A DNA stretch of 64,000 nucleotides from NCBI RefSeq assembly GCF_010183535.1, contig NW_026526124.1, forward strand, positions 1 to 64,000, in the 5' to 3' direction. Under the pieces are notes generated by a model. That model was given only the letters and a program-made list of their open reading frames with translations, was not told where the DNA came from and made no database searches. Both the position numbers and the translations under genes were made by a program. This document shows positions 1-64,000 of this stretch, piece by piece. The stretch's first letter is position 1. Each line of letters begins with the position of its first letter. The stretch is from Caenorhabditis remanei (taxonomy: Eukaryota > Nematoda > Chromadorea > Rhabditida > Rhabditidae).

Positions 1-195
1 CATGACAATGCGCAATTTTTCGACTAGTCAGAGTATTGCGAAATCGGAACTTTGGCGAAAAACGGAAAATTTTTGGAAATTCACAATTTCACACAAGCAA
101 CTCGGAAATTTGAGCTAAATTTGTGATAAACTTGAACACGAAGAAAACCCTCGACAACAGGGGAAACACATCATTTTCAGAAATTTTTCACCAAC

Positions 196-800
196 ATGGT
201 TCGACGTCTTGCTTGGCAAAGCACAATCCTCATCGTTGGACCCAGGGCCAGGGGAAGAAAAAGCCACTCTCGCTCGTCAAATCGTTGGATCAACGGAATC
301 AAATTTTCAAACGTCAACAGTCGTCGTGTATGCTTCTGGTACTACGACCACCTTTGAAAGCGTACCCGCATTCAATGAAAAACAGACCAGACATTCTCCT
401 TCGTGAAGGTCTTCCGAACCTGGAAGAGCTGAAAAAGTACAAGGACCAACAAGCAATTGATTGTTGATTGATGATCTGATGACCAAAATTGACCAAAATT
501 CGGGAATGGAACGATTAGTCTCCGTTTTTGGCCCATCACTACTACATGACCATCAGTGTTCCTGCTCCACACAATCTTCTACTCAAAAGTCATCCGAAAC
601 CTTCGTCTGCAAGCAAGTTTCATAATTTTGTTCAAAAACAACGCGGACAAGTCAAGTGTCAGCTGTTTAGGCTCTCAGCTCATGCCAGGCGAATGCAAAA
701 CATTTTTGGCTATTCTAAGGATGCCACGAGTCAGCCCTACACATATCTACTCATTGACCTTCACAAATCGTTGTCCCGAAGAGTTACGTTTCCGGGATAA
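196..800 (+). pseudogene. FtsK/HerA-type genome-packaging ATPase, decayed
   Basis: Fragments in different frames together resemble the Maverick packaging ATPase, which would pump DNA into the capsid. A degenerate P-loop region lies near 225-265 (GPRARG-like in one frame, ATLARQIV in the next). A Walker B-like LLIDDLM is encoded at 461-481, and the stretch HHYYMTISV at about 530-556 starts a further frame. The C-terminal YLLIDLHKS near 750-775 fits the end of the family. The reading frame changes at least three times and no continuous ORF exists, so the gene is broken. It sits immediately upstream of the small hydrophobic-tail gene, as in other Mavericks. Identification rests on motif order and neighbourhood rather than on one intact domain. 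Confidence 0.6.
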
Positions 801-1182
801 CCTCCTACCCAACAAAATTACCCATGTCTTCATCCCAAGTCGTAAACCTGAATGGGATTTGGAGACTTTCAACCAAATATTGGCTGTTTCCTCAGCCAAA
901 GACCAATCTACTCGCCTTGCCCTAATTGATGCAATGCCTGAAAACTCAATCATTTGTCTGGTGGACCTGATTTTCAACACTCTGAACGGTAATCTACCGC
1001 TATCCCAAGAAAATGTCCGAAAATTAAGACCAGAGTCGGAAAATTTACGACGTTTGGCACAACTTCGTGATTTGGACAAGACTCGTGAATTTTTGGTACA
1101 AACTGGTGGAAGTCCAGTCATTGCTCTTTTGCCAATTCTGATTTCGGCCGCCTCAACCATTCTTGAACATGTCCTACGGTAA
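800..1182 (+). CDS. Small Maverick protein with GG and hydrophobic C-terminus (pX/mu-like)
   Basis: The open frame runs without a stop from about 556 to 1182, but the part before about 800 overlaps ATPase debris, so the true start is not defined. The informative part is the C-terminus: a charged segment with LRRLAQLRDLDKTREFLVQ, then GGS, then a hydrophobic run (VIALLPILISAASTILEHV). Maverick genomes commonly carry a small protein with this plan (basic/Leu-rich stretch, QxGG, hydrophobic LLP segment) at this place, comparable to adenovirus core/cementing peptides; that comparison is from family knowledge. It overlaps the next ORF by 14 nt. The start codon may have been lost in this copy. Confidence 0.5.
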
Positions 1183-1800
1183 ATATGTACTTCTAACCAT
1201 CGAAGAGCATGAAGATCTCATTTCACGTCAAAAAGCTCCAGAAGAAACCGTCGACACACTACTGAAAGCCCCTCTTGATAACGATTCCAAAGTGGCTCAT
1301 TTACGATCACACTTAACCAACATTGTGAAAACCGACTAGACACCCAGGAGGAGCCTGAAGCACATGAAGAAACCCCCAATGTGACAGAGAACACTATATT
1401 TACACCAACACCGCCAAGTCCACAACAACCGCCAAGTCCACAACAACCACCACCACGTACACGCCGTTCAAGCCTTCACGACCCACAACCGACTAGTGAT
1501 ACACAACTGCACCACTCATCACCCCTGGAATTGCCAAAAAGCGCATTTTGGAGCATATCGGGAAATTTCCAAATATTTTCCAACTTGACAAGAGTACTGG
1601 AAAACTAACGATTTTTGGTAACCCAATCACGATTCACAACATTAAGCGGATTGCCGACGATTTGACCACGAGGCACCATTACATGGAGTGCAACCAGGTT
1701 TAGCACTGTTATCTGAAGAGCTGAAAAAAACCGATTTCCCCGAACGTTTCATTCTCAACCCACGACGGAAATACCGAACCCGTGCATCACCACGAAGTTT
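1169..1800 (+). pseudogene. Conserved Maverick protein between pX-like gene and integrase, frameshifted
   Basis: An ATG at 1169 opens a 56-residue frame starting MSYGKYVLLTIEEHEDLISR, stopped by TAG at 1337-1339. The reading continues in a second frame through a proline-rich linker (PPSPQQPPSPQQPPP, about 1408-1455). A third frame then reads KRILEHIGKFPNIFQLDKS and IFGNPITIHNIKRIADDL, and the last part (LLSEELKKTDFPERFILNP, about 1705-1762) is in yet another frame. Maverick elements usually have one protein here with an N-terminal 'vLtxEEyedLisR' part and a C-terminal part ending in a 'fP..fi.NpR' motif, so this looks like one gene broken by several frameshifts. Its function is unknown. Confidence 0.5.
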
Positions 1801-1812
1801 TAGTGTTACGCG

Positions 1813-2931
1813 ATGGAAAAGCTAGAGGAAACCCTTGAACGTCTCTATTCGGATCCCAAAAGTGGTCTACGTAGTGTGTCAACCCTCTTGAAGCAGGCTC
1901 GAAAAGTTCACCCCGACATTCAGAGGAAACAAGTTGTCGCCTATCTCCACACAAATGATGCCTACACTAGACATTTTCCAAAGTCCAAGTTCATTCAACA
2001 CAACAAATGGGTAGCTACAGGTCCGGATAGCCATCATATGGCAGATCTCGCCATGCTACCAACTCTAAAGTCCCACAACCAAGGTTTCTGCTACATTCTG
2101 GTGGTTGTGGACGTTTTTAGCCGCTATGTGTTTGCCAGACCACTCAAAAATAAAGAATGTGCCACAGTTACAAAGGCTTATGAAGAAATTTTGCGGTCAA
2201 AGTGGCGGATTCCAAGCAAGCTGTATGCCGATAAAGGTGAGTCTGAAATTCTTGATTAACCAAATTTTCAATTTCCAGGTACCGAGTTTATGGGCAAACA
2301 GTTTCGGAAACTCTGCAAAAACCTAGGCATCATTCACCTGAACCCCAAAAACACCAACGTGAAGGCTTGTTATGCCGAGAACGCCATCATGCGTATCAAG
2401 AGACAGCTGGAAAAATGGTTTACGACCACAAAGAGTTTTGAGTGGACCCGAGTTTTGCCTGAAGTCGTTGAAGGTCTTAATGCCAAATTCATGACGTCAC
2501 TTGGAACTTCTCCTGAAAAAGTTTCTTGGGAAAATGCTACTGAAATTTGGAAACGTCTCTATGGATCCCCCACAAGAAAAGACGCCAAATTCAAAATTGG
2601 GAACACGGTACGTGTCCTGATGGACAATTCACCATTCGCAAAGGGTACAAGAGCAAAGTGGTCTGAAGAAATTTTCAAAGTCATCAAGGTTATTCCATAT
2701 GACATCCCAGCATACATTTTGGCTGATACACTCGATCGAGAGGTGGATGGAATCTGGTACGAGGAAGAAATGGTAATCTACAACAAACCTGATGATTTCT
2801 ATGAAATTGACCGAATCATTAGAAAACGGACCAGGAAGGGCATTCGGGAGTTTTTGGTCAGTTTCAAAGGCTACGACGACTCATTCAACTCGTGGATCCC
2901 AGAATCGGATTTCAAAGACTATAATGGATAA
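1813..2931 (+). CDS. Maverick retroviral-type integrase with C-terminal chromodomain (two exons)
   Basis: Exon 1 is 1813-2236 and exon 2 is 2279-2931, giving 358 aa. The intron (2237-2278, 42 nt) has a GTGAGT donor and TTTCCAG acceptor and removes an in-frame stop. It restores DKGTEF, which carries the second catalytic Asp. The first Asp is in HHMADLAML and the Glu is in CYAENAIMR, so the DDE triad is present. An N-terminal segment with HPDIQ...YLHTND precedes the core. The last about 45 residues (YEIDRIIRKR...FLVSFKGYDDSFNSWIPESD) form a chromodomain, which in related elements is thought to direct insertion to marked chromatin. The gene appears intact although both upstream genes are decayed. 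The small membrane-protein ORF overlaps its stop. Confidence 0.9.
2237..2278 (+). other. Integrase intron, 42 nt
   Basis: GTGAGT...TTTCCAG intron inside the integrase core. Unspliced RNA would stop at TAA 2257-2259, truncating the protein before the catalytic Glu. The length and acceptor are typical of nematode introns. Confidence 0.85.
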
Positions 2932-3133
2932 CGCAAAGTGGTCTTGTGGAAACACAGATTGCTCTAGAGCCCTCATTGTCTATTGTTCCCAAGTTTTCAT
3001 TGTCTACATTGTCAGTCTTGTTGCTCTATATAAAATTTGTTCTGATCCAACTCAACAACATCAGTGGATGACCGTACTTGGCTCCTGCATTGGTTACCTC
3101 TTGCCCAACCCAAAACTCAAAGATCATGAGTGA
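2924..3133 (+). CDS. Small single-pass membrane protein of Maverick
   Basis: A 69-aa ORF whose ATG (2924) overlaps the integrase stop (2929-2931) and whose end overlaps the next start (3126). It has a hydrophobic segment (VFIVYIVSLVALYKIC, roughly residues 24-39) followed by WMTVLGSCIGYLLPNPKL. Many Maverick elements encode a 60-90 aa protein with one membrane segment and a terminal 'GYLLPNP/SP' motif directly after the integrase or before the minor capsid gene; its function is unknown. Tight overlaps on both sides suggest translation from a shared transcript. Confidence 0.65.
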   Translation: MDNAKWSCGNTDCSRALIVYCSQVFIVYIVSLVALYKICSDPTQQHQWMTVLGSCIGYLLPNPKLKDHE

Positions 3134-3900
3134 CTTTTACATCACCCTAGTCAGTAATGCCCAGGCAACTTCATCAATTTCCAATTTCAATACACAACTT
3201 CCAAGCCCGATACACTTTGAACGTGAATTTGAAGTTGGCTTGTCTTCCATCATTTACCCATCCTCGCACGACTTGATTTCCAATCTACCAGAAGACAATG
3301 GATGGAATGAAAACGAGTTTGTCGTGGGGTTCGCAAATTCACCAATCAAGTGCAAAATTCAAAGTTGCACATTCTCAACACCCCAAGAGCTGACTGAAAT
3401 TCTGAATCATACACTATCCTCAAAATTGGCCAAAATTTTGAACACCACCAACACAACAATCGGAATTTTTGAGTATAACCCACTCTACAAACGGATCCTG
3501 ATTCAGACACACGAAAGCGTGTCACAAGTCCAACTTTCGGCAAGACTTGCATATTTTCTTGGCCACGATCGTGAAATCAAGACTTTTCCAACATTGGGAA
3601 AATATTCTACATTTTCGGGTTCCGATTTGATGTATGTGTATTCTGAAGACCTCGTGGAGCCCCAAACCATCAGTCACATGAAAGTCCCAATTTTAAAGGT
3701 TTATCAGCATGAACACTGGAAATGGAGCCAATGTTGAGCAAACCTTCACAAAACCGTTATATGTTAGAGTTCGACCAACTGACGTCTCACGTATAGGAAT
3801 CCAGATCAAGAACGACCGGGACCATTTCATTCCTTTCAATTCTGGAAAAGTAGTCATAGTGCTACACTTCCGACCCGTCAAAATTTCATTTGATGGCTGA
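3126..3900 (+). pseudogene. Minor capsid (penton-like) protein, one frameshift
   Basis: The frame opens at ATG 3126 with MSDFYITLVSNAQ and continues to a stop at 3735-3737; the remaining C-terminal part (NVEQTF...RPVKISFDG) is in the next frame to 3900. The N-terminal pattern (short FYI-LxSN start, N-Q-LPxPI, then 'EVGLSSIIYP') and the C-terminal 'YVRVRPTDV...FNSGKVVIVLHFRP' are typical of the Maverick minor capsid/penton-like jelly-roll family. The break is consistent with one extra T in the run at about 3699-3701. Copy B keeps only the C-terminal 47 residues, so the intact form cannot be checked in this window. The gene is followed directly by the basic core-like protein gene. Confidence 0.65.
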
Positions 3901-3933
3901 TCACTCAATCGGTTACAAAAGCGCTCTCCTACG

Positions 3934-4438
3934 ATGTACGTTGATTTTGATCCTGATCGCTCTGTTGATTGGGTTGCCTTCTTTGAGTGTGACCCAAATC
4001 AAGCAGGTTTTGGTGGATTTCGTGCCGGAAGTATCTATCAGCGGGGAAATGGCCCGTTTTCACAATTACTCGGAAAGCTCTTCATTTCGGCCGTACCTCT
4101 TCTAAAGCGGATGGGAGTCTCAGTTGGCCGCGAAGTCATGGATTCCTCACTTCGCGTTGCAAACGACGTGGCGGCTGGTGACTCGTTCAAACAGTCGCTG
4201 TCAAAGAACGCTTCAAATTCCTACAATTCACTTGTCAATCGAGCAATCGACAAACTTGGTCAAAAGGTGGACGCCGTAAACGACGAACAGTCAAACGTAA
4301 GAAGGTTGTGAAACGACGACGACGACGAACCACCAAGAAGCCCAAAAAATCTGAAAAACGGAAGATCACTCGCAAGAAACGTACCATTGCCAAGTCTTCA
4401 TCTCGCAAACGTGACATTTTTGGAAAATGGCAAAATTG
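3934..4438 (+). pseudogene. pVI/core-like basic virion protein, 1-nt deletion in copy A
   Basis: From ATG 3934 the frame encodes a Gly-rich segment (GGFRAGSIYQRGNGPFSQLL), an amphipathic LFISAVPLLKRMGVSVGREVM stretch and a helix up to AIDKLGQK, then shifts and stops at 4311. Copy B has one additional A in the corresponding A-run (about 4261-4266) and stays open through a very basic tail of R/K clusters (168 aa in all). Copy A is therefore broken by a single-base deletion that removes the basic tail. The layout (amphipathic front, Lys/Arg-rich tail) is that of Maverick proteins compared with adenovirus pVI or core proteins, so a capsid-interior DNA-contact role is plausible but inferred. Confidence 0.65.
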
Positions 4439-5704
4439 ATGAACAAGAGCACTCCGTGTGCTACAGCGAACATTTGCCTTTTCGACACACCACCCAGTCA
4501 AGTTGCATTCAACAAGGGAAAATGGATGACATTACCCCCATCAAACCCAATTGACGCTAAAGGTCCCTACACATTCAACATTTTTGATAGTGCCCACTTC
4601 TTCCAACTCAACAAAACTTACCTTTCATTCAAAGTTCATTTGGCTGGTATCAAGAAGAAGACTGACGGAAAACCGGTAGTCGTTTCTCATTCCAATTTCA
4701 TTGAGGCCACATTCTTCAATCAAGTCAAGCTCTCGTATAACAACGTCCCCGTCTACGACTCGTCACACTACGCCTACAAAGCGTACATTCAAACACTTTT
4801 AGGCGAAAACGATAAAACCAAGGAAGGCTTTCTTGGAGCTGCACGCTGGATCAACGATGAAGAAGATTTGAGTACTGTGAACCCGGCCAAAAGGACAGTT
4901 TCGGGTGATGACGGTCTTGACATTTGCACACCACTCTTCTTGGAACCATTCCAAACTGACCGTCTCTTGGTTCCACACATTAACATTCAATTGACTTTGT
5001 ACCGAAACACGGATGCCTTCTGTCTGGAATGCGTTGAGGAAGATGGACCAGCCAGAATGTACATCACTGACCTGAAACTACATATGAGAGCTATTGAGGT
5101 TGTCGCTTCAGCATCGATTGCCCTGGAAAATCATCTCAGAACCACACCGGCTCGGTATCCATTCACAGTCACGAAGGTAAAGGTGATTTCGATTCCTGAA
5201 GGACGAATGGAGCTCCCATTCAACATGCTCTACCAAGATATTTTACCACGCCGAGTTATTGTTGGTCTGATTTCCCCTGAAGCAATGGAAGGAAAATTTT
5301 CAAAGAATTGTTTCAATTTTGCTCACCACAACTTGGCCCAAATCCAATTGGACATTGCCGGAACAGTTTATCCTCCACAGCCGATTCAGTGCGACTTTAA
5401 CAACAAAAATTATGCTCAGGCATTCACCAGACTATACGAAGAGCTTGGGTGTGTGACCAGCAAATCATGTCCACGAATCACTTACAAAATGTTCCGAAGC
5501 GGCTTTGCATTCTACGTCTTCAACCTTGCAGCGATTGATGATTCAAATTCATGGGAACTCCTACAGAGCGGAAGCACTCAACTTTTCATCAAGTTCAACG
5601 AGAAGACACCGACGGGAGGCCTGAACGCGCTTGTTTTGTCGCAATTTGATGGGATGATCACGGTCGACGGTTTCCGCAATGTGATGATGAGTCATAGGCA
5701 CTAG
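4427..5704 (+). CDS. Major capsid protein (double jelly-roll), copy A
   Basis: A 425-aa intact ORF from ATG 4427 to TAG 5702-5704. The N-terminus (CLFDTPPSQVAF, then GKWMTLPPSN) followed by FNIFDSAHFFQLNKTYLSFK matches the opening of Maverick major capsid proteins: an 'xPPxQxx..W' start, then a strand ending in a (Y/F)xxLxxTyL motif. Length is at the short end of the family. It overlaps the preceding basic-protein frame by 12 nt and is followed without a gap by a TATA box. It would form the hexameric capsomers of the virion. It differs from copy B at one visible residue (FIEATFF here, FIGATFF there). This is the best-preserved structural gene in copy A. Confidence 0.75.
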   Translation: MAKLMNKSTPCATANICLFDTPPSQVAFNKGKWMTLPPSNPIDAKGPYTFNIFDSAHFFQLNKTYLSFKVHLAGIKKKTDGKPVVVSHSNFIEATFFNQVKLSYNNVPVYDSSHYAYKAYIQTLLGENDKTKEGFLGAARWINDEEDLSTVNPAKRTVSGDDGLDICTPLFLEPFQTDRLLVPHINIQLTLYRNTDAFCLECVEEDGPARMYITDLKLHMRAIEVVASASIALENHLRTTPARYPFTVTKVKVISIPEGRMELPFNMLYQDILPRRVIVGLISPEAMEGKFSKNCFNFAHHNLAQIQLDIAGTVYPPQPIQCDFNNKNYAQAFTRLYEELGCVTSKSCPRITYKMFRSGFAFYVFNLAAIDDSNSWELLQSGSTQLFIKFNEKTPTGGLNALVLSQFDGMITVDGFRNVMMSHRH

Positions 5705-5712
5705 TATAAAAG
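5705..5712 (+). promoter_or_regulatory. TATA box of the PAZ-like gene
   Basis: TATAAAAG starts at the base after the major capsid stop codon and lies 38 nt before the ATG at 5743. It is identical in copy B. This fits a dedicated promoter for the cargo gene instead of read-through from the capsid gene. Confidence 0.6.
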
Positions 5713-5742
5713 TGGTCGCGCACTTGTGCACAAGCACCAGTC

Positions 5743-6266
5743 ATGCTACCAGGAACTGCTCGCCCAATTACTCTCCCACCTGACTACACACCGCCAGAAC
5801 CAGGGGTAAGCCAAGCACACACGTCTTCAAAATTTATCTTTCAATTTTCAGTATGTCGACATCAACCTGGCAACCTATATGATGATGATGGGTCGTGTCG
5901 AGAGAATTTCTGCACAACAAATTCGGGAGATGAATCGCAAAATGCATGAATTGGGACCAACCAAAATTTGGAATTCATGCAATGGCTTCATAATTCCCCC
6001 TGGATCAGAATTGAGCCTGTAAGTTTTCGTTTCCACACATTCCAACCTCATTATCAATTTTCAGAGACGCAACACCACATTCCCACCACTTTGTCAACAA
6101 GTCGGCTTCAAAACCTCAACCACGACGCCGCCAAGTCTCAATCAAGCACTATTTTGAGGAAAAATACAAGATTCGCCTAAATTACCCAAATTCCCCCCTT
6201 TTGCGTGACCCATCGGGTTCCATGTTCCCCATTGAAACTGTTTGGTTCCGTTACCGTGTTTTCTGA
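5743..6266 (+). CDS. PAZ-like (Argonaute-related) small protein, three exons, copy A
   Basis: Exons 5743-5805, 5852-6018 and 6065-6266 (introns 46 nt each, GTAAG/TTTTCAG, phases consistent) give a 143-aa protein. The C-terminal 45 residues read VSIKHYFEEKYKIRLNYPN, then PLL, then MFPIET. This is the signature of the C-terminal half of a PAZ domain (V-x-x-YF-x-x-x-Y-x-I-x-L-x-YP-x-x-P ... (L/F)P-x-E), and the spacing is closest to nematode Argonautes. No MID or PIWI part is present, so it cannot slice RNA. The N-terminal half (proline-rich start, RVERISAQQIREMNRKMHEL helix, GFIIPPGSEL) is not confidently recognised but may be the rest of a diverged PAZ. It has its own TATA box, and an AATAAA overlaps its stop. 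PAZ domains bind small-RNA 3' ends; a decoy or suppressor role is inference. Confidence 0.6.
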
Positions 6267-6271
6267 ATAAA
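6266..6271 (+). terminator. Poly(A) signal AATAAA overlapping the PAZ-like stop
   Basis: AATAAA begins at the last base of the TGA stop and lies 3 nt before the protease ATG at 6274. The same arrangement is present in copy B. Gene packing is as tight as in a virus. Confidence 0.5.
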
Positions 6272-6273
6272 CT

Positions 6274-6764
6274 ATGGCTCTATCCACCAGTCAGTTGGAT
6301 TTGTTTCTTAGCACATGCAAAATTACACGACCACACTTTTTGGAGTCTTTCCATGTGATCAACACCCAACAATTTTCCGCCGACCATGCTCATTTATCTG
6401 GAATACAGCACCAAGTGATGATTCTGGAGAACATTGGGTAGCTCTCTGGGTTGACGACCGAAACTTTGGTTATTTTATGGATAGCAGTGGTGCAGACCCA
6501 CAATCAGAGTTTCGGGAATTTTTCACCAAAAACTGTGTCAAGTGGAAAAAAGTCTTTGACTCCCCCGTACAAGGACTCCTCTCGGACGTGTGTGGATTCT
6601 ACTTCATATACTTCTTGATCAGGAAAGCGATGAAACAGTCCAACAAGAAGATCAGAGCCCCCTTTTCCAGAAATTTGGCGAATAATGATAGACTAGTCGA
6701 GAAATGGGTCAAAAATCATTTGAAACGGTGCGAGTGTAGGGTATATAAACCGTTGGCCGCCTGA
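6274..6764 (+). pseudogene. Adenovirus-type cysteine protease, frameshifted in copy A
   Basis: The start at ATG 6274 is followed by a frame that stops early, because copy A has five T where copy B has six in the run at about 6337-6341. The rest is open in the next frame to 6764. It carries GEHWVALWVDD (catalytic His region) and SDVCGFYFIYFL (nucleophile Cys), which are the hallmarks of adenoviral/Maverick maturation proteases. In the virion this enzyme cleaves capsid and core precursors. The 3' end of the gene contains the TATA box of the next gene. Copy B has the intact 163-aa version. Confidence 0.85.
6742..6749 (+). promoter_or_regulatory. TATA box of the MYT1-finger gene
   Basis: TATATAAA lies inside the 3' end of the protease coding region, 41 nt before the ATG at 6783. 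Sequence and spacing are the same in copy B. Confidence 0.6.
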
Positions 6765-6782
6765 AACATTCACTCATTCACC

Positions 6783-8009
6783 ATGTTTGACGAAACTCCA
6801 CTCCCAACAGATCCACAATCTCCACCACCATCTCCTGTAATGCCCTTCCCACCACAGGATCAGCGCACCACGGGATTTAAGCCATATCCACAAATGATCC
6901 CACTTTTGGACGACAAGTTCCAGAATATGACTCTTGTGGGTACAATCAAAATTTACAAAGACGCACTCGGTAAGCATCATGTTGCTTCTGGGTGAACAGT
7001 CATCGCTTTCAATCATGAGCTGGCACAGAGGGAGGACACACGTTACACAAACAGTCCGCGAAAACGACTTCCAATCATTCATTCACCACTTTGCGAACCT
7101 GCAAAATGAATTCGTCCACAATTTCTTCCCTCCCCGTTATTCCAATTTTGCGTATGTCTTGGAAGAGCTCAATCGAGCTGGGTAAGCCTTTTCAAAGTTT
7201 TTGAAAATATTCATTATGCATCTTCAGATGACTTGAGAGGAAAGGCCGTATCGGTGTCCATTTGCCCAACTCCTGGGTGCCTTGGATGGGGCAATATGAA
7301 ACGCAGCAAGAATGCGTTTCACCGGACACAAGATGCATGCCCAATATGGCATCACGCTCAACGGAATAAGGTTGAATCGTCGGAGGTAAAATTAAAAATT
7401 TTCAAATTTCTTGTATATAGATTATTTTTTCAGTCACGCTCATTACTCGACAGATTCAACGAAATATTTCCAAACGGCAGTTTCCAGGTAACTTATAGGG
7501 GAATTCAGACATTGGGGGATCATTTATGGGGTGAAATTAGAAATGAAAACTTATAAATTTTCAGCCAGCCCCTATGCCAACAACACCACCTCCGGCCATG
7601 ACACGAATTGGACAACAACCACAACAATCGGCGGCACCAATTGGACCAATGCAGGTAATTTATAGAGGGAAATTGACCATTGGGGCACCATTTATGGGGA
7701 AATTAGCCATTGGGACGTCATTTATAGGGTTAGACATTTTCTGTCAACTTATTTGTGAATTTTCAGACTTTGCCACCACCACCAACGATGGCTCCAACTG
7801 GGATGTTTCCACCTCCAACTGGGATGTTCCCACCGCCACCGCTGCCATTGGTTTGGACCTTCTTTATCCCACCACCGCCGCCCATGTTCCAAGCTCCATT
7901 CGTTCCACCACCACCAGCAACATTCCAAGCTCCCCAGAACACTATGCCGACTCCTCCAATGGCCCCATCAATGGATGCCGAACCAAAACAGGAACCAGAA
8001 GATTTTTAA
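6783..8009 (+). CDS. Proline-rich protein with MYT1-like CCHC zinc finger, multi-exon, copy A
   Basis: Well-defined exons are 6783-6969, 7228-7385, 7434-7487, 7565-7654 and 7767-8009 (GT-AG, phases agree from 7228 onward). A middle exon ending at 7181 is needed, but its start is uncertain (7029 is phase-compatible; the frame reading NDFQSFIHHFANLQNEFVHN looks more protein-like but does not join cleanly to 7228). The N-terminus is proline-rich (PTDPQSPPPSPVMPFPP). The exon at 7228 encodes CPTPGCLGWGN, then FHRTQDACP: a C-x4-C-x13-H-x5-C finger closely resembling MYT1/NZF fingers (CPTPGCxGxGH...HRxxxxCP), with one extra loop residue and Asn for the first His. The tail is rich in PPP and GMFPPP repeats and ends EPKQEPEDF. 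MYT1 fingers bind DNA, so a transcription-regulator role is plausible. This protein is not a usual Maverick gene. Confidence 0.55.
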
Positions 8010-8039
8010 ATTTTCGCATAATTTTTTAATGGTCCCATG

Positions 8040-8045
8040 AATAAA
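8040..8045 (+). terminator. Poly(A) signal after the zinc-finger gene
   Basis: AATAAA lies 31 nt after the stop at 8009, a normal nematode spacing. It is conserved in copy B. Confidence 0.5.
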
Positions 8046-8081
8046 TTTGGTTATGTTGAAAAATGTTTTCTCCTTAATTTC

Positions 8082-8209
8082 AGATGTGGAGGGTTTAAGC
8101 CACGTTTCCTTGCAGATGTGGAGGGTTTAAGCCACGTTTCCTTGCAGATGTGGGGGGTTTAAGCCACGTTTCCTTGCAGATGTGGGGGGTTTAAGCCACG
8201 TTTCCTTGA
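8082..8209 (+). repeat. Four tandem 32-bp repeats at the inner edge of the terminal region
   Basis: Four head-to-tail copies of a 32-bp unit starting AGATGTGG(A/G)GGGTTTAAGC at 8082, 8114, 8146 and 8178; the first two have GGAGGG, the last two GGGGGG. The same four copies, inverted, are present in copy B (about 17975-18103). Telomere-like GGGTTTA occurs in each unit but is not tandem. Confidence 0.8.
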
Positions 8210-9057
8210 AGGCGAGAGATTCCCTCAGAAACGAGAGAGAGTCGGGGCGCAATGATATCTTCTGAGAGACGCCGAGAACAGGGGAGCCGAGCCGAGAGAC
8301 GATCTTCCCATGAGAGACACAAAGAAAACTTCGAGAAACTTCGAGGGAGCGGGCACCGGCCTCCATCTGGTATGAGAGACGCAGAGTTGCCTTCTCTCTC
8401 TCTCTCCACACCGGGCTCCCATCGAGGGGGTGCCAACGAGAGAGACGCGCCCGGTATGAGAGACGCAGAGACATTCCCCTCTCTCCACACACCGGGCGAC
8501 CCTCGAGGGGGCGAGGCGCCCTCGCGAGGGGGCGCGCGCGCTCGGTATATAAATATCATCTAACCCCTCAGTCTAGGTTACACAGTTGGCGCACCCGGTT
8601 GTGTGTCCAACCGGCAGTCGGTTCCCCTCCACCGGTTCGACACCCACCCGGGGCTCTAAATGAATTTCCAAAAAATCTGAAAATCTGAAAATCTGAAATT
8701 GCTGAAAACATCTGAAATTCTGAAAATCTGAAACTGCTGAAATTCTGAAATTGCTGAAATTCTGAAAATCTGAAAATTCTGAAAATTCTGAAAATTCTGA
8801 AAATCTGAAAATCTGAAAATTCTGAAAATCTGAAAATCTGAATATTCTGAAAATCTGAAAATCTGAGAATTCTGAAAATCTGAAAATCTGAAAATTCTGA
8901 AAATCTGAAATTCCATACCTCATTAAGGACCTCATTAAGGATAGGCTTAGGCACCTCATTAAGGATAGGCTTAGCGATAGGCACCTCATTAAGGATAGGC
9001 TTGTGGGACAGTGTAGTTGGCCAGACTAGAGAATGGCCAGAGATCAAAGATCAAACT
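8210..9057. repeat. Maverick terminal region, copy A
   Basis: Four blocks can be seen. 8210-8545 is GC-rich, with many GAGAGAC(G) motifs in direct and inverted form and several (C/G)GGG hairpins. TATATAAA is at 8546-8553. 8581-8655 contains a perfect 7-bp hairpin (CCGGTTG/CAACCGG). 8656-8916 is a TCTGAAAAT-type minisatellite, followed by three CCTCATTAAGGATAGG units and the end sequence to 9057. Copy B matches this block by block but has a different arrangement in the minisatellite. I assume it is the terminal inverted repeat, but the left end is not in the window. No protein-coding content is credible here. Confidence 0.65.
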
Positions 9058-11463
9058 CAAAGATGGACATTTTCAACTGAAAATACCAAAATTGTATACC
9101 TTATGGCACGGTACTGTATCCATGACAGGCAACTCCAATGTGATAATGTCCCTTTTTTAAGCCTTTAACGTCTGTTACAAAAACTTCTGTAAATTCTTGG
9201 AAAACCATGGGTTTGTTAGATCTCTTTCGACTCCGCTATTATAGAAGTGTTGCTTCTCTGTTGTCCTCTTCCCGAAATACATCTTTTTCTTGCCTTCTCC
9301 CCCATTCTCTAAATCTTTCTCCGCGACAGTGCCAGATTTTCTACTTCCCAAAACCTCTCCTTGTCTCTTTCACAAACGTCAAAGAGACTCAACCAACTTT
9401 CAAACTAGCGAAGAAAAGTAAACCAACGGGCAATACCGAACATGAGTAATTTACGACGGGAAAAAACTCACAACGCAGTTTATATACTTCAGCGGCGCGC
9501 CAGAACTTTCATTTTTACTCTAAAACACGATCGCTACTTTATTTTTACCATCTTACAATTCTTCTAATTTTATTATATAAACATGTCTAGGTGGAGATGG
9601 ACAACTTTTGACGTTGTTCTATATTTTCAAAAATTACAAAAAAATTTATAAAAGTTCAAATTTTATTCAAAAAAATCTGAACGCTGATGAAAATCAGGAG
9701 ACGGGAAAGGCCTGGAACGCCGGAGACGCATTTGCTATTTTGGATAGCCTAGGAATACTGTAGATATTGTTCTGGGATACTGCATTATTTGAATATTCAA
9801 TTCTTATTGAGCCAACCAATTACCGGCTCAATTCCATGAAAGGGGGATTACATAATCTAATCCAGCCAGTCTCCAATCCCCTCCCCCTCTTTTTTGAATA
9901 CCGGTGCTCTACTCGCCAGATGGGTACGTCTAGGCTAATCCCGATACCAATTACATAATCGTCCAGGTTTTTCCACCCATATATTCAAAAAATGAGCTAT
10001 TTAGAAAATAATAAGCTTGGTGTAGGAAGAGTCTCCGCCCCTTATGAGAGTCCCGCCCATTGTTTTGGGTAGTATAAATACAGTGCTTCCCAGGAGACAG
10101 CTATCTTATGCTATTTCAGACTGAATGTGTATCGGTCAGATTTTGATTTTTTTAGAATACTAATTGTTTTTCTAATTTTTCGGATCTTGAGAAGGTGAGT
10201 CGGGAATAAAGTGGATATCTTGCAGTGATACTGTAGATAGCATTCTAGAAATGCTGTAGGATACTGAAGCATTCAATTTTAAAGTTTCTGGATTTTTTGA
10301 TTGTGGTTCAAAAGTATCAATAGAATAACATCAAGAACTGAGAATTGAGGAACTGGCTTGGTTTTGTGTCTCTCCGTATATCGGTCCGTTCCGATGTCCG
10401 CGCGACAGTCAACACTTTTGAAATTTGAATTTTAGGAATGCACTGCTGGATCTTTCGGGCCCAACATTTTCATTTAAATTTTAGGCGCCTCGAAACAGTA
10501 GTTGTAATTTTTCAAAGTTTGAATACTTCAAACTGGGTGTCCAGATCCAGAAGTGGAACCAAGCGTACAACCAACAGCTATGGTTTGTGTGTTTTTATCG
10601 AGTAAGGCACATATTCGTGATTTGAACGTTCTTAAAACAATGCCTTTTCCATCAATTTGGAAAGGAACTTCTTATTTGCTAGATTTTAGGTAGACTAACA
10701 AGTTCATTTTAAAAGTTCCGAGCGAAAAACTCCCACTTGTTCTGAAGCAACTATAATATTTATAAAGTACTAACCTCTTACTTATCTTTAGTTTGCACTG
10801 TAAACATTTGATTCAACATATATTTCTACTGTAAGATGTGAAAAACAACAATTGGTGGTTATCAAAATTTCTTTTACTGGTTTTTTCAGGAATAGATAAA
10901 GTGCATTGAGTCGGAATCTTTTCAAAATCACGTTCAATTTTCATAGACCGGTTCTTGACAGTATTTTTAATCATTAACTGTCTCATATCTGACACCTGCA
11001 CTTTTTCGAGGACACACCACATGGATTGCTAGTAATATACTCACCTGGTCACCACCGTTTCTCCTGCTGGTGTTGCATTTTCATTTATTCCAGTAAATAC
11101 TTATTCAGATACGCAAACCCTTTAAAAAAATGGTACCAAAAATGATTTGGAAGTCTGGCCCGTCGGTAACACCCATCAATGCCCCAGCGAGTGAGTTTGT
11201 ATCGTTTGCTTGTTCGTTCTGTCTGCATGTCGAAGTTTTCTTTTTATGACTTCACCCTTTTTCGCTTAAATGTCATCTATTTTCACCCACTTTCGCCAGA
11301 ATTTTGCCCACTTTCGCCCAATTTCCCCCCATTTTCTCTCAAATTTTCGAAATTTCGAGAAAGTGCCGCCCCGGCCCGGCCCGGTCGGCCCGGATTTGAA
11401 TTTTTAAACTTTTTTCACTAGAATTATTTTTTTCAACAATTTTTTTTCAACATTTTCAAAAAA
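9058..11463. other. Unique intergenic sequence between copy A and the foldback element
   Basis: About 2.4 kb with no convincing gene. Isolated TATA-like sites occur (near 9479 and 10073) and a GC-rich CCGGCCCGG patch lies near 11370. ORFs here are under 85 codons, without splice support or recognisable motifs. Confidence 0.5.
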
Positions 11464-11465
11464 TA

Positions 11466-13058
11466 CAGTGCTCCACATAATGATACGCCACCCTTCAAAA
11501 TTTTGAAAATCTCAAAAATGAGAAATGATGAAATCTTGTCCATAACCGTATTGAAAACTCTTTATAAGTAACATTTATTAGTTTCATAACAAAAACAAAC
11601 TCGATATAACAAATTGAGAAAATTCCAATTTTTCAATATTTTCGTTTTTTCCAATCCACAAAATGATACGCCACTTTTCATGTTTTGCATTACTTCTTGA
11701 TTTTTCTTCGAATTCTTTAGATTAAAACTGTGTTTTCTGCTAGTTTATGGGTTTTCACACTGATTGGTCCCAGAAAATTGCCGGCCGATAATGAAAAATG
11801 CCAGATGGACACTCAAACTGCAGAAAACTCCTCATTCAGTCAAATTTCAAACGAAACAACCTGTTCGGGAGGTACACTCTGTCTATAGGTTGTGATTCCA
11901 GTAGATTATGGGGCGAAGAGTATTTTAGAAGGATATCCACGCTTTCGGACCGACACAAACGCAAAACCATGCAGTTTGCTCTGAATTTAAGATCCACATG
12001 CTCCTAAAATGAATGTCGAAATTAACTTTCCCGTGTCTGCAGACACTTTTTCTCGAGTTTTATTGAAAAAACTAAATTGAGCAACTCAGAGAAATGTAAA
12101 ACGCATTGGATGTTACGGAGATTTATCGTGAAAACATCGAAACATTTGCCAAAACCCTACACAAAGATGATCAAGTGGAGGTGGTTACTGAAACTCCTTA
12201 TTGACCTGTAAACCGGCTTATTCTTTTTGCAATCATTTTGGTAATCACGGCATTTAACGGTGTTCTCATAATTAAATGTGTTTTTTTGCCGCCAAAGATA
12301 ATTTTAAAGCCGGTCTACAGGTCAATAAGGAGTTACAGTAACCACCTCCACTTGATCATCTTTGTGTAGGGGTTTGGCAAATGTTTCGAGGTTTTCACGA
12401 TAAATCTACGTAACATCCGATGCGTCTACATTCCTCTGACTTGCACAATCTATTTTTTCGATAAAACTCGAAAAACAGTGTCTGCAGACACGGGAAAGTT
12501 AATTTCGACATTCATTTTAGGAGCATGTGGATCTTAAAATAGGAGCAAACTGCATGGTTCTGCGTTTGTGTCGGTCCGAAAGCGCGGATGTCCTTCCAAA
12601 ATAATCTTCGCCCCAAAATCTACTGGAATCACAACCTATAGACAGAGTGTACCTCCCGAACAGGTTGTTTCGTTTGAAATTTGACTGAATGAGGAGTTTT
12701 GTGCAGTTAGAGTGTCCATCTGGCATTTTTCATTATCGGCCGGCAATTTTCTGGGACCCATCAGTGTGAAAAACAATAAACTAGCAGAAAACACAGTTTC
12801 AATCTGAAGAATTCGAAGAAAAATCAAGAAATAATGCAAAAAATGAAAAGTGGCGTATCATTTTGTGGATTGGAAAAAACGAAAACATTGAAAAATTGGA
12901 ATTTTCTCAATTTGTTATATCGAGTTTGTTTTTGTCATGAAACTAATAAATGTTACTTATAAAGAGCTTTCAATACGGTTATGGACAATATTTCACCATT
13001 TCCCATTTTTGAGATTTTCAAAATTTTGAAGGTTGGCGTATCATTATGTGGAGCACTG
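11466..13058. mobile_element. TA-flanked foldback element, Tc1/mariner-type ends (copy 1)
   Basis: The ends are CAGTGCTCCACATAATGATA and its inverted complement, flanked by TA on both sides (11464-11465 and 13059-13060), as expected for Tc1/mariner insertion. Almost the whole element is two inverted arms of about 780-790 bp meeting near 12260-12280. The arms differ by scattered substitutions and small indels. No transposase can be read; the short ORFs that mirror each other (around 11798-12007 and 12517-12726) are by-products of the inverted arms. It is a non-autonomous foldback family member; a second truncated copy is at 61822-62810. Confidence 0.8.
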
Positions 13059-13060
13059 TA

Positions 13061-13702
13061 CGTTCAGTTTTAATCAAATAATTAGTGCAATGACAAAAAT
13101 AACGAAAAAGAGGCTAGAGCGCAAAATTTTGCATTAACTTGTCATGAATGATGTTTTTGGTGCTGGAGCTTCAATATAAACGGGGGTCAATTTTTGACAA
13201 CTGAACGTATAGGGATACGTGGAAAAGCTAAAATTTTTCTAAAAAACTGAAATAACTTCCGTAACTCAAAGGCTCGACTTATATTTGGACACGTATACAG
13301 ACATAACTCGGAGTTAGAAGTACGCAGGTGGTAGTCCCTAGTTCCCCGATTGTCGAAAATAGGCATTTATCGTTACCTCATACTAACGATTTTTTCACAC
13401 TTTCAACTACAGCTCAGCAGGTTATGTGTTTTGTCGATAGCTCAAAATAAAATTTTTAAAGTCAGTGTTATTGCCTATCGAATGAGCCTAAAACCATTAC
13501 GGTAGCTTAAAAACTCAATAAGTTACGAGATCTCAAAGTGGAGACACTGAAATTTTCAAAATTTTCTAAAAAAGTTGTGTAACTCTCCGAAACCTCAGAG
13601 AGCGCCGCTATAATTTTGGATTTTTCTTAGTTACGCCAGACACTACTTGTGTACAAAATATGGGAAGATTCCAGGTGGGACACTCCGGGTCATTCCCATG
13701 TA
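13061..13702. other. Unique sequence before the satellite
   Basis: AT-rich sequence with stops in all frames. I see no gene or repeat. Confidence 0.4.
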
Positions 13703-16700
13703 AGAGACGAATTAGTCTAGGAGTATCCCTGCAGCGGAAGAGACAAGTCTCAACCCCCGACTTATAGGAAAAAAGAATAAAAAGAGGATAAAAGTGAACT
13801 AAGAAAAGAGTTTATCTAGAAGTATCCCTGCAGCGGAAGAGACAAGTCTCAACCCCCGACTTATAGGAAAAAAGAATGAAAAAAGGATAAAAGTGAACTA
13901 AGAGACGAATTAGTCTAGGAGTATCCCTGCAGCGGAAGAGACGAATCTCAACCCCCGACTTATAGGAAAAAAGAATAAAAAGAGGATAAAAGTGAACTAA
14001 GAAAAGAGTTTATCTAGAAGTATCCCTGCAGCGGAAGAGACAAGTCTCAACCCCCGACATATAGGAAAAAAGAATGAAAAAAGGATAAAAGTGAACTAAG
14101 AAAAGAGTTTATCTAGAAGTATCCCTGCAGCGGAAGAGACAAGTCTCAACCCCCGACTTATAGGAAAAAAGAATGAAAAAAGGATAAAAGTGAACTAAGA
14201 AAAGAGTTTATCTAGAAGTATCCCTGCAGCGGAAGAGACAAGTCTCAACCCCCGACTTATAGGAAAAAAGAATAAAAAGAGGATAAAAGTGAACTAAGAA
14301 AGAGTTTATCTAGAAGTATCCCTGCAGCGGAAGAGACAAGTCTCAACCCCCGACTTATAGGAAAAAAGAATGAAAAAGGATAAAAGTGAACTAAGAGACG
14401 AATTAGTCTAGGAGTATCCCTGCAGCGGAAGAGACAAGTCTCAACCCCCGACTTATAGGAAAAAAGAATAAAAAGAGAATAAAAGTGAACTAAGAAAAGA
14501 GTTTATCTAGAAGTATCCCTGCAGCGGAAGAGACAAGTCTCAACCCCCGACTTATAGGAAAAAAGAATGAAAAAAGGATAAAAGTGAACTAAAGAAAGAG
14601 TTTATCTAGAAGTATCCCTGCAGCGGAAGAGACAAGTCTCAACCCCCGACTTATAGGAAAAAAGAATAAAAAGAGGATAAAAGTGAACTAAGAGACGAAT
14701 TAGTCTAGGAGTATCCCTGCAGCGGAAGAGACAAGTCTCAACCCCCGACTTATAGGAAAAAAGAATGAAAAAAGGATAAAAGTGAACTAAGAAAAGAGTT
14801 TATCTAGAAGTATCCCTGCAGCGGAAGAGACAAGTCTCAACCCCCGACATATAGGAAAAAAGAATGAAAAAAGGATAAAAGTGAACTAAGAAAAGAGTTT
14901 ATCTAGAAGTATCCCTGCAGCGGAAGAGACAAGTCTCAACCCCCGACTTATAGGAAAAAAGAATAAAAAGAGAATAAAAGTGAACTAAGAAAAGAGTTTA
15001 TCTAGAAGTATCCCTGCAGCGGAAGAGACAAGTCTCAACCGCCGACTTATAGGAAAAAAGAATGAAAAAAGGATAAAAGTGAACTAAGAAAAGAGTTTAT
15101 CTAGAAGTATCCCTGCAGCGGAAGAGACAAGTCTCAACCCCCGACTTATAGGAAAAAAGAATGAAAAAAGGATAAAAGTGAACTAAGAAAAGAGTTTATC
15201 TAGAAGTATCCCTGCAGCGGAAGAGACAAGTCTCAACCCCCGACATATAGGAAAAAAGAATGAAAAAAGGATAAAAGTGAACTAAGAAAAGAGTTTATCT
15301 AGAAGTATCCCTGCAGCGGAAGAGACAAGTCTCAACCCCCGACTTATAGGAAAAAAGAATAAAAAGAGAATAAAAGTGAACTAAGAAAGAGTTTATCTAG
15401 AAGTATCCCTGCAGCGGAAGAGACAAGTCTCAACCCCCGACTTATAGGAAAAAAGAATGAAAAAAGGATAAAAGTGAACTAAGAAAAGAGTTTATCTAGA
15501 AGTATCCCTGCAGCGGAAGAGACAAGTCTCAACCCCCGACATATAGGAAAAAAGAATGAAAGAAGGATAAAAGTGAACTAAGAAAAGAGTTTATCTAGAA
15601 GTATCCCTGCAGCGGAAGAGACAAGTCTCAACCCCCGACATATAGGAAAAAAGAATGAAAAAAGGATAAAAGTGAACTAAGAAAAGAGTTTATCTAGAAG
15701 TATCCCTGCAGCGGAAGAGACAAGTCTCAACCCCCGACTTATAGGAAAAAAGAATAAAAAGAGAATAAAAGTGAACTAAGAAAAGAGTTTATCTAGAAGT
15801 ATCCCTGCAGCGGAAGAGACAAGTCTCAACCGCCGACTTATAGGAAAAAAGAATGAAAAAAGGATAAAAGTGAACTAAGAAAAGAGTTTATCTAGAAGTA
15901 TCCCTGCAGCGGAAGAGACAAGTCTCAACCCCCGACATATAGGAAAAAAGAATGAAAGAAGGATAAAAGTGAACTAAGAAAAGAGTTTATCTAGAAGTAT
16001 CCCTGCAGCGGAAGAGACAAGTCTCAACCGCCGACTTATAGGAAAAAAGAATAAAAAGAGGATAAAAGTGAACTAAGAGACGAATTAGTCTAGGAGTATC
16101 CCTGCAGCGGAAGAGACAAGTCTCAACCGCCGACTTATAGGAAAAAAGAATGAAAAAAGGATAAAAGTGAACTAAGAAAAGAGTTTATCTAGAAGTATCC
16201 CTGCAGCGGAAGAGACAAGTCTCAACCCCCGACATATAGGAAAAAAGAATGAAAGAAGGATAAAAGTGAACTAAGAAAAGAGTTTATCTAGAAGTATCCC
16301 TGCAGCGGAAGAGACAAGTCTCAACCCCCGACATATAGGAAAAAAGAATGAAAAAAGGATAAAAGTGAACTAAGAAAAGAGTTTATCTAGAAGTATCCCT
16401 GCAGCGGAAGAGACAAGTCTCAACCCCCGACTTATAGGAAAAAAGAATAAAAAGAGAATAAAAGTGAACTAAGAAAAGAGTTTATCTAGAAGTATCCCTG
16501 CAGCGGAAGAGACAAGTCTCAACCGCCGACTTATAGGAAAAAAGAATGAAAAAAGGATAAAAGTGAACTAAGAAAAGAGTTTATCTAGAAGTATCCCTGC
16601 AGCGGAAGAGACAAGTCTCAACCGCCGACTTATAGGAAAAAAGAATGAAAGAAGGATAAAAGTGAACTAAGAAAAGAGTTTATCTAGAAGTATCCCTGCA

Positions 16701-17092
16701 GCGGAAGAGACAAGTCTCAACCGCCGACTTATAGGAAAAAAGAATAAAAAGAGGATAAAAGTGAACTAAGAGACGAATTAGTCTAGGAGTATCCCTGCAG
16801 CGGAAGAGACAAGTCTCAACCGCCGACTTATAGGAAAAAAGAATGAAAAAAGGATAAAAGTGAACTAAGAAAAGAGTTTATCTAGAAGTATCCCTGCAGC
16901 GGAAGAGACAAGTCTCAACCCCCGACATATAGGAAAAAAGAATGAAAGAAGGATAAAAGTGAACTAAGAAAAGAGTTTATCTAGAAGTATCCCTGCAGCG
17001 GAAGAGACAAGTCTCAACCCCCGACTTATAGGAAAAAAGAATAAAAAGAGGATAAAAGTGAACTAAGAGACGAATTAGTCTAGGAGTATCCA
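13703..17092. repeat. 99-bp satellite, about 34 units
   Basis: The anchor AGTATCCCTGCAGCGG recurs at 13722, 13821, 13920, 14019 and so on with a 99-bp step (occasional 96-98) until a truncated unit at 17084. Each unit holds GAGACAAGTCTC (a small palindrome), TCAACCCCCGAC, a GGAAAAAAGAAT block and AAAAGTGAACTAAG. Two junction types alternate irregularly: AAAGAGTTTATCTAGA (common) and GAGACGAATTAGTCTAGG (at 13703, about 13903, 14394, 14692, 16076, 16769 and 17067). CCCCCGAC versus CCGCCGAC and TTATAGG versus ATATAGG are further subtypes, enriched towards the right. The array ends 34 bp from the Maverick copy B terminus. It is not a CRISPR array: the whole unit repeats and there are no unique spacers. 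Confidence 0.95.
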
Positions 17093-17126
17093 GAGAAGTA
17101 TGGGAGCTTGTTAGGACACAAAGTGT

Positions 17127-18103
17127 AGTTTGATCTTTGATCTCTGGCCATTCTCTAGTCTGGCCAACTACACTGTCCCACAAGCCTATCCTTAATGAGG
17201 TGCCTATCGCTAAGCCTATCCTTAATGAGGTGCCTAAGCCTATCCTTAATGAGGTCCTTAATGAGGTATGGAATTTCAGATTTTCAGAATTTTCAGATTT
17301 TCAGATTTTCAGAATTCTCAGATTTTCAGATTTTCAGAATATTCAGATTTTCAGATTTTCAGAATTTTCAGATTTTCAGATTTTCAGAATTTTCAGAATT
17401 TTCAGAATTTTCAGAATTTCAGCAATTTCAGCAATTTCAGAGTTTCAGCAGTTTCAGATTTTCAGAATTTCAGATGTTTTCAGCAATTTCAGATTTTCAG
17501 ATTTTCAGATTTTTTGGAAATTCATTTAGAGCCCCGGGTGGGTGTCGAACCGGTGGAGGGGAACCGACTGCCGGTTGGACACACAACCGGGTGCGCCAAC
17601 TGTGTAACCTAGACTGAGGGGTTAGATGATATTTATATACCGAGCGCGCGCGCCCCCTCGCGAGGGCGCCTCGCCCCCTCGAGGGTCGCCCGGTGTGTGG
17701 AGAGAGGGGAATGTCTCTGCGTCTCTCATACCGGGCGCGTCTCTCTCGTTGGCACCCCCTCGATGGGAGCCCGGTGTGGAGAGAGAGAGAGAAGGCAACT
17801 CTGCGTCTCTCATACCAGATGGAGGCCGGTGCCCGCTCCCTCGAAGTTTCTCGAAGTTTTCTTTGTGTCTCTCATGGGAAGATCGTCTCTCGGCTCGGCT
17901 CCCCTGTTCTCGGCGTCTCTCAGAAGATATCATTGCGCCCCGACTCTCTCTCGTTTCTGAGGGAATCTCTCGCCTTCAAGGAAACGTGGCTTAAACCCCC
18001 CACATCTGCAAGGAAACGTGGCTTAAACCCCCCACATCTGCAAGGAAACGTGGCTTAAACCCTCCACATCTGCAAGGAAACGTGGCTTAAACCCTCCACA
18101 TCT
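17127..18103. repeat. Maverick terminal region, copy B
   Basis: Same blocks as in copy A, inverted: AG terminus, GGCCATTCTC segment, CCTATCCTTAATGAGG units, TTTTCAGA minisatellite (17268-17520), hairpin and TATATA, GAGAGAC-rich GC block, four 32-bp repeats. The minisatellite has a different order of 8-, 9- and 10-mers from copy A, with extra CAGCAATTT units. It is therefore one of the few places where the two copies differ visibly. Confidence 0.7.
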
Positions 18104-18175
18104 GAAATTAAGGAGAAAACATTTTTCAACATAACCAAATTTATTCATGGGACCATTAAAAAATTATGCGAAAAT

Positions 18176-19402
18176 TTAAAAATCTTCTGGTTCCTGTTTT
18201 GGTTCGGCATCCATTGATGGGGCCATTGGAGGAGTCGGCATAGTGTTCTGGGGAGCTTGGAATGTTGCTGGTGGTGGTGGAACGAATGGAGCTTGGAACA
18301 TGGGCGGCGGTGGTGGGATAAAGAAGGTCCAAACCAATGGCAGCGGTGGCGGTGGGAACATCCCAGTTGGAGGTGGAAACATCCCAGTTGGAGCCATCGT
18401 TGGTGGTGGTGGCAAAGTCTGAAAATTCACAAATAAGTTGACAGAAAATGTCTAACCCTATAAATGACGTCCCAATGGCTAATTTCCCCATAAATGGTGC
18501 CCCAATGGTCAATTTCCCTCTATAAATTACCTGCATTGGTCCAATTGGTGCCGCCGATTGTTGTGGTTGTTGTCCAATTCGTGTCATGGCCGGAGGTGGT
18601 GTTGTTGGCATAGGGGCTGGCTGAAAATTTATAAGTTTTCATTTCTAATTTCACCCCATAAATGATCCCCCAATGTCTGAATTCCCCTATAAGTTACCTG
18701 GAAACTGCCGTTTGGAAATATTTCGTTGAATCTGTCGAGTAATGAGCGTGTCTGAAAAAATAATCTATATACAAGAAATTTGAAAATTTTTAATTTTACC
18801 TCCGACGATTCAACCTTATTCCGTTGAGCGTGATGCCATATTGGGCATGCATCTTGTGTCCGGTGAAACGCATTCTTGCTGCGTTTCATATTGCCCCATC
18901 CAAGGCACCCAGGAGTTGGGCAAATGGACACCGATACGGCCTTTCCTCTCAAGTCATCTGAAGATGCATAATGAATATTTTCAACAACTTTGAAAAGGCT
19001 TACCCAGCTCGATTGAGCTCTTCCAAGACATACGCAAAATTGGAATAACGGGGAGGGAAGAAATTGTGGACGAATTCATTTTGCAGGTTCGCAAAGTGGT
19101 GAATGAATGATTGGAAGTCGTTTTCGCGGACTGTTTGTGTAACGTGTGTCCTCCCTCTGTGCCAGCTCATGATTGAAAGCGATGACTGTTCACCCAGAAG
19201 CAACATGATGCTTACCGAGTGCGTCTTTGTAAATTTTGATTGTACCCACAAGAGTCATATTCTGGAACTTGTCGTCCAAAAGTGGGATCATTTGTGGATA
19301 TGGCTTAAATCCCGTGGTGCGCTGATCCTGTGGTGGGAAGGGCATTACAGGAGATGGTGGTGGAGATTGTGGATCTGTTGGGAGTGGAGTTTCGTCAAAC
19401 AT
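18176..19402 (-). CDS. Proline-rich MYT1-finger protein, copy B
   Basis: Same multi-exon gene as in copy A (ATG at 19402, stop at 18176-18178), with the last exon at 18176-18418 and identical intron borders. One substitution is visible near the exon after the finger (TRSLL here, SRSLL in A). The CPTPGC...HRTQDACP finger is unchanged. The uncertain middle exon has the same sequence as in copy A, so if it is a real break it predates the duplication. Confidence 0.55.
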
Positions 19403-19420
19403 GGTGAATGAGTGAATGTT

Positions 19421-19912
19421 TCAGGCGGCCAACGGTTTATATACCCTACACTCGCACCGTTTCAAATGATTTTTGACCCATTTCTCGACTAGTCTATCAT
19501 TATTCGCCAAATTTCTGGAAAAGGGGGCTCTGATCTTCTTGTTGGACTGTTTCATCGCTTTCCTGATCAAGAAGTATATGAAGTAGAATCCACACACGTC
19601 CGAGAGGAGTCCTTGTACGGGGGAGTCAAAGACTTTTTTCCACTTGACACAGTTTTTGGTGAAAAATTCCCGAAACTCTGATTGTGGGTCTGCACCACTG
19701 CTATCCATAAAATAACCAAAGTTTCGGTCGTCAACCCAGAGAGCTATCCAATGTTCTCCAGAATCATCACTTGGTGCTGTATTCCAGATAAATGAGCATG
19801 GTCGGCGGAAAATTGTTGGGTGTTGATCACATGGAAAGACTCCAAAAAAGTGTGGTCGTGTAATTTTGCATGTGCTAAGAAACAAATCCAACTGACTGGT
19901 GGATAGAGCCAT
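19421..19912 (-). CDS. Adenovirus-type maturation protease, copy B, intact
   Basis: A 163-aa ORF, ATG at 19912. Catalytic features: His in GEHWIALWVDD, Asn/Asp-rich strand DDRNFGYFMDSSGAD, and Cys in LLSDVCGFYFIYFL, in the order of the adenovirus protease family (peptidase C5-like). Length is a little short of adenoviral enzymes (about 200 aa) but usual for Mavericks. It would cleave capsid/core precursors during virion maturation. Copy A carries a one-base deletion in a T-run near the start and V instead of I in the His motif. It lies between the PAZ-like gene (3-nt gap after the poly(A) signal) and the MYT1-finger gene. Confidence 0.85.
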   Translation of the reverse strand: MALSTSQLDLFLSTCKITRPHFFGVFPCDQHPTIFRRPCSFIWNTAPSDDSGEHWIALWVDDRNFGYFMDSSGADPQSEFREFFTKNCVKWKKVFDSPVQGLLSDVCGFYFIYFLIRKAMKQSNKKIRAPFSRNLANNDRLVEKWVKNHLKRCECRVYKPLAA

Positions 19913-19919
19913 AGTTTAT

Positions 19920-20443
19920 TCAGAAAACACGGTAACGGAACCAAACAGTTTCAATGGGGAACATGGAACCCGATGGGTCACGCAAAAGGGGGGAATTTGG
20001 GTAATTTAGGCGAATCTTGTATTTTTCCTCAAAATAGTGCTTGATTGAGACTTGGCGGCGTCGTGGTTGAGGTTTTGAAGCCGACTTGTTGACAAAGTGG
20101 TGGGAATGTGGTGTTGCGTCTCTGAAAATTGATAATGAGGTTGGAATGTGTGGAAACGAAAACTTACAGGCTCAATTCTGATCCAGGGGGAATTATGAAG
20201 CCATTGCATGAATTCCAAATTTTGGTTGGTCCCAATTCATGCATTTTGCGATTCATCTCCCGAATTTGTTGTGCAGAAATTCTCTCGACACGACCCATCA
20301 TCATCATATAGGTTGCCAGGTTGATGTCGACATACTGAAAATTGAAAGATAAATTTTGAAGACGTGTGTGCTTGGCTTACCCCTGGTTCTGGCGGTGTGT
20401 AGTCAGGTGGGAGAGTAATTGGGCGAGCAGTTCCTGGTAGCAT
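19920..20443 (-). CDS. PAZ-like small protein, three exons, copy B
   Basis: Exons 20381-20443, 20168-20334 and 19920-20121 correspond base for base to copy A, with the same splice sites and the same 143-aa product. The TATA box is at 20474-20481 and AATAAA overlaps the stop. Keeping the frame, both introns and both signals in two copies is consistent with a functional gene, although the copies are too similar for this to be strong evidence of selection. Confidence 0.6.
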
Positions 20444-20473
20444 GACTGGTGCTTGTGCACAAGTGCGCGACCA

Positions 20474-20481
20474 CTTTTATA
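20474..20481 (-). promoter_or_regulatory. TATA box of PAZ-like gene, copy B
   Basis: TATAAAAG on the minus strand, directly after the capsid stop, mirroring copy A. Confidence 0.55.
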
Positions 20482-21759
20482 CTAGTGCCTATGACTCATC
20501 ATCACATTGCGGAAACCGTCGACCGTGATCATCCCATCAAATTGCGACAAAACAAGCGCGTTCAGGCCTCCCGTCGGTGTCTTCTCGTTGAACTTGATGA
20601 AAAGTTGAGTGCTTCCGCTCTGTAGGAGTTCCCATGAATTTGAATCATCAATCGCTGCAAGGTTGAAGACGTAGAATGCAAAGCCGCTTCGGAACATTTT
20701 GTAAGTGATTCGTGGACATGATTTGCTGGTCACACACCCAAGCTCTTCGTATAGTCTGGTGAATGCCTGAGCATAATTTTTGTTGTTAAAGTCGCACTGA
20801 ATCGGCTGTGGAGGATAAACTGTTCCGGCAATGTCCAATTGGATTTGGGCCAAGTTGTGGTGGGCAAAATTGAAACAATTCTTTGAAAATTTTCCTTCCA
20901 TTGCTTCAGGGGAAATCAGACCAACAATAACTCGGCGTGGTAAAATATCTTGGTAGAGCATGTTGAATGGGAGCTCCATTCGTCCTTCAGGAATCGAAAT
21001 CACCTTTACCTTCGTGACTGTGAATGGATACCGAGCCGGTGTGGTTCTGAGATGATTTTCCAGGGCAATCGATGCTGAAGCGACAACCTCAATAGCTCTC
21101 ATATGTAGTTTCAGGTCAGTGATGTACATTCTGGCTGGTCCATCTTCCTCAACGCATTCCAGACAGAAGGCATCCGTGTTTCGGTACAAAGTCAATTGAA
21201 TGTTAATGTGTGGAACCAAGAGACGGTCAGTTTGGAATGGTTCCAAGAAGAGTGGTGTGCAAATGTCAAGACCGTCATCACCCGAAACTGTCCTTTTGGC
21301 CGGGTTCACAGTACTCAAATCTTCTTCATCGTTGATCCAGCGTGCAGCTCCAAGAAAGCCTTCCTTGGTTTTATCGTTTTCGCCTAAAAGTGTTTGAATG
21401 TACGCTTTGTAGGCGTAGTGTGACGAGTCGTAGACGGGGACGTTGTTATACGAGAGCTTGACTTGATTGAAGAATGTGGCCCCAATGAAATTGGAATGAG
21501 AAACGACTACCGGTTTTCCGTCAGTCTTCTTCTTGATACCAGCCAAATGAACTTTGAATGAAAGGTAAGTTTTGTTGAGTTGGAAGAAGTGGGCACTATC
21601 AAAAATGTTGAATGTGTAGGGACCTTTAGCGTCAATTGGGTTTGATGGGGGTAATGTCATCCATTTTCCCTTGTTGAATGCAACTTGACTGGGTGGTGTG
21701 TCGAAAAGGCAAATGTTCGCTGTAGCACACGGAGTGCTCTTGTTCATCAATTTTGCCAT
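20482..21759 (-). CDS. Major capsid protein, copy B
   Basis: Intact 425-aa ORF, the same as copy A except FIGATFF for FIEATFF. The N-terminal PPSQVAF...GKWMTLPP and the following FNIFDSAHFFQLNKTYLSFK segment are typical of the family's first jelly roll. The start overlaps the end of the basic-protein ORF by 13 nt, which supports the chosen ATG. Confidence 0.75.
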   Translation of the reverse strand: MAKLMNKSTPCATANICLFDTPPSQVAFNKGKWMTLPPSNPIDAKGPYTFNIFDSAHFFQLNKTYLSFKVHLAGIKKKTDGKPVVVSHSNFIGATFFNQVKLSYNNVPVYDSSHYAYKAYIQTLLGENDKTKEGFLGAARWINDEEDLSTVNPAKRTVSGDDGLDICTPLFLEPFQTDRLLVPHINIQLTLYRNTDAFCLECVEEDGPARMYITDLKLHMRAIEVVASASIALENHLRTTPARYPFTVTKVKVISIPEGRMELPFNMLYQDILPRRVIVGLISPEAMEGKFSKNCFNFAHHNLAQIQLDIAGTVYPPQPIQCDFNNKNYAQAFTRLYEELGCVTSKSCPRITYKMFRSGFAFYVFNLAAIDDSNSWELLQSGSTQLFIKFNEKTPTGGLNALVLSQFDGMITVDGFRNVMMSHRH

Positions 21760-22253
21760 TTTCCAAAAATGTCACGTTTGCGAGATGAAGACTTGGCAAT
21801 GGTACGTTTCTTGCGAGTGATCTTCCGTTTTTCAGATTTTTTGGGCTTCTTGGTGGTTCGTCGTCGTCGTCGTTTCACAACCTTCTTACGTTTGACTGTT
21901 CGTCGTTTACGGCGTCCACCTTTTTGACCAAGTTTGTCGATTGCTCGATTGACAAGTGAATTGTAGGAATTTGAAGCGTTCTTTGACAGCGACTGTTTGA
22001 ACGAGTCACCAGCCGCCACGTCGTTTGCAACGCGAAGTGAGGAATCCATGACTTCGCGGCCAACTGAGACTCCCATCCGCTTTAGAAGAGGTACGGCCGA
22101 AATGAAGAGCTTTCCGAGTAATTGTGAAAACGGGCCATTTCCCCGCTGATAGATACTTCCGGCACGAAATCCACCAAAACCTGCTTGATTTGGGTCACAC
22201 TCAAAGAAGGCAACCCAATCAACAGAGCGATCAGGATCAAAATCAACGTACAT
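21747..22253 (-). CDS. pVI/core-like basic virion protein, copy B, intact
   Basis: A 168-aa ORF, ATG at 22253. Order of parts: acidic/aromatic start (MYVDFDPDRSVDWVAFF), Gly-rich YQRGNGPF, amphipathic LLGKLFISAVPLLKRMG, a helical region to AIDKLGQK, then about 55 residues very rich in Arg and Lys (clusters such as KRRRRRTTKKPKK). The front half resembles Maverick proteins compared with adenovirus pVI; the tail resembles DNA-condensing core proteins. It probably sits inside the capsid against the DNA. Copy A lacks the tail because of a one-base deletion. Confidence 0.65.
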   Translation of the reverse strand: MYVDFDPDRSVDWVAFFECDPNQAGFGGFRAGSIYQRGNGPFSQLLGKLFISAVPLLKRMGVSVGREVMDSSLRVANDVAAGDSFKQSLSKNASNSYNSLVNRAIDKLGQKGGRRKRRTVKRKKVVKRRRRRTTKKPKKSEKRKITRKKRTIAKSSSRKRDIFGKWQN

Positions 22254-22286
22254 CGTAGGAGAGCGCTTTTGTAACCGATTGAGTGA

Positions 22287-22427
22287 TCAGCCATCAAATG
22301 AAATTTTGACGGGTCGGAAGTGTAGCACTATGACTACTTTTCCAGAATTGAAAGGAATGAAATGGTCCCGGTCGTTCTTGATCTGGATTCCTATACGTGA
22401 GACGTCAGTTGGTCGAACTCTAACATA
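22287..22427 (-). pseudogene. Minor capsid protein C-terminal remnant, copy B
   Basis: Only the last 47 codons (YVRVRPTDV to KISFDG) remain. The upstream sequence is replaced at 22428 by the palindrome arm. An ORF runs across the junction for 86 codons, but its first part is arm sequence and not a capsid gene. Confidence 0.8.
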
Positions 22428-25400
22428 GAACCTCAAGGTTGGAAGAGACACGCAGAACAAAACATGTGTTACCGAACAAATTGGAAACCAACTTTTCAGA
22501 GTGTTGAAAATCTTGCATTTCAGTTCTCTAATATAACTGTGATTCAAGATAAATTCAATCTGGATTCTGAAGACAAACGATACTATTAGTATGAAACTAT
22601 GATTTTTGAAAATTGGTGAAGGAGGAGTTATGAAACTTGGCGTTTGGCTGGAAGAGAGATTCCCATGCCCATAATGAATACTGCGTCAGTCTCAGGTGTT
22701 TTCAATATCGGTTTTATAGTTGTTCTCGCTATTAGTCACGGTCATTTTTAAATGCTAATGCTTTAAAAAACTCGGTCTACACATTCTGATTTGTATCATA
22801 TGAAGAGAATTCTAAAGCATAGTTTCTTGGTTTTTTTTTGTGCTTCTATAATCATGAATTCCTTTATAAATGTATAAAAAGTAATCAGTCTTTGATTTTT
22901 TGGGTTCACTTCTTGAATCAACAACTAGAAAAAAGCTAATAAGGAAGGCATTTTGACAAAAGTGATGCGTTACCGGTTATATGTTTGTACGTCTTCCCAA
23001 ATAGAAACAGTCACGCAAATACTTGGATTCAAATGAAACTACAAAGTCGCGTGATAGAAGATTGGATTGTCATGAGTTCATATGAGCATTTACGAGCTGC
23101 TCATAGGAACATTTCAATTATTTTTTGAAGCAAACATGATATCATTAAATAATCTGTTGCCACTCTCTTTCTGATAAAAATTGATGCAAATAAATGGTGC
23201 CTATCTGTTTATGTTAGTATCCATATCAGGTTTCCAAAACATTGCCTCCCACTTTTCTCGACTGTTCAAATATTTTCTAATTTCAACAGGTTTCACATTA
23301 CTTTTTCATTTCTGTTCAGCAATAATACACCGAGAGGAGTTGTGCTCCAAACTCAAGGTCCGCGTGGTGTCCTATAAAATCATGGCAAACTAAATTACAC
23401 CAGAAATCAATTATTGTTTGACATATTCACACCGTTAATTTGTGGAGATCATTTCAGAATCTTCTCGTTTATCCGAGGTTTGATCTTTTTGTCCACCAAT
23501 CTCTATTTTGAGATTTTTCCCTATAATTCATTAAATTCATTTCGAGTAACAATCCCAATTATTGCACTTTTACTTCTTATTAATCTGATAGCGAAATCCA
23601 GAATTTTAGATTAAGCAACCGATCCCAGGGGGAAGGAGAGAGTGTATGGCGCTGAGATACCTTTTTCGCAGGACTAATTTCTTCTTCTATTTTAGTTTTT
23701 TGGCTTTTTCACAACTTCCTCTTCTTTTCTTCCTTTTTTCTATGTTTTCCGTTAACTAGTTTTACTGATGAAAGTTTATTGATTTCGTTCCTATCATCGG
23801 GTTCATCTTATGAACTGGGTCTCTGTGGTGTCTTTTTCCAGTCCGCAGCATTGTTACGTTTTCACGTTAATTCAAAGTGAACCTATGCAAACGCGCTTTG
23901 TTGAGACTTCGTTTTTGGTCATATTATTTGAAGCCTAAATCGCATTTTTAAATATTTTTTGTTCTTTCAAAGAATCGACCTTTCTTGATTATATTTCTCC
24001 TTAAAACAATTTCTTGGCAAAATTTATTATTTCGAACAAAAACATTTAGGTAAGCGATATTTCTCAAAAAGGCGCGTTTCCATATCGTGCGTTTTTCGCA
24101 TTCATCTGTCTTAAAAAACCGAAATAAACTGTTTTATAACTTTCGAAACCCCAGAGTTCAGTCGCACACATTCTTAACAAGTGGTTAGAAAGATTTTTGT
24201 CCATGCGTTCTCAGCGTTCCTTGTGTCTTTCCGTTTTGACAAATGAACTCAAATATTCTATTGAGTCAACATCGGATGATTCGGAAGACGAATTCTTGGT
24301 AAACGAAAAGATCAAATATAGAATGATAATTGGACATGAAGGGATTTCGATGTTGAAAAGTGTTATCTCCACCGACGTCAGCAACAATACATACCACTGT
24401 TTTAGGACGCTGGTTCACTTATGATATAGTAAGTGAAGAACAGATGTGGAGGGACAGTCGGTAATCTTCAAACTGAACTTGAAACTGAAATAATCAGAGT
24501 TGAGTGAAAAAGGTGGGGTTCCTTGAATACAGAGGGAATTGTAACATCAAATAGAAAGAAAACAAGATCTAGATAAGTAGAAGCTGTAGCTGATGTATGA
24601 ATCGAAATGTTTCACATCAGTTGGGACTTTTTGATTGCAGGAGAAAAGAAAAAGGGATTATTTGAAAATGGGTCTCATATCAGGTTTCCAATACATTGCG
24701 TTTTAATTTTTCTCGATAACGCTGGTCATCCCCCAAGAGTGTTCCTAAATCAAACACTGCAATTTCCCAATTAAAGCATCTGACTTTGTGATGGCCGGCC
24801 ACAAACCGTCCCCATTTTATAGAATATTTGAGTTCATTTGTCAAAACGGAAAGACACAAGGAACGCTGAGAACGCATGGACAAAAATCTTTCTAACCACT
24901 TGTTAAGAATGTGTGCGACTGAACTCTGGGGTTTCGAAAGTTATAAAACAGTTTATTTCGGTTTTTCAAGACAGATGAATGCGAAAAACGCACGATATGG
25001 AAACGCGCCTTTTTGAGAAATATCGCTTACCTAAATGTTTTTGTTCGAAATAATAAATTTTGCCAAGAAATTGTTTTAAGGAGAAATATAATCAAGAAAG
25101 GTCGATTCTTTGAAAGAACAAAAAATATTTAAAAATGCGATTTAGGCTTCAAATAATATGACCAAAAACGAAGTCTCAACAAAGCGCGTTTGCATAGGTT
25201 CACTTTGAATTAACGTGAAAACGTAACAATGCTGCGGACTGGAAAAAGACACCACAGAGACCCAGTTCATAAGATGAACCCGATGATAGGAACGAAATCA
25301 ATAAACTTTCATCAGTAAAACTAGTTAACGGAAAACATAGAAAAAAGGAAGAAAAGAAGAGGAAGTTGTGAAAAAGCCAAAAAACTAAAATAGAAGAAGA

Positions 25401-26652
25401 AATTAGTCCTGCGAAAAAGGTATCTCAGCGCCATACACTCTCTCCTTCCCCCTGGGATCGGTTGCTTAATCTAAAATTCTGGATTTCGCTATCAGATTAA
25501 TAAGAAGTAAAAGTGCAATAATTGGGATTGTTACTCGAAATGAATTTAATGAATTATAGGGAAAAATCTCAAAATAGAGATTGGTGGACAAAAAGATCAA
25601 ACCTCGGATAAACGAGAAGATTCTGAAATGATCTCCACAAATTAACGGTGTGAATATGTCAAACAATAATTGATTTCTGGTGTAATTTAGTTTGCCATGA
25701 TTTTATAGGACACCACGCGGACCTTGAGTTTGGAGCACAACTCCTCTCGGTGTATTATTGCTGAACAGAAATGAAAAAGTAATGTGAAACCTGTTGAAAT
25801 TAGAAAATATTTGAACAGTCGAGAAAAGTGGGAGGCAATGTTTTGGAAACCTGATATGGATACTAACATAAACAGATAGGCACCATTTATTTGCATCAAT
25901 TTTTATCAGAAAGAGAGTGGCAACAGATTATTTAATGATATCATGTTTGCTTCAAAAAATAATTGAAATGTTCCTATGAGCAGCTCGTAAATGCTCATAT
26001 GAACTCATGACAATCCAATCTTCTATCACGCGACTTTGTAGTTTCATTTGAATCCAAGTATTTGCGTGACTGTTTCTATTTGGGAAGACGTACAAACATA
26101 TAACCGGTAACGCATCACTTTTGTCAAAATGCCTTCCTTATTAGCTTTTTTCTAGTTGTTGATTCAAGAAGTGAACCCAAAAAATCAAAGACTGATTACT
26201 TTTTATACATTTATAAAGGAATTCATGATTATAGAAGCACAAAAAAAAACCAAGAAACTATGCTTTAGAATTCTCTTCATATGATACAAATCAGAATGTG
26301 TAGACCGAGTTTTTTAAAGCATTAGCATTTAAAAATGACCGTGACTAATAGCGAGAACAACTATAAAACCGATATTGAAAACACCTGAGACTGACGCAGT
26401 ATTCATTATGGGCATGGGAATCTCTCTTCCAGCCAAACGCCAAGTTTCATAACTCCTCCTTCACCAATTTTCAAAAATCATAGTTTCATACTAATAGTAT
26501 CGTTTGTCTTCAGAATCCAGATTGAATTTATCTTGAATCACAGTTATATTAGAGAACTGAAATGCAAGATTTTCAACACTCTGAAAAGTTGGTTTCCAAT
26601 TTGTTCGGTAACACATGTTTTGTTCTGCGTGTCTCTTCCAACCTTGAGGTTC
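22428..26652. repeat. 4.2-kb palindrome with two 1834-bp arms
   Basis: 22428-24261 and 24819-26652 are inverted copies of exactly equal length and almost identical sequence, from the outer GAACCTCAAGGTTGG to the inner CTCAAATATTCTAT. They are separated by a 557-bp spacer. The outer left end coincides with the break in Maverick copy B; the right outer flank (TCTACC) shows no matching target duplication. No protein is recognisable. ORFs of 60-75 codons occur twice because the arms do. A diverged relative of the arm lies at 28715-29930. Confidence 0.9.
24262..24818. other. Spacer of the palindrome
   Basis: Unique 557 bp between the arms, without a recognisable gene. It could form the loop of a very large hairpin. 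Confidence 0.6.
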
Positions 26653-26986
26653 TCTACCAAAAGCAGGTCTACTTCAAATTCATGTTTGCGGACTGAAGAG
26701 AGCTATCTCTAACGTAGCCTTCTTGTCACCTGATAATGACCAGTATGCCTGCTTTCTGTCTCACAGAGAAGATGACAAAGACGAAAGGACGTAAGATGAT
26801 AATTAAGGGATTTCACTGATCACATACCACATTCTTTTTCCTTTTATAAAGTACGAACTGAAAATAACATAATTATATTTATGATTAGGAGTATTCTGTG
26901 TAACAGTTCTGATAAGGGACCAATTTGAATTAAAACTCTTGGATAATCGCTGAAAATGCTGATCTAAATGTTGAAAATCCAAAATG
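26653..26986. other. Short unique stretch
   Basis: AT-rich DNA between the palindrome and the mariner-like element. I see nothing in it. Confidence 0.4.
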
Positions 26987-26988
26987 TA

Positions 26989-28258
26989 TTAGGTTGATGC
27001 ATAAGTTTCTTTCTTTTTTTGGGTAGTTTTTGGTATGAGATTTCTAGAAGACTGAAAGTACACATAATAAGAAACATTGTTGGTTAGTACCTATAACTCA
27101 TTGTGATTATACCTGTGACTTGACGTCCACCGCCTGCTTAATCTCAGCCGGAGGCACGTAAAAACACTTGAGTAACCCTTTTTTGCTACCACTTTTCGTC
27201 TCCATTTTTTTCCTAGAAAATGCTGATAAGAATGGGTGAGCTATTCAGAATTAAAACAAGCAAAAAAAGTAATTTATAAAAAGCAAATAAAGGCATTCCA
27301 ACTAAGCAACGATAGTTCAGTGCGGGTCCCTGATGAAAGGTTAGGATCAGCAATTTAGGTGTGTGCGAGTATTTTCGATAATTCTTTAACTGTAGAGAGG
27401 GAAATTGGTGGAAATGTTGGTTATTGAGTAAAGTAGGCATTGATGTTTTTAAATTTACTTTGTTTCCAATATTCACATCATTTGTCCGTTTTTCGCAGGA
27501 AGCCCGAAGTCAACATCATCAAAATCACTTGATTTTTGAGTTTGATGAGGCCTACTGCTCCTACCTCTAAAGCAATCCACTAGATATTTTGCACATTTTT
27601 AGATCAATGTGTGTACTATTGATTACTTACAATAAAATAATTCAGACTTATTTGTGAGCGTTCAGAAGAGACCTAGACTCCACTCAGGTCTAGTACACAA
27701 AATTTCTCAAAAGCGCAAAAATCATAAAAAATTTATCAGCCAAGTTTTATCACTTAATTTGATGGCTTTGTCATAAACTTTTTCAAGACATAATTTACTC
27801 ATGTTATCCTCTAACTTTTACAAATAGTTTGGTACAAATGTTCTCTCAAATATTTCTGTAATCTGTTTGAACCCAGCTGAACCATGTTTTCTCGTTGCTG
27901 TCGATCGTCTTATCACAACTTTTTTGTTTTCAACATTCCGATTGAAAACTAAAATGAAATAGCAAGATCAAATCTTGTTCTATAAATTGCGTTTAATTTC
28001 TTATGAAGATCTTATTATTTCGATACCAATGCGACAAAAATCAAAAAACTTTCCAAAACAGGCATTTGGTTGGCGATCAAAAAAGCCATCGTTTTCACGA
28101 GCGGACTGTCTAGGCACCAACGTAAAACATTATATGTTAGCCACTAAAAGGGTCATAAAAATGCAATAAAGTTTGGGTTGAAAAACAACCTCATCGCTTA
28201 GAGACCGGGGACCAAAGTCACACCTTCAAAAAAGAAAGAAACTTATGCATCAACCTAA
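26989..28258. mobile_element. Mariner-like element, non-autonomous or decayed
   Basis: The ends are TTAGGTTGATGCATAAGTTT with the inverted complement at the right (about 26-30 bp), flanked by TA at 26987-26988 and 28259-28260. TTAGGTTG at the tip is typical of mariner-family ends, and 1.27 kb is the usual size of a full mariner element. No transposase ORF remains. An internal piece (about 27830-27960) matches, inverted, 58320-58450, suggesting another decayed copy there. Confidence 0.75.
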
Positions 28259-28260
28259 TA

Positions 28261-28714
28261 TATGATTGAATAAATAATTTAGGCTACTTTTTTTTAAAAA
28301 TCAGTCATAAAACTGTTTATTTGACTGAGAAATCACAACTGTTATGTATTCAGCTATATTTTGTCTGTTGGCAACTTTTTGATATCTTCTTTTAGAAAAA
28401 AGATGTACCGGGTTGAGTAGATTTCTCTGGAAAAACCTCTATTAAAAGTTCTACGGCATTCTTGTGATTAGATAATCACAGTAATTTAAAACAGGTATTA
28501 TCGGCAAATTGCTAGCAAAACTGAAGAAAACAGTTTTGCTTAAATTATTCAAAAATGCAATTGTTGTCGGATGTATTCTCGGAAGCCTGATGCCAACAAA
28601 TTTTAATTTTTTCCATATTCCCAGTCATTAAATTTCGTGGAACACTTTTTTTAAATGGAAACCCAGAAAAAATAGTTTTTGCATTTTTGCTACCTAGTGA
28701 ATAGGTCCATTAGA
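28261..28714. other. Unique AT-rich stretch
   Basis: No gene or repeat recognised. Confidence 0.35.
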
Positions 28715-29930
28715 ATCAAACAAAACTACAAAATCGCGTGATAGAATATTGGATTATCATGAGGTGATATGAGCATTTACTAACTGCTTAGAAAGAAATT
28801 TTAAATACTTTTTGAAGCAAACGTGATATCATGAAATAATATGTAACCATTCTCTTTCTGAAAAAAATTGATACGAAAAAAAATGGAATTCATCTTTTTA
28901 TATTAGTATCCGTATCAAGTTTCCAAAAAAATGCCTCTATCGAGGTCTTTGTAAAAACCGCGATATCAAAAAAGAAAGAGCCTAAATTTGTTTCTTTCTT
29001 GCTTATTATTTTGTAAATATTCCTCTTGTACATATTTTTCTCACATTACCATTTCCCCTATTTCTTCCAGCATTTTATTGTTTCGATGACTCAGGCTCCT
29101 CGTGGTCTAAGCGACCAACCACCATTCCGTTCACTTGTTTCCAAATTCCCTCCCCTGACTTTTCTGAGTCTCGCCCTTTTTCCCACTATCTCCCTTGCTC
29201 CCCTTCTACAGTTTTACTGGTATAAAACCCCGTTCCTTTCCTTTCAATCAGTTTTTCTCCTCGCCACCAATATTTTGTCTTTTCCCTCTATTTCTCTCTT
29301 TTTTTCCCATGTGACCCATCATTTCTTTCCGTTAATTTTTTCCCCATAAATCCTTTCTTTGACAGCCTTAGCTCCCAATTCTAGCTCTGTGGTCTTCTAA
29401 TTAACACATGGTAAACCTAATTTATACCGCAAATCATACTTGTGAAAACTTTCTCGCCTGTAATCACTTAGGTAACGCGTCACCTGTTTTGAAACCATTC
29501 TTTACTTTCATAAAAACATACATACCACTTATTCGTGGTTATTATATCAGATTCTTCTCGTTCATCCGTTGTTTGATCGTTTTGTTCACCAAACTTTATT
29601 CCAAGATTTATCCCCTTTTACTTAATCAAATTTGAGTAGCATAATTATTGTGTTTTTATTTCCATTCATGTGATAGCAACATGCAAATCTTTGGATTAGG
29701 CAACTAATTGTAAATAGAAGGAGAGAGTGTATGTCGTTGAGAGCCCTATTTCGTAGGACTAATTTCTCCTCCCCTTTTTCGATTTTTCGGCTCTTTCACC
29801 TTTATTTTTTCTTTCCTTTTAATTTTTATATTTTCAATCTTCGATCTAATTGGAGAGAATTTTCGTCCGACTGATCTTGTTATTCTTGCTGCTATTGATA
29901 ACTTTCATGAAGTAACTATCATATGTCTGT
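28715..29930 (+). repeat. Diverged third copy of the palindrome-arm sequence
   Basis: Blocks match the left arm in the same order and orientation: 28720-28940 against 23035-23230 (CGCGTGATAGAA, GAGCATTTAC, TTTTTGAAGCAAAC, TCTCTTTCTG), 29540-29650 against 23455-23570 (ATTCTTCTCGTT, ATCCG), and 29705-29790 against 23630-23700 (GAAGGAGAGAGTGTATG, GGACTAATTTC). Many substitutions and indels separate them, so this copy is much older than the split between the two arms. Confidence 0.7.
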
Positions 29931-32396
29931 CCTCATGGTTGCTTGTATCGTTTTCAATCTGAGTCGAAAAAAATTGACATTTTCAAAGACGCTAAATATT
30001 CCTACACCTATTTGACAGCTGGTCGCAGAATTTTTTATCCCGGGTGCATACTGTTTTTCTGTCTTCCATGCTTTTCTCCTTCTGATTTTGCTTCTTCATC
30101 ATACCATATCCTCTACTCATCAATTGTCCTCTACAATATTGTACCTGTGAGTTATTTTCCACTAAATAGTCTGGAATAACTTTTTTAATCACATTTGTTG
30201 AAAAGTTCAGATGTCTTTTTTCATCAGAGACGTTCTCAATCAAACGTATCCAATTTTTTGACTTTTCACCAGAAAACATCTCTTGATTGTTAAATAGGAA
30301 TATCCTATTCAAAATTCATTAAAGAAATTTTGAAATCATAACAAACCAATCTACTGTCACGCAAACTCTTCATTTTTTGAGTACTTTTTTTTTGAATAAT
30401 TAGGTATTTGATACTAATATGATTCATCACATAAAAAACTGAGCTATTTATCGCATTTTAATACTATTTCGTACGGCATTCTTTTCTCAGTGTCTCTCCG
30501 TTGAATTCGGTGTTTTTGGAAACAATAACATCATCATAATGGTAAGATAGTGTTCCTTGTTTAACATTTTTGTTCCTTTTTTCGAGTCGCATGCTTCTTT
30601 CTTACGAAAGCTGAGAAAATCAAAAAGTACAAACAGACAAGGGGAGGAGGTGAGACTGGAGCATGTCTAGACATATGTTGGCCTTCAGACATCAAGGTCG
30701 ATGTAAGAACGGATCAGATGTAGCCTGATTAAAAAATTGTTAGTGCATTAGATAACAACTGACACCGATTGCTGACATCAAGTTTTTGTTTTTCTTACTG
30801 TGTTCTTACAGTAGCGAGCATAAGTGAGCACCCCTTCATAATTTTATGTGTAACTCTGCTCAATCGTGTCCGTTTTGCAAAAACTTTTTTTTGAAAGGTA
30901 GCCAAAGTATTCATCAATAGGAATATATGTTTTTTTTTAAAATTTCCGTCACTGATTGTTTTGATAATCGATAATTCCTGATCTTGATTTGAAAATCCGA
31001 AAAAAACTTTTTATTTTTCTCTTGGAGTTATTGAGTTTTTTGTTTCAAAATGTTGGAAATAATCAAAATAAACAAAAAATCATTTAAAATCGGTTTCTTA
31101 AACTCTGACCATCGTGCCAGAGCTCTAGAAGTCAAAAGTAGTGGTCACGGGAAAATCTTCATAACTCATCAAAAAATGCTCCAAATGTGTCGAAACATGT
31201 TTCAAAAGACGTGTCTTGAGTTTTTCTACAAACCATCATTAAAAAGTTTTAATTTTGGAAAAATTAATTTTTCTAATTTTTTCACTCAAAAATGATTTTA
31301 TTCTTATTTTCTCTACACTTCCCGATATTTTCTGACTATAAAACGATCAAATAATACAGATATGTGTTTTATTATGTGTGATAAAGCACTTTGTATCCAG
31401 TTTTTAAAAAGTGTGCTCTTTTTTTCAAGATTATGTGTACCGGCTCAATGTCTTTCTACTTTGTTCATTGTTTCTCAAAAACAAAAGATATTATATATGA
31501 GAACAAGTAGGTTCAAGATATACGAAGCGACGGAAAACCATATTTTTTAATCAGTTTTTTAGTTAGCTATTGATAGGTATGTAAAAAAGTGGAATGACGC
31601 AGTATCGCGTAACTTGAAAAAAAAGAAAGAGATTCCTACCGTATTCCTCTCATTATTGTCAAATAACAGGTTTCTTTTAAGCAATTCCATTCATTCCTGA
31701 TACTTTCTTATGTGTCAACATTTAACTGTTCTTTTTTTCATACATCAACCTCTACTTTGATTTTACTCTACCAAAAAAATGGAGTAGCAATTTGACAACT
31801 GTTGAATTTTTCAATCATAAGATTGGTGTGTCAAAACTAAAATGTTTCTTTCTAAACCTGCTTATCGTCGTCTAGTCTTCTAACTAATTTTAAATAGCAT
31901 CCATTGCTACAAATGTAGTATTGAAAAAATCTAGTGACGAATGAATGCTGTAAACAATACAACATGGTATTTGATACTATTTTTGATGAGTGGACTTGGC
32001 TGAAAATCCTCAAATCTTCCAATTGTGAAATTTGAAAGGATTCCTCATCTTCCTTCTGTTTTTCTCTTTCTTTTTTTTATCTATTCTCTGTTTACTGTTT
32101 ATTTTTATGAAAATTCTCCAGGCAGAATGCATTCAGTGTGTCAGCTCAAAATAAGTTATTCTCCATTTTTCTTCTATTTATAGGTTTTCGAAGTGGCCGC
32201 TTTTATCAATATATTCAAAAATTGCCAGTATTTTCCTTTTTGGGTCCTATTGCTGAATATTTTTATTCTATCTTATTTTTCTTGTTTCCTCAATACAATC
32301 ATAACAGTACTGATAATTACAGGTAATTGTCACACAAACAAGAGGTTCTCACCACCCTCATATTATTATCATCTGCATCTCACTTGAAAGATAGTC
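29931..32396. other. Intergenic sequence with a single Tc1-type end
   Basis: Mostly AT-rich sequence without a gene. At 30807 a TA is followed by CAGTAGCGAGCATAAGTGAG, which looks like one terminal repeat of a Tc1/mariner element. I find no inverted partner in the window, so the element is truncated or its other end is too diverged to see. TTTT-rich sequence precedes the gene at 32397. Confidence 0.4.
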
Positions 32397-35300
32397 ATGA
32401 TGGTGAGTAATCCTTCCAAGAGCACAAAATAACTGTTTTCTTTTCAGAACCAATTGAATTCAAACGATTTGGGAAAGAATGGAGCAAATGATGTTCGGAT
32501 CGAGAACGGTGAGCAAATTCGTTAATTTTTAAAACACTACCACATGGTTTTTATCGAGTTATTGATTGCTTATCTTTCTGATTATATTGTAATTCACTCT
32601 TGGATTCCAGACAACAATGTTTCTACCAACGGAGTTCCTGTGGTATTCAACCAACAAGCTGCATCAACTGCTCAAAGCACACCGGCTGCTCTTGGAGTCC
32701 ATCAACTTTTTCCGCCACAAGATCTGACCAACAATGGTGTTGCAGTGGTTCCAGGACCAAGCGTTCATGCCTTTCCAGCTACTGGGTGGGTCACTGTAAC
32801 TTTAGACAATTTGAGATTTGAAAATTTTGAAAGTTTGGGATGAAAATCATAAAATAATTGTTTAGGTCAGCATCAAAGAAGGCGAGAGGAAGAAAGCAAA
32901 AAAGAAGCAAGAAAGGAAAATCTGCAAAGCGTACTACCCAACCGCCGCCAAAAAATCTAACAAAAACGCCAGTCAGAGTAAGTTATCATAAACCCCTCGT
33001 TGTTAAATTTGACATGGAATGTATTTTGACTGCCCCCCCCCTAAAGTACCGATTTTTTTGCTCATTCGATGAGTTTTCCCAAGACAAAATAACTCATAAA
33101 GGGTTTTCCTGTGACGTGACCTCGTTTTTGAAAAATTGAGATTTTTCGAAAATGCGATTTTTTCGAAAAAAAAAGTTTATCAATTTTTTTCATTTTTTTC
33201 CTGATTTGTTCAGAAAAAGGGTTTTGCGGATAATTGTAGCAAATTTTATGTAGTTTTTGGCAAAAATACGAAACATATGAAAAAACAATTTTTTGGTCCT
33301 GAAATAGGTAAAAATGTAACACCCTCCAAAAAAAAATTTTTTTTTTGAGAATACCGGGGGTTTTGAGTGTTTGGTAAAAAAGTACAACTTATCTGGATCA
33401 TTTTGGCATATAGCAGTATAGCAACTCCCGATCGAAAATTGAGGAAAAAATAGGTCTGAAAATTTTCATTTTTCGAAAAAAGTGACTTGTCGGAAATGAG
33501 TTCTAATTTCTGAAATTGACTAAGCTCCAAATAAAATTTTACCGGAATAATAATTTTTAGATTACTTTCCACTATTTTCGAACAAAAAACTACATCCTTG
33601 TTAACTTCTGTTGTCATAACATTCGTTCAAATATTGCAAGTTTTCTCACGTGGAGAAAGTTCAACTGCTCATAACTCCTCTGAAACTGAAGGAAACAAGC
33701 TTAAAAACCCAGAGCTATTTAAAAATAATTTTTAATTCTCAAAAATCATATTTGGGATGTTTTTAGAAAAATTTATTTTTTTGATTTTTGATAAGGGGGG
33801 ACCACATGAAATTTTTTCCGAAACTTGAAAAAATTTTTTTTTTGAAAACAACTAAAAACTAGTTTTTTAGCTACAAAAAAGCTAAAAAACTATCAATTCT
33901 GTTTATTTTCGAAAAAAAAATTTTTTCAAGTTTCGGAAAAAATTTCATGTTATCAAAAATCAAAAAAAAAATATTTTTCTAAAAACAGCCCGAATATGAT
34001 TTTTGAAAATTAAAAATTATTTTTAAGTTGCTCTGTGTTTTTAAGCCTTTTTCCTTCAGTTTCAGAGGAGTTATGAGCAGTTGAACTTTCTCCACGTGAG
34101 AAAACTTGCAATATTTGAACGAATGTTATGACAACAGAAGTTAACAAGGATGTAGTTTTTTGTTTGAAAATAGTGGAAAGTAATTTGGAAATTACTGTTC
34201 CGGTAAAATTTTATTTGGAGCTTAGTCAATTTCAGAAATTAGAACTCATTTCCGACAAGTCACTTTTTTTCGAAAAATGAAAATTTTCAGACCTATTTTT
34301 TCCTCAATTTTCGATCGGGAGTTGCTATACTGCTATATGCCAAAATGATCCAGATAAGTTGTACTTTTTTACCAAACATTCAAAACCCCCGGTATTCTCA
34401 AAAAAAAAAATTTTTTTTTGGAGGGTGTCACATTTTTACCTATTTCAGGACCAAAAAATTGTTTTTTCATATGTTTCGTATTTTTGCCAAAAACTACATC
34501 AAATTTGCTACAATCATTCGCAAAACCCTTTTTCTGAACAAATCAGGAAAAAAATGAAAAAAATTGATAAACTTTTTTTTTCGAAAAAATCGCATTTTCG
34601 AAAAATCTCAATTTTTCAAAAACGAGGTCACGTCACAGGAAAACCCTTTATGAGTTATTTTGTCGTGGAAAAACTCATCGATTGAGCAAAAAAAATCGGT
34701 ACTTTAGGGGGGGCAGTCAAAATACATTCCATGTGAGCCAGATTATCATTTACAAATTATTGAAAATCTGAGTTCTGAAATCTTAGGAAAAGACTAAATT
34801 CTCCTGATATTTGAAGCAATTACTACACGTTGCAAAATGTTTTTTCTCAATTTGCTCAATCATTTCAAATATTCACAAAATTAAACATCCCACAGTACTG
34901 AAAAACATTGGCATTTTCCGGTGTTTCGGATAAATAGTGATTAACACAGAACATGATGTAATTTTCAATCATATCTGCTCAATTCGATACGTGGTTTCAA
35001 AATTGATTTAAAAATCTTTTCTCCTTGCTTTTTATCATAGCATTATGGGTCAAAAATTTGGTGCGAGGGTGTGTGTGTAATGAAAAAATCGTTCCATGTT
35101 TTCTGAACAGTAAGCCCCAACCCTTTGGAATGCGCATAATCATATACAACAAATATCAAGTTGAAATGTTTATATACAAAACAATTCAATAAACTCTAAC
35201 CCAATTATGTATTCCCAAAAAGTTTATTAACTTCTTTTTCATTTCCAGCATCGAAAAACCGAAGCGGAGAGACTCAAAGACGGCTTGGACGAGGAATGGT

Positions 35301-36442
35301 TCAATAGAAGTGGGACACGAAGCAGTTATGCGAACCGACGACAGTCAGGCGGTGTGGGAAACTCGGACGGTCTGGTGTCTGCTCGCAACCGTTTGCGTTC
35401 ACAACCGGTCACAACAGCCAGTCATCGTGCAACCACAACTCCAAACAATACTCCTCCAGCAATTCCCGTCAGTCATATTCCACTGGTTCCTGTCGTGAAT
35501 GCAATTTCTGCTGCTTCCAACCAAGCTGCTTTCGACCCAGTTGCTTCCAACCAAACTTCTTTCGACCCATCTGCTCCACCATCACCTCCTATTCCGGTGG
35601 TGTGTCGTCAGGAATCTTTGCCGCCAAAGCGCGATGAATATGATGCTCCTCTCATGGATCAATCGGAATTGCCTCAACGTGGAGTTGCAAAGTTGGAAAA
35701 CAATGAATTTTCCTCAACTCGCTTCACACTTCCCGAAGTAAGAGCCCCGACTATGGAAGATGCAAGTGTTCTCCTGGAACAAGTTACGGATCCTCAACTT
35801 CTCTTCATGGTTCTGGCCCTCGTTCCCCTTTTCAAATGCTTGAAACCATATAGGGATGCAAGCCAAGGTTTGGATCTCATCTTCGACAATTTTGGTTATT
35901 TTGAAGTCCTTCAAAACGCCTTCAATTCCAAGGCCGTTTTCGCTTTAAGAAATTTTTATAAAGAATGGGCGGCGAACAAGTTCGTGCCACCAGCAATGAA
36001 TGGAGGTTGGACGCTTGGATGCTCTATGAGGGATGTGTTGGCTCTCTTCAAGCTCGTCGCGAATCCGAATTTATCCGAAGTCTTTTACAAGCTGGGATGC
36101 TCGCCGAGAAAAGGAACTGATGGTGTTTGTCGTCCAATTCTGGACGACATAATAGATTATGTCCCACGAAGAACAGCTCCGTTCACGATGGAAACTGTTC
36201 TTCTGATCAAAAGTACAGCTTTGTTGTTACTCGATATTCAACCCACGCTCGAGAGATTCGCGATGCTCGAAATTGGAAAACCGATTCCAGTGGGACCAGA
36301 AGCATCGAAATTTAATTGGAATCTTGCAAACGATATTGTAAAAATTCAGAAAGAAGGATGGTGCGTATCATTGTTCCCAAGTGCAGGTGAAGAGGAAGGA
36401 GAAGTTGTGGAACAGGTTGGTGGAAAGAATAACTATTACTAA
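32397..36442 (+). CDS. Nematode protein of unknown function, five exons
   Basis: Exons are 32397-32402, 32448-32508, 32611-32785, 32866-32977 and 35249-36442; every junction is GT-AG and the phases agree throughout. The product is about 515 aa. The N-terminal 80 residues are Asn/Pro/Val-rich and of low complexity. Exon 4 is a basic cluster (KKARGRKQKRSKKGKSAKR), a likely nuclear localisation signal. The last exon has a Ser/Thr/Pro-rich middle, then a folded-looking C-terminal region of about 220 aa starting near LPEVRAPTMEDASVLLEQV, with LFMVLALVPLF, VLALFKLVANPNLSEVFYKL and ETVLLIKSTALLLLDI helices. I do not recognise the family. Intron 4 is 2.3 kb because of an inserted foldback; the other introns are 45-102 nt. 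The very short first exon (Met-Met) is the least certain part. Confidence 0.75.
33013..34733. mobile_element. 1.7-kb foldback element inside an intron
   Basis: The two halves are inverted copies from CATGGAATGTATTTTGACTG at 33013 to its complement ending at 34733, centred near 33873 with hardly any loop. TGA is found on both sides (33010-33012 and 34734-34736), a possible 3-bp target duplication. The arms differ by scattered substitutions. No coding capacity; the ORFs in both arms are mirror images. It lies wholly within intron 4 of the gene above. Confidence 0.85.
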
Positions 36443-36639
36443 GTTTGATGCGGGGTTGAATTTTTCATCAGAAAACATCACCAGAACAAAGGTTAATTTT
36501 CAGAAATTCCAAACGATGGAAATGAAGAAGGAAATGAAATAGATATCTCACGCCCGTCTTCGTTCATCTCTTGCCCGTCTTCGTTCAGCATTTCGCCCGT
36601 CTTCACTTCTTGTCCGTCTTCGCTTTACTCAAATCTTGA
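36443..36639. other. 3' flank with four CCCGTCTTCG units
   Basis: CCCGTCTTCG (or TCCGTCTTCG) occurs four times between 36552 and 36618. No clear AATAAA close to the stop at 36442 was found. Confidence 0.4.
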
Positions 36640-37560
36640 AATCTTTCATGTCTAATAATTCTGACATTTACTCTTTTCTATTCAAAACATGTTTTCCCTA
36701 TTTTTCTGTCCATCTGTTATCTTACTCACCATGTTTTTTTATTATCTTCTGTCTTGCCCCGTTTTTAGTTCTCTCTAAACTACTTGAATCAACGCTCAGA
36801 ATTTACTCTTCGAAAACTCTCTAACGATGTAATATCCCCTTTACGTCTTATACGGAACTTCTCTTAGTGTACTCCATAAAACACCGTAGACTCAAAGCTC
36901 AATTACTCCTCGTCTATAAACGTATTGCTGGCGCAACTGATTTTTCCAACCAAGAAGACCCATGTTCCTCAGTTATCTCTCCCCCTTTCTCGATAACATT
37001 TACCTTCATTCTCTCTATTTGGAATGCCATTGTTGCCAATGTTGATATTTTCCTTTCCCTCTCCCAATTTCCAACTCTACCTGACTTCGCCTGTTTTCCA
37101 TTTATTACTTCTTTCTTCTCATTTTGTCAATCGTTGTTCTTATTAGCTTTTGTCCCGGTATTTGATTACTTCTTAGCTATTATGACTGTTTCAATTCTAT
37201 CCTCCGTTTATCTTTCCTACTTTTCCTTGCTTTTTATTTTTGGCCTTCCTTATTTTGCTTTCGAAATTGTCTGGTCAGAGACCTTTTCAAGTCTTTTGTA
37301 TCTCTTTGCGTGTTTTTTCGCGGCAATAAATCAAATAAAGTTATTCATAATCTTAACAACGACTTCTCTATCATTAAATCAATCATATCACTATTTTTCT
37401 GTTGTTTTCGGTTGTATTTATTATGTTTTATGTTATTCGTTTTTTTTACTCGAGTATGTCTTTTCGTTTTTTCACTGAGTCCTGTCATTTTTTGGTTTAT
37501 TTTTTGTCTCCTCAATCCCCCACTCATATCCATCATTGAAAAAACAATGTGGCAACAATG
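36640..37560 (+). pseudogene. LINE (non-LTR retrotransposon) 3'-end remnant
   Basis: It is related to 48700-49440: both contain a diverged 'ILKSF...YSFLFK-YVLPILEYCS'-like start and then HRRLKAQ(L/F)LL(V/L)YK(R/F)IAGA, typical of the extreme C-terminal part of non-LTR reverse transcriptase polyproteins. A 203-codon ORF (36867-37478) covers the second part and then runs into hydrophobic sequence that is probably translated 3' UTR. Stops and frameshifts elsewhere show decay. Confidence 0.5.
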
Positions 37561-37894
37561 ACACATAATGGTGTTCAACTTGCCTCTTTTCATTTCTATT
37601 GCGCGATACACTATTTCTCCTCACCCAATACCTCAGCACATGGTCTGCCTAACTAAGGGAAAGGGAAAGGTGTCAGTGGAAAGAAACGCAACTAAACGGT
37701 TCAACGTTGGGAGAGACCACTGAAGCTCTATGTTTATCAATAAAAAGGTTGGTGATGAAAATACAAAGCAAATACAAAAGATGATAAGAACTCGGTAAAA
37801 AAGAAACGCAGAAATGAGAGAAGTCGTGATGTGTATATCATTTTCGCGGTGAAAAATGGAAAAAATGATCAGAAAAAGACAAACAGTGGAAGTT

Positions 37895-38701
37895 TTAGAC
37901 AGCTCTACGAAGCCTTAACCATATTTTCAAAAAACTTCCACAGAGAACAATGAGAAAAACAACGACGGCCGTCAATCGATGCAAAGTGTTTGGAAAGATA
38001 CCACTCAGTCCTGGTTCCAAAGCAGTTTCTTTCGAAGTTCGAGAATTGGCTGGAGTTGTGTCTTCACTTGTCCTCACATCCTGTTCGATTGACATTTTTG
38101 GAACCATTGTCGACGTTTTGGTATCGTGAGGAGTCACAGGGACTGCAGTCACTATAGCATCTGTCGATTTGATGATTGTGAATTCAGGGGACGCTGAAAA
38201 GTCTTCAGTAGAAAAATAGGTATTTTAAAAACTATTGTACCTTTTGCGTAGAATAGTTCTGAAGTCTCAAGTGCATTATATAATTTCCTCGATATGTCTT
38301 TCATGACAGTGGTTTTTGTAGAAAGAGTCTCGGATTCAGATCCTGCCGAAATTCTCATTCTGTCGACCACTTTGACATCCACAAGGTGAGGATTTTCAAA
38401 TTTTAGAAGTCGATACTGAAAATGAACTTGAATTGAGAATATGTTCCTGAAACCAAAAACTAACCTGTAAACAGTAAGTTCCGATATTTTCCTTTTTTGG
38501 GTTGGCATACCAAACACCGTCAATCTTTTGGATGAATTCCGGAATCTGGTTGCAGGTTTTCCAGACGAAAACACCATCTTCGAATCTGTACCGTCCTCCA
38601 ACTTTCATCTGGTAAACAGGGTGCACAGAAGTGGTTCTTGGCTTGCACACCTTTGAGGCCACTAGTGGAATCATGACAGCAAGCAAGATAATAAGTTTCA
38701 T
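37895..38701 (-). CDS. Predicted type I membrane protein, three exons
   Basis: Exons (minus strand) are 38465-38701, 38241-38415 and 37895-38193, with introns of 49 and 47 nt and agreeing phases, giving 236 aa. The start at 38701 gives a clean signal peptide (MKLIILLAVMIPLVASK); an upstream in-frame ATG at 38740 would bury it. The ectodomain has three Cys (VCKP, KTCN, TYCLQ) and a Ser/Thr-rich stalk (DTKTSTMVPK to SRTSKETAL). Near the C-terminus LTAVVVFLIVLCGSFLKIW is a membrane span, followed by a short basic tail (LRLRRAV). No family is recognised. It is probably a cell-surface protein of nematode-specific type. Confidence 0.75.
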
Positions 38702-39427
38702 CTTGCGGAGAGTTGAATGTTGATGAAGGAAAATGAACAAATTGAGTTCTCGAAAATGAAGTTGAAATTAAAAATTAATCTCAACTAGTTTGATGGGGTG
38801 GAGTTCATGACAGCTGCATGACACCTGCATTTGCTTGTTGTTTTGTACCATGAAGGGATCGGACGAGTTTCGAAAAAAAATGGTTTGTAGAATAAAAAAC
38901 ACGTCCGACTCAAAAGAGAACATCTGGTTTCTAAAACTAGAGAAAAACAAAAATTTCGAAATGTGCCACCTGGCATAGCTTGTTTTTATGAAAACTAGTT
39001 CTGTGAAAGGGAGTTTCGCGTTTCAAATTCTTCACTGGGAGCTGATGTCATAAAGAACGTGTAGTGAGGTTAAGATGTTGCTTAATTTCCCGGGAGGAGA
39101 GAAAATTGGGTTTTTTGGCTTTGTTTCAATCAGGTCTTACAAAACAAATCAGTTTAACAGGAAATTCTCGAGACGTATTTCGGATATCTGGGTCATACAT
39201 ATGACCCAGATAGGAAATCAAAAATGGGGCCAGTGCTGAAGCTTTGAACTTTTTTCTTTCAATTTCCAGAGGCGTTCTGCAAAAATTGAGAACAGTTTTG
39301 TAATTTTCAGATATAGAACTATCCAACTATGTCGGCCTTAAAAAGTTTCCAAATCATTCCCTGGTTGGGTTAAAGTTGCCGTTACTGATTTTTTATTTTT
39401 TATTCTTTTTTTAGTATATCAATTTTT
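38702..39427. other. Intergenic region
   Basis: No supported gene. The start-proximal part will hold the promoter of the minus-strand membrane-protein gene, but no clear TATA was found. A small inverted ATATGACCCAGAT motif lies near 39190-39215. Confidence 0.4.
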
Positions 39428-39572
39428 ATGAGGTTGAGGACGTTAACATCAAAATGATGGAAGAAAGAGGATCTAGAAATGTACAGTAAGGAACGGTTCA
39501 AGTTAAGATCAGCGGCGTTTGTTGAATCATGTCGTTCGTTTGCAAACTTGTTTGGCTGTCATTGGTAACTTG
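39428..39572. repeat. Direct repeat of the BEL element 3' internal end (copy 1)
   Basis: About 145 bp starting GTTGAGGACGTTAACATC, repeated in the same orientation at 40495-40638 immediately downstream of the Env stop codon. On the element's strand this is the sequence between the last codon of Env and the LTR. Confidence 0.8.
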
Positions 39573-40149
39573 TCCTTTGATTTCTGCTCGACCCTTCAGC
39601 TGGTCCTTCCAATATTCTTGAAGCACTTGATGATCCTGTCTGATAGAAATCTCTCCGGAGAGAGGCTCCCGGCGTCCAAAGAGTTTTTGAGAAGAACGAG
39701 TTCAGCGTTTGGAACAGGTTCTGTTGGTGGTTGAGGTGCACTACTTCTGCTGTGGGAACTTAGTGCGCGATCCTTCGATCTTGAGTTTGACCGATCCATT
39801 GCTTTGGTATCTGGTCGTGTACCAGTTTCACTGGGTTTTCGGCGTTCCTTGGGACTGGACTGGGACTTGTCCAGTCAGTGAACTTTGTTGCTCGATGATG
39901 GAAGAATCCGTATTGTTCTGTCCATTTGAGCGGATTGTTGTTCAAATGAACAACGAGAGTTGGCGTTTTCTTGATCTTCCTTGCCAATTCAAACTGCGCT
40001 TCGATGAATTGGTTCCACTACTCTGTTATGTTTCCTCGCGTTGGATGCGTCCTGTGGCTCGATCGTTGATGCAATCGATTGTGGGAAAAACGCGTTGTTT
40101 TTAACACAAATCCTGTGATGCGATGCGAACAGAAATAGTAGAAACTCCT
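39573..40149 (-). pseudogene. Internal remnant of a second, deleted BEL-type element
   Basis: It lies between the LTR-like block at 40150-40494 and the direct repeat at 39428. Minus-strand frames read MARKIKKTPTLVVHLNNNP (39760-39987) and, shifted, SAPQPPTEPVPNAELVLLKN (39596-39799). These are not recognised as a standard Gag, but their place just downstream of an LTR and priming-site-like block is where Gag would start. I read the unit as a deletion derivative sharing an LTR with the large element; this is inference. Confidence 0.4.
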
Positions 40150-40494
40150 CCAGCCACACAAGCCTGCCACGCGGGACTTTCAGCCTCCACCGTCCTAATA
40201 GACTTTGGTCGATGTACCATAAAAAGGTTTTGTAGTGCGGCTGGAGGTTAAGTTACCCTTTATTGGAAGATAAAATTAGATGCTCACCTCTGGGCTTTTA
40301 TACCAAGCATAGAGGCGGAGCTTACAAACAATAGAAAAGAAGATAGATGATGATTCAGCCAGACGGTGAACCATCAAAGAGCGGAAAGATAAAAGGGTCA
40401 AGACAAAGAAATTGTAACTATGACTCTTTCATCAAGCAAAAAAGATACAATTCTGTAGGAATTGTATACTCCCGGCTCAGCGAATGAGAAGAGA
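40150..40494 (-). repeat. LTR-like block at the 3' side of the BEL element
   Basis: On the minus strand it has TATAAAAG (40295-40302), AATAAA (40259-40264) and then TGGTACATCGACCAAAG and CCCGCGTGGCAGG near 40158-40215. The order TATA, poly(A) signal, priming-site-like segment is that of an LTR followed by a 5' leader, so this LTR is probably the 5' LTR of the deleted element to its left as well as the terminal LTR of the large element. Confidence 0.55.
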
Positions 40495-40638
40495 GAGGTT
40501 GAGGACGTTAACATCAAAATGATGGAAGAAAGAGGATCTAGAAATGTACAGTAAGGAACGGTTCAAGTTAAGATCAGCGGCGTTTGTTGAATCATGTCGT
40601 TCGTTTGCAAACTTGTTTGGCTGTCATTGGTAACTTGT
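40495..40638. repeat. Direct repeat of the BEL element 3' internal end (copy 2)
   Basis: Matches 39428-39572 almost perfectly; homology breaks at the Env stop (CTTGTCATTTC here, CTTGTCCTTTG there). Confidence 0.8.
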
Positions 40639-43600
40639 CATTTCAGCGTTCCTGTGATCTTGAAGTACTCAGTGTATCTTCCTCCACAGTTGATTGAGCA
40701 CACTTTTCTGAATCCGGCATATTGAGCAAAGAATGTGATGTTTGTGGATTTTCCATTGGGCGAGCATGGTACGGTAAACATGTCTTTGTCGCAGACAATG
40801 TTTCCAATGACTTCTTTCATAGAAGAGGTGCACTTGATCTCCGCTTGTCCTCCAGATGCACAATTGTAGCATCCTTGGATTTGTTTTGCTTTGATGTAGC
40901 ATTTGTCGGATGAAATCAGGATAGAGGTAGTGACATTGTCTTCCAATGTGAGCACTAGTCCGATGGTCACCTCGTCGTTGATGGTGGCTACCGCCGACTC
41001 ATTTTCAGCTTTCAGGGTCCAATGTCCTTCTCTGAGTGGGAGGCGTTTCTGGATGGTGTTGAACTGAGTTTCCAGATCGTCCTCTTCGCATGTGCAAACC
41101 ATGGAATCTTCGGCTGGCTCACAAGTGCATCTTTCGTTGAGTTGGCACGTCTCGTCCCCTTCTTTTCTTTTGCATTGGATGCTTGGCAAACGATATGGTT
41201 GCCACAAGGCGACTTGTGACTTGTCGTTTCTGATTAACCAGTTTTCCAGAATTGGCGATACTGGTTTGTTAATCCAAGCGACGGTGACACTGATGTCTTG
41301 AAGCGATCCAGGAAAACTGACTGGCAATGTCATGGTTTCTGTTTTTTGATGGCGATCGCCATTCAATCTTGTTACCGACATTTCGATGACCAGTCTTTCT
41401 CTCCATTCGGCACATTGAAAGATCTCGAGCGTTCCGTTGTTCTTTTCTTTTCCGTAGATTCTGTAGAAGAGACATCCTGGGGACGGGAAGAAACATGAAC
41501 AACCTAGTCCTCCACAGCTTTCGGTACAGTAGGTGTTCCCAATGTGATTGTTGGCTTCACCGAGTTCTGGTACCATTGAATTTTGTGTAATGTTGAGGCA
41601 CTTGTCTGCTACACATGATCCTGTATGGGCGCAGCGTTTAGCACTCCATACATGAATTTGAGCGTCCTTTGTGAAGGTGATTGTGTTTTTCAGGCATTCC
41701 ATTCTGATCTCGAGAAATCTGATTCTGATTTCTTTTGTGGTCATTCCATTCTGCTCGATCCGGAGGCATGCTTCCTTGTTGAAAGATCCAATGGTCAGAT
41801 GCTCTTGGGTTACCAATTTGCATGTTTTTGGTTCTTCTTTGGTGCAAATCTTTTCTCCTTGAGACAGAAGATTAACTTCCTGACAGGCGTTGCTCGAGTG
41901 GATCATTGAGAAGAACATCAGGATAGTCACCATTATTTCCCAATTGATTTTTCCGCGTCGGGAAGATTTGCGAGGAATGAATCCACGGCATTTCGAGATG
42001 ATCATTTGGAGCAATTTGTAGATCATGATCAGTGGTGCTCCCATGGATATTTTCACCTTGAATATGCAGTACACTATCATCGCAATGATATAGAGGATGA
42101 CTGCAAATCCAGCGAGAGCCATGTACGGATGACACTCCGGATTGAGGACATTTGTTGTGCAGATCACACAGTCGATGCTGTCACATGTAGAAACAGCATG
42201 GCAATTCAGTTCATATACTGTGACCGCGTTGGCCATCAGTATTTTTGCAGTTGCATGGTGATCCGTAATTTTCAGAGCAGGTGGGATCCAAACATCTGCG
42301 TAGTTGCTGTTCCAGGTCATTCGAGGTCTTGATGTGCAATAGTTCTGTACGCACATTTCGAAGCTTTCATATTCCAGATTGACACGAATCCCAGTTGGCG
42401 TGCATTCTAACGGCGAGATAGCCATCGTTGGTCCAATGATGATTGACAGAATCACCATAATCATGAACTTTGACCATGGGAAGTTCACCAATGTAGAGAT
42501 TGCAGAAGCGACTTGAAAGCGATCTTCGTGTTGGTCTTCGTTGTAGTTGACTCTTTTCTGCTTTCTCAAGTTATACCTCTTGACCATGTCCTTTGTTTGG
42601 ACTTCAGGAGCATCTGGAACTTGCTCTTCTGGAAGAGAAACCCCGTTGGTTTCGTTCTTCCGTTGGGTGTCTTCACCATCAAGCTCCAATGGGACAACCA
42701 AATTGATGGGGCGTTTGATGATGTTTCCTTTGCTGGTTCTCAAGTGTACTTCACGGAGAACACCATCCGATGATGGATCAGCTTTGACAATTTCTCCCAG
42801 TTTCCAGTAGTTTCGTGGAAGATCCGGGTCTGTGATGAGGATTACCTGACCAACTGCTGGAGTCTCGGATTTTCCTCTTTTGTTGTTCATTCGCAGCTTG
42901 TGGGTGCTTCTCAATTCAGCCAAATAAGTTGTTTTCCACGTTTGCCAAGCGGTTTCGACAACTTTGGAGACAGATTTGATGGCAGCGATAGCCTCATCTT
43001 TAGCGAGCGAAATTTCTCCTGGTGGAGCGTAGTCTTCATTCATTTCCAATGTGGAATCCATTGGATAGTTGACTTGAATGTTCGGGTAGACAAAATCGAT
43101 AGGTCTCAGGACAAATCCGCTGTCCAGATTTTGTCCAACGTATGTGAGGGGTCTGGAGTTGAGAGCTGCAGCGACCTCAGTGAATGTTGTGTGGATATCG
43201 TCCAATGATAAGATGCTCCGCCCAATACCTTTGAACATTGATTGTTTGATTGAGCGCATCATTCTTTCATACATTCCTCCTTGCCAGGGGGCGTATGGCG
43301 TGATAAATTTCCACTCGATCTTTGCGTCTCCAAGAAATTTCTTCACCTCATTGTTGAAATTGCAGTTTTTTGTTGTTGTTTCTGCAATGTCTTGGAGGAT
43401 CTTGTCGGCTAAAATGAAATGTGGAGCGTTATCACTGACGATAGCATTTGGTTTTCCACAGAGGCTGACAAAGCGTTGAAAGGCTTTCAGAAAACAGCTT
43501 GTATCCGGTCGGACTATCAATTGGATGTGGACTAATCTTGTTGTGGCACAGATGAATAGGCATCCCCAGCACGAAGCGACAGTATTGTCTTCTTTTCGGT

Positions 43601-44183
43601 AGGACATCGGACCAAAATAATCGAGTCCTGTGTGTTGGAAAGGCGCTGTTCCTTTCACTCGGTGCTCTGGCAGATCCACCATGTCTGGGTATTTGAATGG
43701 CGGCTTGTTGTATCTTTGACAGGCGACACACTTTGACAAGAGCGATTTCACTTGTTGGCGAAGATTTGGGATCCAGAATTTCTTCCTGACCTCCGTCATC
43801 GTTTGCTGTTCATTGCAGTGCCATTTTCCATGAGCTTCTCGTATGATCAGCTTTGCCAGTTGGGTTTTTGGTTCGATCAATATTGGAAATCTGGCCATTT
43901 TTGCATTGTCCATGTGTTTGAGTCTTCCACGACAGATGATGATCTTGTTGTCATCAAGTTCCAGATTCAGATCATTCCAGGAATGTTTCTTCCTTAAGCT
44001 GATTTGAGCTTGATGCTCTCGAATGATCCGTATTTCCGCTGCGCTTTGTTCTGATGCGGAAATTGGTGGATTTCCTTCTGGAACTTTTTTGAGCTCAGCG
44101 ATGGTTGTCAGCAGCCGTTCTTTCACGTCTTGTGAAAGAGGATTAGCGAATTTAGCGATGGCTCTCATTGTGTACGCGATCAC
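40638..44183 (-). CDS. BEL element integrase and Env (phlebovirus Gc-like) part of the polyprotein
   Basis: Open for 1181 codons after the TAG at 44304-44306. The integrase has an HHCC zinc motif (His in REAHGKWHC, then CVACQRY), a DDE core with D in HTGLDYFGPM (about 43620), D in IVSDNAPHF (about 43430) and E in GGMYERMMRS (about 43270). After the integrase comes a linker (EEQVPDAPEVQTKDMVKRY) and hydrophobic spans (MIMVILSIIIGPTMA; ALAGFAVILYIIAMIVYCIF; VTILMFFSMI). A Cys-rich ectodomain follows, with a Gly/Cys/aromatic loop (CGGLGCSCFF...GCLFY, about 41480-41520) characteristic of the phlebovirus Gc/class II fusion protein family. The ORF ends without an obvious C-terminal membrane anchor. 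Start codon use is moot, because the frame continues upstream through the stop. Confidence 0.85.
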   Translation of the reverse strand: MIAYTMRAIAKFANPLSQDVKERLLTTIAELKKVPEGNPPISASEQSAAEIRIIREHQAQISLRKKHSWNDLNLELDDNKIIICRGRLKHMDNAKMARFPILIEPKTQLAKLIIREAHGKWHCNEQQTMTEVRKKFWIPNLRQQVKSLLSKCVACQRYNKPPFKYPDMVDLPEHRVKGTAPFQHTGLDYFGPMSYRKEDNTVASCWGCLFICATTRLVHIQLIVRPDTSCFLKAFQRFVSLCGKPNAIVSDNAPHFILADKILQDIAETTTKNCNFNNEVKKFLGDAKIEWKFITPYAPWQGGMYERMMRSIKQSMFKGIGRSILSLDDIHTTFTEVAAALNSRPLTYVGQNLDSGFVLRPIDFVYPNIQVNYPMDSTLEMNEDYAPPGEISLAKDEAIAAIKSVSKVVETAWQTWKTTYLAELRSTHKLRMNNKRGKSETPAVGQVILITDPDLPRNYWKLGEIVKADPSSDGVLREVHLRTSKGNIIKRPINLVVPLELDGEDTQRKNETNGVSLPEEQVPDAPEVQTKDMVKRYNLRKQKRVNYNEDQHEDRFQVASAISTLVNFPWSKFMIMVILSIIIGPTMAISPLECTPTGIRVNLEYESFEMCVQNYCTSRPRMTWNSNYADVWIPPALKITDHHATAKILMANAVTVYELNCHAVSTCDSIDCVICTTNVLNPECHPYMALAGFAVILYIIAMIVYCIFKVKISMGAPLIMIYKLLQMIISKCRGFIPRKSSRRGKINWEIMVTILMFFSMIHSSNACQEVNLLSQGEKICTKEEPKTCKLVTQEHLTIGSFNKEACLRIEQNGMTTKEIRIRFLEIRMECLKNTITFTKDAQIHVWSAKRCAHTGSCVADKCLNITQNSMVPELGEANNHIGNTYCTESCGGLGCSCFFPSPGCLFYRIYGKEKNNGTLEIFQCAEWRERLVIEMSVTRLNGDRHQKTETMTLPVSFPGSLQDISVTVAWINKPVSPILENWLIRNDKSQVALWQPYRLPSIQCKRKEGDETCQLNERCTCEPAEDSMVCTCEEDDLETQFNTIQKRLPLREGHWTLKAENESAVATINDEVTIGLVLTLEDNVTTSILISSDKCYIKAKQIQGCYNCASGGQAEIKCTSSMKEVIGNIVCDKDMFTVPCSPNGKSTNITFFAQYAGFRKVCSINCGGRYTEYFKITGTLK

Positions 44184-44303
44184 ACGTCTCTTTCGGAGTA
44201 GCGAACTCGCACTGATCGAATCGAAGATTTCAGCAGTGTCGGCATTGTCGTCAATACTGTTGCAGATATTGATTCTCGCATTATCTTCTTCGGATTCCTT
44301 GAT

Positions 44304-44696
44304 CTAGAACGTTTGGTAAGTGTCCCAAACACTTGGATCTTTCTGACAGAAGCTAGGTCCTGTCCACCAGAAGCTGCTTGGGAATTCATCCTTTGTTATG
44401 CCACGCGTTCCAAGATCGGCTGGATTGTCTTCTGAACGAATGTGTCCGAATCTGACTTTGACTCCAGTTTCAGCGATCTCCTGACTGGCGAGGCGGATGC
44501 TTTCGAGCCGGTTGGTAATGAGAACTCCAACTTCCTTCTTTCCTGGTGTTGATTTTATCCAGCTGAGAGCGATTTCACTATCAGTGAGGATGATAGCTTC
44601 CGATACTCCGATGTCTCCTTTTTGAAGACATTGGATCACTGACAGCATTCTTTGCGTTCCCATGGTTAGCGCGTGCAGTTCCAATTTCGGAATTGT
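44304..44696 (-). CDS. BEL element RNase H segment between two stop codons
   Basis: A segment in the same frame as both neighbours. PKLELHALTMGTQ is the usual BEL transition from reverse transcriptase to RNase H; LTDSEIALSWI and SEDNPADLGTRG carry the active-site Asp residues. It is bounded by TGA (44697-44699) and TAG (44304-44306). It is listed separately only because of those stops. Confidence 0.8.
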   Translation of the reverse strand, partial: TIPKLELHALTMGTQRMLSVIQCLQKGDIGVSEAIILTDSEIALSWIKSTPGKKEVGVLITNRLESIRLASQEIAETGVKVRFGHIRSEDNPADLGTRGITKDEFPSSFWWTGPSFCQKDPSVWDTYQTF

Positions 44697-47600
44697 TCAT
44701 TTTTCCTTCAAGGATTTGACTTTGGATTTTCCAAGGAAAATGTTCATTCCATATTTGTTGTGCGCGTAGAAGCAGTAAGCCGTTGCGTTTTGGCTGGCGT
44801 CACAAAAACAAATAATCTTGTTTTTGTTTGATTGGTCGAGGATATTGCGAGGCAACTCCTTGATGAATCCTTCCGTCTGATCCAGCAGTTCTTTCCATTG
44901 GCTCTCATGGTTCTTGTTCAATGGGGTGTCCCATTTGTAAGCGAACTCATCTTGCCATAGCACACGTTGGAATAGTTTCGATGTGAGCATCAATGGGGTC
45001 ATTAGTCCTTGAGGATCGAAGTCGCTTCCGATTTTTCTGGACACGGTACGTCTGCTGTACTTCTCATTAGTAGACACTAAGCATTCCAATTGGATGGTGT
45101 CCTTGTCTGGATCATATGGGATTCCTAGCACTTTCAAGTCGGACTTTTGAGCTTTGTCGACTTCTGGAATGTTGTCGTTGAACTCGTCAGAGTTTCCCAT
45201 GAATTCACGCAGATTCAAGTTTGCATCAGCGAAAATAGCTTTGAACTCCTTGTATAACTCAAGCGCTTCTCTTGGCGAACCATCGAATGTGAATATGAGA
45301 TTATCCACATAAAGATTCTCATTAATCTTGGAAGCGAGTTTGGAGTTGGCATGATTTTCGAGATGGAGCATGATTGTGGCTGCGAGTAAGAACGGACTAG
45401 CGTTTAGACCGAACAGAACGCGAGTGAAGCGATAGACTTCGACATTGTCTGGAGTAGCTGGTAGATTGATGTCTTTGATCCAGAGAATCCGAGTCAAGTC
45501 TCTATCTTCTTCGTTCAGTCTGACTTGAAGAAAAGCCTTCTCCACATCTGCCAAGATGACTGTTTCTCCTGATCTGAAGCGAATCAGGATGTCCAAAATG
45601 TCCGGCAGCAATGTCGGGCCTTGCTCGATTGCATCATTGAGGGAGTCGTTTCCCTTGTAATGAGCGGATGCGTCCACGACGACACGGCATTTTGTGGTGG
45701 CCTTGTGTGGAGTCAGGACTGGCTGAATCGGACTGTAGTGCGTCCATTTTCCTTTTGGAGTTTGAGTAGTGACAATCTCCAGAATGTTCTTTTTGACTTG
45801 ATCCTCGAAAATTTCTTGGATCATTTTCTTCACTTCCAGCGGTGTCGTTTTCACTATACCTATTAATCTTTTCAAGGTAAGACGGTAATTGTCTGGAAGG
45901 GTGGCGATCTTATTCGTCTTGAGAGGGAGTTTGACAAAATATCCTTCGATCCGTTTTTGAACTGTGTCTCGAAAAAACTGGAGGATTTGTTTGTCTTTTT
46001 CCTTTCTTTCATCAGCAGAAGATCCAGCGAATTCGTCTCCATTGCATTTGAGCACGTCTTGTTTTTGGAGATATTCGAATGGCTCATCTTCTTGGATTGA
46101 GTTGATGATCATGACAGAGTTGACGTTTGAGCGATCCCGCGATGTCTTTTTGCGTCCCATTGTTGTGTATCCGAACTTTGTGTTCAGAAGTAGGATGCCG
46201 GATGGTAAGGTGATCGTGTCACCAATCCAGATTGTGGACATCTGATCCATTCCGATCAAAACATCAGGATCTACTTCATCCTCGAACGCGTCCGTATTGA
46301 CGTCGATCTTGTTGCGATGAATGAAGCGTATGTCTTCTCTTGACATTTCAGCTTTCGGGATGTTTCCTACCACACATGATCTCAGTAGAACATCGATTTC
46401 AGCTGACTCTTTTTCTGTGAAGACGACAATTGAGGTTTCTTTGTACTTCTCTGGTCCCTTCGCTGTAGGCGATCCAAAGGTTTTCAGTCGTAGAGTGGGT
46501 CCATCTGGTGTTTCGAGATTGAGGGTTTTTGCCACAGATTCTTTTATAAAACTTCTGTCGGCCCCCGTATCAATCATCATCGAAATTGTTGTCCATTCTC
46601 CCGACTCCTTGTTTCTCGCTTTTGCTTGAATTGTCGGCACGAAGGCTTTTGAAGTGGTCGTCGGCGCTCTCTCTGTTGTCTGCGTCTCACACTGGACAGC
46701 TTCTTCTACTTCTTCGGTGTGAGTCACGTTGGTAGTCGCCGTCTTGACTTTTGTCTTGGCTTGCTGATTGTGTTTGCTATCTCTCGATGAGTTAGCAGAA
46801 GATGGCGAAGATGATTCACTTCGATTTGTGCAAAGGACACTTGAATGTCGACCTTTACAGAAGTAGCACGGCCTGGTACTGTAACATTCTGCAGTTTTGT
46901 GTGCATTACTATGACAGTTTAAACAGCGTCCTTCGCGATTCAAAAAATCTTTGCGATCCTTGATTGAAACGAATTTTGTGCATTTGCTGGAATGGTGCTC
47001 GGAGTCCTTACAAAACAGACATAATCTGGTTTTCTTCTGTTTTTCAGAGCGATCCGATTTATTGGACTGGTTTCTGTCCTTCTTTGGATTATCGGCTTTC
47101 TCCTTTGGATCATTTTTGCCCTTCATCAATAGTTCCAGATCTTCTTCTAGCGTTATGTTCTCTTCAATGTCGGTGAACATTTTGCTGATTGTCCAGTCCT
47201 CCGAAGAAGCAATTTTCTTCTTGAAGGTGGCTCTTCTGATCTTGTCGTTGAACTTTTCCATGATGAGTTCCTTCATCATCCGATTGTCTACGGGTTCTTG
47301 AAGGCGTTCCAGTTGCTTTATCGCGACCATCAATCTTTCGAATAGGAGTCTTTGCTCTCGGGTGCTGCTGTCTTTGGCACAATCTTTGCGAACTTTTTCA
47401 TTCAGTTCCAGAATGGTAGTCTCAGTGTCCGCGTATTTGTTTTTGAGAAGTTTGACGGCGATGTCATAATTCTCTGGCGTGATCTGGAATTGATCCAGTA
47501 GTTCTTTCGCTCCTCCTTGAAGATGATTGAGAAGATGAGTGAATTTTAGGATATTTGAGATGTCCGCTTTGTGGATTATCTCTTCGTATAGCGACCAGAA

Positions 47601-48089
47601 TTTGTGGAATTCCCATCTTTTCCCAGAGAAGACTGGGAGTTTGACTGGTGGGAGGTTGGAAATCTGACGTTCCATTTCCATGCTTGGTCGTTGTTGCGAA
47701 AACTCCTTGATATTCTGCTTGTTATCCACAGGCTCGACATTCTCTGATCGGATTCTTTGCAGAACTGCGTGGTACGAATCCCTGAGATTAATGGCGTCCT
47801 GGTTGAGCTGAATCAATAGCGGAAGTTTCTCTTCATAATTTTTCACATTGGCATCTTCTTCATCTCCAATTTTTTCGATTTGCTCTGACAATTTGATCGT
47901 TGTTGCTTCAAGCGTTTGGATTTTTGAATCCAGGAGGTCTATCACTTCCACAATTTGTCCGATATCCTGTTTCGGAATAGGACCAATCTCGTTTTTCAGT
48001 TTGCTGAGCTCATTCTGATACTTCTTCACGAATGTCGACAATGCGGTCGATTGGCTCGTGGTACTCAAGAAGTATAATTGAAGACTCAT
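44697..48089 (-). CDS. BEL element Gag, aspartic protease and reverse transcriptase
   Basis: A 1130-codon ORF, ATG at 48089. The coiled-coil N-terminus is followed by a capsid-like region (FSGKRWEFHKFWSLYEE), then three zinc knuckles: CLFCKDSEHHSSKC, CLNCHSNAHKTAEC and CYFCKGRHSSVLC (about 47030-46833). The aspartic protease has MMIDTGADRSF (about 46575) and a late DVLIGMD. The reverse transcriptase has CRVVVDASA, LADVEKAFLQV, FGLNASPFLL and LYVDNLIFT (about 45310). The catalytic box is YVDN, with Asn for the second Asp of the common YVDD. The ORF ends at TGA 44697-44699 just before RNase H. Confidence 0.9.
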   Translation of the reverse strand: MSLQLYFLSTTSQSTALSTFVKKYQNELSKLKNEIGPIPKQDIGQIVEVIDLLDSKIQTLEATTIKLSEQIEKIGDEEDANVKNYEEKLPLLIQLNQDAINLRDSYHAVLQRIRSENVEPVDNKQNIKEFSQQRPSMEMERQISNLPPVKLPVFSGKRWEFHKFWSLYEEIIHKADISNILKFTHLLNHLQGGAKELLDQFQITPENYDIAVKLLKNKYADTETTILELNEKVRKDCAKDSSTREQRLLFERLMVAIKQLERLQEPVDNRMMKELIMEKFNDKIRRATFKKKIASSEDWTISKMFTDIEENITLEEDLELLMKGKNDPKEKADNPKKDRNQSNKSDRSEKQKKTRLCLFCKDSEHHSSKCTKFVSIKDRKDFLNREGRCLNCHSNAHKTAECYSTRPCYFCKGRHSSVLCTNRSESSSPSSANSSRDSKHNQQAKTKVKTATTNVTHTEEVEEAVQCETQTTERAPTTTSKAFVPTIQAKARNKESGEWTTISMMIDTGADRSFIKESVAKTLNLETPDGPTLRLKTFGSPTAKGPEKYKETSIVVFTEKESAEIDVLLRSCVVGNIPKAEMSREDIRFIHRNKIDVNTDAFEDEVDPDVLIGMDQMSTIWIGDTITLPSGILLLNTKFGYTTMGRKKTSRDRSNVNSVMIINSIQEDEPFEYLQKQDVLKCNGDEFAGSSADERKEKDKQILQFFRDTVQKRIEGYFVKLPLKTNKIATLPDNYRLTLKRLIGIVKTTPLEVKKMIQEIFEDQVKKNILEIVTTQTPKGKWTHYSPIQPVLTPHKATTKCRVVVDASAHYKGNDSLNDAIEQGPTLLPDILDILIRFRSGETVILADVEKAFLQVRLNEEDRDLTRILWIKDINLPATPDNVEVYRFTRVLFGLNASPFLLAATIMLHLENHANSKLASKINENLYVDNLIFTFDGSPREALELYKEFKAIFADANLNLREFMGNSDEFNDNIPEVDKAQKSDLKVLGIPYDPDKDTIQLECLVSTNEKYSRRTVSRKIGSDFDPQGLMTPLMLTSKLFQRVLWQDEFAYKWDTPLNKNHESQWKELLDQTEGFIKELPRNILDQSNKNKIICFCDASQNATAYCFYAHNKYGMNIFLGKSKVKSLKEK

Positions 48090-48289
48090 GGTTCTTCACT
48101 GAATTAGCGATCCGAAGTGAGTGATTGGAGAGCGAAAAAATTCGAAAAATTTAAAATTTTACTCAGCGTTAGAGTAAAACTCGAGCGAATTTGGTGGTTA
48201 GTATCAGTTAGTCAAGAAAGGACGGACAAGAATATTATCAAAATAAAACTCGTACCTCCTTTCTCAAAAAAGCGATCCTTGATTGTTCC

Positions 48290-48650
48290 TGCCACGCGGG
48301 TTTTTTAGAATTTTGGTCGATTCACCATATAATTATTTCCCTCTTCCTTGACGACTTGCGGCGTTTCAATAAACAGTCAATCTAATAACTATTTATTGCA
48401 GAAGAAAGAATATCAAAGTAAAAATATATGGGCGAATAATACGATGGGGGAGAATTTGGAGAGTAAAGGTCTCTCTTAGGTTGCAAGTGACCTGTCCCTT
48501 CGGACAGGCTGTCTGCGCTAGAAGTAAGAGACGCAGACCTAAGAAATAGAAAAAGGGGCGGGACTCATAGTTAAATAGAAAAGGGTATGATATAGGATTA
48601 GGATAGTAGATATCATACACCTGATGTCAAGTTTCGCGCTCACAATAATC
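48290..48650 (-). repeat. LTR-like block at the 5' side of the BEL element
   Basis: On the minus strand, AATAAA (48392-48397) is followed by TGGTGAATCGACCAAAATTC and CCCGCGTGGCAGG, the same conserved pair as at 40150-40215. The first is a candidate primer-binding site because it begins TGG. A perfect hairpin (CCTGTCC-CTTC-GGACAGG) lies at 48491-48508 and the motif AAGAGACGCAGA at 48526-48537. The outer end is not defined by a target duplication. Confidence 0.55.
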
Positions 48651-48699
48651 GAACCCTGGCTCTAGCCCGACTTTGATCCTCACAGATTTCAAAATCCTT

Positions 48700-49460
48700 C
48701 AAGTCTAACAATCCTGGTTTCTACTCATTCTTATTCAAAAGGTATGTTCTCCCTATCCTTGAGTATTGTTCTGTTATTTACTGCCTGTCCCCCTCATCTC
48801 GTCTCTTTAGACTTCTAGAAACCACTCAGAGTATACTCTTGGAAAACTCTCCAGCATTGCAACATCTCTTTCTCTTCCTACACGCAACCCCTGAAACTCC
48901 TATCAATGCACTCCATTTGACACCGTAGACTCAAAGCCCAATTTCTCTTACTTTACAAATTCATTGCTGGCGCATCTCACTTTGCCTTTCTTAATACCTT
49001 TGTCACACTGTCAAATTCTCCTAGAAGACCCATGTGCTTTATCTGTCTCTCCCCCTATCTGATAACTTTTGCTTTTTTACTATTCCGTTTTGGAATGCCA
49101 TTACCTACAATGTAAATACTTTTCTTTCCCCCTGACAATTTGTTATTTTACATGATTCATTAATCACCCGGTTTTTAATATTTCTTGCTCCTTTCTTGTT
49201 GTATAATTGTAGCAGTTTCTTCTTAGTCTAGTTCCTTTAGTTCCTTTAATCCCCATTGGTCTAATTCCTGTAACACCCCTCGTCCCCGATATAGTCATTT
49301 AATCTGTCCTTCCCCTCGTCATTTTTCTTCACTATTCACCTAGATTTTTCCTATTTTTTACTTGAAACTGTTTCGTGAGGGGCATGTTCAAGTCTTCTGT
49401 GAATCTTTATAGCCGTTTTTTTCTTGAAAATATAATAAATAAATAAATAAATCGTGAGAG
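48700..49460 (+). pseudogene. LINE (non-LTR retrotransposon) 3' remnant
   Basis: One frame reads YVLPILEYCSVIYCLSPSSR, then RLLETTQS; another reads HRRLKAQFLLLYKFIAGASH, typical of the last part of non-LTR reverse transcriptase. It ends near a short (AATA)n tail at about 49430-49452, as expected for a LINE 3' end. Several stops show decay. It is related to 36640-37560 at the level of short blocks. Confidence 0.55.
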
Positions 49461-49739
49461 GCTCAATCTGGTCTTAATTTTGAATACTCTCAGAAGGGAA
49501 TGACCATATATTGGGAAATGATATACCTTACCCCATCTAGGACAAAACAAAAACATTACGTGCCTCTTTTGAGGTCCCAGTTAATGGCAGACACAATAAA
49601 AAAACTGTTTTAGTTGAACCACTTCGAGAAATCATAACTCGGTAAATTCAAAAACTATCTTCCCAAACTGAAGTGCTAACCACAGAATATAGACCAGGGT
49701 CACACAATAGTTGACATACTCATGTTTCCAGCGGTGTCT
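49461..49739. other. Intergenic
   Basis: No gene or repeat recognised. Confidence 0.35.
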
Positions 49740-49985
49740 CCCGAAAAGTCGTAAAACTAATGGAACTTATTGAGATGTACGTTATCAGTTCTGTTCTGAA
49801 ACTCAGCTTAAACCCTCTAGTCTCATGCATAAAATTTTATTTGTTTCCAGTGATCCTGAGGTTGATGAACTTTTTGACGTCTTCCTCTGTGAATAGTTTA
49901 TTTTGGAAAACTGCTATCTCACATTTCATACTCAACAAGTCAACAAATAAAGAGTTAACATTAGCTACAAAAAGATATTAACACA
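49740..49985. pseudogene. F-box gene debris in head-to-head arrangement
   Basis: 49740-49806 matches, on the plus strand, the first exon and splice region of the gene at 50440-52283 (VVKLMELIEM, followed by the GTTATCAGTTCTGTTCTGAAAC intron sequence). 49807-49985 matches, on the minus strand, its fourth exon (50711-50885). Two pieces of one paralogue are therefore joined in opposite orientations, evidence of a rearrangement beside the intact gene. Confidence 0.7.
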
Positions 49986-50304
49986 CAAAGATATTAACGA
50001 CTGACAAGGAAGAAAAAGAGAAAGCTTCACGCGGTTACAAATGATGCGATCAAAGATTCTAGAAAATGGATCGGTAAGAGATATTGGGAGGTAGTTACTA
50101 CCCAATTAGTGGAGGGAGAGGTAAAGAACAATTTCAAATTATGAAAGGAAAATATAAGAAACGAGGATAAAGAAGAAGGAAAAAAGTAGAAAGGAAAAAC
50201 TGGAAAACTGGTGTAGCTGTGAAATCGTTTCAAAAAACCTTTGAAACTAGCTAACGTTTCACCCTATTTTCTCAAAATTTACAAACATGGATATTAACAA
50301 ATAA
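49986..50304. other. Intergenic
   Basis: No gene recognised. The sequence becomes purine-rich to the right. Confidence 0.35.
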
Positions 50305-50436
50305 CAAATGAGAGGAAGAGAAAGAGAAAAAAAAAGTAAAAAGGAAAAAAGAAAGAGAACGAGAAGGAGGACAAGAAAGAGAACGAGAACATGAACGAGA
50401 ATGAAAAAAAGTAAAAGAGAAAGGAAAAGAAAAAGA
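50305..50436. repeat. Purine-only tract
   Basis: About 130 nt of almost pure A/G on the plus strand (GAAAGAGAACGAGAAGGAGG-like), ending 3 nt before the stop codon of the minus-strand F-box-associated gene. It would place a polypyrimidine tract directly in that gene's 3' UTR. Confidence 0.7.
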
Positions 50437-50439
50437 TCG

Positions 50440-52283
50440 TCAATCTTTCAGATTTTGCCATACAAAAAAGTCAATATGATTAGATTGATGTATGACTGTC
50501 CCAATTTTTCCATCGATCTTTCTCTCAAAGTCTATGCCATTTTTGCAGTCGATTTCTTCCATTCTGTAGATATAATGAACACTGAAAATAAACATAAACG
50601 AGGCTTATAAATCTGAATCTTACTTGTACTTCCTAGGTCTTCTTTTCAAGTTTTCATCCCACACTTCATATCCTATCCCTTCCAAAATGTGCTCCCAATT
50701 CGGTGCAAGTTTAAAACCCTCTAGTCTCAGATGCATCAAATTTTGATTGTTTCCAGCGATCCAGAGATTGATGAACTTTTTGAGGTCTTCCTCGGTGAAT
50801 GTGTGTTTTTGGAAAACTGCCATCTCACATTCCATACTCAGCAAGTCATCGAATGTAAACCATTTAGCATTGGCTACAAAAAGACGTGTTTGGCTCAGAA
50901 GCTGAAAAAATAGATTGTTGAAGTGAAGGCGTCAAAGTATGTCCTCACATTTCTCATTGTCAGACCAAAACCTTCCTCGACATGACACTTCAAAGTGACC
51001 CCACCTGTTGGCTTCAAAATTTGGAGTAGTCGTGATATACCTTCATTCGATAAAACGTCAGACCTTCTACCCATAATTTTGAGAAACTGACAATTTTCAT
51101 AAATCAGATTCGACAATAGAAAATGAGATGTTGCAATTCGGAATGGTCGAATACTGAATGTGGTCGTTTTGTTGTTGAAAAGTTCCGATAGATAATTGAA
51201 GAGATGCATCAATTGAGAATCGATATCTTCTTCTTTTGTATCGCCATCGACGTAGCAGTTTAAGCATTTCTCTTTTTTCACACTGAAATAATTATTTTAC
51301 AAACTTATGCTAGATTCTGAAAATTTCCGCTTTTAGTGAAAACTGGCGTATTTTGAGCCCTGATGACGATATAATTACGGTCTGCACAATGCCCACTGTG
51401 TGTGATGTGAGTTGATCCGAAATGATGTAAAACAAAGTTTGGCTTATGGAAGTACCCACGAAGAATTCTTATACCATTTAATGTATTTTTTGCATTTTTG
51501 TGCAAAAAATTCATTAAATTGCATTCATGAATAGAATTAAGTTGCATTAAATGGTACAAGATTTCTTTGTGGGTGGATCCATAACAGTAGACATTATAAA
51601 CTTTGTTGACGCAAAATGGGTGTTACCGTACCCTAAAGTATTCAAAACTGGAAACGTTTATTATTCTGTTGAAAAAATGAAGACACCGTTATTTTTCAAA
51701 ATAATCATTAGAATTCGGAGGATAGAACTTGAAAACCAGTTAAAAAAAATTTTCTTCACGGAAGTCACGAAAATGTTTATACCTCTATCGCCAGTACTGT
51801 GAGTCAAGATTACCAAATTCTTTGCTGGACCCCCTTCAACCCATTGACTTACCCAACATCTAGAAATGCGTTTTTCACAATCAAGCGTCTCATCATATGA
51901 TTTTCCACTTTTTCCGTTTTCAGATTAATGACGAACTTAGAACCATTCTCTTGTTTCTCCAATACACTGATTGACCGACACTTATCGCCTTTCATCACCT
52001 GAAGTGGCCGAATTCGGAATCTCGATTGTTTGATGCAAGCGAACATTCTATTCGATGTTTGAGATAATTCAAATCTGAAAAGCTTTTTTCGATAAGTCTG
52101 CTTTTGTGAGGGGAAAAATATCCAAAAACTTCTTTGCTGCCCGAAAAAACGAGTCAAAATTGCTTTCCAGTGTGAAAAGAGTTTCAGAACAGAACTGATA
52201 ACTTACATCTCAATAAGTTCCATTAGTTTTACGACTTTTTGGAATACTAGAAACGGTGTGCATAGTATTTTGAATGAGTTCAT
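50440..52283 (-). CDS. FBA_2-type F-box-associated protein with shortened F-box, five exons
   Basis: Exons (minus strand) are 52207-52283, 51853-52074, 50949-51282, 50624-50901 and 50440-50581; all junctions are GT-AG and all phases agree, giving 350 aa. The C-terminal half carries the nematode F-box-associated type-2 pattern: LLSQTRLFVANAKWFTFDDL, then FTEEDLKKFINLWIAGNNQN and HLRLEGF, ending in FERKIDGKIGTVIHQ and FFVW. Exon 1 retains only the last helix of an F-box (FQKVVKLMELIEM); the usual PFPLLxLPxxxxxxVL start is not found, so binding to SKP1 is doubtful. Intron 2 (570 nt) contains a small inverted repeat (about 51455-51575). Such proteins are rapidly evolving SCF substrate adaptors. 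A rearranged copy lies at 49740-49985. Confidence 0.75.
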
Positions 52284-53339
52284 TCCAAAGGAAAAAGGTA
52301 ATGGAGTTAGTGTGGAAATATGCGTGGTCACCTAAATCATTGGAAAACTAAGAAAACGCTAATTCCAAATATATAATCAGTTTTTGCCCTTGTGGCCTGG
52401 TATTCAGAAAAAAGAGGTCAAAGTTTGGATCTCTAGTAAGTTATTTCCTGCCTTACGTACAAAAAATAATTGTGCGTGTAGGTGCTACTGAGACGGTGGG
52501 GCATGGAGAATGGTGTGGATTCGATTACCGGCCATGCGAAATTTTCTGCATTTTTTAAAGGAACTTCCAAGATGCTTTAATTAGGTCTGACTTGATCTTT
52601 TTAAGATTTGAGTATGCCAGTTTACTTGTGAAAAGGAAAAAACTGAAAGAGTTTCTCAAAAAGATCATGACTTTTCGATCACCGAGTGAAGGACAAAATT
52701 ATGAAATGTATTGAGAATAGGTTTTCTCAAACCTTGAAAAAATCAAGTCAAACCCAATAGATTATCTTGGAAGTTTCTTTTTTATTTTCGCATGGGTACA
52801 CCGCGTCACTACCTCGAATGATGAATAACAAATTCACTAGATTTCATCTTTCCCAATTTTCACAAATTTACATATAATGGACACCACAAAACTTTTTTCT
52901 GAAACATCATGAATAACGGAGAAATGAATCACTTTAATAATCTTCAATCCAATCCATCATAAACTCCAAAATGGATCTCAAAAATAGAAAAACATGAAAA
53001 TAGATTAAACGGACAATTACAGATGCTCCAAACTCAAGCCTGCGGGTTTGCCTCCCATACAGGTCTCACGGTACACGTTACTAGTTTAAAAATATTTCCC
53101 GCTTCCTTCCATGTTCATTCTAGTTGTCATAAACATGTTGGCTGATCAATAATTTGTTTGTCTGTTTTATTGGAATCGCAATTTGAAACACCGATTAAAA
53201 TGATGTTTTTGAAAAAGTTTCGATTTCCTTCTGACTAAAAATTACAGGTTGGCTTGTTGATAAGTTCGTTGACAATGTAGTTTTAGTGTAGTTAAAAACC
53301 TTTTTTAAAAATTTGTTAATGTCACGGTAATCATCTCAA
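52284..53339. other. Intergenic
   Basis: AT-rich sequence without recognisable genes. Confidence 0.35.
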
Positions 53340-53695
53340 TTATTTTCGAAATCCTGTTTTTCTGAGCGGAAGATATTTTTCTTCCGGGTCTTTTTTAGAT
53401 TTGCTAGAATTTTCTGATTTTACTTCTGATTTCAAATTCGATACATTCTGAACAAGATTTATACACACGTCAATGGTACCTAAAAGCAGTCATGTGGCTC
53501 CGATGCGTGATGATATCAGTTTCAGATGTATATGTATTTGAATGTATCGACTCGGAATTAATTAGAAAGACTGAAGCGTGCACCTCGGTACCAGTTGCGT
53601 GACATTTCAATAAACAATGACTCAATGAAATTTTTCCATAAATGACAGATCTTGATGTCCCGCTGAATTAATAATAAGTAAAAGAAAGAAACATG
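53340..53695 (+). repeat. Direct duplication, unit 1
   Basis: Matches 54505-54920 with moderate divergence: ATCCTGTTT(T/A)TCTGAG, CTTCCGGGT, GATACATTCTGAAC, ACACACGTCAATGGT, CCTAAAAGCAGTCATG, AATTAATTAGAAAGA, AATAAACAATGACTCAAT occur in the same order. No coding content seen. Confidence 0.75.
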
Positions 53696-53947
53696 ACGAA
53701 CGTCAGTGGGATAATGTTTACTCACAAACTCAGCTTTGAGTTGAATGAAATAAAGAGATATTCAACATGGAAACACTTTTCAGATCAATCGACAAGACAA
53801 AAGTTCCCGATTGCGTTTTTGTTTTGTTAACTTTACCATGTGTGACCAATATAACTTATTTCTCGATATTTTTTGGAAAAAACTCACAATTTTTGAGGTT
53901 TTTTTCCAAGCGGAAGATGTCTTGTTCAGTTATTTACTAGAATAATT

Positions 53948-54279
53948 CAAGATTGTTGTGACTCAGTTAATGTCATCAAATCATTCTAATCCACCGACTT
54001 ATTGCTGTTTTTCCCAGCCTGGTACATCAGCTTATCAAGATTTTCAGATATAATCGAAAATTCAGCTTTAGTGATTAATTGAGTACATTGTGATTAAATT
54101 AAAAATCTGAAAATTCACATCTGTATGGATCTTGTGCTTAGTATTGCGTAGAACAAGAAGTGTAAACAATTTTGAACATCTGAAGATCTTGATAAGCTGA
54201 TGTACCAGGCAGGGAAGAACAGAAATAAGTCGGTGGATTAGAATGATTTGATGACATTAAGTGAGTCACAACAATCTTG
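53948..54279. mobile_element. Short inverted-repeat element (MITE-like)
   Basis: Arms of about 100-110 bp: CAAGATTGTTGTGACTCA...GTACATCAGCTTATCAAGAT at the left and its complement at the right, with about 120 bp between them. No ORF. It lies between the two units of the direct duplication. Confidence 0.7.
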
Positions 54280-54504
54280 GATTACGGTATGTCACTCCTG
54301 CATAACCATTTTCTGAAATACGATCTTCCAATCAATAGAAAAAAGGATTGCGGTATCTCTCGTTAGTGATTTCACAATCTCAGCATAATCGTGGTCTAAT
54401 CTCAGCATAATCGTGGTCGAATTGTCAGGATGTCAAACTTTGAAAACGTAGACAGACTTACTTGGGTTGTATGTCCTCGCGGTTCATTTCACCATTGTTT
54501 TTAA

Positions 54505-54920
54505 TTCTTTCCGAAATCCTGTTTATCTGAGTAAACGATGTATTTCTTCCGGGTTTGTCTCAGATTTCCTAGAATTCTCTGACTCTACTTCTGATTTAAA
54601 ATCCGATACATTCTGAACCAGATTTTTACACACGTCAATGGTTCCTAAAAGCAGTCATGAGGCTTGATACGTGATCATTTCAATCTCTTGAAAACTGTCA
54701 CGTAGAATAATCCTCATGTGGCTCGATGCAGAATGATATTAGTTTCAGATGTTTATGTATTTGAACGCATCGACTTGAAATTAATTAGAAAGAGAAACGC
54801 GTGTTGCTGGGTACCAGTTGCATGGAATTTCAATAAACAATGACTCAATAAAAATGTCCGAAAAGTGACAGATCTTGATGTTCCGATGAATTAATTATGA
54901 ATGAAATAAGAGAAAATGAT
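54505..54920 (+). repeat. Direct duplication, unit 2
   Basis: Second copy of the unit at 53340-53695, with an insertion of about 60 bp in the middle (54664-54720 region). Confidence 0.75.
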
Positions 54921-56498
54921 GAAAATTAAAAGAAAGAAGAACAGGCCACATACATTTGGTCAGAAATTTCCACCAAGAACGCAAAAAACGCCAAAATTGT
55001 ACAAAAATGTCTGTATTGGTTGAAAAGTAAGAAATTTGTAGATGAATTAAAGCGACGGGAGTGCGTCGCAAGTTTTGAAACCTTATAAAACCGAATTATG
55101 CGGGAATAACTTATCACAGACTTCAATAATCGATAAAACAACTGGAATATTACACAACTATTAACATTTCTATTTAATGCGGAATTCATTGACAACTGAT
55201 TCGTATTTTGCGTCAGTGATTCACAAAATCCCAGCGTTCCAACTCGCCTTACTGTCTTCAAGTTTTCCTAAATTGATTTAAACATTATTGATACTGTTTT
55301 TGGTTTGCTCGTCGGCTTCCGTCATAAATTTTACAACGTGTGTCACTAATGCTTATCTTAATTCCATTTTACATAAAACTCTCAGAATCCGATAACAAGA
55401 TTAGTGAAAAAACAATGACATATGAATGCGAAACAGTTGGCAAAAACATGCTTTCCAAGATTTTCTAATCTTTTGCAAGAGTTGTGATATGTGAACTAAC
55501 AAAATGATGACATTTCATACCGATTGGAAGGGGGATAACTGTTGCAAATAAACTCAGAGCTGTAACTAAGGAATGGTCAGGTGGAGATAAGGAATGTAAC
55601 TTTTATCATTGGAAAACTGAGATAATGAAAATAATGGATATCATTTTTATTGCGGAGCGTCCTACTGTAAAGTAAGATTGGGATTTCTGGATTCAAGGAG
55701 TTTGCGAAAAAATACGTGACTTTGATAATTTCTTATGTGTTGATTCTAAATTTAGAGACGATAAAAAAACAAGGAATGTCTGAAAACCAGTTCTCAGCAA
55801 GAAATAAACAATAAAAATGTACAGAATCCTCTTTTTAGGCAAAAATTGAAAAAAATCGAATATCCTGCTGAAAATTATGGCGTAAAAAGGATTTATTAAG
55901 TACCTAATTGATTTGGAGTGGGAGTGATTTTTAAACTTTTCTTCAAGAGACGTTATCTTTGTCTCGAAGTTCTAAATCCACACGTATATAGTTAAAAATA
56001 ACCATCATTTCCATTTGTTTGTTCTTGGCCCCATTTCTACTCAATAGAGGAGGGCTCAGCAATAACTGAATGACATTTGTCACTTTTGTGATCTCACATC
56101 CAGATTCCGGTGGAAGGATTTAATTGACTGACATCATATCTTTGCAAAAGTGAAAACTCCGGAAGTGGTCCTTATTAAAATACCCACGGCTTTTCAGATG
56201 ATGATGTCTGTGTGTTCCCTTCTAAATTCTCATTGTTCAATTTGTTTAACTCAAATACTTCATTGTCCTTCATATCCCATTCCAATCGTGGTAAATAACA
56301 CATGTTACTCACTGAAATTCTCTCGCATTCTTCTCTTTTTCTTATTCTGAGTGTTTTTTGATCTTCTCACTTTTGGACTTGATCTCAAAATAGGCGTGGT
56401 CATGTTGAGAACATGATTTGTACCGAACAGCGGGCGGAGCCAATTTTCTCAAAATTTCTAATCTGAAAACGGGGCGGAGTTTAGAGTAGAGCACGAAA
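54921..56498. other. Intergenic
   Basis: No supported gene. ORFs (up to 111 codons at 54926-55261, minus) have no recognisable motif and no splice partners. Confidence 0.35.
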
Positions 56499-56523
56499 GG
56501 GGCGGGGCGTATTGGTATAAAAA
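56499..56523 (+). promoter_or_regulatory. GC box and TATA box of the secreted-protein gene
   Basis: GGGGCGGGGCG at 56499-56509 and TATAAAAA at 56516-56523, about 116 nt before the ATG at 56639. Two further GGGCGGAG motifs lie within 90 bp upstream (about 56430 and 56472). Confidence 0.55.
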
Positions 56524-56638
56524 CCCGAATCTGCCCACTAATCACTCATCAGATCATCCTTCTGCCCATCTTCCTCCCTTGAAACCCCTTGGAACCCTCC
56601 CTCCGAATTCCCTTGGAATCCCTCGAACTCTCTCTACG

Positions 56639-57115
56639 ATGAACCCCAAACTCATCTTCGCCTTCTTCTTGGCTCTCAATTTGGCCGTCTCAATCTTCGG
56701 CCTCAGCTGCTACAAAGTCAACGAATGGGAGACTTCAACGGTCCATGATCGCCATTTCTGCACTGCCTACTTCGAAATCGGAGATGGCCATGCAAGATTC
56801 GGAGGATCGGAGACTCATCCAAAGGACCTCCCAAAGACTTTCGCCTTCGATTTCCAGAAAGAAGATGACTGCCAGCTTCAAGTAAGTTGAATTACAAAAG
56901 AGACGAAAACATCTCTATAATATAAATTATTGCAGACTGACGTACCCATCATGACTATACCCGGTGAGACCACGAGCATCTGGGTTTGCATCTGCTATGA
57001 GAGCTTCTGCAACTTCCCCTTCAGCTTCGAGGAATTCTCCCGTCGAGGCCACACTCTTCGTCCATCCTTCGTCCCTTCGCTGATGCATGATGATGATTCT
57101 ACCGGACACCACTAA
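56639..57115 (+). CDS. Small secreted cysteine-rich protein (Ly6/three-finger-like), two exons
   Basis: Exons 56639-56881 and 56936-57115 (54-nt intron) encode 140 aa. The N-terminus MNPKLIFAFFLALNLAVSIFG is a signal peptide; the mature part starts LSCYKVNEW. Cys residues are at C-Y, FC-TAYF, DDC, VCICYESFC. The closing CICYESFCNFPFSFEEF, with Cys-Asn near the end, is the typical last element of nematode Ly6/three-finger-type secreted proteins. The family call is tentative because the spacing of the middle Cys residues is unusual. The tail after the fold is polar (HDDDSTGHH) with no GPI-type hydrophobic end, so secretion is expected. A TATA box and GC boxes lie upstream; AATAAA is at 57242-57247. 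Confidence 0.75.
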
Positions 57116-57241
57116 CTGCTTGCTCTCCTGGACCCCATTGCCCTCTCTCTTGTCTCCCGTCATGAATTCTCGTCTCAATGTGCACACCTGATCACATTAT
57201 CACTCATTTAACCTTTCTCTGTCATTCAACCTACCCGCTTG

Positions 57242-57247
57242 AATAAA
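57242..57247 (+). terminator. Poly(A) signal of the secreted-protein gene
   Basis: AATAAA 127 nt after the stop at 57115. Confidence 0.5.
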
Positions 57248-57780
57248 GCCTGTTGATCAAGCCCGTGTTTTGGTGTTGCCAAATTTCAGATGGAGAAAGC
57301 GTGAAATGGATGAATATACTTGGGGCTTCAGAAACGAGAAACAAAATGGAATCAACTTCTAAGGATTTCAGTTTTTGGCTTCGGTTTCCTCCTTGAACTC
57401 GGTCTCTTCTTCGTTTGGGTTCTCTTCTGATCTCTGATTCTTTTTCACGGGGGATTCTCTCTAATGAAAGACAAAAAGAATGAAAATGTGAAGTTTTCAA
57501 GATAAACTTCGATTACGCGTATCTTCAAGTCGGATGCAAGAGAAGGAGGACTTATGGTATGGACTGGAATAATAGAGAACACGAGCGGGGCACTATTTTT
57601 TAAAAGTTTGATTACGAATACTGAGAGGCTGGCACTAGGAGAGTCTTAAAACGGGGCATTATATTGAGAAGATTGTGTAATAGGAACAGATTCATAATTA
57701 GGATAGTTATAACTACAAATAACATAACAACCTTTACGAAAACATTCCCAGCCGTTTCGTAATACGAAACAGAGGTTCAC
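57248..57780. other. Intergenic
   Basis: No gene recognised. Confidence 0.35.
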
Positions 57781-58010
57781 GTGATCTGGGCCGACACTCA
57801 GCCTTCAACACCTACGTTCTTCCAGTTCTTGAATATTGCTCCGCTGTTTATTCTCCTACACCCTCTGGCTTACTCTCTCATAAACTAGAAAAATCTCTTC
57901 GATATTTCACCAGAAAAGTTCTTCAGAGGAGAAACATTCGCTACACTTTCTACCTAAACCGTCTTGAGATTCTTGACTTATACTCCCTCCGTCACCGTCG
58001 TTTTTAAAAA
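57781..58010 (+). pseudogene. LINE reverse-transcriptase fragment
   Basis: One open frame reads AFNTYVLPVLEYCSAVYSP, then HKLEKSLRYFTRKVLQRRN and LNRLEILDLYSLRHRR. This is the thumb/end region of a CR1/RTE-like non-LTR reverse transcriptase. It is cut off on both sides and stops at about 58005. Confidence 0.75.
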
Positions 58011-58319
58011 AGAATTGGAACCAACTATACAAACTCATACTCATCAATACAAAATTGGAAAAAAAACGTAAATTCCATATATAGAATTCAATCGCCGTAG
58101 CTTTCTATACTGTTTTCCGTTTCCACCACATTCTAATGAACTTTTTAGTGTCTAACAAATATAGTTTTATGCTGGTCCCTTGACAGTCCGCTCGTTGAAA
58201 CAATGGTTTCTTCGGTGGTCAACCAAATGCCGAGTTTGGAAAATTTTTTTGTTTCTAGATGCATTGGTTTCAAAATTCAAAGATCCTAATAAGAAATTAA
58301 CCGAAATTTATAGACTTTA

Positions 58320-58450
58320 TCTTGTTCTGACATTTTAGTTTTTGGTCAGAATGTTAAAGACAAAAAAAGTATGATCCGACAATCGACAGCAGCGAGAAAT
58401 CATTGTTCAGCTGGGTTCAAGCAGATTACAGAAATTTGCAATTGAATCCA
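58320..58450 (-). repeat. Fragment related to the mariner-like element
   Basis: In inverted orientation it resembles 27830-27960 (CAGCTG(G)GTTCAA, GATTACAGAAAT, CGACAGCA(G/A)CGAGAAA). No ends are visible here. Confidence 0.5.
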
Positions 58451-58479
58451 AACAGTTGTTTTTTTTCACGTTTTCAGTA

Positions 58480-59870
58480 GTAAATGGAGTCATGTTATCA
58501 GCCTGCTTGGTTTTATCACGAAAAACATCCTGAAGATGTTCTTCTCAGTCTTGCTATAGCTCAAAGCTTCCCTCAACTTTTTCAATGCATCCTCAGCAGA
58601 CTTCACACGATTTGTTCTGACGGAGAGCAGAGTCCAATTCTCCTCTCTATTTGTTGAAGTTACGGGTACTGTACTGATCCTTCAACGAGTGGAAACGTCT
58701 CTGAGCTTCTTCAAAATTAATTTCTTTCTGGACAAGATTACCCTTGCTCTCAGGAAGTTCCTCTTTCCAACGGCGAACTTGGGAGATCACTGAATTTTAT
58801 GAAATCAGGTCTGAATTAGTTAAATAGATCTGTGAAACTCACAGTCCCGGACTCTTTGTAAAATGATCGATTCTATCATTGTCAGCTTGAAAATGTTCCT
58901 TCAATGCAGTGTTGTTGGTCTCCGAAGCCTTAGCTTTAGAGCGGACAGTGTATGCAGCCCTCTCCTATTTCAGGATCTTATTCATTTGATGGGTTTTCTA
59001 CTATAGACAAATCAGATGGTTGAATAGGTATCAACTGGACTTTTGAATTGAATGACGTGTGGGCGTTGGCTTGGAGTAGATTTTCCAAGTGGAGGAGTCA
59101 ATGGGTCCAATGCAAAAGTCGAACGTGGATAGAATCTGGAAAAGCTCTTCTTGTTGACAAATCACTCACTAAATGGCAGAATTTTTTTAAAGTAAGAAAA
59201 CTTCAACTCACCCAACAGAACGATTTCCACCATGAACGATTACATGGATGTTGTTGTCACCCTAGCTGTTACGGATATCAAGACCGTTGGATCCAATACG
59301 TCCAATACCGTTGACCATGAAGCGATTGACATACCCACGCCGGCGACGACGTTCCCCATCAAGTTGGTCACAAAGAATGACAATTTGGTCTCCGAGCTGC
59401 TGGAATGTGATTGCGATGAATGCGCTCACGGTTCTCATTAACTTTCTCGACCTGTAAATAGTTATTTTTAAGAATCCCTGAGTTTGTTCATGCTGTACCT
59501 ATCCCTTATCTTGGCGAATTCTGATGAAAGCAGTTCTGGTTGAGTTCCTTGTTTTCACGCTCCATAGCATAGAACGGCCTCACGCTGAAAAGCAGTCTCG
59601 CGAATGGCGGCGTCTGTGCGACGTTTTTCTCTTTCAAGCTGTAAATTGTTATTATTCGTTTAATAACTAAAGATCAGATCACTTACAAAACCAATCCATG
59701 TGAAGTTCTGAGAGTCCTATCTCTGCCGAGTCTACTGGTTTTCTATATCTTAAACGCAGCGTCTCCTGAAATTTTAAATAATGATTATGGAGTCTAGTTG
59801 GACCTGTTATATCAAACTTACTTTTGAAACACTTTTCTTCTGAAATTCGTGGAAAACGGTTTTTCATTGT
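58480..59870 (-). pseudogene. Decayed coiled-coil protein gene
   Basis: Minus-strand segments read as coiled coil, separated by GT-AG introns but interrupted by stops and frame changes: RRTDAAIRETAFQREAV near 59590-59640, RAAYTVRSKAKASETNNTAL and KEHFQADNDRIDHF near 58865-58960, and QKEINFEEAQRRFHSLKDQY near 58670-58740. Charged heptad-like composition suggests a long coiled-coil protein (for example of rootletin or myosin-tail type), but I cannot name it. The plus-strand ORF at 59048-59314 is a shadow of this sequence. Confidence 0.45.
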
Positions 59871-61490
59871 TTTTCCTGGGAGTCGTCAAACTTCTTCAGA
59901 TCTTTTTTTTAGCACTTCAACATGTTTTGGCGGTCTTGGCGGTATTAGAAGGTCGCAACTACATGTTTTGCACCTGGAAAAAATTTTTTTTTGATAAATG
60001 TTGTGTGATAAATTATGATAAAAAATCATAGCTTCCAAGTTGTTTTTTTAGTACAAATTTGTGAAATTTCAGCCAGCTAAATTTTGTCATTGTTACCTAC
60101 ATATGAGGTTTCTTTCAACGTGTAGCAAAGATGAAAATTAAAAACTTACCGTCAATCAATTTACATTTGAATCGCCGATTTCTTCTGCTATTCTCTCATC
60201 CAATCGTTATAAATAGCCGTTCCTTCAAACAAATAATTTATGAAAATATTGAAATAGTCTTCAAGATTTTCAACGACAGCAATTGAATAATTTCTTTGAA
60301 AAAAAATCAACTTTCAATTCTGTTGGTTGAAGTAAAGGGGAGAAAGAGAAAACAACCCACAACGTCAATGTGTGCGCTTGCCTGATTAGCGGGCCGTTCG
60401 GTTGTCTTGTGCACTCCCGGACACCTATATGTTGGCAGACGGTGGCCCGAGGTGTTCGATAAAGAGAAATAGTGTGTCGCATAATAGAAACACAAAGAAA
60501 ATAGAGAAAAACGGCCTCGTGGTTCAGTTGCCGCATCGTTTCTTAATACTCTTCGTAACGAAGAAAAAAGAGGGGACGAATAATAAGAAGACGTAGAAGA
60601 GACGAGGAAAATAAAACACGTGAAGAAATCGAAATAAAAGACAAACGATTTGATCAAGACAACATCAATTGTCTTTCGCGAGTCACGAGAAACAAAATAC
60701 ATTTTTAAAAAATTTGAAAAATGTTGTTTATTCTTGTTTTGCAAATTCACAATGTCGAAAGAAACACTCCGAAAAACAAAAAAAAACACACACGATTTCG
60801 TTTAAAGTTTTCACTATTCCTCATCTTCAATAAAATAGTAACATCGCGTTACCGTTATGTAAAAATCTTCGCTCAAAAAAAAAGAAAGAAGATTATCACT
60901 TTCTACAACTTGCGTGCCTCTGTTGCGTTTTTTATTTGAAAGGAAAGAAAAGAAGTGTGAAGACGGATTGCGTGTGGGTGGAGGCGCGTTTCGAACCCGG
61001 TAATATATTAATTAAGGGGTTGGAAGCGGCAAGATGATTATTGTGGCCTTTTTTAATGACAACGTGGATAACATAGTACAAAAATCTCAATCTCTCTCAG
61101 CATGGCATTAAAATTCTCGTTTTCAGTTGACTGCAACGAGCTGAATTGATCATTGTCATAAAGTTAGTGGTTTTCTTTATGAAACATCACTAATATCCCG
61201 ATATTCAAGTTTAATCTTCTCATAGACGAAGGAACACAAAAAACGCTATTAGATAAAGTTTTTGAGACAAAGAGATAGTGGCTAAGAGAGTCGATCACTC
61301 ATCAATTGGAGAAACTTTTTTTTCGACAAAAATCTTTTACAGGGAATGGGAAAATAGCTTGGTTTTTGATTATCCATTAGAAACTAAAGTTTTTCTGGAT
61401 CATTTTATAGGTAACCAACAATGTATCTAAAGGAAATTAGAGAAAATTTCTAAAAAAGTACACGAAAAGCAGAAAAATAAACAGTATTTT
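59871..61490. other. Intergenic
   Basis: No supported gene. The longest ORF (160 codons, minus, 60307-60789) is rich in Phe/Ser, without motif or homology that I can recognise. A lone GGTTCGAA-type B-box-like site lies near 60988 without a tRNA around it. Confidence 0.35.
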
Positions 61491-61570
61491 TTGTTAAATT
61501 CACTCTGTCAATATTATAAACCACATTTTCTGGTTTGGTTGGAGGGACCAACCGCTTCGTCCAAAAGTTT

Positions 61571-61587
61571 CGCTCCCGGGTGGGCTC

Positions 61588-61623
<36 letters not shown>

Positions 61624-61643
61624 GCCTATTGCGCCACGGAAGC
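61571..61643 (-). tRNA. tRNA-Asn (anticodon GTT)
   Basis: On the minus strand the molecule starts GCTTCCGTGGCGCAATAGGC. The anticodon arm is CGGCTGTTAACCG and the T-arm TGGTGGTTCGAGCCCACC. The acceptor stem GCTTCCG pairs with CGGGAGC (one T-G pair). The A box TGGCGCAATAGG and B box GGTTCGAGCCC are intact, and a TTTT run 5 nt after the 3' end serves as pol III terminator. The D-loop (AATAGGCA) is one base shorter than the usual eukaryotic Asn tRNA. Confidence 0.9.
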
Positions 61644-61821
61644 TCATGTACCCCGACAGAAAAGGGAAAACATAAAAGTGGGAAAACCGGCGAAGGGAAA
61701 AAGAAACGAAAGAGAGAAGCACCACAAGAATCAAAAGATCACCGCCACTATGTAAGAGACGCAGAATAGCTAGAGAGACCACTGTTTTCAAAAAAGTAAC
61801 TCATTTAATAGAAAAGCTAGT

Positions 61822-62810
61822 ACAGTGCTCCACATAATGATACGCCACCCTTGAAAATTTCGAAAATCTCAAAAATGAGAAATGATGAAAATTCGTCCAT
61901 AACCGTATTGAAAACTCTTTATGAGTAACATTTGTTAGTTGCATAACAAAAACAAGCTTGATATAGCGAATTGAGAAAATTCCAATTTTTCAATTTTTTC
62001 GTTTTTTCCAATCCACAAAATGATACGACACTTTCCATTTTTTGCATTATTTCTTTACTTTTCTTTGCATCGATCAGATCAAAACCGTGTTTTCTGCTAT
62101 TTTATTGCTCTTTACATTAATGGGTCCAAAACAATTGCCGGCCGATAATGAAAAATGCCAGATGGACCCTCAAACTGCACAGAACTCATCAACCAGTCAA
62201 ATTTCAAAAGAAACAACCTGTTCGGGAGGTACACTCTGTCCATAGGTTGTGATTCCTGTAGATTATGGGGCGAAGATTATTTTAGAATGACATCCACGCT
62301 TTTGGACCGACACAAACGCAGAACCGTGCAGTTTGCTCCGAATTTAAGATCCACATGCTCTTAAAATCAATGTCAAAATGAGCTTTCTCGTGTCTGCAGA
62401 AACTTTTTATTGAGTTTTAGTTGAAAATCAGATTGGGAAACTCAGAGAAATGTGAAACGCATCGGCTATAACAAAGGTTTATCGTAATAACCTCCTAAAT
62501 TTGCCAAAAACTTACAAAGACGAAACTGAAGTTGAGTGAGGGTTACGGTGACTCCTCATTAAACTGAAAACCGGCTTATTCTTTTTGCAAATCATGTCGG
62601 CATTCTCGGTATTCAACTGTGTTGTCATAATTAAGTTTTTACTTGTTGTTAATTATGATTTGAAAACCGCATTCCACTTCAATGAGCTTACCGTAACCAT
62701 CACTCAACTTCAGTTTCGTCTTTGTAAGTTTTTGGCAAATTTAGGAGGTTATTACGATCAACCTTTGTTATAGCCGATGCGTTTCACATTTCTCTGAGTT
62801 TCCCAATCTG
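61822..62810. mobile_element. Truncated second copy of the CAGTGCTCC foldback element
   Basis: Starts with TA plus CAGTGCTCCACATAATGATA at about 61822 and matches the left arm of 11466-13058 with substitutions. It passes through a centre near 62640 and returns through part of the inverted arm, then stops at CCCAATCTG (62810), where the LTR at 62814 begins. The last part of its right arm is missing. Confidence 0.75.
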
Positions 62811-62813
62811 TTT

Positions 62814-63473
62814 TGTGCCCATAAAAGAAGGGTTAGTCCCTTTAGGAGCACAAGCCAGGCAGGGTAGACATGAAGGGTGATAGATAACGGAGAGGAAGTG
62901 AAGGGAACGAAGAGACGACGGAGATAGTAAGGAGAGACGGTGACGAGAGGACTAAGAGAGTGTGTGATTAGAAGAAGGATAGAGAGAATACTAAGTTTAT
63001 AGTGATTTTAGGCCTAAGTGTATGAAGAAGTGAGAAACCTGAAAAGAGAGAGAGAACGAAGAATTGGTGGTAATTATATAGATTTATTATTGTGGTTAAA
63101 GTGAGAACGCTTGGTGATTCGCGTTGTGAATGTTATTTATTATCATATTAGAAAACATATTAAATTAGGGAAAAACGTGAGAGACGTGACAGCGGTCCGT
63201 CGTCGTTCCAACCGATCCGATTCAAACTTGCCTCCGTCGACGGCAGCCCATCTCCACGGCAAGTGAGTCGCGACGCAGAGAAATGCCCAGCAGAGCGCGG
63301 AAGCAGCAGGACAGTGCAGAGGAAAACAGAAGGAGGCGATTCCAGGGAAAAGGACGACGGGGAAGCTGAAAAGGGGGGTTAGAAGGGTGGAGCTTTGCTC
63401 CTTTTAACTGTTTGTGTGTTTAGGTATTATTATGTATCGTACACGACTTGTGAAATCAAGGGATTTCACAACA
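62814..63473 (-). repeat. LTR (660 bp) of a retrotransposon
   Basis: The block has TG...CA ends (plus strand TGTGCCCATAAAAG to TTTCACAACA). One side is precisely the interrupted foldback element; the other side is a retroelement-like ORF. A G-rich run (CGGGGAG, minus strand) directly precedes the LTR start and fits a polypurine tract, so this would be the 3' LTR of a minus-strand element. The partner LTR is outside the window. Confidence 0.55.
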
Positions 63474-63504
63474 CTCCCCGGGCGGGCGGCTCCGGCTAAT
63501 GGAA

Positions 63505-64000
63505 TTAGTCGGAGGAACCCAGTCCGTGTGTATTCAGACCATCCACATTGCGTTGCTTTGCATGCAGATTTTCTGGACACCTTCCTGTTAGTTCTTCATC
63601 TGCTATCATTTCACCGAGTAATGCTTCGGCTTTTGTGAAGATGTATTCAGGTGTGAGTGTTCTGTTCTCTCTTTTAGCTGCGCATTTTTGTCTTACTATA
63701 AATGGCATTCAAGCTAGGAGGGAAAGGGTGGCTTGGTGATCAAAGAACAGTGGATCTGCTTCATTTATTTGGTCATAAAGTTGCCGAGATGCTCTGAGGT
63801 TGCGAATGAAGTTCTCAGAATTATCTGATACCACTCTTACTTTTTCGAGCTCTCGGACCAGACTTCTAACGCTGACGTGGTCTAGATATACTCTATCGAG
63901 ATTTTGAAATGTGATGAGGATTGCCTTTTTGGCGTCGTTTACGAGTGAACGGTGTACTGCTGCTTTTCCAGTCACTTTTTCGAGAAGGGTGTCTCTGACG
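63505..64000 (-). pseudogene. Retroelement internal ORF, Gag-like, broken, runs off the window
   Basis: Minus-strand frame 63975-63709 (AKKAILITFQNLDRVYLDHV, ENFIRNLRASRQLYDQINEA) ends at a stop, and the same frame goes on to 63505 (RENRTLTPEYIFTKAEALLG). The helical pattern resembles Gag regions of nematode LTR elements, but no zinc knuckle or enzymatic motif is visible. With the LTR only 30 bp downstream of the ORF end, the element must lack its pol region here or be internally deleted. Confidence 0.4.

Follow-up and report, generated by a model that had tools for sequence, protein, structure and literature searches.

The PAZ domain is the module with which Argonaute holds the 3′ end of small RNAs; to our knowledge it occurs only inside Argonaute and Dicer. 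We know of no viral suppressor of RNAi made of a stand-alone PAZ domain, and the gene described here resembles the suppressors as a class in its proposed function only. In the PAZ domain of AGO1, H269, Y277, F292, Y309, K313, Y314, and Y336 are among the contacts to the last nucleotides (PMC5896489). Nematode Mavericks are reported to hold host-derived cargo genes and a fusogen and to carry genes between species (PMC10680173). The Caenorhabditis Mavericks with wosp and krma offer a parallel, as virus-like elements that take up host genes, yet wosp and krma are described as cargo (PMC10680173), whereas the PAZ gene has a fixed place within the capsid-protease block in one clade. Among the matches listed in our literature search, no description of PAZ in Mavericks was found and no stand-alone PAZ suppressor of RNAi was named, and our claim of novelty is only as good as that search; a term search of the main text of a double-jelly-roll virus study gave no mention of PAZ or Argonaute (PMC11071308). 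Automatic PAZ labels stand on three relatives of the protein (P0008, P0009, and P0010), so the domain had already been flagged by machine, apparently without the Maverick context.

The window analysed here is a stretch of 64,000 nucleotides of Caenorhabditis remanei DNA, and in it a Maverick (Polinton) of this species carries an intact, spliced gene whose product is one PAZ domain and little else (Table 1). A preliminary description, made from the letters alone, had proposed a spliced 143-aa product with two canonical introns, a TATA box of its own, a poly(A) signal, and no MID or PIWI domain, encoded between the capsid and protease genes in both Maverick copies. Most of this was borne out: the exons lie in open frame, both introns run GTAAG...TTTCAG, the protein shares 99% identity with a C. 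remanei gene model (P0001, GCK72_016119, 143 aa) along its entire length, an AATAAA overlaps the stop codon, PAZ is the sole Pfam match of the product, and the flanking ORFs could be placed around both copies of the gene. The TATA box is present in the window, but only seven of the 21 loci looked at have it, all of them in the window’s own subfamily, and a universal TATA box for Maverick PAZ genes is rejected. The gene of copy 2 is 100% identical to that of copy 1, both lying within an inverted 5.3-kb repeat of 99.8% identity, and a DNA search of the genome with the gene gave 23 matches, of which four are full-length and identical.

Table 1. Positions of the PAZ-only gene, its parts, and the neighbouring Maverick ORFs in the window.
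Feature	Position	Strand	Basis or remark
PAZ-only gene, Maverick copy 1, 3 exons, 143 aa	5743..6266	+	splice sites, open frame, NCBI gene model match
TATAAAA, 38 nt 5′ of the ATG of the PAZ gene	5705..5711	+	
Exon 1, residues 1-21	5743..5805	+	
Intron 1, phase 0	5806..5851	+	phase common to 21/21 loci read
Exon 2, N-terminal half of PAZ fold	5852..6018	+	
Intron 2, phase 2	6019..6064	+	phase common to 21/21 loci read
Exon 3, with Pfam PAZ match and Y106/K110/Y111	6065..6266	+	
Identical PAZ-only gene, Maverick copy 2	19920..20443	-	
Integrase core	1804..2259	+	rve, E 5.4e-7, 30.2 bits vs cut-off 32.6
ORF with chromodomain, probably end of integrase	2260..2931	+	PF00385 E 1.5e-8, over cut-off
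Capsid-type ORF, 429 aa, upstream neighbour of PAZ gene	4415..5704	+	no Pfam match of its own
Adenain-type protease ORF, downstream neighbour	6312..6764	+	PF00770 E 0.0041, below cut-off
Capsid-type ORF of copy 2	20482..21771	-	
Protease ORF of copy 2, 164 aa open frame	19421..19915	-	

The Maverick copies of the window are truncated, and its capsid-type ORF found no match in the PDB or in the phage collection. In a relative, L039, the capsid homologue (63% identity to the window ORF) matches the double-jelly-roll family PF21738 below its cut-off (E 3.6e-5, 23.6 bits against 27), the protease passes the PF00770 cut-off (22.2 against 21.3 bits), and there are an integrase core (rve) and a P-loop ORF, the latter a candidate for the packaging ATPase. 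Judged by sequence, the genes of the window and of L039 are a Maverick/Polinton gene set.

Several further observations concern the layout of these elements. The two Maverick pieces, 99.8% identical, lie inverted at 3756-9057 and 17127-22431, with a spacer that includes a satellite of ~99-bp units (13.7-17.1 kb), and this inverted layout could be real or an assembly effect. The protease open frame is longer in copy 2 (164 aa) than in copy 1 (150 aa), so the copies differ near its start, and downstream of the protease is an ORF with a C2HC zinc finger (7110-7556; PF01530, E 1.9e-8). Two very long minus-strand ORFs, 40638-44303 and 44697-48095 (1221 and 1132 aa), perhaps belong to a retroelement. 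Elsewhere in the genome, a Maverick of the window’s capsid clade (L039 and L040, at G000:C6:3254000-3273000) lies a few kb from a host gene of PAZ/Argonaute type, L038, and G000:C40 (L041) has this gene and flank apparently without the element, which suggests either a polymorphic insertion or a duplicated region. We considered L038, which is 6 kb from the Maverick PAZ on C6, as cargo and rejected this, taking it for a neighbour of the insertion because C40 has the same Argonaute with its flanks and because the match of C40 to L039 starts beyond the stretch that L039 shares with another Maverick copy, L048.

How widely Mavericks of this genome carry the gene was judged from their capsid genes. 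The 91 capsid matches were merged by hand into 51 loci of the window’s clade (the near clade, 51-100% identity) and 24 loci of a far clade (26-30%), and these were compared with the genome positions of PAZ and protease matches. A PAZ match follows the capsid gene by 106-447 bp, on the same strand, in 42 of the 51 near-clade loci, including all 39 that also have the protease, and in the nine loci lacking it no protease was detected either and the capsid match is incomplete. The search in other Mavericks proposed at the outset thus finds, for this genome, a PAZ-only gene that is near-universal in one capsid clade. Gene structure was read in 21 loci (the window plus 20 of the PAZ-bearing near-clade loci, taken from the best-scoring end), and every one has an intact spliced gene with introns in phases 0 and 2, the first intron being 144 nt long in three of them. 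Relatives of the protein come from C. remanei, C. brenneri, C. nigoni, and C. tropicalis. Between element types, dN/dS of the gene is 0.15-0.39 in 16 of 32 pairs, values that are rough because dS is above 1.3 in these pairs and saturated in the other 16. The PAZ protein is 49-62% identical between types, below the capsid (63-74%) and the protease (69-80%) in eight of eight comparisons; within types it is 99% identical and not less conserved than either (two comparisons).

Against PF02170, the window protein scores 23.7 bits and its relatives up to 27.1 (cut-off 28.8), the match of the former covering the C-terminal third alone, while PAZ is the best Pfam family in all 11 relatives scanned and two relatives bear a precomputed PF02170 label. 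The family profile matches Argonautes of the PDB weakly (E 0.024 to 0.6), and five of the 16 rows are unrelated proteins. Scanning the whole genome with PF02170 gave 62 matches, 34 above the cut-off and 28 below; 26 of the latter coincide by coordinates with Maverick-borne copies of the gene, and so are not chance, and one lies beside the host locus L016. The remaining sub-cut-off match (G000:C4:21807047-21807244, in L042; 23.9 bits) is near none of the capsid loci. A confident structure model of the window protein matches the PAZ fold over residues 19-143 in a Foldseek search. The likeness that had been described as a C-terminal PAZ signature is therefore genuine, but it is not confined to the C-terminus and takes in the whole protein from residue 19 on. 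That the likeness might be a short motif on an unrelated fold, as the partial, sub-threshold Pfam match and the weak PDB matches might have it, is very improbable given the modelled fold and the agreement of all 11 relatives on PAZ, and a chance motif is ruled out by the fold search. We are thus highly confident that the protein is a PAZ domain, and on the predicted structure it is one by fold without being an Argonaute. It shares with the PAZ domains of Argonaute and PIWI proteins (PF02170; human AGO1, 1si2, and HIWI1, 3o6e) the fold over those residues, the motif, and, in the near clade, Y-K-Y, and differs from them in standing alone, without N, MID, or PIWI domains, on a mobile element. In a search for viral relatives, 102 matches in BFVD had E up to 10, with a best value of 0.41 and none with E up to 0.001; PHROGs gave no match for the PAZ protein, and a scan of IMG/VR with the relative P0009 found none.

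The 3′-end pocket is kept in part. By alignment, with a one-residue chain offset inferred, Y106, K110, and Y111 of the window protein correspond to Y309, K313, and Y314 of AGO1, and F86 is probably the counterpart of F292, so that the conserved pocket envisaged in the preliminary description stands for these positions in the near clade; it does not extend to other contacts such as Y336, where Maverick PAZ has M or L. For the hairpin contacts H269, R275, and Y277 the alignment gives no counterpart position, and these contacts are, as far as visible, not kept. Y-K-Y is found in 21 of 21 distinct near-clade proteins, against Y-[KR]-Y in 12 of the 24 host PAZ rows of the genome, which argues that the near clade kept its pocket residues under constraint, although the Y-F motif has a structural role too.

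The far clade presents another picture. Within 5.5 kb behind the capsid gene, and leaving aside the PAZ of near-clade neighbours, 19 of its 24 loci have no detected PAZ gene, and at one locus (L072 on C4) where ~900 bp behind the capsid gene were read, none was seen. A PAZ gene thus accompanies the capsid gene at some far-clade loci and not at others, for which gain, loss, or unseen divergence within that clade are possible. Where it occurs, the gene adjoins the capsid gene as in the near clade, despite the opposite orientation. At two of the three Y-K-Y positions the far-clade homologue carries other residues (V or A in one case, D in the other), it is not basic (pI 5.2 and 7.0) whereas the near-clade protein is, and its model lacks an ordered hairpin, residues 67-86 falling under pLDDT 50. 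The far-clade protein P0016 had no PAZ match in Pfam; the fold family is still recognisable despite the lost pocket residues. Given two altered pocket residues, no basic charge, and no ordered hairpin in the far-clade form, a role in 3′-end binding cannot hold for every member of the family.

Regarding the source of the domain, the best Foldseek row was HIWI1, so fold alone does not choose between PAZ sources. Against 30 host PAZ matches, the near-clade profile scored L024 best (29.5 bits), followed by L021 (26.2) and then L012, L019, L030, L013, and L023, and the far-clade profile favoured L021, L022, L024, and L023. A PIWI-type or Dicer PAZ as the source is rejected on these scores: with the near-clade profile, the PIWI-type loci L015, L025, and L026 reach 4-7 bits (4.3 for L015 and 6.8 for L025, these two being confirmed as PIWI-type) and the Dicer locus L029 reaches 4.5. 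Both L023 and L024 have a phase-2 intron shortly before the motif, with both junction ends seen, at about the same place as intron 2 of the Maverick gene; counting from the split codon to the S-V of the motif, L023 has 12 residues, L024 and the far-clade gene have 14, and the near-clade gene has 24. L021, L023, and L024 are best or near-best matches and two of them share the intron position, while all three are full Argonautes with Piwi domains, unlike the PAZ-only gene, and both L023 and L024 have E at the K313 position. Not every sign points to these loci, as L022, second with the far-clade profile, is without the intron, and L012 and L019 outscore L023 and L030 with the near-clade profile. 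In a tree on 53 columns, the 12 Maverick rows group together (88/82), consistent with a single capture of the PAZ gene, and they stand beside L011-L014, hosts without the intron; placing them with five presumed intron-bearing hosts (p 0.31) or testing AGO-type kinship (p 0.07) led to rejection of neither. Of the derivation from an Argonaute in the preliminary description, then, the preference over PIWI-type and Dicer sources holds by sequence score, and the tree with nematode PAZ domains gives no source. On balance, an Argonaute origin of the Maverick PAZ is likely, in which case an ancestral Caenorhabditis Maverick would have acquired the PAZ-coding exons, together with their introns, from a host Argonaute gene.

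What the protein does is considered next. Its retention by related elements suggests a tool against the worm’s RNA-silencing defence. When the element is active, the PAZ protein would compete with host Argonautes, either by holding small-RNA 3′ ends with the Y/K/Y/F residues that its pocket has retained or by taking their place on a partner to which host PAZ domains bind, and silencing of the element by small RNAs would be weakened. This putative decoy function is the reading we rate highest, but only tentatively and at somewhat less than even chances, because the constraint on Y-K-Y is set against M or L at Y336 and against the far clade’s loss of pocket and charge. The near universality of the gene and its place in the capsid-protease block would also fit a virion or replication part. 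In one such reading, the PAZ fold is a protein-binding scaffold for particle assembly or maturation, or for another host protein, with nucleic-acid binding lost or incidental and the aromatics holding the fold. The shared position next to the capsid gene in two clades of opposite orientation and the persistence of a recognisable fold without pocket residues agree with this, yet the near clade’s complete retention of Y-K-Y, against half of the host rows, speaks against it, and the far-clade loci without a detected gene indicate that it is not needed for every such particle; we regard it as unlikely. Slightly less likely still is recruitment for the replication or packaging of the element, where PAZ would bind 3′ single-stranded ends of linear DNA during protein-primed replication, before integration, or in capsid loading. 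The gene invariably adjoins that of the capsid and in the near clade precedes that of the protease, the near-clade protein is basic, and by its PDB title 1si2 is AGO1 PAZ with a deoxynucleotide overhang; against this, the far-clade form has neither the charge nor two of the three pocket residues, and across element types PAZ has changed more quickly than capsid and protease.

Returning to the silencing decoy, the statement as a whole, that a PAZ-only gene near-universal in its clade was captured from a host Argonaute and competes with silencing, may well be wrong in some part, and we put it forward as tentative. A broader proposal, that one whole lineage of Caenorhabditis Mavericks relies on a stand-alone PAZ acquired in a single capture from a worm Argonaute, as an old counter-silencing gene aiding survival and movement between species in hosts whose small-RNA defences are very strong, and which the far clade turned to another use, is possible but rather doubtful. 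A virus-like transposon with a PAZ-only protein among its fixed genes would be a case in which a mobile element took a piece of the silencing machinery used against it, and how worm Mavericks cope with piRNA and siRNA silencing becomes directly testable, in a genus with excellent genetics.
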